From a virus, in the IMG/VR virus record IMGVR_UViG_3300002514_000061, positions 1 through 42,466 of that record: 42,466 nucleotides of DNA, one strand, 5' to 3'. The notes beneath the pieces are model-generated. The model saw nothing but the letters and a program-made list of their open reading frames with translations. It ran no database searches and had not been told where the DNA came from. The position numbers were made by a program, and so were the translations under genes. Positions 1-42,466 of the stretch are shown piece after piece (within the stretch, counting starts at the first letter, position 1; each line of letters starts with the position of its first letter).

Positions 1-528
1 CCTATTATCACGCTTGATGATGACTCTGTAGTGATTGGTGATGGCGCGGCGGTGGATACGAAGCTGGAGTTTGACGGGAACGCGCAAAATTTCTACATGG
101 GCATAGATGATTCGGCTGATGACTTTGTGTTTGGTCAGGGGTCAACGGTTGGTAGCAATGTTGCCTTTGCGATTGATGAGAACCAAGTCACGCAGTTCAG
201 CCATGCGGCGGTGGGTTCTACGCAAACAACTTCAATCTCTGGTAATACCACATTGGACTTTCAAACGTACCAGAACTTTGTTTTGACCTTTACCGGCAAC
301 GTAACGCTCGACAATCCAACAACTGAAGCAGTTGGTCAGTCTGGGTTTATTTTTGCCATTCAGGATGGGACGGGAAGCAGAACGCTTGCGCTGGGAACTG
401 ATTACGAAACAATAGGAGGTGCGGGCCTGACTATTTCAACAACGGCTGCGGCAGTTGATCTCATCCCATATGTTGTTAAAGCGAGCGGGTCTATCCAGTT
501 AGGCACCGCGCAGTTGGCGTTTGCCTAA
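1..528 (+). CDS. Phage tail/fibre-type structural protein, C-terminal part (5' truncated)
   Basis: The frame is open to the first base of the window (it reads P-I-I-T-L-D-D-D from base 1), so the true start lies upstream and only the last 175 residues are visible. The visible part is Gly/Asp/Thr-rich beta-type sequence, with stretches such as VDTKLEFDGNAQNFYMGIDD that are typical of phage tail-fibre and appendage repeats. It ends in a beta-rich segment and a short hydrophobic tail. The stop TAA overlaps the next ATG (TAATG), so the two genes are translationally coupled in a rightward tail operon. Exact function and the folded domain cannot be named; a virion appendage protein is the best reading from composition and position. 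Confidence 0.7.
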   Translation, partial: PIITLDDDSVVIGDGAAVDTKLEFDGNAQNFYMGIDDSADDFVFGQGSTVGSNVAFAIDENQVTQFSHAAVGSTQTTSISGNTTLDFQTYQNFVLTFTGNVTLDNPTTEAVGQSGFIFAIQDGTGSRTLALGTDYETIGGAGLTISTTAAAVDLIPYVVKASGSIQLGTAQLAFA

Positions 529-3500
529 TGCCTATTTGGTCGCCAGCGCTGTTCTTCTCTTCGACTGGTGAAGAGGCGTATGTCATACAGGATTCTGTGA
601 TGTTTGATGGCAGCGCAGATTACTTGACGCTCACATTTAACGATGCTGGTGATACAGCAAAGTGGACAGCTTCTGTTTGGATTAAACGTGCGGACATAAG
701 TACCGGAATTATTTTTGAAGCTCGTGCTGATGGTAACAATACTGGCGCGTTGTATTTTCAAGATTCAGATATTTACTGGCAAGATTATGATGATGGTGTC
801 GGCACTCCTGCATGGCGATTGCGGTCTGACGCTATGTATCGTGACCCAACTGCGTGGATGCACCTTGTTATCATCAATGATACAGGAGACTCAACAAGTG
901 GTGACCGTCAGAAAATTTATGTAAACGGAACTCGATTAACATCATTTAGTACAGCAACTTATTCATCTCAAGGCTACGCATCTGCACAAGGTATAAACTC
1001 AACAAACCCTCACTACATTGGCTTTAGTGGCAGTGGTGATCATTTTGGTGGGTATATGTCTGAATTTATATTCCTTGATGGAATTGCACCCAGCGATGCT
1101 AGTCCTTTTGGTGAAACAAATGATGAAGGCGTGTGGATTCCTAAAGACCCATCAGATACAGACAACATAGCAGATTGGGGTGGTGGCAACTCATTTTGGT
1201 TAAAGTTCGCAGATGCAACAAACTTAGGGTTTAACAGCAGACCAACAGAACTTACTGCCAATGCTGGAACTTATAAGATAGATAAATCGCTGTGGTTTGA
1301 TGGAACTGCTGACCGTCTGACTTGGACGCCAAGCGGTGCGTCAAGCACACCTGATCTCTACTGTATTTCTTATTGGGCAAAAAGAGCGACGGTGGGGGGA
1401 ACAGATACAAATGTTATTTCCGGCGGTAGCTCTGGCTACGATGACACTCTGAGATACACAAATTATTCAAGTTACACTGATGCAATTCAGTTTTATGCTA
1501 ACGGCGGAACCCAACACGTCATAACAAATGCGGCCTTTTCTGACCCGACAGCGTGGCATCATGTGTTTGCAAAATATGACAGTGCAAATCCCGTTTCAGC
1601 CGACCGAATGCAACTGTGGGTCAACGGAGTAAGACTTACTTCATTTGCTAGTAGCTCAATGCCTTCATCTGGTCTTGATAGTAATCTTCTTGACGGTTCG
1701 ATAATCGGTGTTGGAGGGTACAACCATAGCGCAACGCAATGGTTTGATGGCTACCTTGCGGATGTCATCGTTACAGACGGTCAAGATCATGCGGCTACAA
1801 ACTTTGGTGCGTATGACGCCACCGGTGTGTGGGTTCCAATTGATCCGTCTGGGTTAACATTTGGAACCAACGGTTTCTATCTCAACTTTGCTTTAGCAGA
1901 AGGCGATGGCAATGGCCCAGGAAACGATGTAAGTGGAAACAATAACGACTTTTCTTCGGTTGGGACCATCTCCGCTGCTCAAACAACTACCGACTCGCCC
2001 ACTAACACTTCTGCCGATAATGAAGGTAATTATACTACATTTAACTCGGTTGATAAAAACTCCAACATTACACTAACTGGCGGGAACTTAACCGTTACCA
2101 ACACGGGGTCCGCTTCTTTCCAAGGGGCTATTGCTACTCAAAGAATACCCAATAGTGGAAAGTATTATTTTGAAGTTACCCTCCCAGGAACTTTGGGTAA
2201 CCAATATATCGGTGTTGTCAATGAGGCGAACAAATGGGATTTCGTAACTGCTGCGGACGGCTCCACCGCAACAGGATTTTACGGATTTTATCCGAATATA
2301 GGCACGTCATATAAGGTTACTAACGGATCTACATCTAGCTATGGTGGAGCTATCGGAACTGGTTCTGTCTTGGGGTTTGCTATCGACAAAGACAACGACG
2401 AAATGTATGTGAGCGATGACGGAACATTCCTTGCGAGCAGCAACCCAGTTACTCGCGCCAGCCCAATGCTGTCTTCTTTGCCTGATGATTTGTATGTATC
2501 ACAGACTTCGCACAATTCTGGTGGGCATAGCGTTATATTTAACTTTGGTCAGACGGCGTTCGCCGGGAGTATTCCTTCGGGGTACGTTAGGCTAAATACA
2601 TCCGAGCTTGCAGCGCCAACTGTGACTGATCCCCGTAAGTATTTTGCGAACATGCTCTACACTGGAACTGCTGCGGTTCGTTCGGTGCGTCAGTGCTTTG
2701 ACAGCACAGGCACAGCATGGACGCCAGACTTTGCATGGGTAAAATCAAGAAGCAATACAACTAATTTTACTCTTGCAGACAGTGTGCGCGGATCAACAAA
2801 ATTATTATTCACGAGTGCAACAGCGGCTGAAACAACTGCAAGCGATTCTATCACAGCCTTTAGTGAGGGGGGCTTAACGCTTGGCGCAGACTCCGGTTCA
2901 TATGTAAATACAAGTGCTTACACTTATGTTGCGTATTGCATGAAAGCTGGTGGCGCTGCTTCAAGCAATGGCAACGGTAGTATTACAAGCTCAGTGAGTG
3001 CGGCAGATCACGGCGGGTTTAGTATTGGAACATTCACGGCTGGTTCAACTGGTGCAGTTACTATTGGGCATGGCCTTAGCCGCGCGCCGGGAATAGTTAT
3101 TGTTAAAGACTTAAGTGCGACAGGCCAGTGGTGGACATTCCATGAGGCTATCGGCAAAGGAAAATATTTAGCTTTGCAAAGTACCGCAGCAGAAGCATCT
3201 AGCACGGCAGTTTGGAATAACACTGATCCGACAGCTACTGTATTCTCTACGCAAGATAATGGTGCATGGTTAACGGCGGGAGACAACCATGTGTTCTATG
3301 CCTTTGCCAGGACGCCCGGCCTGATTGGTATTGGATCGTATACGGGAAACTCGTCTTCTGAAGGTCCGATGGTAACTGTTGATGACGGGGCTTCCGGGTT
3401 CATGCCAGCATGGGTAATGGTGAAAAGAACTAACGGCGCTTATGATTGGCAAGTTATTGATGCTGCGCGTGATCCTTATAACCAACTGGATAAGAACCTC

Positions 3501-3662
3501 TCCCCAAATCTCACCTCAGCAGAAGGTACAGGGTATGATTGGGATTTCCTAGCGAACGGCTTTAGACCCAGAGCCTCGACGAATAGCGGAAATAATTCTA
3601 GCGGAACATATATCTATCTAGCATTCGCGGACCAGCCATTTAATTTAGCAAGGGCAAGGTAA
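528..3662 (+). CDS. Large tail fibre/adhesin with two LamG/ConA-like domains and a C-terminal DUF7483-like region
   Basis: A 1044-residue protein that probably decorates the tail and contacts the host surface. Two lectin-like (concanavalin A/LamG) domains can be read. The first, roughly residues 20-235, opens with VMFDGSADYLTL and contains VNGTRLTSF. The second, roughly 240-440, opens with LWFDGTADRLTW and contains VNGVRLTSF. A SPRY-like beta domain follows (about 480-690; GKYYFEVTLPG). The C-terminal part (about 700-1044) is a repeat-like region with GHGLSRAPGIVIVK and the terminal YIYLAFADQPF, which matches what I know of phage-tail DUF7483-type regions. The C-terminal half is clearly paralogous to the next gene. 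The start is coupled to the upstream stop. It could equally be called receptor-binding protein; no catalytic motif is visible. Confidence 0.85.
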   Translation: MPIWSPALFFSSTGEEAYVIQDSVMFDGSADYLTLTFNDAGDTAKWTASVWIKRADISTGIIFEARADGNNTGALYFQDSDIYWQDYDDGVGTPAWRLRSDAMYRDPTAWMHLVIINDTGDSTSGDRQKIYVNGTRLTSFSTATYSSQGYASAQGINSTNPHYIGFSGSGDHFGGYMSEFIFLDGIAPSDASPFGETNDEGVWIPKDPSDTDNIADWGGGNSFWLKFADATNLGFNSRPTELTANAGTYKIDKSLWFDGTADRLTWTPSGASSTPDLYCISYWAKRATVGGTDTNVISGGSSGYDDTLRYTNYSSYTDAIQFYANGGTQHVITNAAFSDPTAWHHVFAKYDSANPVSADRMQLWVNGVRLTSFASSSMPSSGLDSNLLDGSIIGVGGYNHSATQWFDGYLADVIVTDGQDHAATNFGAYDATGVWVPIDPSGLTFGTNGFYLNFALAEGDGNGPGNDVSGNNNDFSSVGTISAAQTTTDSPTNTSADNEGNYTTFNSVDKNSNITLTGGNLTVTNTGSASFQGAIATQRIPNSGKYYFEVTLPGTLGNQYIGVVNEANKWDFVTAADGSTATGFYGFYPNIGTSYKVTNGSTSSYGGAIGTGSVLGFAIDKDNDEMYVSDDGTFLASSNPVTRASPMLSSLPDDLYVSQTSHNSGGHSVIFNFGQTAFAGSIPSGYVRLNTSELAAPTVTDPRKYFANMLYTGTAAVRSVRQCFDSTGTAWTPDFAWVKSRSNTTNFTLADSVRGSTKLLFTSATAAETTASDSITAFSEGGLTLGADSGSYVNTSAYTYVAYCMKAGGAASSNGNGSITSSVSAADHGGFSIGTFTAGSTGAVTIGHGLSRAPGIVIVKDLSATGQWWTFHEAIGKGKYLALQSTAAEASSTAVWNNTDPTATVFSTQDNGAWLTAGDNHVFYAFARTPGLIGIGSYTGNSSSEGPMVTVDDGASGFMPAWVMVKRTNGAYDWQVIDAARDPYNQLDKNLSPNLTSAEGTGYDWDFLANGFRPRASTNSGNNSSGTYIYLAFADQPFNLARAR

Positions 3663-3663
3663 A

Positions 3664-5397
3664 ATGCCGCAATCATATTCCCCGGTCGACTTTCCACAGG
3701 ACTGGTCCCAAGTAAGCATGTCTGCTTCTAATCAGTTCACTGACGCGCCCTCTGATGATGCCGGTGATGATATTGGGAACCATGCAACTTGGAATCCGTT
3801 AGCAACGGCGGGTGGCTCTACCTATACGATTGGGAACACAACCTTCCGAGGCGACAGCACGGCTGATGATGTTGCCAAAGGCACAATCGCTGTTTCGTCT
3901 GGGAAATATTATTGGCGAATTTATCTGGACGCTGTTCAGGCTGATGGTTATCCGCAAGTTGGTATTCAACAAATAAACAAAGTCACCACTCTTACTGGTG
4001 GGTTTGCGGGAAGCGATGATTTTACTTGGGTTATTTTTTGCCAGGGTAGCGGCACTGCTTCTCCCGGTGGGCAAGGCAGGCATAACTCGTCTGAAACGAG
4101 TCAGATTCTAAGTGGTATTGTTGCTACTGACTATATTGATCATGCCCTTGATATGGATGCCGGGAAGCTGTGGTGGGGAAGAAACGGTACTTTTAGTGGC
4201 GATCCAGCAGCGGGAAGTGGAGAAGCGTATTCGGGAATCACCGGAACGGTTTATCCTTTTGCAAACACTTACACATCTTCCAATGCGACTATTGATATAA
4301 CTGGCGGGACTGCTCCGAGTGGATACGGAAGATTAAGCACCGCCGATCTTCCAAAGCCGACTGTCACAAATCCAAGCGACCATTTCACCGTTAAGACTCT
4401 GGTGAATGGTGGCACGCCGAACACTAGCTTTGATACTGGCCTAGCTAGTGTTGGGCTTATTATGGACAAACGCACCGATGGTACTGGCGGTTGGGAATGG
4501 TGGGATATTGCGAGAGGTGCTAACGCTTTATTGCAATCAGATAATAATGATGATGAGGTGACCAAGAGTGGGAATAGTTTTAGCGGCGGAACTTTCAATT
4601 TTGATAATACCACTAATATAGGAGCGGCGAACACCTCTCATATTGTTTACTCATGGATAGCTGGAGGAGCCCCATCAAGTGATGAGGGTGGTGCTATTAC
4701 AAGCAACGTCAGTGCCGCAGGCCATGGCGGTTTTTCTGTGGGCACTTATTCTGGAACGGGGAGCGCTTCGACAGTAGGCCACGGGCTATCACGCGCACCG
4801 TCCTGGGTGATCGTAAAGATGAGAAGCGGGAGCGGCACTCAGACTTGGACAACTTGGCAAGAAGATATTGCTGATGCTCTAGGTTCCGATAGATATATAA
4901 TCCTGAGTGCCGCTGATGCTGCAACAAATGGAGCATCTTTCAGCAGCACAGCGCCTACATCTAGTGCGTTTAGTGTAGGCAATGACGCAACAAATCAAAG
5001 CAGTTCCACATTTTGTTTCTGGGCTTTTGCTAAGACGCCGGGGCTAATAGCCTCTGGAAGTTATACGGGCAATGGAAGCAGTGATGGGCCTGCGGTCGTT
5101 GTTGATGATGGGGCTTCTGGATTTAAACCAGCATGGCTGATGATAAGAAGTATGGCGGCTGGAAATTGGAACATTGTAGATGCAACTAGAGACCCCTACA
5201 ACCCGGTGGTCGATGGAATAAGACTCAACGCAAACATTGCAGAATTTAGTGGGCAGACAATGGATTTTCTCGCCAACGGTTTCAAATTACGTTTGTCTGG
5301 TTCTGATTATAATACAAGCAGCCAGAAATACATTTACCTAGCAATGGCAGAAAATCCATTTGGAGGATCTAGCATCGCCCAAGCAAGGGCTAGGTGA
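3664..5397 (+). CDS. Tail fibre protein, paralogue of the preceding fibre's C-terminal half
   Basis: A 577-residue protein that begins directly after the previous gene (one base between stop and ATG, preceded by AAGG). It contains a SPRY-like beta domain (about residues 55-230; SSGKYYWRIYLDAVQ, YGRLSTADLPKPTVTNP) followed by the same C-terminal module as its neighbour (GGFSVGTYSGTGSASTVGHG, GLSRAPSWVIVK, and the ending YIYLAMAENPF). It lacks the two LamG domains. The shared motifs occur in the same order, so the pair looks like a tandem duplication with loss or gain of the lectin domains. Role inferred: a second adhesin or a structural partner in the same fibre. Confidence 0.82.
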   Translation: MPQSYSPVDFPQDWSQVSMSASNQFTDAPSDDAGDDIGNHATWNPLATAGGSTYTIGNTTFRGDSTADDVAKGTIAVSSGKYYWRIYLDAVQADGYPQVGIQQINKVTTLTGGFAGSDDFTWVIFCQGSGTASPGGQGRHNSSETSQILSGIVATDYIDHALDMDAGKLWWGRNGTFSGDPAAGSGEAYSGITGTVYPFANTYTSSNATIDITGGTAPSGYGRLSTADLPKPTVTNPSDHFTVKTLVNGGTPNTSFDTGLASVGLIMDKRTDGTGGWEWWDIARGANALLQSDNNDDEVTKSGNSFSGGTFNFDNTTNIGAANTSHIVYSWIAGGAPSSDEGGAITSNVSAAGHGGFSVGTYSGTGSASTVGHGLSRAPSWVIVKMRSGSGTQTWTTWQEDIADALGSDRYIILSAADAATNGASFSSTAPTSSAFSVGNDATNQSSSTFCFWAFAKTPGLIASGSYTGNGSSDGPAVVVDDGASGFKPAWLMIRSMAAGNWNIVDATRDPYNPVVDGIRLNANIAEFSGQTMDFLANGFKLRLSGSDYNTSSQKYIYLAMAENPFGGSSIAQARAR

Positions 5398-5404
5398 TAA
5401 GAAC

Positions 5405-5521
5405 ATGGCTCAAAAAGTGACGACCAAGGTAGAGAGACGGATAATCCGCCGCAGGAGTAAGCCCGCTCACCTTCGGCACCGAAAGAAGCTGGGTCCAAAG
5501 TCGCATATGCGCGTGAGATAG
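5405..5521 (+). CDS. 38-residue, extremely basic small protein
   Basis: A short frame between two structural genes. It encodes 38 residues, of which 15 are Lys/Arg and 3 are His, with only one acidic residue (motifs VERRIIRRRSKP and RHRKKLGPKSH). The ATG lies 7-8 bases after AGGTGATA, which can serve as a ribosome binding site, and the stop TAG is followed 14 bases later by the next ATG. In an otherwise gap-free operon this frame fills the only space of that size, which supports it being real. No family is recognised. Its charge suggests nucleic-acid or negatively charged surface binding, for example a minor virion DNA-associated peptide, but that is inference. Confidence 0.6.
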   Translation: MAQKVTTKVERRIIRRRSKPAHLRHRKKLGPKSHMRVR

Positions 5522-5535
5522 ATTGGAGACGCAAG

Positions 5536-6117
5536 ATGACTACGATTTATAAAGTTGGCGATCAGTCAATTAGACCCGGAAGGTCATGGCAAGACGCGGG
5601 CGGCACTGTGCAGCCAAAGAATTGGCACATCTGGAGCGCAGAGGAAAAGAAGGCTGCTGGGATTAAAGAAGTTGTCTTGCAGCCGTTTCCCGATAAGCGC
5701 CTCTACACTTCTTCTCACACGGCCACAGGCAGCGTTACTTCTAAAAACAAACCGCTAGATGATACCAACGAAGTGGACAAAGACGGCAAGCCCATTCTGG
5801 ATGCTAATGGTAAGCAGCTAGTCACCCTTGGCGTTAAGAGCAAGTTGAAGAACGAAATTAAAGACCAACAACAGTCTCTGCTTTTCCAGACAGATTGGGC
5901 CGTTATCCGTAAGGCGGATAAAGGTACGGAGATTCCAGCGAACATTCAGACATGGCGTGACGCAATCCGTGCAAAGGCTACGGAGATGGAAGAGGCTATT
6001 GATAAGGCTTCTAACACAAAAGCAATGGAGGCTTTGTTCGTTAAGTACACCACGGATAGCAATGGCAAAACCACGAAGTCAGGCATCCTGTACGATTGGC
6101 CTGAACTCGCGGAGTAG
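5536..6117 (+). CDS. Putative tail-fibre assembly/virion-associated protein
   Basis: A 193-residue protein that starts at ATG after GGAGACGCAAG. The N-terminal part has a short beta-type region (KVGDQSIRPGRSW) and the middle holds KDGKPILDANGKQLV. The C-terminal third, QTDWAVIRKADKGTEIPANI followed by a TWRDAIRAKATEME helix, resembles the 'DW...R..d.g..iP..v..WR..iR' pattern seen in phage tail-fibre assembly and chaperone-like proteins (DUF4376/caudoviral tail-assembly type). Position immediately downstream of the fibre genes agrees with a chaperone or small tail component. Family assignment is moderate; no catalytic residues are apparent. Confidence 0.6.
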   Translation: MTTIYKVGDQSIRPGRSWQDAGGTVQPKNWHIWSAEEKKAAGIKEVVLQPFPDKRLYTSSHTATGSVTSKNKPLDDTNEVDKDGKPILDANGKQLVTLGVKSKLKNEIKDQQQSLLFQTDWAVIRKADKGTEIPANIQTWRDAIRAKATEMEEAIDKASNTKAMEALFVKYTTDSNGKTTKSGILYDWPELAE

Positions 6118-6123
6118 ACCTTC

Positions 6124-8421
6124 ATGCCGTATCAGAACATCACTCTCCGTCCCGGTATTGTGAGGGAGACCACTTCCTATGCAAACGAAGGGGGATGGTT
6201 TGATTGTGACATGGTGCGGTTTAGGTATGGTTTGCCTGAGAAGTTCGGCGGTTGGACAAAAGCAACGGCCTCTTCTTTTCAAGGCGCGTGTCGGTCTCTA
6301 CACAATTGGGTCGCCGCAGACGGCTCAAACTATCTTGGGGTGGGGACTAACTTAAAGTTCTATATAGAAGAGGGAAACAACTTCTACGACATTACCCCAG
6401 TTAGGAGGACGGCCTCCCTGACAGCAGCAGCGTTGGCTACTGTGAACACAGAGAAAACTGTTACAGTTACTGATCCCGGCCACGGGGCTTTGCAGAATGA
6501 TTTTGTTACCTTTACAGGCTTAAGCGCAGTTAATGGTATTGTTGCTGGCGACCTTAACAAGGAGCATCAGATAACAAGTGTTACAGATTCCAACATCTAT
6601 GTTATTGCAGTCGCTGGGGCAGCGACCTCGACAGGAACTGGTTCGGGGGGAGATGCGTTCACAGCAACGTATCAGATCAATACTGGCCCCAATTCGACCG
6701 CTGGCGGTACTGGTTGGAGTGCTGGTTTGTGGGGTGGCATTGTTACGGGCGCTACAGCTACTACTCTAAACGGAGCTATATCTAGCCCCACCTCCACGTC
6801 AAACATTACATTAACTTCTGCCACTGGTTTCTCGTCAGCCAGCAGTACCTTGGGGACGACCATTACCGATGCTAGCACTTCGATTACTTTGGCTAGCTCT
6901 ACAGGGTTCCCTGATGAAGGGACAATTACAGTAGGTTCTGAGGTTATTAAGTACAGCAATCTATCTGGAAATGTATTTACAGATCTCATTCGTGGAGCTT
7001 TTGGAACAACCGCCGATGCTCATACGTCTGGGGCAACTGTAACTTATCTAGGAGTTGTCCTGATAGACGACGAGCTTATTACCTACACTGGTATTTCAAC
7101 TAATGACCTGACAGGAATAACTCGCGGCACTAGAGGAACAACTGGGGCCACTCATAGCGATGCCACCCCGGTTCAAGACGCTCGTACTTACATCGGGTGG
7201 GGGGACGCTTCTTCTGTTACGGTAACGAATGAGCTTCGTTTGTGGTCTCAGGATAATTATGAAGAGGATCTTCTCTTCAATGTGCGCGACGGTGCTGTTT
7301 ATATATGGCAAAAAGTTAATGGCCTCTTAACGGCAGGAGTTGATCTTAGCTCTTTGTCGGGCGGCATTGATGTTCCTGTGGTGGCGAAGCAAGTGCTCAC
7401 CTCTGATCGTGACGGTCATGTGATTTGTTTTGGAACAAACCCTGTTGGGTCTAGCACACAAGACCCTCTGCTGGTTCGTTGGTCTAATATAGAGAGCTTT
7501 ACCGATTGGGACATAACAGGGAAGACAGCCGGTGATATGCCGCTGGGGTCAGGTTCGACCTTTGTAAAGGCTGTTGAAACCAAACGAGAGATTGTTATCT
7601 GGACAGATACTGCGATGTACTCCATGACATTTGTAGGAAGTCCAGACACATTCAAGTTCACGCAGATATCAAACAACACCACCATTATTTCTCCCAATGC
7701 TGTGGGGAACGTCGATGATGTGCTGTTCTGGATGGGGCGTGAAACCTTTTACAGGTATGACGGGCGCGTTCAACAGATGCCCTGCCCGGTTAGGTTTAAA
7801 GTGTTTGGAGACTTAAACACAACTCGGATAAGTACGATTTATGCAGGGGTTAATTCAGAGTTTACGGAGGTGATTTGGTTCTACCCTTCTGCTGATTCTG
7901 AAGAGAATGATTCTTATGTTGTCTACAATTATGGCGAGAACGTCTGGTACTACGGAAAACTTTCTCGCACTGCTTGGTTGGATAGGGGGGTTCGTGATTT
8001 CCCGCAGGCTACGGGGGTAGAGTCTAACCCCTACTTGTATAATCACGAGAGTGGTAACGATAACGACGGTTCTGCCATCACGGCTTTTGTGGAAAGTTCT
8101 CAGTTCGACATCGGGCAAGGAGATCAATTTAGTTTTGTAGATCGCCTAATCCCTGACCTTACTTTTAACGGGTCAACAGGGGTGGACCCCACTGCAACCT
8201 TCACTATACAAGCGCGTAATTTCCCCGGCGCTACCTATGATCAGTCTCAGTCGGCTGGCGTTACCAAGACGGCAACAACCCCAATCCAACAGTTTACCAA
8301 TCAGGCATTCTTACGAGTGCGGGGCAGGAGCATATCGTTAAAGGTGTCAAGTGATGCCGAAGGAGTTCAATGGAGGCTAGGTGTTCCGCGTCTAAACATT
8401 AGACCGGATGGCAGAAGATGA
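6124..8421 (+). CDS. Tail/virion structural protein, P22 gp10-like beta-propeller type
   Basis: A 765-residue protein. Its N-terminus (ITLRPGIVRETTSYANEGGW, then FDCDMVRFRYGLPEKFGGW) is the recognisable start of a structural protein common in marine phages. The C-terminal half (FVKAVETKREIVIWTDTAMY, then FWMGRETFYRYDGR) looks like the P22 gp10-type tail-accessory, propeller-like fold that joins portal and tail. Between them (about residues 266-350) sit two tandem 41-residue repeats, listed separately. A ribosome binding site (GGAG) lies 8-9 bases before the ATG, and the stop overlaps the next start (ATGA). The role as a tail accessory or packaged-DNA stabilising protein is inferred from family resemblance and position. 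Confidence 0.7.
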   Translation: MPYQNITLRPGIVRETTSYANEGGWFDCDMVRFRYGLPEKFGGWTKATASSFQGACRSLHNWVAADGSNYLGVGTNLKFYIEEGNNFYDITPVRRTASLTAAALATVNTEKTVTVTDPGHGALQNDFVTFTGLSAVNGIVAGDLNKEHQITSVTDSNIYVIAVAGAATSTGTGSGGDAFTATYQINTGPNSTAGGTGWSAGLWGGIVTGATATTLNGAISSPTSTSNITLTSATGFSSASSTLGTTITDASTSITLASSTGFPDEGTITVGSEVIKYSNLSGNVFTDLIRGAFGTTADAHTSGATVTYLGVVLIDDELITYTGISTNDLTGITRGTRGTTGATHSDATPVQDARTYIGWGDASSVTVTNELRLWSQDNYEEDLLFNVRDGAVYIWQKVNGLLTAGVDLSSLSGGIDVPVVAKQVLTSDRDGHVICFGTNPVGSSTQDPLLVRWSNIESFTDWDITGKTAGDMPLGSGSTFVKAVETKREIVIWTDTAMYSMTFVGSPDTFKFTQISNNTTIISPNAVGNVDDVLFWMGRETFYRYDGRVQQMPCPVRFKVFGDLNTTRISTIYAGVNSEFTEVIWFYPSADSEENDSYVVYNYGENVWYYGKLSRTAWLDRGVRDFPQATGVESNPYLYNHESGNDNDGSAITAFVESSQFDIGQGDQFSFVDRLIPDLTFNGSTGVDPTATFTIQARNFPGATYDQSQSAGVTKTATTPIQQFTNQAFLRVRGRSISLKVSSDAEGVQWRLGVPRLNIRPDGRR
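6919..7173 (+). repeat. Two tandem 41-codon repeats inside the tail accessory protein
   Basis: Copy A is at 6919-7041 and copy B at 7051-7173. Each is exactly 123 bases, offset by 132 bases. The encoded segments align without gaps through E-x-I-x-Y (positions 8, 10, 12 of the repeat), T21, R25-G26, G29-T30-T31, H35 and V41. The DNA has diverged more than the protein, so the duplication is old or arose from a common domain family. Similar 'E.I.Y......RG..GT.A..H..G' units are known in several phage tail proteins. Confidence 0.75.
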
Positions 8422-8714
8422 TTTTTACCGCTGGCGTTCCTGTATTCCCGACACCTCCTGAGGAGTACGACGCAGCATATGTCGCTGATCTTATAAGGGC
8501 TTTAAACTATTTTGTAGATCAGGTGGGCAATGCTGGCCCCATGCGCGGCACAACTTTAGTTTTGACTGATCTCCCTACAAGTGGGGCGCAGTTAGAAACT
8601 GGTGCGGTGTACAGCGATAATGGTACACTCAAGATAGTCCTAGTGAACGTGGGATATGCAAGTTCAGTGAGTGCCGCATTAAGTATCGGCACTGTAACAG
8701 TTACGACATCGTAG
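8418..8714 (+). CDS. Small virion-associated protein of unknown function
   Basis: A 98-residue protein that overlaps the preceding stop by four bases (ATGA), which indicates translational coupling. It has an N-terminal helix-rich part (EEYDAAYVADLIRALNYFVD) and a C-terminal beta-rich part ending in ALSIGTVTVTTS. No membrane segment or catalytic motif is seen. The position between two structural genes makes a minor virion component likely. I do not recognise the family with confidence. Confidence 0.65.
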   Translation: MIFTAGVPVFPTPPEEYDAAYVADLIRALNYFVDQVGNAGPMRGTTLVLTDLPTSGAQLETGAVYSDNGTLKIVLVNVGYASSVSAALSIGTVTVTTS

Positions 8715-8718
8715 GTGC

Positions 8719-11514
8719 ATGATGGACGATTTTGGTATGTTCGGAAACCAAACTGAAATTGGTGAGCCGGGCGAACACGATCTTGGACTCGATAATGCGT
8801 CCGAAGAGGCGTTTTATGATCCGCCTCCATACGAGCCGCCCCGTAATGTTATCAGCCCAGATGCGGGTCCTATCGCGCGGGCTCTAGGATATCTGCCAAA
8901 TCCACTTACTGCGAAAGGCGCTATTGACATAGGCTTAGGTATTCTCAGTGGAGGATCTACTCTTCTTGGGAAAGATATTCCAGTGGCGCAAGCGGCTAGC
9001 TATGCTAATACGATGATAAATGCCTTAAATCGCGCTGGCGCACCGCGATCTACCGCAAAAGGGTATACAGGACCGGGGCCGCATCCTGATGAAGGCACGC
9101 CTTCTGACCCGCAAAATTTAGAAGATATAGGAACCCTGGTTGATTGGGTTGATCGGGACCGCTCTGGAGCGCCGCCCGCGCGGGGCGCTCCTCCAGCAGA
9201 ACTTGTTGAGCCACAGACGATGCCTATTTCGGGTGTTCCGCGAGAAACAACATCTGTAAACACAGGGCCGTTGAGCCCACCAGTGGAGCAAGCCGGGCCA
9301 ATGCAGGCCGCCCCGCCAATGCAGGCCGCGCCGCTGGAGCAAGCAAGAGATGTTTCATTTTCTATTTCGCAAGCACCTCCCGAAGGACGACCTTCTCCGG
9401 ACCAGAACATTGCAGCGTCAGGGGGTTCTAAATTTGGAGAAACAGAAAGAGCTATCGACGCATTTCTTCAGCCAGCGGTGGATTTTGTTGAGAAAGATAT
9501 TCCGGGTTACGTTGAAAACCTTGCTAATCTGTTCACGGGCAAGTCGCAGAATGTAGCGGCTAACGCTATGGTTGGTCCGCATGGCTTTCCCTTTGCCCCG
9601 CCGCCAACTCAAACTGCGGAACGAGACCCTAGTAAGTATGGCGATCAAGATAATGACGGGGCAGGAGATCCCATTTACCCTCGTGAAGCAAGCGCTCCGG
9701 TTGCGCAGGCAGAACTAGCGCCGATTAACCCGGCTGCTTACGAAAATTACTTTATGGGATATGATCCCGATTATGATCCTTATTTAGCTGGCTTTGTGGG
9801 ACAGCCAAATCTTTACGGGCGGCGCGAAGTAGTAGCAGAAGGTGGTGGTGGCATTATGAATTTACAGAGACAAGCAAATCAATTAGCCGCTCAGGGGCGT
9901 GGTGGGGACACCATGCTCATGCACATGCGCCCTGACGAGGTGGCTGGTCTGGCTTCTCTAGGAGGAGTTACTAGGAACCCGTCTACAGGATTGCCTGAAG
10001 GTTTTCTCCTCCCTGCTCTTGGTGCGTTTTTGCCGGGTCTAATGGGTCTGGGAGGAAGCTCTATTCTGGGCGGAGCTTTAGCTACGGGGTTGGGCGCTGG
10101 CGCAGGGCAGGCATTGCAGAGTAAAATAATGGGAGAGGAAGACCCGCTTAAGAAGGGAATGGTGGCGGGCCTCACCGCAGGGCTAGGCAGCGCAGCGCTG
10201 GGTGGATTCGGCAAGATGTTTGGAGGCGAAGTGGGCGGTGCATCTAATGCCCTTACTTCGCAGACTGCGAAGGAGCTAGGCACAACAGAAGCTCTAAAGG
10301 CGGGGCAAAGAGCGGGCAAAATGTTTCCAGAGGTTGGGTCTTTTGCCAATCTGGACTCTAAACTTATGGGCGCAGGAGATGCTGCTCGTGAAGCGCTAAC
10401 TGTTAATCCTCTTACTACGGCAGGAGTTCTTGGTGGCGTAGGAGGCGCTGCTTCTGACGCTTACGCCATGCAGAACGCTGGAGGCATGATGCCCGGAGAA
10501 GGCACAACTACACGTAAGAGTTTCCGCGAGCCGCAGGTGCGTAAGCGCACAGGTTTAGCTCAGTCTGGTGACCTTACTTCCTACGGGTTCGGGCCAGAAG
10601 GTTTGTTCTACGGTGAGGGGGTCTATGCGGAAGACGGCGGCAGGCCAGTAAAAAGAATGAGTCCGGGTGGTCTTGCTGGAATGGCTGCCTATAGGCGTCC
10701 CCCACGCAATCCTTTTGGCGGTCATGGTCAAGGTGTGCAGGGTAGCGTGCAAGAGGCTACGGGGAATCTAGGCGAGGCTAACCAAGCCTTACAGGCTGCA
10801 ACCGATCAAGTGAACCGCGCCATGGGAACCCTTAATCCCCAGCAACAGACTCTGGGGCGCGGGATTAGATCGTCCATGGGCGGCAAGGGGGGCGGTGGTA
10901 GAAATCCCCACCGACTCGTTGAACAAATCGCAGCCCCCTTTGGGGGGCAACAGACAGCACTAGATCAGGCTCATCAGCAGCAACTGTTACAGGAACAAAG
11001 GGCTCCTTATGTTCAAATAGCCCGTAGGATGGAGGAAGGTGGCATTGCTTCAATGCCAGAAGGGGGCGGTGATGCGGTGGCGTTGCAAGTGACGCAAGAC
11101 GCAGTAGAAGCCGTGCGCGGTGAACATCCTGAGCCAGAGATAGCCATTGAATCATTTGTTTCCTACTTCGGGCCGGAAGCGTTTGAGAGTCTTCGTCGCT
11201 TAGTTATTCAGGAAGAGTCCGCAAGGACTATGGGCAAGGCGGACGGCCTTGTTAATGGCGATGATGGTGGCCGCGATGACGTACAGCGTGGTACTATTGA
11301 CGGCGATCAAGAGCTTAATATCAGCGGGGGCGAGTACATATTTTCCGCTGACGATGTGGCCCTGATTGGTGACGGGAATACCGAAGCTGGCGCAAGAAGG
11401 TTAGATGAGGCGCGAGATAAGCTAAGGCGTTCAGCTAGGGGCACGACAGAGCGGCCTGCCTACATGGGTGAGGGCGCTGCTACGGAGATGATGGAAGAGG
11501 TGATGACTGCTTGA
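8719..11514 (+). CDS. Large Gly/Ala/Pro-rich structural protein with a conserved phage C-terminal domain
   Basis: A 931-residue protein of low-complexity composition. It has a Pro/Ala-rich region (about residues 140-260) and a Gly/Ala/Leu-rich hydrophobic region (about 425-600, e.g. GAFLPGLMGLGGSSILGGAL) that could insert into membrane. The C-terminal part (about 850-920) carries IDGDQELNISGGEYIFSADD followed by LIGDGNTEAGARRLDE. This matches a domain I know from many phage virion proteins ('idG.q.a.LSdGEFV.pAdvVs.lGnGs..aGA..L'). Two adjacent ATG codons can serve as start (8719 or 8722). The protein is probably a structural or internal virion protein; the exact role is unknown. Confidence 0.7.
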   Translation: MMDDFGMFGNQTEIGEPGEHDLGLDNASEEAFYDPPPYEPPRNVISPDAGPIARALGYLPNPLTAKGAIDIGLGILSGGSTLLGKDIPVAQAASYANTMINALNRAGAPRSTAKGYTGPGPHPDEGTPSDPQNLEDIGTLVDWVDRDRSGAPPARGAPPAELVEPQTMPISGVPRETTSVNTGPLSPPVEQAGPMQAAPPMQAAPLEQARDVSFSISQAPPEGRPSPDQNIAASGGSKFGETERAIDAFLQPAVDFVEKDIPGYVENLANLFTGKSQNVAANAMVGPHGFPFAPPPTQTAERDPSKYGDQDNDGAGDPIYPREASAPVAQAELAPINPAAYENYFMGYDPDYDPYLAGFVGQPNLYGRREVVAEGGGGIMNLQRQANQLAAQGRGGDTMLMHMRPDEVAGLASLGGVTRNPSTGLPEGFLLPALGAFLPGLMGLGGSSILGGALATGLGAGAGQALQSKIMGEEDPLKKGMVAGLTAGLGSAALGGFGKMFGGEVGGASNALTSQTAKELGTTEALKAGQRAGKMFPEVGSFANLDSKLMGAGDAAREALTVNPLTTAGVLGGVGGAASDAYAMQNAGGMMPGEGTTTRKSFREPQVRKRTGLAQSGDLTSYGFGPEGLFYGEGVYAEDGGRPVKRMSPGGLAGMAAYRRPPRNPFGGHGQGVQGSVQEATGNLGEANQALQAATDQVNRAMGTLNPQQQTLGRGIRSSMGGKGGGGRNPHRLVEQIAAPFGGQQTALDQAHQQQLLQEQRAPYVQIARRMEEGGIASMPEGGGDAVALQVTQDAVEAVRGEHPEPEIAIESFVSYFGPEAFESLRRLVIQEESARTMGKADGLVNGDDGGRDDVQRGTIDGDQELNISGGEYIFSADDVALIGDGNTEAGARRLDEARDKLRRSARGTTERPAYMGEGAATEMMEEVMTA

Positions 11515-11930
11515 AGGTATCTATTGTCCCGCCCGAAAGGGTGCATGAGTGTTGGGATGAGGTGGCTCCGCTGCTTCAGCCAGCGGTGGACAGATCCGGG
11601 GGAAGGTTCCTCATGGAGGATGTGTACCATTTAGTTGCTACAGGTGAGAACCACTTGTGGGTGGTGTTTGAAGATGGGGTAATCGTAGCGTGTTGCACTA
11701 CAGCGTTCACGGAATACCCACGAAAGAGGATGTTGACGGGGCAATTTCTAGGTGGAAGCCAGATGATAGAATGGGTTCCCAAATTAGATGAGGTCTTGCA
11801 GCAATGGGGTACAGATCATGGGTGCTCTGGGATTGAGTTGACCGGGCGCAAAGGCTGGCTCCGGGTTTTGGATAAGATAGGTTGGGACGTTACGTTCTAC
11901 ATAATGGAGAAAAGCTATGGGCAAAGGTAG
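11511..11930 (+). CDS. GNAT-fold-like internal virion protein (T7 gp13-type position)
   Basis: A 139-residue protein starting at a TTG that overlaps the upstream stop (TTGA), so it is probably made by translational coupling. The pattern of a hydrophobic strand after the first helix (ENHLWVVFEDGVIVACCTTA), a central helix, and a C-terminal GRKGWLRVLDKIGWDVTFYI strand-helix-strand is that of small GNAT-like proteins placed before the internal virion proteins in T7-like and marine podoviruses. The classical acetyl-CoA loop (Q/RxxGxG/A) is not clear, so acetyltransferase activity is doubtful. The role is probably structural or in assembly. Confidence 0.6.
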   Translation: MKVSIVPPERVHECWDEVAPLLQPAVDRSGGRFLMEDVYHLVATGENHLWVVFEDGVIVACCTTAFTEYPRKRMLTGQFLGGSQMIEWVPKLDEVLQQWGTDHGCSGIELTGRKGWLRVLDKIGWDVTFYIMEKSYGQR

Positions 11931-13056
11931 TGGCGGTGGGCCTACTCCCACCCCTACAAAAAGCACGGTTACACAGACAAGTCTGCCCGAATATGCGCAG
12001 CCTTATTATGAGGATCTATTAGATCGTGGCGTAACAGAGTCAAAGACTGATTATCAAACGTATGGCGGTCCTCGTATAGCTGGCTTCAACCCAACCCAGC
12101 AAGCCGGTTTTGATATGCAAGTAGGTTCTGCTACGGAAGCACCTACTGGCATGATGGATGCCAAGGACTATTACTCAGGAATTTTAAATAGGTCTTATCC
12201 TTCTCGAACTGGAGGGGGGAAACCGGGCCTTGGGGGGCGTCCTACTTTGCCTCCGGGTCGCTTTATGGAAGCTGTTGCAGGGGAAGCACCGCCATCTGGG
12301 GGTGAGCAAATGGATGCCTATGGAGTTTCTGGTGGTCAGAGAGGCCCTCGTGCGTTTCAGGCTCAGAACTACCAGAAGTTTGTTGGGGGGTATGACCCAT
12401 CAGAGTCCTATAAGGAATACATGGACCCGTACCTAGAGGATGTTCTTGGTCGTCAACGAACACGAGCCGACGAGATGTTTGCTGAACAGCAGCAGGCACG
12501 GACAGATCAAAGGATTGCAGCAGGAGGTCGCAGAGGCAGTCGCCGTTATGTCCAGCAGGCCTTGGAGCGTGATAAATATGAGCAACGCATGGGTGACCTA
12601 GAGGCCAAGCAAAGGTCTCAGGGGTATCTCTCGGCCCAACAACAGGCTAGGGACCAGTTCTTGCGTGATCGGCAGGCTCGTATGGATGCTGCAAAATTGG
12701 GGAGCGCCGATAGATTGTCGGAGGCTGGCTATGGTTTACAGGCTGCGGCTGCTGCTGCGGGAATTGATCCGCAGTTATTTGCCTTACAGCAGCAACAAGC
12801 TGGTGCGCTGCAAGGAGTGGGTGCTGCGGAGCAGAAGATGGATCAATCAAACCTTGATCTTGCTTATCAGGACTTCCTTAACCAGAGGGACTTTGATCGT
12901 AGACAGCTTCAGTTCTTGGCTGGCCTACTACAGGGTGTGCCTGTTACCCCTCAATCTGAGGTCTACCAGTATCAAGCCCCCGGATCATTTAGTGGTCAGA
13001 TGGCTGGTGCTGGTCTTGGTGGTTTGGGTCTGTACAAAATGCTTTCAGGATCGTAG
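11917..13056 (+). CDS. Internal virion protein, Gln/Ala-rich (gp14-like position)
   Basis: A 379-residue protein preceded by GGAG at 7 bases and overlapping the previous gene by 14 bases. The N-terminus contains TQTSLPEYAQPYYEDLLDRG and RIAGFNPTQQAGFDMQ, signatures common in marine podovirus internal virion proteins. The middle (about residues 180-290) is a long charged, Gln-rich helical region (EQQQARTDQRIAAGGRRGSR, then AQQQARDQFLRDRQARMDAA). The C-terminus is short, Gly-rich and hydrophobic (AGLGGLGLYKML). It sits between the GNAT-like protein and the hydrolase-bearing protein, the place of T7 gp14. A role in the ejected trans-envelope channel is inferred from synteny. Confidence 0.7.
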   Translation: MGKGSGGGPTPTPTKSTVTQTSLPEYAQPYYEDLLDRGVTESKTDYQTYGGPRIAGFNPTQQAGFDMQVGSATEAPTGMMDAKDYYSGILNRSYPSRTGGGKPGLGGRPTLPPGRFMEAVAGEAPPSGGEQMDAYGVSGGQRGPRAFQAQNYQKFVGGYDPSESYKEYMDPYLEDVLGRQRTRADEMFAEQQQARTDQRIAAGGRRGSRRYVQQALERDKYEQRMGDLEAKQRSQGYLSAQQQARDQFLRDRQARMDAAKLGSADRLSEAGYGLQAAAAAAGIDPQLFALQQQQAGALQGVGAAEQKMDQSNLDLAYQDFLNQRDFDRRQLQFLAGLLQGVPVTPQSEVYQYQAPGSFSGQMAGAGLGGLGLYKMLSGS

Positions 13057-13060
13057 GGCC

Positions 13061-15601
13061 ATGACAAATATTCTACAGATGCAGGAAATACTGAAGAGTA
13101 TTCCCGACCAGAGGCTTATGCAGGAAATGCAGGAGCCGACAGGACGTGCGCCCCAGTATCTGGTGATGACTGAGATCCAGCGGCGCAAGAAAGTTCGTGA
13201 CGAGTATCAGGGCCAAACGCAGGAACAACAAACAACCGTAGCAGAAGACATAGTGGGAGGGCCTCCTCCTCAACAGTCGTCCATGGCACCTCCGGGTATG
13301 CCGCCGCAGATGGCCCAAGGGATGCCGCCACAGATGCAGCCGCCCATGGCTGCGGCTCAACCTCCTATGAACATGGAGGGCGGCGGTGCTTTGTATATGC
13401 AGAAGGGGTCAAAAGCCTCTCAGTATTTCGGGGCTGTGGATTTGAACCGTTTGGTAAGTTTAGTCGAGGCAGAGGCAGGTAATCAAGATCTTGCGGGCAG
13501 ACGCGCAGTTGCTGCGGTGATCTTAAACAGAACGCTTTCTGATCAGTTCCCTGACACGATTCAGGCTGTGGCTGAACAAAGAACCCCCGGTGGAAGTTAC
13601 CAGTTTAGTCCTTTGATAAATGTAGGTGGTGATATAGATAAGTTGCCAGCAGGATCGGCGGGGACAAGGGCAGCGGTCCTTGAATTAATAGCAGATTTTG
13701 ACGGGAAGAATCCCGTCGGGGATGCGCTGTATTTTCAGAACCCTGAAATATCAGGGATGATCTTCCCTGCCCTGCGCGATTACTATGATAATGGCAAACG
13801 AAACAGTAAACCTTTCCCTGATGGAGTAACTAAGTATGGCGATCATATTTTCTCTGATCGTTACGGCAACGAAGAGACCGTTGCGCTTGAATCCGTGGCA
13901 TTTAGGGTAGAAGACAATGCGCTTACAGACGTAGACAAGAAACGCCTTGGTACTAATGAAGCACTGAAGATTACAGGCGCTGGCGAAGAAGTGATAATGG
14001 CAGAGTCTGAGCCTGCTCCTGTGCCCCCCTCAGCTTTTCGAGGCGGCATTGCAGGAATCCCCGAAAAGATAGCCGAGAGAACAGGCGGCTTCAGAGGCCC
14101 TTCCCTTGCTGAAACGCTACAGCAAGTATCCCCTGATGCCAGATTGAATGTAGCAGGGTATGATGCTGCTGCTTCTGCGGGTTCTGGCTTGCCCATTGGG
14201 GAGGTTCCCCCTCCCGCGCCTCGCCCTGATGTTGTTAAGCGTATGGGGGATATAGCTGCGGCTACAAATGCGGCCCAAATGGCTGAAGATCCTTTGGTTG
14301 CGTTCGGAGGATTAGGTGCAACGGGTAGTCAGGCCACCCCTTTCGTGCCTGACCCTAATGTGGTTAAGCGCCTGCAAGATATGGCTGCGGCTACAAATGC
14401 AGCGCAATCGGTTTCCCCAGACGCTAACCTTCCTGTGGCAGGGTATGATCCTGGTTTTGTCCCTGAGCCAACATTTGGAGATACGGTCAGCACTATGCTT
14501 GCTAGTGCTGTGCCTCCTCCTACTAAGAAAAGGGAAGAACTTTTTAGTGATCCCAAAAATTATTTAGTAGATCAGTACAAGCGCTTTGCTACGGAGCTTG
14601 CCGACAAAACTAGAGTAGCCCCTCAGTACGAAACAGCAGCCGCTTCTCCGGGTTCATTCGCTTTGGACTACGGCGATGACTACGCCTCAATACCCGCTGT
14701 TGACCAATTTGAGCCACCTCGTGCAACTGCATCTATTGATCCTATTCAAGCTCAATCTGCCGGGGCAAGCATACCTTCCGCAGGAGCAATGGAAGCGGCG
14801 TATCGTAAACATATCGAACGTCCGGCAGCGCCAGCAGGAGAAGAGGTAAAAGTTACTGATGATGTTATTGAGGCGCCGTCCGCAGCAAGTGGGACAGGCA
14901 CACCGACCGCCGCACCAACCGGCGGCATGGCAGACCTTCTCGCCCAGATACAGGCAGGGCGCGACGATGCCAAGGCTATGGGCCTACTCACTGCTGGTCT
15001 TGGGATCATGCAACAAGCCAGCCAGCCGGGAGCTACCTTGTTAAGCTCTATTCCCGGAGCAGCAGCAGGGGTCAAGCAGTACAGTGCGGATAAGGCTAAC
15101 CTTGCCAAGCAGCAGCTTGCTCTCGCCACCCTTGCCAATCAGCAAAGGGCGACAGAAATAGCGGCGGAAAAAGCAGCTACTGGAACTGACTTCAACCTTG
15201 GACGTACTCAGGCTTTGGCGGCTGTCAGGCGTAGTCCTAAGCTTTCTGCCAAATACCTAGATGCAGAAGGTCAGCCTACCCTTGCATTTGAAGAATATGC
15301 AGCACAAACATTTAGGAGCGCTTCTCCTTTAATAGAGCAAAGGACGTTACAGACAGAAGCTCTGGCCTACAAAAACTGGCTTGCTGGTCAAGGCAATATT
15401 GCACTAAAGACTAGACTGAAAATAAAAGCGGACGCGAAGGCGAACAATCAACCAGTGCCAAAAGGTAGTGCTCTTGAGGCTCTAGTAAATGAGGACATCA
15501 GGAAACAATACAATAAGTGGCGATCTGGAGTATTGGGCACTAACACAGGCACCAGAACAAAATCTCTATCGGCATATGAAACTAAGCAACCCGCTGGTTG
15601 A
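13061..15601 (+). CDS. Internal virion protein with SleB-like peptidoglycan hydrolase domain
   Basis: Starts at ATG 13061, four bases after the previous stop; an in-frame extension upstream lies inside the previous gene and is unlikely. 846 residues. After a Met/Pro-rich linker (about 60-105), residues 125-270 match a cell-wall hydrolase of the SleB/Hydrolase_2 type. LVEAEAGNQDLAG is followed by AVAAVILNRTLSDQFP, then QAVAEQ and QFSPL, and GDALYFQNP. E138 aligns with the catalytic Glu. The middle (about 340-480) has repeated short units (VVKRMGDIAAATNAAQ / VVKRLQDMAAATNAAQ; VSPDARLNVAGYD / VSPDANLPVAGYD). The C-terminus is Ala/Gln-rich helix. The hydrolase would open peptidoglycan during DNA entry, like the lytic domain of T7 gp16. 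Confidence 0.78.
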   Translation: MTNILQMQEILKSIPDQRLMQEMQEPTGRAPQYLVMTEIQRRKKVRDEYQGQTQEQQTTVAEDIVGGPPPQQSSMAPPGMPPQMAQGMPPQMQPPMAAAQPPMNMEGGGALYMQKGSKASQYFGAVDLNRLVSLVEAEAGNQDLAGRRAVAAVILNRTLSDQFPDTIQAVAEQRTPGGSYQFSPLINVGGDIDKLPAGSAGTRAAVLELIADFDGKNPVGDALYFQNPEISGMIFPALRDYYDNGKRNSKPFPDGVTKYGDHIFSDRYGNEETVALESVAFRVEDNALTDVDKKRLGTNEALKITGAGEEVIMAESEPAPVPPSAFRGGIAGIPEKIAERTGGFRGPSLAETLQQVSPDARLNVAGYDAAASAGSGLPIGEVPPPAPRPDVVKRMGDIAAATNAAQMAEDPLVAFGGLGATGSQATPFVPDPNVVKRLQDMAAATNAAQSVSPDANLPVAGYDPGFVPEPTFGDTVSTMLASAVPPPTKKREELFSDPKNYLVDQYKRFATELADKTRVAPQYETAAASPGSFALDYGDDYASIPAVDQFEPPRATASIDPIQAQSAGASIPSAGAMEAAYRKHIERPAAPAGEEVKVTDDVIEAPSAASGTGTPTAAPTGGMADLLAQIQAGRDDAKAMGLLTAGLGIMQQASQPGATLLSSIPGAAAGVKQYSADKANLAKQQLALATLANQQRATEIAAEKAATGTDFNLGRTQALAAVRRSPKLSAKYLDAEGQPTLAFEEYAAQTFRSASPLIEQRTLQTEALAYKNWLAGQGNIALKTRLKIKADAKANNQPVPKGSALEALVNEDIRKQYNKWRSGVLGTNTGTRTKSLSAYETKQPAG

Positions 15602-15615
15602 TTGGGAAAGATATC

Positions 15616-18600
15616 ATGGGGTTTGATGTTCTTGGTGCAAGAAATGATGGCTACACAGATGATGAGATAGCTGATTATCTGTCGCAGCAACGCGGGTTTA
15701 ATATTACGGGCGCTCGTGACGATGGTTATTCTAGCACAGAAATCATTGATTACCTTGTGCCTCCGGTGGCTACACCAGCCCCTGAGGAATCTTCTGAAGA
15801 AGGGTTCCTCCCTCAGTTAAAAGGCAGCTTCCTCTCCACGCTCACAGAAGGCAACCCTAGACTAGGCGCAAGGGCTGTTGAGGGCCTTGGTCGTGCGTTT
15901 GGCAGCGAGACCATGACGCAATGGGGATCTGAAACAGCTAAAGAGTATGATGAATCTCCTGATAAGTTTGTGCCCCGTGAGCCAGATGCTCTGGAGGCTA
16001 TCCTATCAGGTGAGCTAGGCCGCATTGGTGATGCTCTTGGGTCTGGATTAGGCCAAGGCTTGGCGTCTCTTGCCGTGCCTGTGGCTACCGCTCTGCCCGG
16101 CGCTGCTCTTGGCGCACCTCTTGGGCCGGTGGGCATGGCAGTAGGAGCTAGAGCAGGGGCGGGGCTGGGTTCATTCGCTCTGAACTACGGCGACACCTAT
16201 GATTACCTGTTAGAGCAAGAGAAAGTAGAAGCCGATCTGGCAGCGAAAGTTGCTGTTGGTCCCGGTGTGATCATGGCTGCGCTAGACATGATTGGTTTGA
16301 GCGCTTTATCAGCGCCGTTCCGCAACAAAACGCAGAAGGAAATTTCCCGGTCTATTACTAAGAGGTTCTTACAGCTAGGCAAGCGCGGGTTTACAACGGA
16401 GGGCGCAACCGAACTAGCGCAGCAGATTGTACAGGAGTTGACCGGTGAGGGAACTGAGCTTGCGGGTGTGGCGGGAACTGACATTGAGCTTAACCAGCGC
16501 ATGCGTAATGTTATTAACGCCGGTATTATTGGTAGTCTTACTGGTGGCACTGTTGGCACTATCACTGCTCCCCTGGCTAGACCGACTGATGAATCGGCGG
16601 CTCCGGTACTCCCCGATGTTACGGAGGGGCTACCAGAAACATTAGATATAGAGACTGAAACTACCCTTGAGGAAGACACTGCTGATGGGGAGCAGTCCGT
16701 TACAGAAGCGGATATGGCTTCTGAGGGTCAACTGGATTTAAATTTTGCATCCGAAGAGGTTGCGCAGGACGAGGTAGAATCTGCGGTTACGCCCCCAGCG
16801 AGTGACGAGTTCGTAACTGAACAGGTTGAGGGTGGTGTAGATGAAACAGTCGCTCCCGATTTAGGGCCTATCGACATTGCCGGTGTATCTGATGAAGTCG
16901 TGGACGAACAGTTGCGACAAGTTGTTGCAGACCCGTCTCCTGAGGGGCCTGCCGCTCCTGATCTGGGGGAGCTTGATTTAGAAGTTACGGAGCCTGTTTC
17001 TCCAGAGTTTCAGGACAGTTCATTAGAAACGATTCCGGTTGCCGCAGGGCAGATGGAACTGTTCCCCTCCTCTACGATTGAGGAGCTTACTGCTTCTGCG
17101 CAATCGGCTACTCCGAAGTTGTCTACCCCTGAGCATATTGTAAAAAAAGTAGTTGAGAACTTGAACCGCCGCCTTCAGGCACGCGGTTTGGCCGATGACG
17201 TGTCGTTAATTATAACTGATACAATATTCCGGCCTGAGATGGGGGCAAGCCCAGACTCCACACCCAGTGAAGCTAAGTACATCCCTCGTACACAGTCGGC
17301 TAAAGGCGCAATAATCTTAGCCCTTGATGCACTCCCCGAATCCACCCTCAGAAAACCCAAAGAGATGGCAACCTATCTTGCCGGTCTTACAGATCACGAG
17401 ACTGTTCACTCATGGGTGGACATTGGGGTGATAAACGACAACGACATGCAGGCTTTGTCTAAGGCGGCGTCCCTAGCCCCGCACTGGTCTGATCCTAATA
17501 AGACAGTGATGGACGTAATAGCAGATGTGTACCCTGATCTTGATGCTGAAGGGCAGATAGAAGAAGCGGCGGCTGAATTATTCAGGGGCCATGCGGCTGG
17601 TAACGTAGTTCTCAAGGGACGGCCCCTGTCAATATGGCAACGCATTATGAACTTCTTCAGGAATCTTAAGGGAGGCCTAGCAGAAGCTGACATATACAAG
17701 GCGGCTCAGGTTTTCGACAGGGTTGGAATGTCACCTGACTTTGTATCTGTTGCGCCTGCCGCTCCCGCCGATGACTTCGGGGATGATTTGGTCCAGGCCG
17801 TGGGTGGTAAGGATAAGTCGTTAGGCGAAGAGTTGCGCGACGACAAGGAAGCTCGCTTATTTCAGGGTGGTCCCAATATGTGGAAACCCGAACCCGGCAA
17901 GCCGTTTGGCACGCCTCAACTTAAATTTGTAGGCACTGTTGGGGGGCAAGCATATGGCTGGGGGCTTTATTTCTCTCAAATTCCGGGTGTCGGGCGAGAC
18001 TTTGCAAAATATTATACAGGAGGTTCAGATAAGCCCGGTCAGTTTCTTGAGCTTGATATCCCAGATGATGCGGTAGCTAAGTTTTTAAATTACAATTTTC
18101 CTTTAAGAGAGCAGCCTGAAGTTGTGCAACAGGCAGTCGAGCGCATTTATGATCGCTTCCCGGCTTTAAAAGAAATAATGCGAAGCACCGCCCCAAGCGT
18201 TGACGCAGAACAAAACCCAAGAGGCCAAGACCTTTATCGGAGCCTTATACAATTAATATCGGAAGAGCGGGACATTACCCCCTACGGTTCATCCGGGGTT
18301 ATTAGGACCGATGCGTTTAAAGATGCAAGTTTGGCACTAGGGGAAGCGGGGATACCCGGTCATCAATATAGCCTTGACCCTGAAATGGCCTCAAGGCCAA
18401 CAGCGAAAGGCCTTGCTGCTCGCCTCATAAATCTTACAGGTAGCGTTGACGCTGCGATTGTAGAGGCGCAAGAACGTATAGCTGATGCAGAGCAACGAGG
18501 AGTTGATCTGGCTAATTCAGAGTTTCAAGTGCCTGCTGCTTTGGAAATCCTTCAAGAACAAGGTGACCCTCGCAGGTATAACTACGTGATTTGGGATCAA

Positions 18601-21600
18601 GATGTTCTGAATCGAGTAGAGGTTAAGGGTGTTAATGATGTGCCGGTCAATCAGGTCGCTGTTAACCTTTCTTCTGCGACAGGGAGTATCCTTGGTCTCA
18701 AGGATCTACAGGATCAGGCCAACACTGGAGACATAGAAGCACAAAGACTGCTTCAAGATGTAGCCTCAGACTCTTTATCCTACTTGTTGAGCGGTATTCC
18801 TGATGTACGCATACTGCCCACGCCCGCACAAGGTTTGTATGATGGAGATTTAGAGCCTGCAATAGGATTAGATGTAGGTTTTGCAGAAGAAAACAGAAAA
18901 GATGTTTTATCTGCGTTAGAAAAATTTGCTGATAATTTTAATCAACAACAGATTCATGTTCGCGGTATTCCCGAAGAAGGGACAGACATTGGGCACGCTT
19001 ACCCTGATGGCTCCTTTAATACTTCTTCAGTTAGATTTAATTTAGCCCAGCCATTGTCAAGAGCAGAAGTCGAGGAAGTTATATCCAGATCAGGCTTGGC
19101 AGGCATGACAGCAACTGATATCTATTTAGACGCTTATTACATAGGGGACCCCAATGACTCAGCCGCCGTCTACCAATTTGAGGAAGGAGTCTACCGAGCC
19201 AGACAATCCCTTGCTGAACGCTCACCGTCGCATAGGCGAGAAGTTAAAAGAATATGGGTCTATGGAAATGGGGGATACGGACTCACCAATGACTACTCAG
19301 ACATACGAGGCCCACTTCGTCCCCCGGAAGCGAACGAGGGGAATCGAACCAGTTGGAGAATAGGTCAGCGCCTACGTGGCCGTCCGTTTATTCCGGTTCC
19401 TTCTCAGCAGACCTTAACCCCTGAGCAGCGTGATCTTCAGTCTGAGATAGCTGATGCGTTCGATAATATGCCCCTTAATGATCTGGGCAATCCAGACGTG
19501 CGCAGAGCTTATGATGAGCTATCTCGTGAAATTAAAAGTCAGTACCGGGCGCTTCCCATTGAAGTCCGAATGGTGGTTCGAGACGAGAGCGCACCTGTGC
19601 AGACATCTATTGAAGATGTGTATCCCAACAGCGATGCTATGCGTAAGGACATATTGGACAACAACAAACTTCGTGTTCTTGCTACAAACTCAGCAGCTTT
19701 TGGGCCAGAAGGAGTCTCTTACGACAGCCATCCATTGCTACAAGATAGTGGTTTTGTAGACGCTAACGGGCTTCCCATGCTCGTAAATGATATCTTTAGG
19801 GCGGTCCACGATTACTACGCTCATACGATGGCTCCAAATAAGTTTGGCCCGTTGGGCGAAGAAGCTGCATGGCAGAACCACATGAGGATGACCCGAAGCC
19901 CGTGGGCTAGATGGGCGCTTACCTCAGAAACAAGGGGCCAGAATAGTTGGTTTAATTTTCATAGACTAGCTGTTGGCTCAAACAAACGAGCAGACTCATT
20001 GCCTTTAGTAGAGCGTGAGTTTGCGGAGCAGAAGACAGCGCTACTCCCCATAGAATACACGATGACCGGTGATCCTGTTATTGATGAAGAGATGCTCGAC
20101 ATAGCATCTCCCGATAAGGAAGCGCGGAACTTTGGCGATGGCAAGCCAAGCGTATCTGTAAGGGCAGATGATGGCTCTGTGGTGGCATATACTTATAAAG
20201 GGTACACCATAGAAAAAGGTGATGAAGGTTTCCGGGGCATGTGGCGGCTCATCCCCCCCGGAGAAAATAGTGCCAGTGATATTGCGCCGACAAGACGCGA
20301 GCTTATGGCAGCAGTGGATGCTCTAGAAGAAGAGACACGGCGCTCTGAACCAGAAGCTACATCAGATAAGGAAGCGCGGCGCTTTGTTGACTTGCCCAAG
20401 GAAGCGCAGCGACTAGTCAGGACCACAGATGCTAACGGTAAGCAGACCGCTAGGTTCGGAACGATCCAGTACAAAGGGAACAATGTCCCTGTAGTTCTGC
20501 ACATGGGTACACCAGAAGACTCTGGTATGCGCCATGCGGATAAACATCTTCTTAATTTTGAGACGTTCACTCCATATGAGTCTGTTCCCATAGCGTTGAA
20601 GTCTTTGATGACGGCATCGTTTAACCCTGAGCGGCAAGCTCCCCGTAAGTCTCCTGCCCTTACATTTACAGAGGGCGGCGGTAGAAACCAAGCAGGCAAG
20701 TTTACCATTGAATGGCAGGACCCAGCCTCTCGTTTCCCCGTGAAGGCTGCGTTTACATTACTGGAGCCAAACACAATTAGCGGGGTAGAGGTTCCTGTCT
20801 TTGCAATGGATACCATCTTTGTTGATACGGGCAGAGAAACTCCCGCTTATCAGGCAGCGGAAAGGACGATCAGACGGGAAGGCGTGATAGAGCTAGATAA
20901 GATCTCGCGCCCCGGCAAAGAGGCTGTGCTAGATGCAGTCGCTAACTTCAAGCAGAGAGCAAAGAAAGAGAAGTTTGCTAGGCCCATATCGCAAGAGTTC
21001 TCTCTCAAGTCCAAGCCCACTGACATGGGTATCGACATGCCCTCAGGCATGGTCGCGCCTCAGCAGCATGAAACCTTGGGCGAAAAGGTTCTCACTAATC
21101 TTGGCATGGTTGGTGGCAGTCCTTTAGATAGCTTCGGAGATTTCTTCAAGTGGTTCCGAAGAGTGTTCGTGGATATGTGGGACCCGATCCGTCGCATGGA
21201 CGTTGGCCTGTCAGAACGGGACGCAAAGAACCAGAACTTTTTAAGCGCGTCCAGTTCAGCATGGGCGGCTATGCGTAGAGCACGTAGGGCGACTGCTATT
21301 ACAGCATACTCCCTATCAAAAGGAGTGCCGACTTACCGTGATGGCTCTACCTCGGTGAAGGATATACCGGAGGACGCCCTACAAACTAACATAGATGGAA
21401 CAACGGAACGCAGCCGCATCGCCGGGACATCTACAGGATTTATTCCTATCATTGAGCCATTGAGAAATGGCAATCGGTTTGATCCATTTCACCTGTATGC
21501 GATAGCTCGTAGGGCGGCACGTCTTATTCGTGAGGGGCGGGAGCGCCTTCTCACTCAGGATCAGATTGCACAGTACCTTGCCATGGGAAACAGCCGTGCT

Positions 21601-23892
21601 GAGATAGCGCAGATCATGGACATATCAGAGGCTGAGGTGGACACTCTCTTGGCTGGGCGTGACATCAAATTCAATGATGACTTCTCTGATATCTTCCAGG
21701 ACTACCAAGTTTGGAACGGTTACTTTGTGGACTTCTTGGTAGATACCGGGGTTCTCACCAGAGAGAAGGCCGACATATGGAAAGAGTCTGCTGATTATAT
21801 TCCGTTCTATCGCCAGCTTGATAAAGATTATGGTGGCGAGGCCATGACCGGTGAGAATCCTATGTTCAAGGGATTAATGGCAAGCGCCCCTCCTCCTGAA
21901 CTAAAAGGGAAAGGAATGATATGGTCGATCATAGCAAAGGATGCGCAGGGCAATGAGACAATGTTGCCCACTACGTTTGGTCAATCTGAAAAGAATGTAG
22001 CTGAGGCATATGCGCAGAAGTACAAAGATGAAACGGGGATGGACGCAAGAATAGTTCGCAAGGGGATGCCCCTTGGTGGATTCTTAGATACTATAACAGA
22101 GAACGCTTTATCTGCTGTTCAGACGGGAATGATGAACGTCGCTATGCAGCGGACAATGCGCAACCTTGTTCTTACAGATCCTCAGACAACCGTGAAGACA
22201 AAGCCGGATACGCCGGGTTCAGTTACATTCCACGTCAAGGGTGAGCCAATAACGCTATACGTGGGTGATCGTGCGCTTTACTCATCTCTTCATAACTACC
22301 TTGACAATCAACGGATTGATCCGTTCGTTAATTTCTTAGGGATGCCTGCTCGTTTCTTGAGAGAGATGATCACCCGATCACCTGACTTCATGGCGGCGAA
22401 CATGCTAAGGGATTCGCTGTCTGCATGGGTAACCAGTGGTCGTGACACTAAGGCTTTAATAGGAACTATTGGTGGGTTCTCTCAAGCTCTGCGTGGCAGT
22501 GCCTCTGCTGATGCACTGGCTGCGGCGGGCCTGATGACCGGGTTTGATTTTGGTGGAGACCCCACCAAGATGACTCAATTTATAGACAAAGAGTTGCTTA
22601 AATATAAGTACCCGTCAGCAGCGGGGCGGTTTGCACGCAATCCACTGAAGGCTTTGTGGGACGCAACAGGTACAGCTTCCCGTGCTTCGGATGCAGCCAC
22701 TCGTATCGCTGTATATGAGAGGGTCCTTAAAGACACAGGCGATGAAGCGCAGGCTATCTTTGAGGCCGAGGAGGTTATTAACTTCTCAGCGCGAGGTAGT
22801 TCAGCATTGATAAAGAACCTTGCGATAGTGGTTCCATTCTTGAACGCCCGTATCCAAGGCTTGGATGTTTTGTACCGTTCTTCGATGGGGGCCAAAGGGT
22901 TTGCGGCGAGGCCTGAGTCCGACATTGTAAAGAGAAGGTTTATGTTCAGAGCCATGCTGGTTGCCGCGAGTAGCGCAGCGTACTGGGCCATGGTCCACGA
23001 TGATGAGGAATACATAAACCAAAACCCAGAGATCAAAGATAACTACTGGATAATTCCGTCGGCGTGGATACCCGGTTATGACGGACCACCCCTCAAGTTT
23101 CCGATACCGTTTGAGGTAGGGTTCTTGTTCAAGACCATACCTGAAAGGGTCATGGCCTTGTACTTCGGCAAAGACGTGCCTCGTGATATTGCGCAGACGT
23201 TGCGGAGAGGTCTGGTAAATACGTTTGAATTTAATCCAATCCCTCAGGCAGTGATGCCTCCGCTTGAAGCCATAGCCAATTACAGTTTCTTTACTGGGCG
23301 CGAGATTGAAGGACAGTATCTCAAGGGCCTTGAGCCGGGGTACCGTTATAACAGCCGCACTTCGGCGCTAGCTATAAAGTTGGGTGAAGACTTTAACTAC
23401 TCTCCCGTAAAGATTGACCACATGATTAGAGGGTACGGTGGCACCTTAGGCACAGTGGTTATCGACACAGTAGACCAAGTGATGAGAGAGACGGCAGCTA
23501 GTTTAGGAGAGCGCCCCTCCAAACAGCTTAGTGAATACCCATTTGTGAAGAGATTTTTAGCAAAGCCAGATGCGCGAGGCCTTGTCACACAGTTTTACGA
23601 GTTGCGGAAAGCAGTCAATCAAGCCGTCAAGACATCTGATATGCTGGAGAAAGGTGATCTTACCTTAGAAGAAAGCGTGGAGTTTTCAGATAAGAGAGCA
23701 AGGTTGCTGGCAATAGAGGACGATGTAAAAGAAATATCTGGCGTACTTTCTAGCCTGAGAGATGAACGCAAGCGTGTTATGCAAGCGGACATAAGCCCAG
23801 AAGAAAAACGGGAAGAGATTGACAGGATCACAGCCATGGAGCTTATGGCTGTTGAGTCTATCCCGGAACTAAGGCAAGAGGCGTTTCGATAG
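15616..23892 (+). CDS. Giant polyvalent virion protein: HExxH-peptidase-like, ART-like and LPD38-like domains
   Basis: 2758 residues from ATG 15616, preceded by GGGAAAG; a TTG at 15598 overlapping the previous stop is the alternative. Order: two short N-terminal helical repeats (4-45; GYTDDEIADYL / GYSSTEIIDYL), a Gly/Ala-rich hydrophobic stretch (about 155-190), and an acidic linker. Next is a zinc-peptidase-like region with H594-E-T-V-H598 and a Glu-rich helix near 649-654. An ADP-ribosyltransferase-like region follows (745-1010; AYGWGLYFSQ at 779-788, AGIPGHQY, YNYVIWD). A conserved HDYYAHTM block sits at 1398-1405. The helical LPD38-like region of phage polyvalent proteins is at about 2200-2420 (TRSPDFMAANMLRDSLSAWV, VPFLNARIQGLDVLY). 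Such proteins are carried in the capsid and ejected to act on host targets. Canonical ART N-terminal His appears replaced (QGGPN). Confidence 0.8.
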   Translation: MGFDVLGARNDGYTDDEIADYLSQQRGFNITGARDDGYSSTEIIDYLVPPVATPAPEESSEEGFLPQLKGSFLSTLTEGNPRLGARAVEGLGRAFGSETMTQWGSETAKEYDESPDKFVPREPDALEAILSGELGRIGDALGSGLGQGLASLAVPVATALPGAALGAPLGPVGMAVGARAGAGLGSFALNYGDTYDYLLEQEKVEADLAAKVAVGPGVIMAALDMIGLSALSAPFRNKTQKEISRSITKRFLQLGKRGFTTEGATELAQQIVQELTGEGTELAGVAGTDIELNQRMRNVINAGIIGSLTGGTVGTITAPLARPTDESAAPVLPDVTEGLPETLDIETETTLEEDTADGEQSVTEADMASEGQLDLNFASEEVAQDEVESAVTPPASDEFVTEQVEGGVDETVAPDLGPIDIAGVSDEVVDEQLRQVVADPSPEGPAAPDLGELDLEVTEPVSPEFQDSSLETIPVAAGQMELFPSSTIEELTASAQSATPKLSTPEHIVKKVVENLNRRLQARGLADDVSLIITDTIFRPEMGASPDSTPSEAKYIPRTQSAKGAIILALDALPESTLRKPKEMATYLAGLTDHETVHSWVDIGVINDNDMQALSKAASLAPHWSDPNKTVMDVIADVYPDLDAEGQIEEAAAELFRGHAAGNVVLKGRPLSIWQRIMNFFRNLKGGLAEADIYKAAQVFDRVGMSPDFVSVAPAAPADDFGDDLVQAVGGKDKSLGEELRDDKEARLFQGGPNMWKPEPGKPFGTPQLKFVGTVGGQAYGWGLYFSQIPGVGRDFAKYYTGGSDKPGQFLELDIPDDAVAKFLNYNFPLREQPEVVQQAVERIYDRFPALKEIMRSTAPSVDAEQNPRGQDLYRSLIQLISEERDITPYGSSGVIRTDAFKDASLALGEAGIPGHQYSLDPEMASRPTAKGLAARLINLTGSVDAAIVEAQERIADAEQRGVDLANSEFQVPAALEILQEQGDPRRYNYVIWDQDVLNRVEVKGVNDVPVNQVAVNLSSATGSILGLKDLQDQANTGDIEAQRLLQDVASDSLSYLLSGIPDVRILPTPAQGLYDGDLEPAIGLDVGFAEENRKDVLSALEKFADNFNQQQIHVRGIPEEGTDIGHAYPDGSFNTSSVRFNLAQPLSRAEVEEVISRSGLAGMTATDIYLDAYYIGDPNDSAAVYQFEEGVYRARQSLAERSPSHRREVKRIWVYGNGGYGLTNDYSDIRGPLRPPEANEGNRTSWRIGQRLRGRPFIPVPSQQTLTPEQRDLQSEIADAFDNMPLNDLGNPDVRRAYDELSREIKSQYRALPIEVRMVVRDESAPVQTSIEDVYPNSDAMRKDILDNNKLRVLATNSAAFGPEGVSYDSHPLLQDSGFVDANGLPMLVNDIFRAVHDYYAHTMAPNKFGPLGEEAAWQNHMRMTRSPWARWALTSETRGQNSWFNFHRLAVGSNKRADSLPLVEREFAEQKTALLPIEYTMTGDPVIDEEMLDIASPDKEARNFGDGKPSVSVRADDGSVVAYTYKGYTIEKGDEGFRGMWRLIPPGENSASDIAPTRRELMAAVDALEEETRRSEPEATSDKEARRFVDLPKEAQRLVRTTDANGKQTARFGTIQYKGNNVPVVLHMGTPEDSGMRHADKHLLNFETFTPYESVPIALKSLMTASFNPERQAPRKSPALTFTEGGGRNQAGKFTIEWQDPASRFPVKAAFTLLEPNTISGVEVPVFAMDTIFVDTGRETPAYQAAERTIRREGVIELDKISRPGKEAVLDAVANFKQRAKKEKFARPISQEFSLKSKPTDMGIDMPSGMVAPQQHETLGEKVLTNLGMVGGSPLDSFGDFFKWFRRVFVDMWDPIRRMDVGLSERDAKNQNFLSASSSAWAAMRRARRATAITAYSLSKGVPTYRDGSTSVKDIPEDALQTNIDGTTERSRIAGTSTGFIPIIEPLRNGNRFDPFHLYAIARRAARLIREGRERLLTQDQIAQYLAMGNSRAEIAQIMDISEAEVDTLLAGRDIKFNDDFSDIFQDYQVWNGYFVDFLVDTGVLTREKADIWKESADYIPFYRQLDKDYGGEAMTGENPMFKGLMASAPPPELKGKGMIWSIIAKDAQGNETMLPTTFGQSEKNVAEAYAQKYKDETGMDARIVRKGMPLGGFLDTITENALSAVQTGMMNVAMQRTMRNLVLTDPQTTVKTKPDTPGSVTFHVKGEPITLYVGDRALYSSLHNYLDNQRIDPFVNFLGMPARFLREMITRSPDFMAANMLRDSLSAWVTSGRDTKALIGTIGGFSQALRGSASADALAAAGLMTGFDFGGDPTKMTQFIDKELLKYKYPSAAGRFARNPLKALWDATGTASRASDAATRIAVYERVLKDTGDEAQAIFEAEEVINFSARGSSALIKNLAIVVPFLNARIQGLDVLYRSSMGAKGFAARPESDIVKRRFMFRAMLVAASSAAYWAMVHDDEEYINQNPEIKDNYWIIPSAWIPGYDGPPLKFPIPFEVGFLFKTIPERVMALYFGKDVPRDIAQTLRRGLVNTFEFNPIPQAVMPPLEAIANYSFFTGREIEGQYLKGLEPGYRYNSRTSALAIKLGEDFNYSPVKIDHMIRGYGGTLGTVVIDTVDQVMRETAASLGERPSKQLSEYPFVKRFLAKPDARGLVTQFYELRKAVNQAVKTSDMLEKGDLTLEESVEFSDKRARLLAIEDDVKEISGVLSSLRDERKRVMQADISPEEKREEIDRITAMELMAVESIPELRQEAFR

Positions 23893-23920
23893 GAACGCTC
23901 CCCCACAATAGGAGATAGGT

Positions 23921-24370
23921 ATGTTAAGTTTGCTCGGGTCCCTATTGGGATTTGGTACTTCTTTCCTGCCGAAGGTCATGGATTTCTTCCAAGACCGGTC
24001 AGATAAGAAGCATGAACTAGCGGTAATGGAAGTTCAAATACGTCAGCAGAAAGAACTAGCTGATCAAAAGTTGGAGATGGTCAATGTGGAAGCAGATGTA
24101 CGAGAGATGGAATCTCTTCACAAGTCTATGCAGCCTACGGGCGTGGCGTTTATCGACGGCCTTCGTGGTTCTGTTCGTCCTGTTATCACTTATGCTTTCT
24201 TCGGGCTGTTCATTTTTGTTGAAGTATCCGCTTATCTCGCACTCACTTCCCAAGGAGTATCTGGATTGGACGCGGCCAACGCTGTCTGGTCTGAAGAAAC
24301 CTCAGCACTGTTTGCCGCCGTCATTAGTTTCTGGTTCGGCGGACGCGCCATCTCCCGTGCCAGAAAATGA
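23921..24370 (+). CDS. Holin, GTA-type three-TM family
   Basis: A 149-residue membrane protein preceded by AGGAGATAGGT. A hydrophobic N-terminal segment (LLGSLLGFGTSFLPKVM) is followed by a charged coiled helix (about 25-70; HELAVMEVQIRQQKELADQK). Then come GLRGSVRPVITYAFFGLFIF, a further hydrophobic stretch to about residue 115, and a final hydrophobic segment ending FWFGGRAISRARK. The charged helix, VRP-x-I-T and closing W/Y-F-G-x-R form the pattern of the GTA_holin_3TM family. It would permeabilise the inner membrane at lysis. It overlaps the lysozyme gene by four bases (ATGA), the usual holin-endolysin coupling. Confidence 0.82.
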   Translation: MLSLLGSLLGFGTSFLPKVMDFFQDRSDKKHELAVMEVQIRQQKELADQKLEMVNVEADVREMESLHKSMQPTGVAFIDGLRGSVRPVITYAFFGLFIFVEVSAYLALTSQGVSGLDAANAVWSEETSALFAAVISFWFGGRAISRARK

Positions 24371-24822
24371 GGATCAATGCGCGAGGGATGCAGATAATAA
24401 AGCTCTTTGAAGGCTTTCGCTCTGAGCCGTATCTGTGTTCCGCGATGGTTGCCACCATTGGGTTTGGTTCTACTTGGTCCTTTGATGGCAGTCGTGTCAC
24501 CTTATCTCACCCGCCGATTGATGAAGCAGAGGCCGAGGAGCTACTTCTACGAGAGGTCCGTAAGTGCGAGAAGGCGGTAGATCGGCTGATCAAAGTCGAA
24601 TTAAATCGCAATGAACACTCTGCTCTCCAGAGCTTCGTATATAATTTAGGCAGCGGTCGGCTACAGTCTAGTACCTTAAGATCCCTCTTGAACAGGAATG
24701 CTCCTAGAGAAAGAATTGCAGATGAGTTCCCTAAGTGGCGAAGAGCCGGGGGCAAAATATTACAGGGCCTAGTCAGAAGACGGGCGGCAGAGAGAGCTTT
24801 GTTTCTGTACGAAGGAGACTGA
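24367..24822 (+). CDS. Endolysin, GH24 lysozyme with E-8aa-C-5aa-T active site
   Basis: A 151-residue muramidase of the phage lysozyme (GH24) family, normal length for a single-domain enzyme. The N-terminus reads IKLFEGFRSEPYLCSAMVAT. E15, C24 and T30 have exactly the spacing E-8-[D/C]-5-T known for this family, here with the cysteine variant in place of the T4-type aspartate. The helical C-terminal lobe contains ALQSFVYNLGSG (about 96-107) and FPKWRRAGGKILQGLVRRRA, a family signature. No signal or SAR anchor is visible, so export should depend on the adjacent holin. It cleaves the glycan strands of peptidoglycan. Confidence 0.92.
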   Translation: MRINARGMQIIKLFEGFRSEPYLCSAMVATIGFGSTWSFDGSRVTLSHPPIDEAEAEELLLREVRKCEKAVDRLIKVELNRNEHSALQSFVYNLGSGRLQSSTLRSLLNRNAPRERIADEFPKWRRAGGKILQGLVRRRAAERALFLYEGD

Positions 24823-24823
24823 T

Positions 24824-25177
24824 ATGGAAGTGGATGCGAGGCTAGGCATACAGGCGGCGATCATGTTAGCCACGATTGCTGGGGGGTATGCGGTTGTTAA
24901 GGCCCAACTACAGCGTGTCATCTCTGATCTGGTTGATCACATAAAGAAGTTTGAGAAACATAAGTCAGCGTTCGATGCCCGACTTGATGATGCGGAGTCC
25001 CAGAGAAGTGTGTTCGCTAGTCAGATATCCACGCTTATTGATATCAATAGTGTGTCTGCTTTGGAGCGGCGCAACAGGGAGATGGCTACGTTGCAGGCGG
25101 AAGTTAAAGTGTTGCAGGCTCAGATCCAGCACCTAAATGATATACACAATTCAAAGCATCCAGAGACAAGCAAGTAG
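24824..25177 (+). CDS. N-terminally anchored coiled-coil protein (possible i-spanin-like)
   Basis: A 117-residue protein one base after the lysozyme stop, with GGAG 7 bases before the ATG. One N-terminal hydrophobic segment (AAIMLATIAGGYAVVKA, about residues 11-27) is followed by a predicted coiled coil to about residue 105, with heptad-like Leu/Val/Ile spacing (SALERRNREMATLQAEVKVL). This topology and its place after holin and lysozyme resemble inner-membrane spanins, but no matching outer-membrane lipoprotein is clear next to it. It may instead be another membrane-anchored coiled-coil protein of unknown role. Confidence 0.7.
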   Translation: MEVDARLGIQAAIMLATIAGGYAVVKAQLQRVISDLVDHIKKFEKHKSAFDARLDDAESQRSVFASQISTLIDINSVSALERRNREMATLQAEVKVLQAQIQHLNDIHNSKHPETSK

Positions 25178-25186
25178 GAGACTCGC

Positions 25187-25309
25187 ATGGACACAATACT
25201 AAAGTGGTGGGAGAACACCTTCGGCGGCAACAATGCAATATGGAATATAGACTATGGTAAAATCATTATCATTGCTCTGCTTGTGTATCATATTTTCTTT
25301 CAGTCCTAG
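25187..25309 (+). CDS. 40-residue single-TM protein overlapping the next gene's signal peptide
   Basis: A short frame with an excellent ribosome binding site (AGGAG, six bases before the ATG). It encodes a polar N-terminus with three Trp residues (ILKWWENTFGGNNAIWN) and a C-terminal transmembrane segment (YGKIIIIALLVYHIFF), ending two residues later. The last 56 bases overlap, in another frame, the start and signal peptide of the next gene. Strong RBS, sensible membrane topology and a position in the lysis cassette support it. It could be a small lysis accessory or antiholin-like peptide; function unknown. Confidence 0.68.
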   Translation: MDTILKWWENTFGGNNAIWNIDYGKIIIIALLVYHIFFQS

Positions 25310-25559
25310 TAGTGCAGTAGCTACAGAGAAGGTGTTTGCTGGCTGGATACTTCATATGTTCATTAGCGGACAACTCAAGGAGTACACCCCACGAGGTGGG
25401 ATGACTGAGTGCCTGAAGGTAAAGCGGAAGATTCTGCGTAGTCAGGGCCATTCGGTTGGCACCCGTTGGGAATGTGCCAGGGGTAAACTTGTTCTCCGTG
25501 AATACTCAGCAGGGAAGGACGGAAACAAGTGGTTGCCCGTGGAGCACTTGGGTAAGTAG
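25254..25559 (+). CDS. Small secreted protein with signal peptide
   Basis: A 101-residue protein with a classical signal peptide (MVKSLSLLCLCIIFSFSPSS, then AVA before TEKV, giving cleavage near residue 23). No convincing lipobox is present, so it is probably periplasmic and soluble. The mature part is small and basic, with two cysteines (TECLKVKRKIL and TRWECARGKLVLRE) that could form a disulfide. Its start is embedded in the preceding small TM gene. The family is not recognised; lysis cassette membership suggests an envelope role. Confidence 0.68.
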   Translation: MVKSLSLLCLCIIFSFSPSSAVATEKVFAGWILHMFISGQLKEYTPRGGMTECLKVKRKILRSQGHSVGTRWECARGKLVLREYSAGKDGNKWLPVEHLGK

Positions 25560-25561
25560 TT

Positions 25562-26035
25562 ATGGCTGAAGAGCGGGGCAGGAGAGACAGCGACCAGCTA
25601 AAGATAAGCGATAGCTCTGCCATCTCTATGCCTGTTCGCAATCTTCTGTCGATTGTCGCTGCTGTATCTGTCGGGGTGTGGGCTTTCTTCGGAGTGCAAG
25701 AGCGCTTGAATAAGCTGGAAACTTTCGAGCAGCTTATCCGTAAGGATCTTGAGACAGGCTTGAAGGAACTGAAGACAGAGCTAGGAAAGAACAGTGAGTT
25801 CCGTATCAAGTGGCCTCGTGGGGAACTGGGTCAGGCCTCTGCTGATCAGGAGCAGTACCTGTTAATAGAGCATCTGAGCGGTCAGGTAGAGAAGATACAA
25901 ACGCGCATTGAAGAGGGCATGAGTAACGGCGTCAACATCAAGCGACTACAAGAAGACGTTAAGACGTTAAGAACTGATGTGGAAACATTAAAGGATAAGC
26001 AGCGTGGCCTGTTAAGCAGCGGGACAGGAGGCTAG
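25562..26035 (+). CDS. Membrane-anchored coiled-coil protein, conserved-looking, function unknown
   Basis: A 157-residue protein whose start follows the previous stop by two bases. A charged N-terminus (about 25 residues) precedes one TM segment (LLSIVAAVSVGVWAFFGVQE, about 28-47). A linker then contains FRIKWPRGELGQASADQEQY (about 80-99), and the C-terminal coiled coil follows (VEKIQTRIEEGMSNG to ETLKDKQRG). I recall closely similar membrane proteins with a 'FRIKWPRGELG' block in marine phages of unknown role. Possible functions are lysis control, virion membrane attachment or exclusion. No enzymatic motif is seen. Confidence 0.7.
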   Translation: MAEERGRRDSDQLKISDSSAISMPVRNLLSIVAAVSVGVWAFFGVQERLNKLETFEQLIRKDLETGLKELKTELGKNSEFRIKWPRGELGQASADQEQYLLIEHLSGQVEKIQTRIEEGMSNGVNIKRLQEDVKTLRTDVETLKDKQRGLLSSGTGG

Positions 26036-26036
26036 C

Positions 26037-26570
26037 ATGGACCCCATCACAATAGCAGCCGCCATTGCAGCCACCAAAACGCTAGTGAAATCGGCACGGG
26101 GTGTCCAAGAGATTGCGCACGGTATTGACGGACTGTTCCATGCCAAAGAGGCGCATGAGAAAAATAAAGACCACGAAGCTGGTAGCTCAATCGGCAAAAA
26201 GAATAAATCAATTCTTCAAAAGCGCGCTAAGGATGACGGCTCCGAAACTTCTATGTCTGCCAGTGCCGCAGCCATCATCGAACGCAAGCAATTGGATCAG
26301 CAGCTTGAGGACCTCAAGACCGAAATCAATCGTAAATGGCCGAGCGCTCCTAACGAGCCGACGACTTGGGATCTTATCCTAAAGGAACGTGAAAAGCGGG
26401 TTGCCGAAAAGAAAGAGCGCGAGAGGCTCGAAAAGATTGAGGCCGAAGAACGTGCGGAACGGCGTAAGAAACTTTTGCTTGAGCTTGCCAAGGGTTTGAT
26501 CGTTGCGGCCATTGCGGGGGGCATTGGTACGTTCCTCTACTGGGCCGCGCAGCACGGGGGCAGTGCCTAG
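26037..26570 (+). CDS. Highly charged helical protein with C-terminal TM anchor
   Basis: A 177-residue protein starting after GGAGGCTAGC. An Ala-rich N-terminal helix (ITIAAAIAATKTLVKSARGV) leads into a strongly charged middle, including a long Glu/Lys/Arg helix (about 118-150; REKRVAEKKERERLEKIEAE). A C-terminal TM segment (about 152-170; LIVAAIAGGIGTFLYWAA) closes it. It is the last rightward gene of the lysis/structural block. Its stop TAG shares the bases CTAG with the stop of the convergent leftward gene. Function unknown; tail-anchored membrane protein by topology. Confidence 0.72.
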   Translation: MDPITIAAAIAATKTLVKSARGVQEIAHGIDGLFHAKEAHEKNKDHEAGSSIGKKNKSILQKRAKDDGSETSMSASAAAIIERKQLDQQLEDLKTEINRKWPSAPNEPTTWDLILKEREKRVAEKKERERLEKIEAEERAERRKKLLLELAKGLIVAAIAGGIGTFLYWAAQHGGSA

Positions 26571-26725
26571 CTGTCCAACTCTATTCGCCCCACACCACCA
26601 CACTCTATACATATGACCTCGAACTCTTCAATGGAGGGGAAGGCAAACCTGTCGCCTGTGTGTGTCAGCCGAGTGGCTTCCACTATGACGTGGCCTTCTC
26701 CCTCACAATTGGTGCAAGTCCTCAT
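26567..26725 (-). CDS. 52-residue DnaJ-like zinc ribbon protein
   Basis: A small leftward frame starting 17 bases after the LPP20 gene stop. A good ribosome binding site (AGGAAGAG) lies about 6 bases before the ATG. It has two CxxC knuckles in the DnaJ cysteine-rich style, C4-T-N-C7 followed by EGEGHV and C39-I-E-C42 followed by GGVGRI, separated by about 30 residues. The four cysteines should bind one zinc ion. It is the final gene of the leftward early operon. Function unknown; possible roles are protein-protein or RNA contacts. Confidence 0.72.
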   Translation of the reverse strand: MRTCTNCEGEGHVIVEATRLTHTGDRFAFPSIEEFEVICIECGGVGRIELDS

Positions 26726-26742
26726 CCGTGACTCTTCCTCGC

Positions 26743-27348
26743 TCAAAGCGTTTCCTTCCGCAATCTTTCTGCGTCCAGTTCTTTATAGCCTTCCTTGGCT
26801 GCGTCTCCGCTGCGCCTAGAATTTGTTCGCTGCTTGTAAAGCTGCAACAGTTCGTTGGCCTCACCTACGGGGTAGGTCAGGAGAACATACACCCGAAAGA
26901 AAGTATTGTGGGGAAGTATCTCCATCTCCTTCACGCTGTACCCTGCCACGTTCACCTCGCGCATGATGTTCTTGGTTACGCGCTCCGTGTCTTGCAACGT
27001 GGGCGGGGCCATGCCCTTCCCAGTTTCCGTGACGTAGTTCTTCACCTGAGAACTCAGCCGCCCTTCAATGCGGTCAGCCAGTGTACGCTTGGCGTTCAAG
27101 ATGCTCTTGTCGATTGCCAGTTGCAGATCGGGGGATGTCCCGCTGCCTACTGAGTGGATAGCGTTCTCCGATTGGGGCAGTTCAGTGAACCAATCAGGTA
27201 GCTCCTCAATGGTATTTGATATCATCTCCCGACGCTGCTCGCGCTTTTCTTCCTGTTTCTTGAGGAAGGCTTCTGGAGATCCGGGCTTTGGTGTTGAGCA
27301 CCCCCCCAAGATCGCAATCAAACATGCAGTTCCAATTTGTTTTCTCAT
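26743..27348 (-). CDS. LPP20-family outer-membrane lipoprotein
   Basis: A 201-residue lipoprotein. The N-terminus has a signal with lipobox LGGC (cysteine at residue 17), so it should be lipid-anchored in the envelope of a Gram-negative host. The body matches the LPP20 pattern: an early ELPDWFTELPQSENAIHSVG, then DLQLAIDKSILNAKRTLADR with alternating Ala, and a late strand (TFFRVYVLLTYPVGEANELL). The residue after the lipid Cys is Ser, which favours outer-membrane sorting. It lies late in the leftward recombination operon. A phage-encoded LPP20 protein suggests host surface remodelling or exclusion of other phages, which is inference. Confidence 0.8.
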   Translation of the reverse strand: MRKQIGTACLIAILGGCSTPKPGSPEAFLKKQEEKREQRREMISNTIEELPDWFTELPQSENAIHSVGSGTSPDLQLAIDKSILNAKRTLADRIEGRLSSQVKNYVTETGKGMAPPTLQDTERVTKNIMREVNVAGYSVKEMEILPHNTFFRVYVLLTYPVGEANELLQLYKQRTNSRRSGDAAKEGYKELDAERLRKETL

Positions 27349-27551
27349 CCCTGTTTCTCCTCATCATCCTTCTCAAGCGCTTTGTTTGCTAGCATGGCAT
27401 AAAACTCCACGCCCTCACTAACAGCCGCAATGTCCCGTATCTCTGTCAACGCCTCGCGCAAGGCAGCAATGCGCCGCAATGCTGGACCTGATTCTTCCAC
27501 AGCAAACCTCCTGTTAAATGCTTCCATAAACTCGTGATAGATGTCACTCAT
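27345..27551 (-). CDS. Small helical protein, unknown
   Basis: A 68-residue all-helix-looking protein (ALRRIAALREALTEIRDIAA) rich in Glu, Ala and Arg. It overlaps the upstream gene and the downstream LPP20 gene by four bases each, so it belongs to the operon and is probably translationally coupled. No family recognised and no signal or membrane segment. Confidence 0.6.
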   Translation of the reverse strand: MSDIYHEFMEAFNRRFAVEESGPALRRIAALREALTEIRDIAAVSEGVEFYAMLANKALEKDDEEKQG

Positions 27552-28867
27552 ATCGCTTTCTTTTTAACATGCTTGGACCCGCGCCAGTTGCTGTCACCCT
27601 TGGTCAGTTCGTAATCGTGAGTGATGACTCCCAGCGCTGGATCACCACGGTGGCAGGACGTGCGCCACACCCGCTTCTTGGATTTCTTAATGAACATCCA
27701 ATGCCCACGCACCTCATGGTATCGGCGCTGAGTCTTGGACTCCGCGAAGCTCTTCATAGTAACTTCGACTCCACGGTTCTTCGGCAGATCAATGGAGATC
27801 ACATGGTAGGCGTTGCCTTTCACGTAGCTACCCCATTGCCGCCGTGAGCCTTGCATGCGCTGGGTGGGTTCTTTGACTATCCAATCGTGATTGAGGAGCG
27901 CCATGACCGTAAGGATAAATCGTGGGTCACCCTCGCATACACTCATTCCTAGCCTAGAAACTTTACGCAAGTCATCAGCATTAAATCCTGACTCTGTGTT
28001 GATAAGCCAGTGTACGGCGTGAGTTTGAATAGGTCGAATGTGACCGATCAAAGCCATCACATCTGATGGAACCTCATCTTCTTTATACTTACCATGCTCG
28101 CCCCATTTTCCCGGTGATATCTTCCCAGACCACCACCAATCTGATAATATATTTAAGGTCCCGGATGTATCGTTGGAATTAAGTTTTTCCAGTTCCTCTT
28201 GTGTAGGAATGCGCCCCAAGAACGAGGCCCCTCGCATCCTGTCTTCTTCTTTGGTGTAACCCGTTTCCATCTTCACGGTAAATCCAATTGGACTTCCCAT
28301 GAGTATCTCTGGACTGTCAGGACCCTCGCTAGCCACATAAAAACATTGACCGACAAGGTAGGGAGATTCCATACGAGGGCCACCATCTAAGGGTGCGGTA
28401 CGACCCAGTGTAGCCCTGTAGCCCACGATCTGATTAGGATCAGCAACATGATAGCCCACGCGCCGTGCTTGGCTCTGGTGCAAAGGCCCGTTAGGCCCCT
28501 CATCTAAAAATTTTTTTGATCTCTCTATTATCTCTGGTTGAAACCTGTCGGGGTGATCAGCGATAGTCTGGCTTATCGCTTCAACTCTCGTGATCTCATC
28601 CCATTCAATCCAGTTGTTAGGGAACGGGCATCTGACATAGTTCCTAATGAGGCTGATGCACTGCTCCGGTGTGATGAGTGTTGCCATCCTTGCGGCGAAT
28701 TGAACAAGCTCATCGTCCAGCACAAACTTTCTTGATGAGCGAACGGCATCACGCACTATCCGCATCGCTTCCTTTGCGGTGCTTGTGCGAAACTGATGAG
28801 CCAACCCCCGCTTGGGGTTCCCCATCACAGCAATCAAATCGTCTGCAAGTGTGAAGTCCGGTTCCAT
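27548..28867 (-). CDS. 439-residue phage protein of unknown function with C-terminal HEVRGHW motif
   Basis: A 439-residue soluble-looking protein between two envelope genes. The N-terminal half is helical (TAKEAMRIVRDAVRSSRKFV). The C-terminal part contains QRRYHEVRGHWMFIKKSKKR, then TSCHRGDPALGVITHDYEL (about residues 382-420). I recall this 'HxVRGHWR...H.RGD..LG.v..dY.v' pattern from other marine phage proteins without assigned function. The conserved His and Cys suggest a metal site or nucleic-acid contact, but no enzyme class can be named. It starts 11 bases after the preceding gene, with a good AAGGAGGGAG before the ATG. Confidence 0.6.
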   Translation of the reverse strand: MEPDFTLADDLIAVMGNPKRGLAHQFRTSTAKEAMRIVRDAVRSSRKFVLDDELVQFAARMATLITPEQCISLIRNYVRCPFPNNWIEWDEITRVEAISQTIADHPDRFQPEIIERSKKFLDEGPNGPLHQSQARRVGYHVADPNQIVGYRATLGRTAPLDGGPRMESPYLVGQCFYVASEGPDSPEILMGSPIGFTVKMETGYTKEEDRMRGASFLGRIPTQEELEKLNSNDTSGTLNILSDWWWSGKISPGKWGEHGKYKEDEVPSDVMALIGHIRPIQTHAVHWLINTESGFNADDLRKVSRLGMSVCEGDPRFILTVMALLNHDWIVKEPTQRMQGSRRQWGSYVKGNAYHVISIDLPKNRGVEVTMKSFAESKTQRRYHEVRGHWMFIKKSKKRVWRTSCHRGDPALGVITHDYELTKGDSNWRGSKHVKKKAI

Positions 28868-28878
28868 GGTCTCCCTCC

Positions 28879-29682
28879 TTATCTAACTAAGCGGTATGCC
28901 TTCCTCACATAGCGCTTCTGGTTGTTCGGTATCTCCATTAGCTTCAAGTTAAAGTCTTCGATGGAGTATTCCTCTAGCAGTGCTAGCTTCTGCGGCGTCG
29001 TAAGGACGTGGATCACTTCCTCTATCTCATTCCCTGACAAGTCGGCAGGAAACCTAGCTACTATGGAATACTTATCCCCGATTGGGATTGGAGTTCTCCC
29101 TGTGATCTTACTATCTAGGTCAAACTCATTCGGAAAGATCAGCGTTAGTTTGTTCTCGTGATCCTCCAATAGAATGTTGACAAACATTTCTTGTGTCGGG
29201 TCCACGGTGATGACCAGCGGATCGCCATCTCGAAGCAGGGGATGAGACAGGTCCACCCGCACGTCGAAGTTCGGATCGGATGGTTCTGATCTTGAGGTGA
29301 CCCGTGCTTCCAGTATTACTCTGCACACTCTTTGGTCCCGTAGGTTCTCCGTCACCCTTACTGTTCGGTCACGGATGCCACTGATGAGACCGTCCAACAT
29401 CGACCAAGTGAAGGTGTGGATCGGGCAGTTGACCCTATCACCCTCTTCCTGACACGACATGAATGTATCTGATGAGACGTACTCCCCACTAAATGACTGA
29501 ATAGCATTGAGCTTTGCTCTGCTCTCTGCCTTCCGACAGGCTTCCGCTTCTGTGATCTCAGAATGAATCACATAGTCACCCTTGCCGTAGACCCATTCAT
29601 CAAAGACCATGGGCTGTGCATCTGGTGTGTTAAGATCTAACACCAGACGCAACAGCCCTATTCCGACACTCAGATATTCCAT
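28879..29682 (-). CDS. FlgT-N/LPP20-like plus DUF4384-like envelope protein
   Basis: 267 residues. A short hydrophobic N-terminus (YLSVGIGLLRLVLDL) may be a signal peptide, although a weak one. Residues about 25-130 resemble the FlgT-N/LPP20-type domain ('acting on a string of Ala': ITEAEACRKAESRAKLNAIQ, with paired cysteines in FMSCQEEGDRVNC). Residues about 150-240 look like DUF4384: DGDPLVITVDPTQEMFVNIL, then LTLIFPNEFDLDSKITG, and IPIGD. In bacteria, DUF4384 and LPP20-type proteins occur together in envelope or flagellar-base contexts. A second LPP20-family gene sits two genes downstream. It overlaps the upstream HTH gene by 13 bases. Confidence 0.68.
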   Translation of the reverse strand: MEYLSVGIGLLRLVLDLNTPDAQPMVFDEWVYGKGDYVIHSEITEAEACRKAESRAKLNAIQSFSGEYVSSDTFMSCQEEGDRVNCPIHTFTWSMLDGLISGIRDRTVRVTENLRDQRVCRVILEARVTSRSEPSDPNFDVRVDLSHPLLRDGDPLVITVDPTQEMFVNILLEDHENKLTLIFPNEFDLDSKITGRTPIPIGDKYSIVARFPADLSGNEIEEVIHVLTTPQKLALLEEYSIEDFNLKLMEIPNNQKRYVRKAYRLVR

Positions 29683-29897
29683 GGCAGTTCCATCTGAGCC
29701 GGTGGCTTAATAAAGTATCTCGCCACGGTCTTCCCTTTCGGTGTTACGTGAGGCTCGGTCTCAACCGCAATACCTTTGGCACGTATGTCTGCAATCCGCG
29801 CCGCCAACCTGAGGCACCCAAAATTACTGAGTGCCTCAAGCGGTGTGATGGCGTGCCCTGCGTTCAGCCACTCAAGAATGTCAGATGTTTGGCTCAT
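29670..29897 (-). CDS. Small winged-helix/HTH protein (HTH_39-like)
   Basis: A 75-residue protein (start at the second of two adjacent ATGs, 29897, because of spacing from GGGAGAGG; the first is 29900). The pattern ILEWLNAGHAITPLEALSNF, then GCLRLAARIADIRAKG and a beta wing (TPKGKTVARYFI) fits the small HTH_39 winged-helix family found in phage early regions. Probably a DNA-binding regulator of early genes. It overlaps both neighbours. Confidence 0.75.
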   Translation of the reverse strand: MSQTSDILEWLNAGHAITPLEALSNFGCLRLAARIADIRAKGIAVETEPHVTPKGKTVARYFIKPPAQMELPWNI

Positions 29898-30096
29898 CAT
29901 CCTCTCCCTTGAACGCTTGGTGATTGATCACAAAGTCTTCAATGACCTGTCGAAACAGGGTTGCCGACGTGACGTTCTGACTTGCCGATAGAAGGCGCAT
30001 GGCCTCCAGAAGATTGTTGGGCATCAGTACGCTGTATTTGGTGAACTCACCCTTGAGTTTCGCGGGACGGTTCAGCAGACTGTTTGAGTCACTCAT
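29881..30096 (-). CDS. Ribbon-helix-helix-like small regulator
   Basis: 71 residues from ATG 30096, which has AAAGGAATAG upstream; an ATG 24 bases earlier is a less likely start. The sequence TKYSVLMPNNLLEAMRLLSA followed by NVTSATLFRQVIEDFVINHQ has the strand-helix-helix layout of RHH/CopG-type DNA-binding proteins. Likely a dimeric DNA-binding repressor. It overlaps the adjacent genes (8 and 17 bases), consistent with one operon. Confidence 0.65.
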   Translation of the reverse strand: MSDSNSLLNRPAKLKGEFTKYSVLMPNNLLEAMRLLSASQNVTSATLFRQVIEDFVINHQAFKGEDDEPNI

Positions 30097-30544
30097 TGCT
30101 ATTCCTTTCGTAGGCTTCACGGATTTCTTTGAACTTTCTCTGAGCCGACTTGTTCTCTTTCAGTTCAGACAACGAGCCGACATTGAGAGCGAAGCGCAAA
30201 CGATCTCGTGTTTGCTCCTCCTCGCTCTCGTCTGGGGTGGGAAGCGGCGCGTCGTTCGCCTCTCCCCATGCGCTCATGTAGAATTGGAACGCTGGTTCAC
30301 GGCAGACAATCGACGCCGCCGCCACAAGGTTGACCTCCTTAGGTGCAACCGGTTCATCATGGTCATCTAGCTCGACCATCGCTACGCCGAAGCGTGTCGC
30401 AGTTGTGTGGGAGAGTAGCCCCACAGGTACGTCATTGGGATGGATCAGCAGCTTGATCACTACCCCTGATTGCGCCTTCATGTTATTCACCACGCTATGA
30501 AGCTGCGCTTCAAAGCTGAATGTGGCATCACGAATCTCTGTCAT
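30089..30544 (-). CDS. Unknown phage protein in recombination cluster
   Basis: 151 residues from ATG 30544; a longer frame to 30622 runs through the HNH gene and is not needed. The N-terminal half (TFSFEAQLHSVVNNMKAQSG, then IKLLIHPNDVPVGLLSHTTA and RFGVAMVELDD) resembles a small domain I recall near phage recombinases, with the wording 'ihp.D.P..ll....GtR..va..eld'. The C-terminal part is charged helix. Function unknown; its context of annealing protein, SSB-like and HNH suggests DNA metabolism. Confidence 0.6.
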   Translation of the reverse strand: MTEIRDATFSFEAQLHSVVNNMKAQSGVVIKLLIHPNDVPVGLLSHTTATRFGVAMVELDDHDEPVAPKEVNLVAAASIVCREPAFQFYMSAWGEANDAPLPTPDESEEEQTRDRLRFALNVGSLSELKENKSAQRKFKEIREAYERNSNE

Positions 30545-30830
30545 CGTTCCACTCCCTCCAGCATTTCTCAGCCCACTGAATTGGGTTGCGGTCCACGATC
30601 TCCCAGTATTTCTTCTCGTCACCCTTCATGTGGAGCATGTGGTGACAAGACCGACAGAGCGGAACTACCCAGTTGTCTCCGACTTTCTTACCCATCGCAT
30701 TGGGTTCGGCGTAAGTGACGTGATGAGCGTCACCACACCACGGCGTTCTGCACGCCAGACATGGCAGTTGGCGAACGTGAGCAAGATACTTCTTGTCACG
30801 GACGCGCTGCCGTTTGAAGTTAGAGATCAT
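30528..30830 (-). CDS. HNH-type nuclease, YbcO/DUF968-like
   Basis: 100 residues from ATG 30830. A longer frame upstream to 30968 encodes a Leu/Arg-rich stretch antisense to normal coding and is rejected. Zinc-binding C24-L-A-C27, then D35-H36-H37 and a second C59-R-S-C62-H63-H64 with later H67, follow the HNH/YbcO pattern (gkK..D.wvVPLC..CHh.lH). The C-terminal NPIQWAEKCWREW is also family-like. Predicted to be a DNA nuclease acting in recombination or branch processing, alongside RusA encoded on the other strand. Confidence 0.8.
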   Translation of the reverse strand: MISNFKRQRVRDKKYLAHVRQLPCLACRTPWCGDAHHVTYAEPNAMGKKVGDNWVVPLCRSCHHMLHMKGDEKKYWEIVDRNPIQWAEKCWREWNDDRDS

Positions 30831-31152
30831 CGAAATCAATAATCTCAGAGGACTGCTCCTCAACAACCGGCGCAGGAGCCGCAGCAGGAGCTTCCCCACG
30901 GCGCGGAGGATACTGAGTGCCACCTCCACCGCCCTGTTCTTTAACTTTGTTAATTTTAATTTGAACATATTCGGTTCCGTTTTTGGTGCGCTTGACCTCG
31001 CCGTTCATAAAGAGTGTGACGTTCTCGCCGGTTGCATTGAAGGCCGCAACGAGTGTGTCGATGTCTTCCTTGCGAAAGCTGATGTCACCGGACCAAGCCT
31101 TCCACGACTCATGCTTGCCACCACGGTTGTCGAAAAGATTTCCAATCGCCAT
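30820..31152 (-). CDS. Putative ssDNA-binding-like protein with acidic C-terminal tail
   Basis: 110 residues. The first 70 are beta-rich (SWKAWSGDISFRKEDIDTLV, ENVTLFMNGEVKRTKNGTEY). A Gly-rich and Pro/Ala-rich linker follows, and then a tail ending EIIDFDDL, which resembles the acidic tip that single-stranded DNA-binding proteins use to recruit partners. It is not a classical OB-fold SSB by sequence. The start overlaps the upstream annealing protein stop (TAATG). Role inferred: SSB-like partner of the annealing protein. Confidence 0.6.
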   Translation of the reverse strand: MAIGNLFDNRGGKHESWKAWSGDISFRKEDIDTLVAAFNATGENVTLFMNGEVKRTKNGTEYVQIKINKVKEQGGGGGTQYPPRRGEAPAAAPAPVVEEQSSEIIDFDDL

Positions 31153-32006
31153 TAGTTATTCTCCTTGCTGAGATCAGCTTTTCGCTGACTGATCTGTGTG
31201 ATGTGAATGTGCTTCTTCAGTTCTGCACTATGTGAGTTCGCAATTGACTTGAAGAGAACCACGTTCTCCGTCGTGAACTTCTGCAATGCCTCAAGGCCCA
31301 AGGTCTTGAGGATAGCCGGGAAGTGTTTGTTCACGTAGGCTTCCTGATCTGTCAGGGAACAATCCCCAGGGAACACGAACTTCAGCGTGTCAACATCATC
31401 GAACCCATGGATGAGGTTGGCATCGCCGTCATAAACATTTTCATATCCATCGGTTTCGCTGACAGTTTCGAGTGTCGCGCCAAGCTCTTCTTCCACAGCC
31501 TTGACCACGGGGTTCTCCTTGGCTTCCTCCACCACCGACTTGGCTTTTGGTTTGGGCTGCGGTGCTGGTTGCTCTGGCTTATCTTGTGGGGTGTAGTCCT
31601 CAAGATCTTCACCAGCGTAGATATGAAACCCAAGGCCGTGGTATCCAATGGCCTTGGTCATGCACCGTTGCAGCGCGGTGTTCACCTGAAACGAATCGGG
31701 ATCGACCACTGGCTTGTTGTTGTTGTTGAGGACCGGGAGGATTTCTGTGATGTCCAACCCTTCAACACTGACTGTAACCTTGACGTATGCAAAGCCATGA
31801 GTGTCACGAGTATACGGAACCATGGCTCCGTCGAGATCAAAAAAATGTTTCTCAAATGTGGCGCTGGGGAACTTATCTTTGAGTGCGCCCCATGCCCACG
31901 CCCACGACAGGTAATCAAGATTACCTTTCGTCTGGCGGTGCTTGTCCACCTCTACCTTCACCTCATTGTCGGTTAAGGTTTCCCATGCGGTTTTCTTATT
32001 CGCCAT
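31152..32006 (-). CDS. DUF1071 single-strand annealing recombinase (Rad52/RecT-like)
   Basis: 284 residues from ATG 32006, which has GGAG 9 bases upstream and overlaps the preceding stop (TGATG). The signature region LDYLSWAWAWGALKDKFPSA, then HGFAYVKVTVSVEG, LPVLNNNNKPV, and VNTALQRCMTKAIGYHGLGF with IYAGEDLED (about 30-147), is diagnostic for DUF1071. That family is regarded as phage single-strand annealing protein related to Sak/Rad52. A proline-rich linker separates a C-terminal charged domain. It should anneal complementary strands in recombination-dependent replication, with the Cas4-like nuclease two genes upstream. Confidence 0.85.
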   Translation of the reverse strand: MANKKTAWETLTDNEVKVEVDKHRQTKGNLDYLSWAWAWGALKDKFPSATFEKHFFDLDGAMVPYTRDTHGFAYVKVTVSVEGLDITEILPVLNNNNKPVVDPDSFQVNTALQRCMTKAIGYHGLGFHIYAGEDLEDYTPQDKPEQPAPQPKPKAKSVVEEAKENPVVKAVEEELGATLETVSETDGYENVYDGDANLIHGFDDVDTLKFVFPGDCSLTDQEAYVNKHFPAILKTLGLEALQKFTTENVVLFKSIANSHSAELKKHIHITQISQRKADLSKENN

Positions 32007-32359
32007 CAGTTGCTGCTCCAGAAAGATTTCAATCGTCTCCACCATTTTCTCGTGGAGGGTTCCTCAGTAATAGCGTTCGAGATGTTCAGCCGCTGCGGGT
32101 TTTTTAGTTGGCTTGCAATGAGTGCATCCATCGCCCCCATTGATTCTGTGATGGGTTTCTCAATGGGCACCTCAGCCTTGATCTCAAACGCCTCAGGATT
32201 TTCTTTCCGGTGATCACGAATAATTTTGCGGGCGTGATTGACGGAGATGCTAAAGGACTGAGCCAGCCCTTCAGCGATATACTTCCTTCCCATGCTCTTT
32301 TGAGCTATGTAGTTCTCGACCAGTAGCCGATCCCTCACGATTTTATCTGCCTTCTTCAC
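32006..32359 (-). CDS. Small HTH-type protein of the recombination operon
   Basis: 117 residues. I prefer a GTG start at 32359 because it has a very strong ribosome binding site (GGAGGAAGG, 3-6 bases upstream) and overlaps the preceding stop (GTGA); the ATG at 32386 would lie inside the upstream gene. The N-terminal part, RDRLLVENYIAQKSMGRKYI and SFSISVNHARKIIRDHRKEN, has helix-turn-helix character. The C-terminus is basic. Probably a DNA-binding partner; family not firmly recognised. Confidence 0.62.
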   Translation of the reverse strand: MKKADKIVRDRLLVENYIAQKSMGRKYIAEGLAQSFSISVNHARKIIRDHRKENPEAFEIKAEVPIEKPITESMGAMDALIASQLKNPQRLNISNAITEEPSTRKWWRRLKSFWSSN

Positions 32360-33243
32360 GATCCTTCCTCCATATGTTGAGTACAAAATTTAGCCACGTC
32401 GCAGTAGCGTTGACAGCGCAGCGGTTCCGCTGGCCGGTGTTCAACAACCCATTTAGGATTGCCCGTCTTAAATTCTTTGGCCTCATCTTCTGTGTCGAAA
32501 ACCCGTTTGGCACGGGCACTATCGGCAGTGGCCTTGACTGCCCACTTGCCCCCCCTCTTCCAGCGCTCTTCGTCAGTGCAGAGAGGCAACGAGTCGAGGG
32601 CATCAAGGGTAACCTCAGCACCAAGGTGGGCCTGTACACGGCTCTCAAGCCACGCCAGACGCTCTTCCTTGGACCATATGGGTATGTCCACGATCACCAC
32701 AGGCGCATCAGGGTAATCAGCCTGACGATCTGCTTGTGCTGAGGAGTGGTCCCTGAGAATTGCGCAGATGGATAGCCGCGTGACAGGCAAGCCTTTGTTC
32801 TCCTCGACTAGGTGAGCGTAAGCGTTCAACTGTTCGGTCCACGAGGGCAGTGAGAATGAGTTCGGCATGGCAGAAATTGCACGGGTCACCTTGTAATCCA
32901 TGATCTCAATGCCGAAGTCGGTGATCTCTTGAATATCAATCGCGCCAGAGATCGTCTGCCCAGAAACCTCTGCGCTGAGACGCTCTTCTTTAATGATGGC
33001 GTTCGATCCCGCATCCCCGTCCTCTAAGATCGTATGCACAGCGGAACCGAAAAGTTTCCAAAAGGAATCCGACACGTCCTCCTCAAGCTCCTTCCAATGC
33101 TTCTTGGTCAGGAGGGCAATACGAGGTGGCTTCTGTAAGCCCGTCACGCTCATCCACGCATCGCCCTTACTGTACCGCGCTTGCGAAACCTTGAGGGCGT
33201 CGGCTATAGTGGACGGCAAGTTCTTTTTGTTAGTAATCTTCAT
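32356..33243 (-). CDS. PD-(D/E)XK nuclease, Cas4/exonuclease-like
   Basis: 295 residues from ATG 33243 (GGGAGAAGAG immediately upstream). The active-site set H70 (GSAVH), D103 (SGAIDIQ), D116-Y-K118 (GIEIMDYKVTR) matches the H-D-(D/E)xK of Cas4/AddB-type nucleases. A C-terminal CQRYCDVAKFC (C-x3-C-x5-C), plus an upstream cysteine in LPLCTDEERW, could hold an iron-sulfur cluster. It is the first gene of the leftward operon, and with the annealing protein makes a two-component exonuclease-annealase recombination system. Confidence 0.82.
   Translation of the reverse strand: MKITNKKNLPSTIADALKVSQARYSKGDAWMSVTGLQKPPRIALLTKKHWKELEEDVSDSFWKLFGSAVHTILEDGDAGSNAIIKEERLSAEVSGQTISGAIDIQEITDFGIEIMDYKVTRAISAMPNSFSLPSWTEQLNAYAHLVEENKGLPVTRLSICAILRDHSSAQADRQADYPDAPVVIVDIPIWSKEERLAWLESRVQAHLGAEVTLDALDSLPLCTDEERWKRGGKWAVKATADSARAKRVFDTEDEAKEFKTGNPKWVVEHRPAEPLRCQRYCDVAKFCTQHMEEGS
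33181..33210 (+). promoter_or_regulatory. Candidate rightward promoter of the RusA-primase cassette
   Basis: TTGCGA (33181-33186), an 18-base spacer, then TATAGT (33205-33210), a 5/6 match to TATAAT. It lies inside the 5' end of the leftward nuclease gene and about 75 bases upstream of the RusA start. Its transcript would overlap the leftward one. Weak -35, so only a candidate. Confidence 0.35.
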
Positions 33244-33262
33244 CTCTCTTCTCCCGTAGGCA

Positions 33263-33291
33263 GAAATAGGATGGCCTGTTCGGAATGTCAA
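33263..33291 (-). promoter_or_regulatory. Candidate sigma70-like leftward promoter of the recombination operon
   Basis: On the minus strand, a perfect TTGACA (33291-33286) is followed after 17 bases by TATTTC (33268-33263). A start around 33256 would give a short leader of about 13 bases to the ATG at 33243 with its GGGAGAAGAG. The -35 covers the start codon of the opposite RusA gene. The -10 is only a partial match, so this is a candidate. Confidence 0.45.
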
Positions 33292-33635
33292 CAATTAAAT
33301 TCACGGCCTTAGGAGAACCCGCATCGAAGTCGAACAGCCGCCGGATTGTTTTTAATGGCTCACGCCCACGAGTGATCAAGTCTGCGAAGGCTTTGAATTA
33401 TGTGAAGACGTTTCAACTGCAATGCCCTCGCCTTGATCCGCTGCTGGAGGGCGACCTCAAGATTGATATGACTATTTACTACGCGACACGGCGTCCAGAC
33501 TTGGACGAATCGGTGGTGCTCGACGCAATGCAAGACCTGATTTATAAGAATGATCGGCAGATAAAAGAGAAACATATCTGTTGGGGGCTGGACCGGGACA
33601 ACCCCCGTGTCGAGATCGAAATCAATGCGCGGTGA
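33285..33635 (+). CDS. rusA: RusA-family Holliday junction resolvase
   Basis: 116 residues, the usual RusA length. Motifs: SKSNSRRIVFNGSRPRVIKS near the N-terminus, then YYATRRPDLDESVVLDAMQD with D72 and D74, and KNDRQIKEKHICWGLDRDNP with D90. These three aspartates correspond to the metal-binding catalytic set of RusA. It cuts four-way junctions in phage recombination. It is the first gene of a rightward cassette that faces away from the recombination operon, and its start region overlaps the candidate leftward promoter. Confidence 0.88.
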   Translation: MSTIKFTALGEPASKSNSRRIVFNGSRPRVIKSAKALNYVKTFQLQCPRLDPLLEGDLKIDMTIYYATRRPDLDESVVLDAMQDLIYKNDRQIKEKHICWGLDRDNPRVEIEINAR

Positions 33636-33939
33636 GAGTCGATTGTGGGGGGAGGTTTTGCTCCTCGCAATCAATGACGTTGCGCGATCTCGCACCACCA
33701 GAGAGATGGCTGAAGCAGTTGCTTGGTTCACGTCAAGCCACTGCGATGACATATGCTTTTTGTTAGGGTGTGATCCTCAGGTTCTGCGCAAGACCATTGT
33801 GGATCTCGCTCGTCGCAGCCCAGCCCAACGAAAATTCTGGATGGAAAAAATTAAAGAGGATCTAAGAGGGGGGCCGACGGCAGACCTCGGAGGATCAAGG
33901 GTTGCTTCTGCCGCCAGCCCGTACCATGGAACAGGTTGA
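33625..33939 (+). CDS. Small conserved-looking helical protein downstream of RusA
   Basis: 104 residues from ATG 33625, overlapping the RusA end by 11 bases. Sequence GEVLLLAINDVARSRTTREM, then EAVAWFTSSHCDDICFLLGC and DPQVLRKTIVDL, has a pattern ('LL.AI.D......e..A..WF.S.....i..L.G.dP..v') familiar from small phage proteins next to resolvase or regulators. Function unknown; mostly helical. The C-terminal 35 residues are less ordered. Confidence 0.6.
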   Translation: MRGESRLWGEVLLLAINDVARSRTTREMAEAVAWFTSSHCDDICFLLGCDPQVLRKTIVDLARRSPAQRKFWMEKIKEDLRGGPTADLGGSRVASAASPYHGTG

Positions 33940-33992
33940 TCCTTACATGATGGTGTGCTAAATCGCAAGTGGGAATTCGAGAGAGGTACACC

Positions 33993-35759
33993 ATGCGACT
34001 CAATGAAGAGATTATTGCACGCACACTGCCATTCCAATCTAAACTCAATCAGAACATCAGAATCACCTGTCCATCTTGTAGCCACAGGCGCAAGGGAAGG
34101 AACCAGCGTGAGCCGGTTCTGTCGGTACTGATCAAAAGTGATCGACTGATCTATGATTGTAAGCACTGCGGCATCAACGGGTGCGCACCCCTCACCACCA
34201 CCACACCGCCACGCCCACGCCTCAGCCGGGAAGCACGTCAGGTTGCTGAGGACGGCAAGCTAGGAAGGGTTAGCAGGGAGTACCTCACAGCAAGCAGGAA
34301 GATCGACACGCAGGTGCTTGAAAAGTTTGGGGTATTTAGCACTCAGAAGTTTTTCCCCAAGCTGGATAAATCTGTCGAAGCAATTGGGTTTCCGTATTTT
34401 GAGGACGGGGAGATATACGCTACTAAGTTTCGAGCCGTGACCGACAAGGCCCATACCCAAGATGGTGGTGGCGCATCGACGCTGTTCGGTCAGCACCTGA
34501 TTAACGGAGAGACCACGTTGACAATATGCGAGGGTGAGGTCGATGCCCTCTCGCTTTGGTCTGCATCTATCGCCAGCGTGTCGGTTCCGAATGGTGCGCC
34601 GCAAAAGATCAGTGAGAATAAAGTCGATCCCTCTGAGGATAAGAAATTTTCCTACGTCTGGAACGCTCGTGATCTTTTTGCTCGCATGGAGAAGGTGGTC
34701 CTTGCAGTTGATGGGGATCAGTCCGGTGCAGCCTTGGCTGAGGAACTCGCACGGCGAATCGGCAAGGCCAAATGCTGGCTGGTCGAGTGGCCGAATGACT
34801 GCAAGGATGCCAATGATGTCCTCGTAAAGCACGGACCTGAGGTTCTCAGGGATGCTGTGGAGAGCGCCACACCATATCCTTTGTCAGGCCTCAACAGCGC
34901 CGATCATTATGGTGATGAGGTGGACAGGCTCTATCGGGAGGGGGTTGTCAAGGGGGAGACCACGGGGTTCCCATCCGTCGATGAGATTTACACGGTCAAG
35001 ACGGGGATGGTCACGGTGGTCACGGGCATCCCGTCGAGCGGCAAGTCGAGCTTTCTTGATCATGTCATGGTGAACCTAGCGAAGGCCAAGGATTGGAAGT
35101 TTGCAATCTGTTCATTCGAGAATGACCCCTCCACCCACATCACTCAGCTTATTGAAAAATACAGCGGCAAGCCTTTCTTCTCAGGCACCACACCAAGGCT
35201 TGATGAGCGCTTGCTCCAAGAGTCGAAGGCGTTTGTGAAGGATCACTTTTGTTTCATCGACAACAATGATGGGGAGAAGGCTACGCTTGCCAGCGTTTTG
35301 GACCGGGCATCGGGGGCCGTGCAAAGGATGGGGGTGAGGGGGCTGATCATAGATCCCTTTTCTTATCTTGCGCTCCCTGACAAGTCGAAGAGCGAGACGC
35401 AGCAGATCAGTGACATGCTTACGGACGTGAGGATGTTTGCGAAGCTGCATGATATTCACGTCTGGTTTGTCGCGCACCCTGCCAAGATGCGGAGGGAGGA
35501 GGGGACCACGCCAATACCCAAGGGGTATGACCTCAGCGGTTCGGCACACTGGTTCAACTTTGCCGACGTTGGATTAACGGTGGCGCGGTTCGCTGACCAA
35601 AACCAGAACCGTGAGCGTGTGAAAATTATCTGTTGGAAAATGAGATACCGCTGGCTTGGCAGTCAGGGTGAGCGGGTCCTAGATTTTGACGTACCATCGG
35701 GGTGTTACTATGAGGAACAAACGGAAGTCCAAGCTATCCAACATTGGTCCGACACCTGA
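33993..35759 (+). CDS. T7 gp4/Twinkle-like primase-helicase
   Basis: 588 residues from ATG 33993 (GAGAGG upstream). The N-terminal zinc finger (C26-P-S-C29, C56-K-H-C59) is typical of DnaG-type primases. A TOPRIM domain follows (LTICEGEVDALSL with E180 and E182; VVLAVDGDQSG with D240 and D242). The C-terminal RecA-type helicase carries Walker A GIPSSGKSS (345-353), Walker B GLIIDPF (D454) and VAHPAK (H494). It should unwind DNA at the fork and make primers. DNA polymerase itself is not in the window. Confidence 0.92.
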   Translation: MRLNEEIIARTLPFQSKLNQNIRITCPSCSHRRKGRNQREPVLSVLIKSDRLIYDCKHCGINGCAPLTTTTPPRPRLSREARQVAEDGKLGRVSREYLTASRKIDTQVLEKFGVFSTQKFFPKLDKSVEAIGFPYFEDGEIYATKFRAVTDKAHTQDGGGASTLFGQHLINGETTLTICEGEVDALSLWSASIASVSVPNGAPQKISENKVDPSEDKKFSYVWNARDLFARMEKVVLAVDGDQSGAALAEELARRIGKAKCWLVEWPNDCKDANDVLVKHGPEVLRDAVESATPYPLSGLNSADHYGDEVDRLYREGVVKGETTGFPSVDEIYTVKTGMVTVVTGIPSSGKSSFLDHVMVNLAKAKDWKFAICSFENDPSTHITQLIEKYSGKPFFSGTTPRLDERLLQESKAFVKDHFCFIDNNDGEKATLASVLDRASGAVQRMGVRGLIIDPFSYLALPDKSKSETQQISDMLTDVRMFAKLHDIHVWFVAHPAKMRREEGTTPIPKGYDLSGSAHWFNFADVGLTVARFADQNQNRERVKIICWKMRYRWLGSQGERVLDFDVPSGCYYEEQTEVQAIQHWSDT

Positions 35760-36219
35760 GTCGGTAGCGCATGGGGAGTTTGTTGTGGAGGACGCCTCCA
35801 CAGCAGCGGGAGATATAAGGTTCCGTCGGGTGGACGTGACCCAGCTTGATCGGTTGCTGATGATGAAGCGGATTACCCCACACCACCACCAAGTAGGGGA
35901 GGAGCTTCTGGGAATCCTGCACCGCGCAAAGATGATCGGGGTGGCAGGGTCCAACTGGAATGGGAACCTATCTGGTGGGGAGCGCAGAATATCAGAGCGG
36001 CAAGCCGCAGCCTACGCAGAGGCGGTGAAAGTCATTAGGCACTTGAAAGATAAGGGGGGGGATAGGATCAAGGACTTGATCCTTGGGGTCCTGCTTGAGG
36101 ACAGGCCAGTGGCCGACATGCTTGCGATCAGGAGGATCACAAGGGGATTAGAAATCGTGGGGGATTTCTTTGCGGAGCGGTATGGCTGGAACCCGCTTCC
36201 GAATCTTCTCGCGGAATGA
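35710..36219 (+). CDS. Putative DNA-binding protein after the primase-helicase (DUF6456-like)
   Basis: 169 residues from ATG 35710, overlapping the helicase end by 50 bases. After a basic N-terminus, LDRLLMMKRITPHHHQVGEE, then HRAKMIGVAGSNW and a C-terminal helix (EDRPVADMLAIRRITRGLEI) followed by YGWN resemble the DUF6456/CtrA-target-type layout ('L..l...g.It..q..AG..l....'). A DNA-binding or regulatory role is likely but not certain. It is the last gene of the rightward cassette before a strong hairpin. Confidence 0.55.
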   Translation: MRNKRKSKLSNIGPTPESVAHGEFVVEDASTAAGDIRFRRVDVTQLDRLLMMKRITPHHHQVGEELLGILHRAKMIGVAGSNWNGNLSGGERRISERQAAAYAEAVKVIRHLKDKGGDRIKDLILGVLLEDRPVADMLAIRRITRGLEIVGDFFAERYGWNPLPNLLAE

Positions 36220-36222
36220 CCC

Positions 36223-36285
36223 GTGAGAAGTGGGGCAGGGGGGGGTTAATCTGATTGGTCTTGGGTTCCCCCCCCTGCACTTCAC
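36223..36285. terminator. Convergent hairpin terminator (G8/C8 stem)
   Basis: Between two converging genes. The left arm (36223-36245) ends in eight G and the right arm (36268-36285) begins with eight C, extended by GCA/TGC and the flanking GTGA-AGTG / CACTTCAC with small bulges. The loop is about 22 bases. The stem is formed on both strands, so it could stop both the rightward replication cassette and the leftward operon. No clear U tract follows on either side, so a factor-dependent or pausing role is also possible. Confidence 0.65.
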
Positions 36286-36491
36286 TTCAGATAGCTAGGC
36301 TTATCCACCTCAGCCATCTTCATGCTATCCCACACTTTGCGGGATAGTTTCTTGCAGTTGGTGGGCCAGCGCACGGCTTCCCGTACCCTCACCCATTTGT
36401 ACCCAACGCTGGCCTCGACGGTGCGCTTGCCGCAGCCGCAGCTAGGCCACAGTTCGTTACCGACATGACCGGTATAATACTTAGGCTTCAT
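36282..36491 (-). CDS. Small Cys/Gly-motif protein, unknown
   Basis: 69 residues from ATG 36491, preceded by an ideal AGGAGGTGAA and overlapping the upstream stop (ATGA). Contains ELWPSCGCGKRTVE (residues about 13-26) and a basic Trp-containing middle (GYKWVRVREAVRW). Last gene of the leftward operon; its stop lies within the right arm of the hairpin. The two close cysteines plus one more (NCKK) might bind metal. Function unknown. Confidence 0.65.
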   Translation of the reverse strand: MKPKYYTGHVGNELWPSCGCGKRTVEASVGYKWVRVREAVRWPTNCKKLSRKVWDSMKMAEVDKPSYLK

Positions 36492-36712
36492 TTCACCTCC
36501 TCTCGTGCTTTCCTGCGGAGCGTTTCCACAGAAACGAGACACTCATCTCCGTCGTCGTCTAGTTCAATGCAAAGGAACCCGTCTTGCTCAAGCTCTCGCA
36601 AAACAAAGTCGGGGATTTTCTGCATGGCCTCACGGCGCGACAGATAGACTCCGACATAGAAGGCGAAGGCTAGACAGGCAGTGGCAAGTAGCGTGTGGGT
36701 TAGTGCATCCAT
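36488..36712 (-). CDS. Small membrane protein with N-terminal TM
   Basis: 74 residues from ATG 36712 (GGGAGATC upstream). One N-terminal TM segment (HTLLATACLAFAFYVGVYL, about 6-24) is followed by a soluble acidic tail (FLCIELDDDGDECLVSVETL). This N-in or N-out anchored tail resembles small phage inner-membrane proteins of unknown role. Overlaps the next gene by four bases. Confidence 0.65.
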   Translation of the reverse strand: MDALTHTLLATACLAFAFYVGVYLSRREAMQKIPDFVLRELEQDGFLCIELDDDGDECLVSVETLRRKAREEVK

Positions 36713-36713
36713 G

Positions 36714-37064
36714 TTATTGATCTCCCTTGTCACGCTGTTGCTCATACTCTTCTTGATATTCGTCCCAGTTTCTAGCCAACTGAAACTCGAAACCCGTTCG
36801 GCTTCCTAGCCTGTCAATCTCTGCACGCGCCTCATCCTCAGTCGGTGCATGGACTTCAACAAATCTTGCCAAGTCGTACACCCATAGCGTGTCGGGTAGC
36901 GTTTCGGGTTCTTCGTCCAGAACATTTTCTTCCACAGAAACTATCTCGTATTCCCTGAACATCTCGCGAATTTGTTCTTCGCTATAGGCGTGAAGATAAA
37001 GGTGTTTCCTTTCCCCCTCTCCAGTATTATCGACAAGCTCAAGCCTAACGTAATACCTTTTCAT
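36714..37064 (-). CDS. Acidic small protein, unknown
   Basis: 116 residues, strongly acidic. The N-terminus YYVRLELVDNTGEGERKHLY followed by a helix (SEEQIREMFREYE) is repeated in a looser form (FVEVHAPTEDEARAEID), suggesting two small alpha/beta units. Overlaps the upstream gene stop by four bases. Function not recognised; could be a small modulator or a DNA-mimic-like protein because of its acidity, which is speculation. Confidence 0.6.
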   Translation of the reverse strand: MKRYYVRLELVDNTGEGERKHLYLHAYSEEQIREMFREYEIVSVEENVLDEEPETLPDTLWVYDLARFVEVHAPTEDEARAEIDRLGSRTGFEFQLARNWDEYQEEYEQQRDKGDQ

Positions 37065-37393
37065 TGCGCCTCCTCCCTTTCCAATCGTACTCGACGGCGT
37101 CGCCTAGAGGGCGTTAGCCGCATTCTCTCAGCGTCATTGAACACGTAATCTTTAACGTAGCGTTCATAGATTTCGTAGTGATCGGGGTGGGCTTCTGAGT
37201 CTAACGCACTTATTTCATAATCCCCCGTCTCCACCAACGGAAGAGGTTCAGTGCCGTTTATCCACATAAGTTTACAGATATAATCATAAGCAGAGGACCA
37301 AGAGTTAAACGTATCAAAGTCGTATGACCTCCCGTTGCTATGGCTAACCCGCTCTAAAACATAGACCCTAAGGCCCTTGATCTCTAATTCCAT
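37061..37393 (-). CDS. Small protein with a basic C-terminus, unknown
   Basis: 110 residues from ATG 37393. N-terminal beta-type half (LEIKGLRVYVLERVSHSNGR), aromatic middle (WSSAYDYICKLMWINGT) and a highly basic C-terminus (TPSRRRRRVRLEREEAQ). The start overlaps the previous gene by 10 bases; an earlier in-frame start at 37429 lies deeper in that gene and is less likely. No family recognised. Confidence 0.58.
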   Translation of the reverse strand: MELEIKGLRVYVLERVSHSNGRSYDFDTFNSWSSAYDYICKLMWINGTEPLPLVETGDYEISALDSEAHPDHYEIYERYVKDYVFNDAERMRLTPSRRRRRVRLEREEAQ

Positions 37394-37575
37394 GGTGATT
37401 GTTCCTTGTTCTGGACTGCTCCGTAACAATTGGGCAGTTGGGTTTGGCGAACCGGGTGACCGGTCTTGGATTCATAGAGGTAACACCACGCCAGATATCT
37501 CTGACCCTGGGTGTACAGGTGGGGGTTGGCAGCTACGTGAATAGCCGCCTCCCGCCAGTTGCTTTCCCCGCTCAT
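37384..37575 (-). CDS. Small unknown protein
   Basis: 63 residues, start overlapping the upstream stop (ATGA). Features: NWREAAIHVAANPHLYTQGQ, then a Trp/Tyr-rich stretch with two cysteines (RYLAWCYLYES, QLPNCYG). No signal peptide or membrane segment. Operon membership and overlaps support it being expressed; function not recognised. Confidence 0.55.
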   Translation of the reverse strand: MSGESNWREAAIHVAANPHLYTQGQRYLAWCYLYESKTGHPVRQTQLPNCYGAVQNKEQSPWN

Positions 37576-38546
37576 AACTGTTTCATCATGTTGCGAGCGA
37601 TGCGGTTTCTCAGTAGGGAGTAGGCACGCTTTGCGCTGGTGCCTGTACCGTGTGCCTTGTTAGGGTTCACGTAGTCACCCGTGAAAGCGAGGTATCGTTT
37701 CACAGGCTCGAACGAACGGGTATCATGCGAGTATGAACCGTCACGGCCAAAGGTCTCAAGCGCATGAAAGCACACGATCTTGATCCCGTGATCAGTCGGT
37801 TCCCCGTCGATCTCAGTCATCACGTCTTCCGCTGCGAGAACAAGGTATTGGAAGGTTGATGTGCCGTCTGATTTTTCCGAAACCTTTTCGAGAAACGGCG
37901 GCGATACCTGTCGTGAAGCCGTCCCGGTCTGAGCCGTCGAGTCTTTCCAATCCATCAACCGATTGCCAAACAAGGGCATGACGTGGGTAAAAAAATTGGA
38001 ACTGACCTCGACTTGAAGTTTAGATTCGGAGCCGTATTTTTGATGAGAAAAAACAAACGCCGGGCGATCCCCCAATTGAGGACCCTCTCTGCGATCATCA
38101 GGCGGGTTCTCTAACTCTGTGCCGACACCAGCCATCGTGAAGCCGTTGACCTTCACGCGATCCCGCCACCCATTCAAAACATCACTGCGGATCATGCGCA
38201 TGCGCTTTTCCCAGCGGCCTAAGAACGTGCGGAACACTGGCTCAAGATGCACACCCCGGCGCGTCTGATTGATGGCGGTATCCTCACGAGAACGGCGGCG
38301 GTAACGTCTGATCATCTCGTGATAGCGAGACAAGGCCTTGTCAAATTCCTGTAGCTCGAAGTCGCCGCTGATCTTTTCGAGGTAGGTGCGTGCGGTGTAC
38401 GTTCTCAGGTCCTCGTCAGAGTCGAGAATGGAATCGCCATTTGGAAAAGGCACAAACGGACTTACCTTTCTGGTGGAGTGCTCCTGAATAAACAGGCACA
38501 AGGCATCCAGGCCAGCCTTGTTCTTTTGATAATCATTGTAATCCAT
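37572..38546 (-). CDS. 324-residue unknown protein following the MoxR-VWA triad
   Basis: A 324-residue soluble protein. The N-terminus is helical (EFDKALSRYHEMIRRYRRRS at about 67-86). The middle has a beta-type region, and the C-terminal half contains FQYLVLAAEDVMTEIDGEPT, HGIKIVCFHALETFGRDG and SFEPVKRYLAFTGDYV. I do not recognise a family. A GNRA hairpin sits immediately before its start and no clear ribosome binding site is visible, so its translation may be controlled. Genetic linkage to the MoxR-VWA genes suggests a substrate or partner, which is inference. Confidence 0.6.
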   Translation of the reverse strand: MDYNDYQKNKAGLDALCLFIQEHSTRKVSPFVPFPNGDSILDSDEDLRTYTARTYLEKISGDFELQEFDKALSRYHEMIRRYRRRSREDTAINQTRRGVHLEPVFRTFLGRWEKRMRMIRSDVLNGWRDRVKVNGFTMAGVGTELENPPDDRREGPQLGDRPAFVFSHQKYGSESKLQVEVSSNFFTHVMPLFGNRLMDWKDSTAQTGTASRQVSPPFLEKVSEKSDGTSTFQYLVLAAEDVMTEIDGEPTDHGIKIVCFHALETFGRDGSYSHDTRSFEPVKRYLAFTGDYVNPNKAHGTGTSAKRAYSLLRNRIARNMMKQL

Positions 38547-38557
38547 GGTGATAATAC

Positions 38558-38577
38558 GGGGAGCCTTGCGGCCCCCC
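38558..38577 (-). promoter_or_regulatory. RNA hairpin with GCAA tetraloop before the 324-aa gene
   Basis: On the transcribed minus strand the RNA reads GGGGGGCC-GCAA-GGCUCCCC: eight pairs (one G-U) closed by a GNRA tetraloop. It lies in the 40-base gap between the VWA gene stop and the next ATG. It could act as a weak terminator, RNA stabiliser or translational block. No U run follows. Confidence 0.6.
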
Positions 38578-38586
38578 GCTCCCTAT

Positions 38587-39873
38587 TTAGTTGAGGTGAA
38601 TGGTCTTGCCGAAGTCGGCGGTGCGAGCGGTGGTCGATACCCAAAGCACCGGATAGTCCGGCTCATCAGGCATCGAACATTCGAGGTCGGTCAGATAGAT
38701 AAACGAGTCGACTTCGATCTCGTTCTCATAAACGTAGTCGAATGGTGGTCGGAAGTCGGTACCGCCGCCGCCGTACCGGCCAAGGTCTTGCTGATCAATC
38801 GAGGCCGGATCATCATACTCATCAACGTGGGCGATGCGTGTGTCGCAATAGATCACGGTGACTTGTTCGGCGTCCACGTCTTGGCATACCGACTTGGCCT
38901 CCGACATGAGCGCAGCATACTCATCTTGTGATACGCTGGCGCTGGTATCGACGGCGATCACGATATGACCGACGCCCTCACGTATGCGGCGCGGCGCAAA
39001 GATACCGCGCTGCACCCATTTTTTGTCAGCACGCCGCCAATCGTAGCGGTGGTCGGAACCCTTACCCAGAAACCGGGCAAGCTCGTTACGCCAATCAACC
39101 TTGGCGTCCCGCAAGTCATCAACGTAGGCGGCAAGGGAACCGGGCAGCTTACCTTGAGCCTTGGCGATCTGCGCAGCGTTTTGAACGTCGGCCATAAGCT
39201 CCCGCTCCATTTCCGCAATCTCTTGGGCATCAAGAGGTTCACCGTTGTCACCCTCAGCGTCGATCACAACTCCGGTACCCGTGTCGTCGGCGAAAGGATC
39301 GCCGCCACTTTGCGGGGCACCATCATCACCGCCGCCCGTGTCGCTATCATCGCCGTCACCTTGCGGGGTATCATCGTCACCGCCACCCGGCTGGGGTGAT
39401 GTGGGTTGCTCCTGAGCAAGCTCGTCGGCCAGAATCTCAGTCGAATATTCAGACCGGTCCCGCTTCAGATCACCGACAGCGCTCCAATCAAGAGCGCTAG
39501 CCGGTAGCGACTTGCTATCCTTGCGGAGCAAGTCATTGATGATCACGTCACCGCAGATATTCCATAACTTGGGATCACGAGAACCCCGTCGCAGATGGTG
39601 GAAAAATATCTTGTGATAAACCTCGTGGGCAAGCACCGCTTGCACCTCGTGATCCGATAACGTCAGCGCGAAGTCGGGATTGATATAAAGACTCTTGCCG
39701 TCGGTTGCCATGGTCGGCAGCGTGTCCGTCCATACCGTCGGCATTTGGATCAGCATTGCAGCGGTGAACGGGTCCGTCATCTGCAATTTGATCTTGGCGC
39801 GAGTGACGTGCCGCACCGCCTCAGCAGACGGCTCGACAACCCCATCATTTAATTGTGATACAAGTGAACTCAT
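38587..39873 (-). CDS. VWA-domain protein with N-terminal HExxH metallopeptidase-like domain (DUF2201 type)
   Basis: 428 residues from ATG 39873, with GGAGG six bases upstream, inside the end of the previous gene. N-terminal domain: VLAHEVYHKIFFHH with H83-E84-x-x-H87 and a later NICGDVIINDLL (about 105-116), as in the VWA-like metallopeptidase DUF2201 family. A strongly acidic Asp/Gly/Pro linker runs about 155-210. The C-terminal VWA-like domain has the MIDAS start D309-T-S-A-S313 and later GGGTDF and LTDLE. It is encoded two genes after a MoxR AAA+ ATPase; MoxR and VWA proteins work as chaperone pairs (RavA-ViaA, CbbQ-CbbO types). Confidence 0.85.
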   Translation of the reverse strand: MSSLVSQLNDGVVEPSAEAVRHVTRAKIKLQMTDPFTAAMLIQMPTVWTDTLPTMATDGKSLYINPDFALTLSDHEVQAVLAHEVYHKIFFHHLRRGSRDPKLWNICGDVIINDLLRKDSKSLPASALDWSAVGDLKRDRSEYSTEILADELAQEQPTSPQPGGGDDDTPQGDGDDSDTGGGDDGAPQSGGDPFADDTGTGVVIDAEGDNGEPLDAQEIAEMERELMADVQNAAQIAKAQGKLPGSLAAYVDDLRDAKVDWRNELARFLGKGSDHRYDWRRADKKWVQRGIFAPRRIREGVGHIVIAVDTSASVSQDEYAALMSEAKSVCQDVDAEQVTVIYCDTRIAHVDEYDDPASIDQQDLGRYGGGGTDFRPPFDYVYENEIEVDSFIYLTDLECSMPDEPDYPVLWVSTTARTADFGKTIHLN

Positions 39874-39875
39874 TT

Positions 39876-40784
39876 TCAACCTCCGAAAAAACCAGCAAGG
39901 CGATCAGTGATTTCCGACGCCTCAGATTGCACAACCTTGACCACCTCAGCGTTCGAGGGGTCTTTGAATTCCGCCACATCGTGGCGGAGCAATTCGCTGC
40001 CCTTGATATCATCGACAAGGGCAGCAAGATCAGGATCACCAGCAACATTCAGCGCCGGTAAGATGTTCACGAGGTCGCCCAGGTTAGTGATCATCGTGTC
40101 GTATAGACGGCGGTTCGCCTCTGTCTTATTCTTACCGCCAGCCTTGCGAACCTTAACCGACTCGTAACCGTCGAGGCACGTAGCGATATGCGAGACCGCC
40201 TTGTGCAACCGCTCGAACGTGTGACGGGTAGCACTCCGCAGCAAGTCGGCGTTGTCATCGTCGATTTCCGCACGTATCTGCGCGGCCTTATCGTCAACGA
40301 TCTTGGCATAGAAGTTCGCGCCAGTTGGCACGTCCCGCGCCCGCCATTTGAATTCATACATGGATTCAAGATCGGCGTAGCGTAGGTAATCGTCTTCGCG
40401 GAACATGCCGTTCAGTTGCTTGCGGCGTTGTTCGATTAGCTGGGGTAGCTTCCCGGCCAAGTCGGAAACGGCGGTATTAAACCGCCGCTTGTGATCATCC
40501 ATGGTGGCCATGTATTGATCGAAAAGTTCCACGGGTAACAGGCGATAGGTGCCATCCCATGGGAGGGTCAACCGCTCGTGGTCACCGCGTGCCGCACGCG
40601 CCGCACGCTGCGGTCCGTCAACCATGCGCGGATCAAGCAAGTGCTTGTCATACTTGCCAGCGTTGTGGCTGGCAGCATGCTCCGCGTTGATCTTGTCGGT
40701 TACGTCCCGATCTTTGCGCGTGAACCCGGCGCAATTGATCTGCAATGTTATGAGCATCGCGTTCTCTTGGATAATGTTTTCCAT
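39876..40784 (-). CDS. Unknown third component of the MoxR-VWA operon
   Basis: 302 residues from ATG 40784 (GGGGAGGG upstream, within the end of the ATPase gene). Mostly helical and charged: DRDVTDKINAEHAASHNAGK, LPWDGTYRLLPVELFDQYMA, and helices with SATRHTFERLHKAVSHIATC. The C-terminus reads VVQSEASEITDRLAGFFGG. No domain recognised. It lies between the MoxR ATPase and the VWA gene with almost no spacing, so it is probably an adaptor or substrate. The first 15 coding bases are identical to those of the ATPase gene. Confidence 0.65.
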   Translation of the reverse strand: MENIIQENAMLITLQINCAGFTRKDRDVTDKINAEHAASHNAGKYDKHLLDPRMVDGPQRAARAARGDHERLTLPWDGTYRLLPVELFDQYMATMDDHKRRFNTAVSDLAGKLPQLIEQRRKQLNGMFREDDYLRYADLESMYEFKWRARDVPTGANFYAKIVDDKAAQIRAEIDDDNADLLRSATRHTFERLHKAVSHIATCLDGYESVKVRKAGGKNKTEANRRLYDTMITNLGDLVNILPALNVAGDPDLAALVDDIKGSELLRHDVAEFKDPSNAEVVKVVQSEASEITDRLAGFFGG

Positions 40785-40788
40785 GTTC

Positions 40789-41838
40789 TCAGCCCTCCCC
40801 AATGAGGTTAGATGTTTCGATCAGGATATCGGTGAATCCTGCGGTTGATATTTTCTTGCCAGGATCACCCGCCGCTTCGTTCCGACGTAACAGCGCGGAA
40901 ACAGCAACCGAATGATACTCAGGCGGCAAGCGCTTGATGTATGCGGCGCATGCTTTGGCGGTTTTGTTGGTGACGGAGGCAATCAAGCTCCCGATCATGG
41001 CGTACCGCACGTCGGCCTTCTCAGGTACCGGTGCGGCATCGGGATTGGCGAATACCTCCGACGGTGACACAAGGTCCCGCCAAATGCGCAGGAACCCGGT
41101 GAACTTCGCCTGTTCACCAACGCCAATGGCACCGGCAATCATTGGCATTTCGATTGCTTTGGGAACCTCCGCCTTGATCACGTCGGACACTGCGACCCAT
41201 GTGCGAGGGCAGGGGAACGGCGTGCCGTCGGCGGCGTGGCGGTGCAGCGCATCGGGAAACTGGGTCAGGTACGTGGTGACTTCAGGTGCTACGTCGATCT
41301 TGGCGAAGTGTGCCAGCGTCGGATCAAGCTCCGCCTCAACAGTCATAATGGTAAAGCGCGAGATTTGATGCTCCGGTATCGACTTCACTGCGGCCTTGTC
41401 CGACTTGCGGTTACCGTTCGCAATGATCAAGCAATCCTCAGGGAGTCGGTGACCGGCCACGCGCCTATCCCAATTTACCTGAGCCGCAGCCTTTTGAACG
41501 TCGATGTCACATTGGGGGAATTCCTCAAATATGATCACCGTTTTCTTGCCTGACTGAGCGGCGTCAAAAACCCGCTTCGCCCAATCGGGTAATAGCTGGG
41601 ACATGACGTCACCGACTTGGGTAACCCAGCCTGTTACTTCAGATGGCTGATAGTTGCACAAGTTAACAGTGATCACTTCCCAGCCTTCCTCCCGTGCGAC
41701 TTGAACCGGTACTTGTGATTTGCCGACACCAACGGGACCCAAGATCAAAAGCGGGTAACCGTCGATGCGGTTTATTTGAATGTCCATTGCGGCCCGGATA
41801 ACGGCGGGCAAGTTGGTCATGCTGATAATGTTTTCCAT
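40789..41838 (-). CDS. MoxR-type AAA+ ATPase
   Basis: 349 residues. Walker A GPVGVGKSQ (G34-K40-S41), Walker B VIIFEEFPQ (E105-E106, with Glu in place of the usual Asp), sensor-1 region LIIANGNR (N141), and a downstream QISRFTIMTVE (R161) with the arginine typical of MoxR-family ATPases. It probably uses ATP to remodel or activate a partner, here the VWA/metallopeptidase-like protein encoded two genes downstream. First gene of the leftward operon, preceded by a long non-coding leader. Start chosen at the ATG with GAGGATATC upstream. Confidence 0.88.
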   Translation of the reverse strand: MENIISMTNLPAVIRAAMDIQINRIDGYPLLILGPVGVGKSQVPVQVAREEGWEVITVNLCNYQPSEVTGWVTQVGDVMSQLLPDWAKRVFDAAQSGKKTVIIFEEFPQCDIDVQKAAAQVNWDRRVAGHRLPEDCLIIANGNRKSDKAAVKSIPEHQISRFTIMTVEAELDPTLAHFAKIDVAPEVTTYLTQFPDALHRHAADGTPFPCPRTWVAVSDVIKAEVPKAIEMPMIAGAIGVGEQAKFTGFLRIWRDLVSPSEVFANPDAAPVPEKADVRYAMIGSLIASVTNKTAKACAAYIKRLPPEYHSVAVSALLRRNEAAGDPGKKISTAGFTDILIETSNLIGEG

Positions 41839-41879
41839 GATATCCTCATAAGCGTTTCGGCGGTGCTGCGCCTCATCAG

Positions 41880-41898
41880 TGCCCCAGCAACAGGGGCA
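41880..41898 (-). promoter_or_regulatory. Leader hairpin TGCCCC/GGGGCA
   Basis: A perfect 6-bp inverted repeat, TGCCCC and GGGGCA, with a 7-base loop, about 40 bases upstream of the MoxR start on the transcribed strand. Could influence mRNA stability or translation; not followed by a U tract. Confidence 0.4.
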
Positions 41899-42135
41899 GA
41901 CACTACTTGTTCAAATGTGGCCGGTTATTCTTTCCCACCGTAAGGGCACGGGCTGAACCCTACTTTGTGCAGACTACCGGGGCTCTAGGCTTGGGCGTTA
42001 TTCGCCTCATCGTTACCGGATCAAAGCCATCGTTCACAAAGCATCGCTAGGCTTGCTAGGCCTGAGTTTCACAAGTAGCTGGAACCTCCTGTTCAAAATT
42101 TGCGACCTCGTTGCCGCAGTCATCTTGTCTCATAC

Positions 42136-42145
42136 TCTGATCAGA
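42136..42145. promoter_or_regulatory. Perfect 10-bp palindrome in the leader (possible operator)
   Basis: TCTGATCAGA reads the same on both strands. Together with the GGTSAC copies 45-90 bases further right it may form binding sites for the small HTH or RHH regulators encoded elsewhere in the window. Short palindromes arise by chance, so support is weak. Confidence 0.25.
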
Positions 42146-42466
42146 ATAGCAACACCTTTATTCAGGAATGTTCCATATTATTTGGGGTCACCATTCCCAG
42201 CCTTCTAGCCGGTCACTTGATAGGTGACGTATGGGAGCGGGAAATCTTACAACATGATCTATTCTGAAGAGTCTTTATATATAGGGTCTATGCAAGGGGT
42301 ATCTGAGGGGTCTGACGCGGCCCGGCCTAGCCCTTGGCATGCTCTAAGAAGAATGTTCTTGACATTGGAAAAGTGTAACAAGATCAAGCACTTAGGTACC
42401 CATAGAGAAAGTGTGGTCTTATTTAGCCTGTAAGTTATTGATATTAAAAGCGGAATCCTGATAGGC

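Follow-up and report, generated by a model that had tools for sequence, protein, structure and literature searches.

An LPP20-type lipoprotein and a DUF4384 protein recur as a gene pair in phages and may act as an early envelope module

Introduction

Several phages encode envelope proteins for superinfection exclusion, among them T5 Llp, phi80 Cor and T4 Imm/Sp. P22 SieA is another protein of this kind (PMC10883804). The gene pair described here, which encodes an LPP20-family lipoprotein and a DUF4384 protein, resembles them in that all are encoded by phages and produced in infected or lysogenic cells as envelope proteins; homology of the pair to Llp, Cor, Imm/Sp or SieA was found by none of our searches. 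FlgP-type proteins assemble into outer-membrane rings, and in the SHS2 fold family the ability to form rings is reported to be associated with an insert that separates the SHS2 helix from the second strand (PMC12222027). An outer-membrane lipoprotein ring of H. pylori, associated with the flagellar disk, has been linked to barrier function (PMC11756786).

Like H. pylori Lpp20 (HP1456) and HP1454, the phage lipoprotein combines an LPP20 profile match with a lipobox and a predicted SHS2-type fold, but it has an extra C-terminal helix, an insert between helix and strand, and an almost invariable DUF4384 partner gene. The DUF4384 protein resembles Campylobacter FlgP and Vibrio FlgT, in which the SHS2 fold builds flagellar rings under the outer membrane, in its predicted SHS2-type fold, with a possible insert between the helix and the second strand that is here modelled at low confidence. 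In contrast to FlgP and FlgT, the pair is found without flagellar context or FlgT Pfam domains, and its bacterial relatives occur without flagellar genes. A bacterial caspase/trypsin-DUF4384-LPP20 operon (Terasakiella, Polynucleobacter, MAGs) has the two proteins side by side with DUF4384 first, as in the phages, whereas its TPR-trypsin and caspase genes are missing from the phages. The pelagiphage CsgF-CsgG curli/T8SS module also consists of envelope genes of aquatic phages, and some phages have both; it differs in the late promoter at csgF, and it is absent from the window, the 42,466-nucleotide stretch of DNA from an aquatic phage analysed here. LPP20 is not mentioned in the phage curli papers PMC7029224, PMC9004378 and PMC9599517, nor DUF4384 in PMC7029224 and PMC9599517. 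We found no paper describing the pair, nor a name for the bacterial operon, in the open-access literature. The pair appears to be undescribed as a unit, though neither family is new and public viral models include one protein, from an uncultured phage, that is named as DUF4384.

Results

The two genes lie on the minus strand of the window, at the coordinates that the earlier note had correctly given, among the following features.

23921..26570, plus strand: convergent lysis-side module with a 149-aa membrane protein, an endolysin (24367-24822; phrog_7, E 1.1e-48), and coiled-coil/TM and secreted small proteins
26567..26746, minus strand: 59-aa DnaJ-type CxxCxGxG zinc-finger-like protein, final gene of the operon, overlapping the LPP20 gene by 4 bases
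26743..27348, minus strand: LPP20-family lipoprotein, 201 aa (PF02169 at the cut-off, AF2 model, invariant Cys17)
27345..27551, minus strand: 68-aa hypothetical protein, overlapping the LPP20 gene by 4 bases
27548..28867, minus strand: 439-aa hypothetical protein, a variable insert
28879..29682, minus strand: DUF4384 protein, 267 aa (PF14326 above the cut-off, AF2 model, Foldseek)
29670..29900, minus strand: winged-helix HTH_39 protein (PF14090, E 2.4e-12), immediately upstream of the DUF4384 gene and overlapping it
29881..33294, minus strand: upstream part of the operon, encoding an Arc-like protein (weak match), a phrog_10379-type protein, HNH/DUF968, a 110-aa SSB-like protein (labelled by context alone), a Sak annealing protein, a 126-aa protein and a PD-(D/E)XK exonuclease

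Successive genes overlap by 1-149 bases or sit at most 11 bases apart. The exonuclease and Sak open this minus-strand unit, and the pair forms the terminal part of the overlapping exo-Sak-HNH operon, outside the structural and lysis modules; the operon converges on the plus-strand endolysin module. With PD-(D/E)XK exonuclease, Sak and DUF968/HNH on the same strand as the pair, the recombination-operon context described earlier was confirmed. Two genes do separate the pair, as had been claimed, but at 68 and 439 aa they are not both small. The 439-aa gene is present in the window and in one close relative (L006) and missing from another (L005), the pair in these two relatives being 98-99% identical to that of the window. 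Most close relatives are without it, and there the LPP20 and DUF4384 genes are adjacent or nearly so. Relatives of the 439-aa protein were sought in isolate phages and none was found. Homologues of the 68-aa gene adjoin the pair in several relatives, and those of the zinc-finger-like gene come after it.

The LPP20 protein matched PF02169 with E 1.3e-5 and 25.9 bits, which equals the curated cut-off of 25.9; judged from sequence alone, the assignment is borderline. Its AF2 model (pLDDT 70.5) had H. pylori Lpp20 (5ok8_A) as the best solved match (VIA Z 9.2, rmsd 3.5, 96 residues aligned) and HP1454 as the second (Z 8.3); lower in the list came Tip-alpha and weaker matches to SHS2 proteins, including dodecins. 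The model predicts an SHS2-like domain at about residues 60-162, made up of a strand (63-72), a long helix and strands 138-147 and 150-160, and an extra C-terminal helix (163-200), with a 28-residue low-confidence insert (110-137) between the helix and the second strand. Cys17 of the lipobox LGGC is invariant in 36 relatives. The profile match, the top fold match and this cysteine all agree with the LPP20 lipoprotein call of the earlier note. The lipobox and the family point to lipidation at Cys17 and to tethering of the protein to the inner leaflet of the outer membrane. In the PHROG comparison, the protein had no significant match; a weak one to the minor tail family phrog_2683 had E 0.47.

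The DUF4384 assignment, also made earlier, is well founded, the match to PF14326 (E 1.7e-7) scoring 31.6 bits where the cut-off is 27; this profile was also matched in 13 related records. There was no significant PHROG match to the protein. The AF2 model (pLDDT 80.6) predicts a hydrophobic helix (2-17), an SHS2/FlgP-like domain (28-129) and an Ig-like DUF4384 domain (141-266); between the helix and the second long strand, further strands forming a hairpin-type insert are predicted at 68-95 (pLDDT about 57-67). The top PDB match in Foldseek (E 2.6e-3, probability 1.00) was 9hmf_A, a chain of the flagellar periplasmic scaffold of C. jejuni. This chain is probably FlgP, since its 106 residues fit the 11.5-kDa FlgP of PMC12222027. 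Foldseek gave no residue ranges, and we infer that the match concerns the N-terminal domain. VIA-align returned Ig-like matches only, all to residues 133-267 and to a common fold (Z up to 9.4, mostly 7-9), so that it did not probe the N-terminal domain. PDB sequence searches with the single proteins and with both alignments gave chance matches only, and the fold evidence thus rests on models. The label FlgT-N-like that the protein had been given is half borne out: the N-terminal domain is predicted to be SHS2/FlgP-like, but none of the Pfam domains FlgT_N, FlgT_M and FlgT_C was among the profile matches at E <= 1.

The DUF4384 protein has four cysteines (49, 77, 86 and 120) that are invariant among 22 relatives from phages and bacteria; this suggests that it resides in an oxidising compartment. 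The bacterial relatives begin with Sec-like signal sequences; the N-terminus in the window, MEYLSVGIGLLRLVLDL, is hydrophobic, without a positive n-region or a classical signal peptide. Taken together, the Sec-like N-termini of the bacterial homologues and the four cysteines suggest that the protein is periplasmic.

Patterns for LPP20 alone, run against 84,980 genomes of bacteria and archaea, yielded six bacterial relatives, and in all six loci a DUF4384 gene adjoins the LPP20 gene on the same strand. The reverse search, with the DUF4384 profile, covered the order of Polynucleobacter (300 genomes) and the class of Terasakiella (385 genomes) and added three new genomes with strong matches, each with LPP20 adjacent; a weaker match that we examined (G056) was without an adjacent LPP20. 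Among viral contigs, the pair was found in about 14 members of the window group and in L021, L043, L049/L050, L053, L058/L059, L061 and L085/L086, the L058, L061 and L085 groups being T4-like. In phage Melnitz, an SHS2-like protein precedes LPP20 (best E 2.3e-15 with widened profiles). Of the 60 contigs in which LPP20 has 1.2 kb or more of sequence on either side, 26 have a partner within 2.5 kb; LPP20 stands without a recognisable partner in HTVC008M/Mosig-type T4-like phages and in L015/L016, L052 and L092. In isolate phages, tblastn with the DUF4384 proteins of the window, L103 and L061 as queries found no relatives, and a viral scan with the Terasakiella protein gave no matches.

The LPP20 and DUF4384 trees mirror each other (distance correlation r=0.94), with bacterial rows between the phage groups. 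Any two co-inherited genes would be expected to give such a correlation; it shows that the two were transferred together, and does not show physical interaction. The pairing is beyond chance, being kept across unrelated phages and bacteria. The search for the pair in other phages that had been proposed was thus carried out, with recurrence in several unrelated phage groups as its result, and co-inheritance supports the view that two envelope-type proteins travel as a pair. As a separate observation, a secreted 209-aa protein directly follows LPP20 in L015; it is like the SHS2 part by eye alone, with no profile match.

In the bacterial loci, DUF4384 precedes LPP20 and genes for exported proteases lie beside the pair. 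Proteins with a trypsin domain, most of them also with TPRs, are found in L098, L099, L102, L103 and L114. Those with a caspase domain, whose N-termini are of TPR, Sel1 or lipoprotein type, occur in L098, L102, L103 and L113, and a GNA1162-like TPR protein scores above the cut-off in L098 and below it in L099. In 21 phage records, several of which are fragments, neither trypsin nor caspase was matched. The bacterial operon is sporadic, with three strong matches in each of the two sets of 300 and 385 genomes. Identity between window and bacterial proteins is about 29-36% for DUF4384 and 32-43% for LPP20. The phage pair and the bacterial protease operon share ancestry.

Expression timing was compared at the level of promoters. 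In HTVC008M, which served as positive control, the late-promoter motif [TCA]ATAAATA lies at -13 of the baseplate wedge gene, the DNA end-protector gene and csgF; the LPP20 gene of this phage, unlike csgF, is without it. Across 20 mostly T4-like loci, the motif was missing within 1.5 kb upstream in 19, and in the exception it lies at 1.47 kb. Consensus-like sigma70 sites stand just upstream in L025 (12/12), L085/L086 (11/12) and L004 and L061 (10/12). Since such sites occur in about 5-12% of 150-base background windows in these AT-rich loci, their presence in 5 of 22 loci is supporting and not decisive. The promoter scan of the window operon found no recognisable promoter, sites being no commoner than in shuffled sequence. 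The operon structure is strong evidence that the pair shares one transcription-type unit with early genes, and early timing would follow from it. The earlier description of the pair as carried with early genes is in keeping with the overlapping recombination operon and with T4-like relatives that lack the late motif and sometimes have a host-type promoter.

Discussion

Our tentative reading, which we regard as possible rather than established, is that the two genes constitute one early-expressed, two-protein envelope module that alters the outer membrane or periplasm, most plausibly for superinfection exclusion or outer-membrane protection. The LPP20 protein would be exported, lipidated at Cys17 and held at the inner leaflet of the outer membrane, as its lipobox and family indicate, and the DUF4384 protein would be its periplasmic partner, adding a predicted Ig-like binding domain. 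By their fold, both SHS2-type proteins might assemble as a patch or ring beneath the outer membrane; since the inserts are of low confidence in both models, ring formation is offered as a hypothesis, and the models are of monomers and hence without assembly information. Such an assembly would alter the envelope during phage replication, perhaps blocking the entry of competing phages or stabilising and protecting the outer membrane of the infected cell. The barrier role of the H. pylori lipoprotein ring makes envelope protection a reasonable proposal (PMC11756786), and superinfection exclusion is plausible. Localisation, complex formation and protective function are all what we infer.

The pair could, less probably, help lysis, by weakening the outer membrane or peptidoglycan or timing their disruption late in infection, in place of spanins or beside them. 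The operon does converge on the endolysin module, and Hydrolase_2 cell-wall hydrolases with Sec-like N-termini are encoded between the pair (L041), directly after LPP20 (Melnitz) or within about 4 kb (L043, L049 and L058); a role in lysis has also been proposed for the Melnitz CsgG pore (PMC9004378). We nevertheless consider this unlikely, as the pair shares a unit with recombination genes on the strand opposite the lysis genes, its T4-like relatives have no late promoter, and it is kept on bacterial chromosomes. LPP20 is moreover a folded protein of 201 aa, unlike a small o-spanin. A two-component spanin was rejected on this ground and on strand, the pair belonging to the recombination operon rather than to a lysis cassette.

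Descent in common with the bacterial operon allows for another role, in which captured non-enzymatic subunits of a periplasmic caspase/trypsin-DUF4384-LPP20 system would serve the phage as a decoy or regulator, blocking or re-routing putative host proteases. The exported TPR/Sel1-caspase and TPR-trypsin proteins beside the bacterial pair, and their lack in the 21 phage records, would fit. Fusions of trypsin, pseudo-orthocaspase and DUF4384 are known in alphaproteobacteria (PMC6426788), and the caspase and trypsin domains of the bacterial loci resemble defence-protein models in PADLOC, which holds no model for the LPP20/DUF4384 pair. If this role were true, it would be counter-defence acting outside the cytoplasm. 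The sporadic occurrence of the operon and the low identity between window and bacterial proteins nonetheless make it quite unlikely.

It is very unlikely that the pair is an accessory to the phage curli/T8SS pore CsgG. CsgG and LPP20 do occur together in Melnitz, HTVC008M and contigs G016, G018 and G020, but in phages that have both, at least about 10 kb separates the two genes, and in HTVC008M the late motif sets csgF apart from LPP20. CsgG (PF03783) was found neither in the 42-kb window, possibly a partial record, nor in close relatives, and it is missing in eight of nine pair-bearing bacteria, which speaks against curli secretion. The SHS2/FlgP-like predicted folds could suggest flagellar interference by FlgP/FlgT mimicry, as the earlier note had proposed. 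This proposal was not supported by comparison with the bacteria, where the pair sits in a caspase/trypsin operon: flagellar rod genes are missing in three of the nine pair-bearing genomes, and in alphaproteobacterial genomes where both could be located they are on other contigs than the pair. With the FlgT domain profiles also lacking, we regard it as highly improbable. To our knowledge, the SAR11 hosts of HTVC008M and Mosig are non-flagellated. That the two are late virion or structural proteins, as the weak phrog_2683 match might hint, is hardly tenable given the operon position, the promoter comparison, the lipobox and the homologues on bacterial chromosomes.

On our reading, the pair would be an early phage envelope module of distinct composition and origin. 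Few model phages are known to modify the envelope during lytic infection, and the pair offers a concrete, testable system. The two-gene cassette turns up in marine and freshwater phages that are unrelated to one another and is shared with a bacterial protease operon, and the promoter comparison sets it apart from the phage curli pore, which is apparently late in HTVC008M. 'Hypothetical proteins' of the cultured phages Melnitz, HTVC008M and Mosig can now be re-read and tied to a named fold, and the question is raised whether phages may interfere with periplasmic caspase/trypsin systems.

Gene content between and around the LPP20-DUF4384 pair

Between the LPP20-family lipoprotein gene and the DUF4384 protein gene the window carries, besides a 68-aa gene, the following gene:

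27548-28867 (-), 439-aa gene

It is present in the window and in phage contig L006 and absent in phage contig L005, the pair regions being otherwise near-identical; its presence or absence is a recent insertion or deletion at an accessory-gene hotspot. No relatives of the 439-aa protein were found in isolate phages. At the next junction, phage contig L008 carries a gene reading as a DNA methyltransferase (4542-5558). Cell-wall hydrolase genes were also found:

L041 (phage contig) 7376-7816, exported-type Hydrolase_2 (SleB-like), between the two pair genes
L002 (Methylophilales phage Melnitz) 6627-7154, exported-type Hydrolase_2 (SleB-like), directly after LPP20
Window 12665-15601 (+), 978-aa protein, Hydrolase_2 domain at residues 274-363

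The window protein is probably a virion-associated peptidoglycan hydrolase.

Two further adjacent proteins of the window represent a tandem tail-fibre-type duplication:

528-3662 (+), DUF7483-domain protein (E 8e-87)
3664-5397 (+), DUF7483-domain protein (E 7e-64)

Homologues of the window's lysis-side proteins at 25562-26035 and 25254-25559 also lie side by side in T4-like phage contigs (L023 2112-2701 and L026 2117-2706), and these proteins are another small membrane/secreted pair found across phage groups.

A bacterial operon with DUF4384 and LPP20

An exported caspase/trypsin-DUF4384-LPP20 operon, sporadically distributed and undescribed, was found in bacterial loci L098, L099, L102, L103, L113 and L114, and is a candidate envelope stress or defence system.

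L113 (genome G074) 9912-12999, caspase-DUF4384-LPP20 operon

Since this copy directly follows genes reading by eye as tolA-tolB-pal-cpoB and precedes a two-partner-secretion ShlB gene, its neighbours hint at a connection with outer-membrane integrity. The LPP20 gene of L114 (2642-3262, genome G434) is broken into two open reading frames and is therefore frameshifted, interrupted or misassembled.

Timing of the pelagiphage curli pore operon

L116 (Pelagibacter phage HTVC008M) 7549-8887, region with a T4-type late promoter motif TATAAATA upstream of csgF

The motif stands at -13 of csgF, the same spacing as at a baseplate wedge gene and the DNA end-protector gene of HTVC008M, so the genes of the curli pore operon in pelagiphages probably belong to the late class. 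This probable late timing bears on published proposals for the role of the curli pore.

Follow-up and report, generated by a model that had tools for sequence, protein, structure and literature searches.

A Midasin-like ATPase, a predicted DUF3150-superfamily protein and a metallopeptidase-VWA protein are encoded by a conserved gene trio in phages and plasmids

Results

A Conserved Trio Built on a Known Pair

Three adjacent genes in a viral genome, encoding an AAA+ ATPase, a middle protein that we place in the DUF3150 superfamily on predicted grounds and a metallopeptidase-VWA protein, form a unit that is conserved and more general than the first-pass annotation of this DNA supposed. The ATPase-VWA pair is already known; what is new is the fixed DUF3150 third protein in many other phages and plasmids. 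We favor, with a probability of about one half, a reading in which the three proteins act as one AAA+ remodeling machine of mobile elements, with the DUF3150 protein as adaptor or scaffold and an early nucleoprotein complex as the likeliest substrate.

We analyzed a complete 42,466-base virus record, hereafter the window. Inspection of open reading frames (ORFs) placed the trio on the minus strand, where the ATPase gene (40789..41838; 349 aa) is followed by the middle gene (39876..40784; 302 aa) and the VWA gene (38587..39873; 428 aa from its ATG). The three motif-bearing ORFs that had been described as lying within bases of each other are all there, with gaps of 4 nt between the ATPase and middle genes and 2 nt between the middle and VWA genes. 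The middle gene encodes 302 aa from its ATG and 308 aa from an alternative TTG. For the VWA gene, the ORF and its HEVYH and DTSAS motifs had been called correctly and the start had not. A TTG at 39879 would give 430 aa; the most likely start, judged from the sequence, is the ATG at 39873, since it is preceded by GGAGG at 39884-39880 and relatives use the same start. These genes are far from chance ORFs, as they have strong Pfam and PHROG matches and homologs of the whole trio occupy well above 100 further loci.

The trio is apparently first in its operon, since ORFs ahead of the ATPase gene in relatives mostly run in the opposite direction, with a non-coding leader of ~600-800 nt in between. 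Replication and recombination genes, which encode a primase-helicase, an exonuclease and an ssDNA-annealing protein, lie further downstream of the trio, and the structural genes are at the opposite end of the window. Directly downstream of the trio is a gene for a 324-aa protein (37572..38546, minus strand) that is without a Pfam or PHROG match. Its position right behind the VWA gene is always kept in relatives, at identities of 78% (L006), 33% (L011), 29% (L014) and 28% (L016), and this protein could be a fourth trio member in its phage group. Elsewhere in the window, genes for an LPP20-like lipoprotein and a DUF4384 protein (26743-27348 and 28879-29682, both minus strand) flank a 439-aa gene without a family assignment.

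The ATPase Resembles Midasin

The ATPase matched PHROG family phrog_1297 (ATPase) at 2e-64 and gave weak hmmscan matches to AAA, AAA_5 and other Pfam models. As AAA_3, the MoxR model of Pfam, gave no hmmscan match up to E=1, we refer to the protein as MoxR/Midasin-like and not as a certified MoxR. When the family profile was compared with the PDB, the AAA domains of Midasin were closest (1e-31). The hallmarks of MoxR-type AAA+ proteins are all present: Walker A, GPVGVGKS(Q); an acidic Walker B, VIIFEE(F); the sensor-1 asparagine, in ANGN; and the arginine finger region, ISRF. Each of these motifs is conserved in relatives.

The Glu-Glu Walker B had been flagged as unusual. FEE is indeed present and is confined to the clade of the window and its nearest relatives, but the motif varies among FEE, LDE, LDD and FDD across the family: other phages mostly carry FDD, LDE or LDD, and bacterial copies carry LDD or LDE. 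Because both positions stay acidic, we regard FEE as the mark of a clade and not as evidence of new chemistry.

The VWA Protein Carries a Zincin-Like Domain

Two Pfam models, DUF2201_N (PF13203; 3.5e-44, 151.9 bits) and DUF2201 (PF09967; 2.9e-22, 79.5 bits), matched the VWA protein above their gathering scores. An N-terminal zincin-like domain with HExxH (HEVYH) is joined by an acidic, glycine-rich linker to a C-terminal VWA domain with a complete MIDAS (DTSAS, GGT and TD), so that both domains, the HExxH and the DxSxS-T-D MIDAS expected of a DUF2201 metallopeptidase-VWA protein are found. Most relatives keep HExxH and MIDAS. Some, such as the Variovorax protein, have lost HExxH, indicating that proteolysis is not universal in the family. 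In PHROG, the family of this protein (phrog_1314) is labeled HNH endonuclease, a misleading name that our analysis brings to light, as it is at odds with the domain content and has been copied into many phage records.

The Middle Protein Is a Predicted Divergent DUF3150 Protein

The 302-aa protein had been listed as of unknown family, a label that profile searches and structure prediction replace. The window protein itself gave no match to PF11348, the DUF3150 model of Pfam, up to E=1 with HMMER, and Pfam matches to AlkZ-rel, DUF222 and MnmE fell below cut-offs and were set aside as chance. Among the 61 members of its family, 24 matched PF11348 at E<=0.1, with a best E of 2.4e-6. An AF2 model (pLDDT 95, pTM 0.87) predicts a small beta unit with long helices, and its best match in BFVD is a phage DUF3150 protein (TM 0.82, E 1e-18). 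From the matches of its homologs and the predicted fold, we infer that the protein is a divergent branch of the DUF3150 superfamily. A PDB fold search with the same model returned no solved relative (best E 0.13).

Synechococcus phage MinM2, a DUF3150 (PF11348) carrier, has all three trio genes in the same order as the window, and differs in having small genes inserted among them. Mycobacterium phage Dylan was rejected as a DUF3150 carrier, since its match was a weak one of fold only (sequence E 0.93). We found no mention of DUF3150 in the literature searched.

The Three Genes Are Linked

Loci were gathered by the middle protein alone and afterwards searched for the ATPase and VWA genes. Counting was limited to loci flanked by 3 kb or more on each side, and the counts are of raw loci, in which the same species or contig may recur. 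Both partner genes lay on the same strand as the middle gene in all 49 viral loci, so the trio does co-occur in other phages, and in 48 of the 49 bacterial loci. The order was ATPase-middle-VWA in 85 of 97 loci; the other orders found were middle-ATPase-VWA, ATPase-VWA-middle and VWA-ATPase-middle, revealing that linkage survives rearrangement. The catalytic motifs of the ATPase and the MIDAS are conserved across the trio family. In two loci from acidobacterial metagenome-assembled genomes (L117 and L120), the trio is preceded, at a distance of 1.3 kb, by an additional and divergent ATPase-VWA pair (~140-2580).

One phage contig (L016) encodes the ATPase and middle protein as a single 674-aa frame. 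This is a single instance in which an assembly quirk is possible; no alternative frame yields two separate proteins. When the fusion was modeled with AlphaFold, the two halves were placed with low mutual confidence (pTM 0.54). Direct contact between the ATPase and the DUF3150 protein is thus unsupported, and we dropped the interface read from the fused protein. The linkage counts, together with this natural fusion, bear out the proposal of a fixed middle protein within one conserved unit, and the counts rule out the middle gene as an orphan or passenger.

N4-Like Phages Carry the Pair without the Middle Gene

Homologs of the ATPase were present in 729 phage records and those of the VWA protein in 507, compared with three for the middle protein. 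The ATPase-VWA pair of the window is homologous to gp24 and gp25 of phage N4, which are among the few core genes of N4-like phages, have no known function and are transcribed in the middle phase (PMC4193335, PMC2784036, PMC7650795). The suggestion of an undescribed phage machine therefore does not hold for the pair. Like the window, N4 has adjacent genes for an ATPase and a DUF2201 metallopeptidase-VWA protein in a non-virion region, and in Schitoviridae the two are a core pair. Unlike the window, it is without a DUF3150 gene, its Walker B is LDE instead of FEE, and its ATPase is only ~21% identical. Even with the 61-member profile, no middle gene was detected in N4 or three other pair-carrying phages.

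As N4-like phages have the pair alone, the pair in its basic form can do without the middle gene, and we view the trio as a variation on something already known. The proposal that the middle protein might prove a passenger, missing from related phages that retain the other two genes, is thus answered in two parts: the middle gene is almost always with its partners where it is found, but N4-like phages keep the pair without it. The gp24/gp25 pair is among the few near-universal N4-like genes without an assigned function. A fixed third protein with partition-type cassettes nearby narrows that question to a process shared by mobile elements, and the trio offers a testable complex.

Trios on Plasmids and near PRTRC Genes

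Trios were also present on a Variovorax megaplasmid and on a Burkholderia conjugative plasmid, where the trio lies right before T4SS genes. A Niastella trio has a ParB-family neighbor. The PRTRC cassette consists of ThiF- and ParB-related genes, and in an Acidobacterium (L106, 33-2412) PRTRC_B, PRTRC_ThiF and PRTRC_E are directly upstream of the trio. PRTRC_ThiF was found in 20 of 45 records, all of them bacterial genomes or a plasmid; by subtraction of positions, 17 of these 20 have it on the contig and strand of the middle gene, at a distance of 3.4-14.1 kb upstream. None of the phage records scanned contained PRTRC_ThiF. The proximity of PRTRC genes in bacteria points to a mobile-element function.

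A Proposed Remodeling Machine and Its Alternatives

In the machine that we propose, the MoxR/Midasin-like ATPase would form a ring that supplies mechanical force, as in its family. The DUF2201 protein would dock on the ring or the substrate through its MIDAS, as do Midasin and the VWA domains of MoxR partners, and its HExxH domain may cut the substrate or keep hold of it, with zinc-dependent cleavage a possibility. Strict linkage and the one fusion suggest that the DUF3150 protein could serve the machine as a dedicated adaptor or scaffold and determine which substrate it takes. The substrate would most plausibly be the element's own early nucleoprotein complex, for replication, transcription or partition, and not the virion; we prefer it because the trio appears to head its operon, adjoins replication and recombination genes and has partition-type neighbors. 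Linkage, the fusion, the conserved motifs, the Midasin profile match, the mobile contexts, the status of the pair as a core N4-like module transcribed in the middle phase and the replication neighbors all argue for such a machine. Against it stand the pTM of 0.54, the N4-like phages without a middle gene, the losses of HExxH and a link to replication that consists of proximity.

Several known systems share features with the trio. RavA-ViaA and other MoxR-VWA pairs are described as following the same principle of an AAA+ ring with a VWA partner (PMC10585395); by that description, the trio differs in the DUF2201_N zincin-like domain of its VWA partner, its fixed third protein and its ATPase without an AAA_3 match. 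Midasin provides the closest solved ATPase sequences and has a MIDAS, which in the trio is on the partner. Unlike the trio, it is one giant chain that works on ribosome precursors and has neither a peptidase domain nor DUF3150. The ternary VMAP conflict systems also combine MoxR, VWA and a third protein, and share a possible role in conflict (PMC7159879), but the third protein of the trio is DUF3150-like, no fused variable effectors were seen, and the trio is carried by phages and plasmids. In a comparison based on Pfam models, neither the middle protein nor its homologs matched VMAP-type domains.

A role in counter-defense or host takeover, in which DUF3150 or the MIDAS recognizes a complex of host immunity or transcription, the ATPase strips or unfolds this complex and the zincin-like domain cuts it, would fit carriage by phages and conjugative plasmids, the position of the trio first in its operon and the occurrence of MoxR-VWA modules in predicted conflict systems (PMC7159879). 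We consider it unlikely, as no trio protein had a credible match among the PADLOC defense-library profiles, no anti-defense neighbor was seen, and the pair belongs to the core of N4-like phages that infect widely different hosts, unlike typical anti-defense genes with their fast turnover. Less probable still is that the trio acts as a chaperone when virions mature or tails are assembled. A MoxR-VWA pair of an archaeal virus has been cited for tail assembly (PMC7159879), and in phage RPP1 virion-protein genes lie near the gp24/25 homologs (PMC4193335); however, the trio is also on plasmids, which have no virion, and in the window it sits beside replication genes and away from structural genes. 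Least probable is a PRTRC add-on in which a ThiF-dependent system tags proteins and a Midasin-like ring then removes or processes them: it would account for the 17 genomes with PRTRC_ThiF upstream and for the Acidobacterium cassette, but cannot be the general function, given that no scanned phage record had PRTRC_ThiF.

A Predicted Hammerhead Ribozyme Precedes the ATPase Gene

Ahead of the ATPase gene, the 5′ leader contains a predicted type III hammerhead ribozyme (41849..41906, minus strand) that ends ~10 nt before the start codon. Its RF00008 score of 36.3 bits, for which E is 4.6e-6 when the leader is searched and 2.6e-4 when the window as a whole is searched, falls short of the gathering score of 48.5. 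A strict structural scan and folding identified the type III core (CUGANGA/GAAA/NUH) and three helices, and the element is kept in relatives with compensatory changes; the stability of the window copy is not unusual against shuffles. Cleavage is predicted after GUC, between 41899 and 41898, ~60 nt upstream of the ATPase ATG. In a 59.8-kb relative, the hammerhead ahead of the ATPase gene is the only one found in the contig. Other trio phages have a hammerhead in the same place, of type III in L101 and of type II in L069, L095 and L096.

A biased motif, drawn from trio phages, picked out 102 ribozymes, of which 31 were immediately followed by MoxR. In a control scan with a generic pattern for type II, MoxR was downstream of only 3 of 126, which refutes a specific hammerhead-moxR law and argues that hammerheads are general phage operon punctuation. 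A lineage-specific preference for the ATPase gene is possible. Hammerheads close to phage gene starts, and their use as operon punctuation, have been described, and in haloviruses HF1 and HF2 one lies 13 nt before an early gene that encodes a helicase (PMC3088659); in the window, the gene that follows is instead the ATPase gene of the trio. The literature searched held no report of a hammerhead paired with this gene. A more specific and tentative version of our proposal is that the trio is a three-protein AAA+ unfoldase-peptidase common to phages and conjugative plasmids, with DUF3150 as substrate adaptor, and that in several phage lineages the leader hammerhead would set the dose of the ATPase.

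Upstream of the hammerhead, a conserved non-coding leader (41907..42250, minus strand) aligns in L008, L010 and L011. Its consensus fold (-28 kcal/mol) has little covariation, and it is possibly a structured RNA. In L015 (1000-1525), the leader is partly swapped for a different block between very similar flanks; the two may be alternative structured RNAs. On another viral contig (L473, 8402-11317), seven matches to the type II hammerhead pattern occur within 3 kb, at a spacing of ~300-900 nt.
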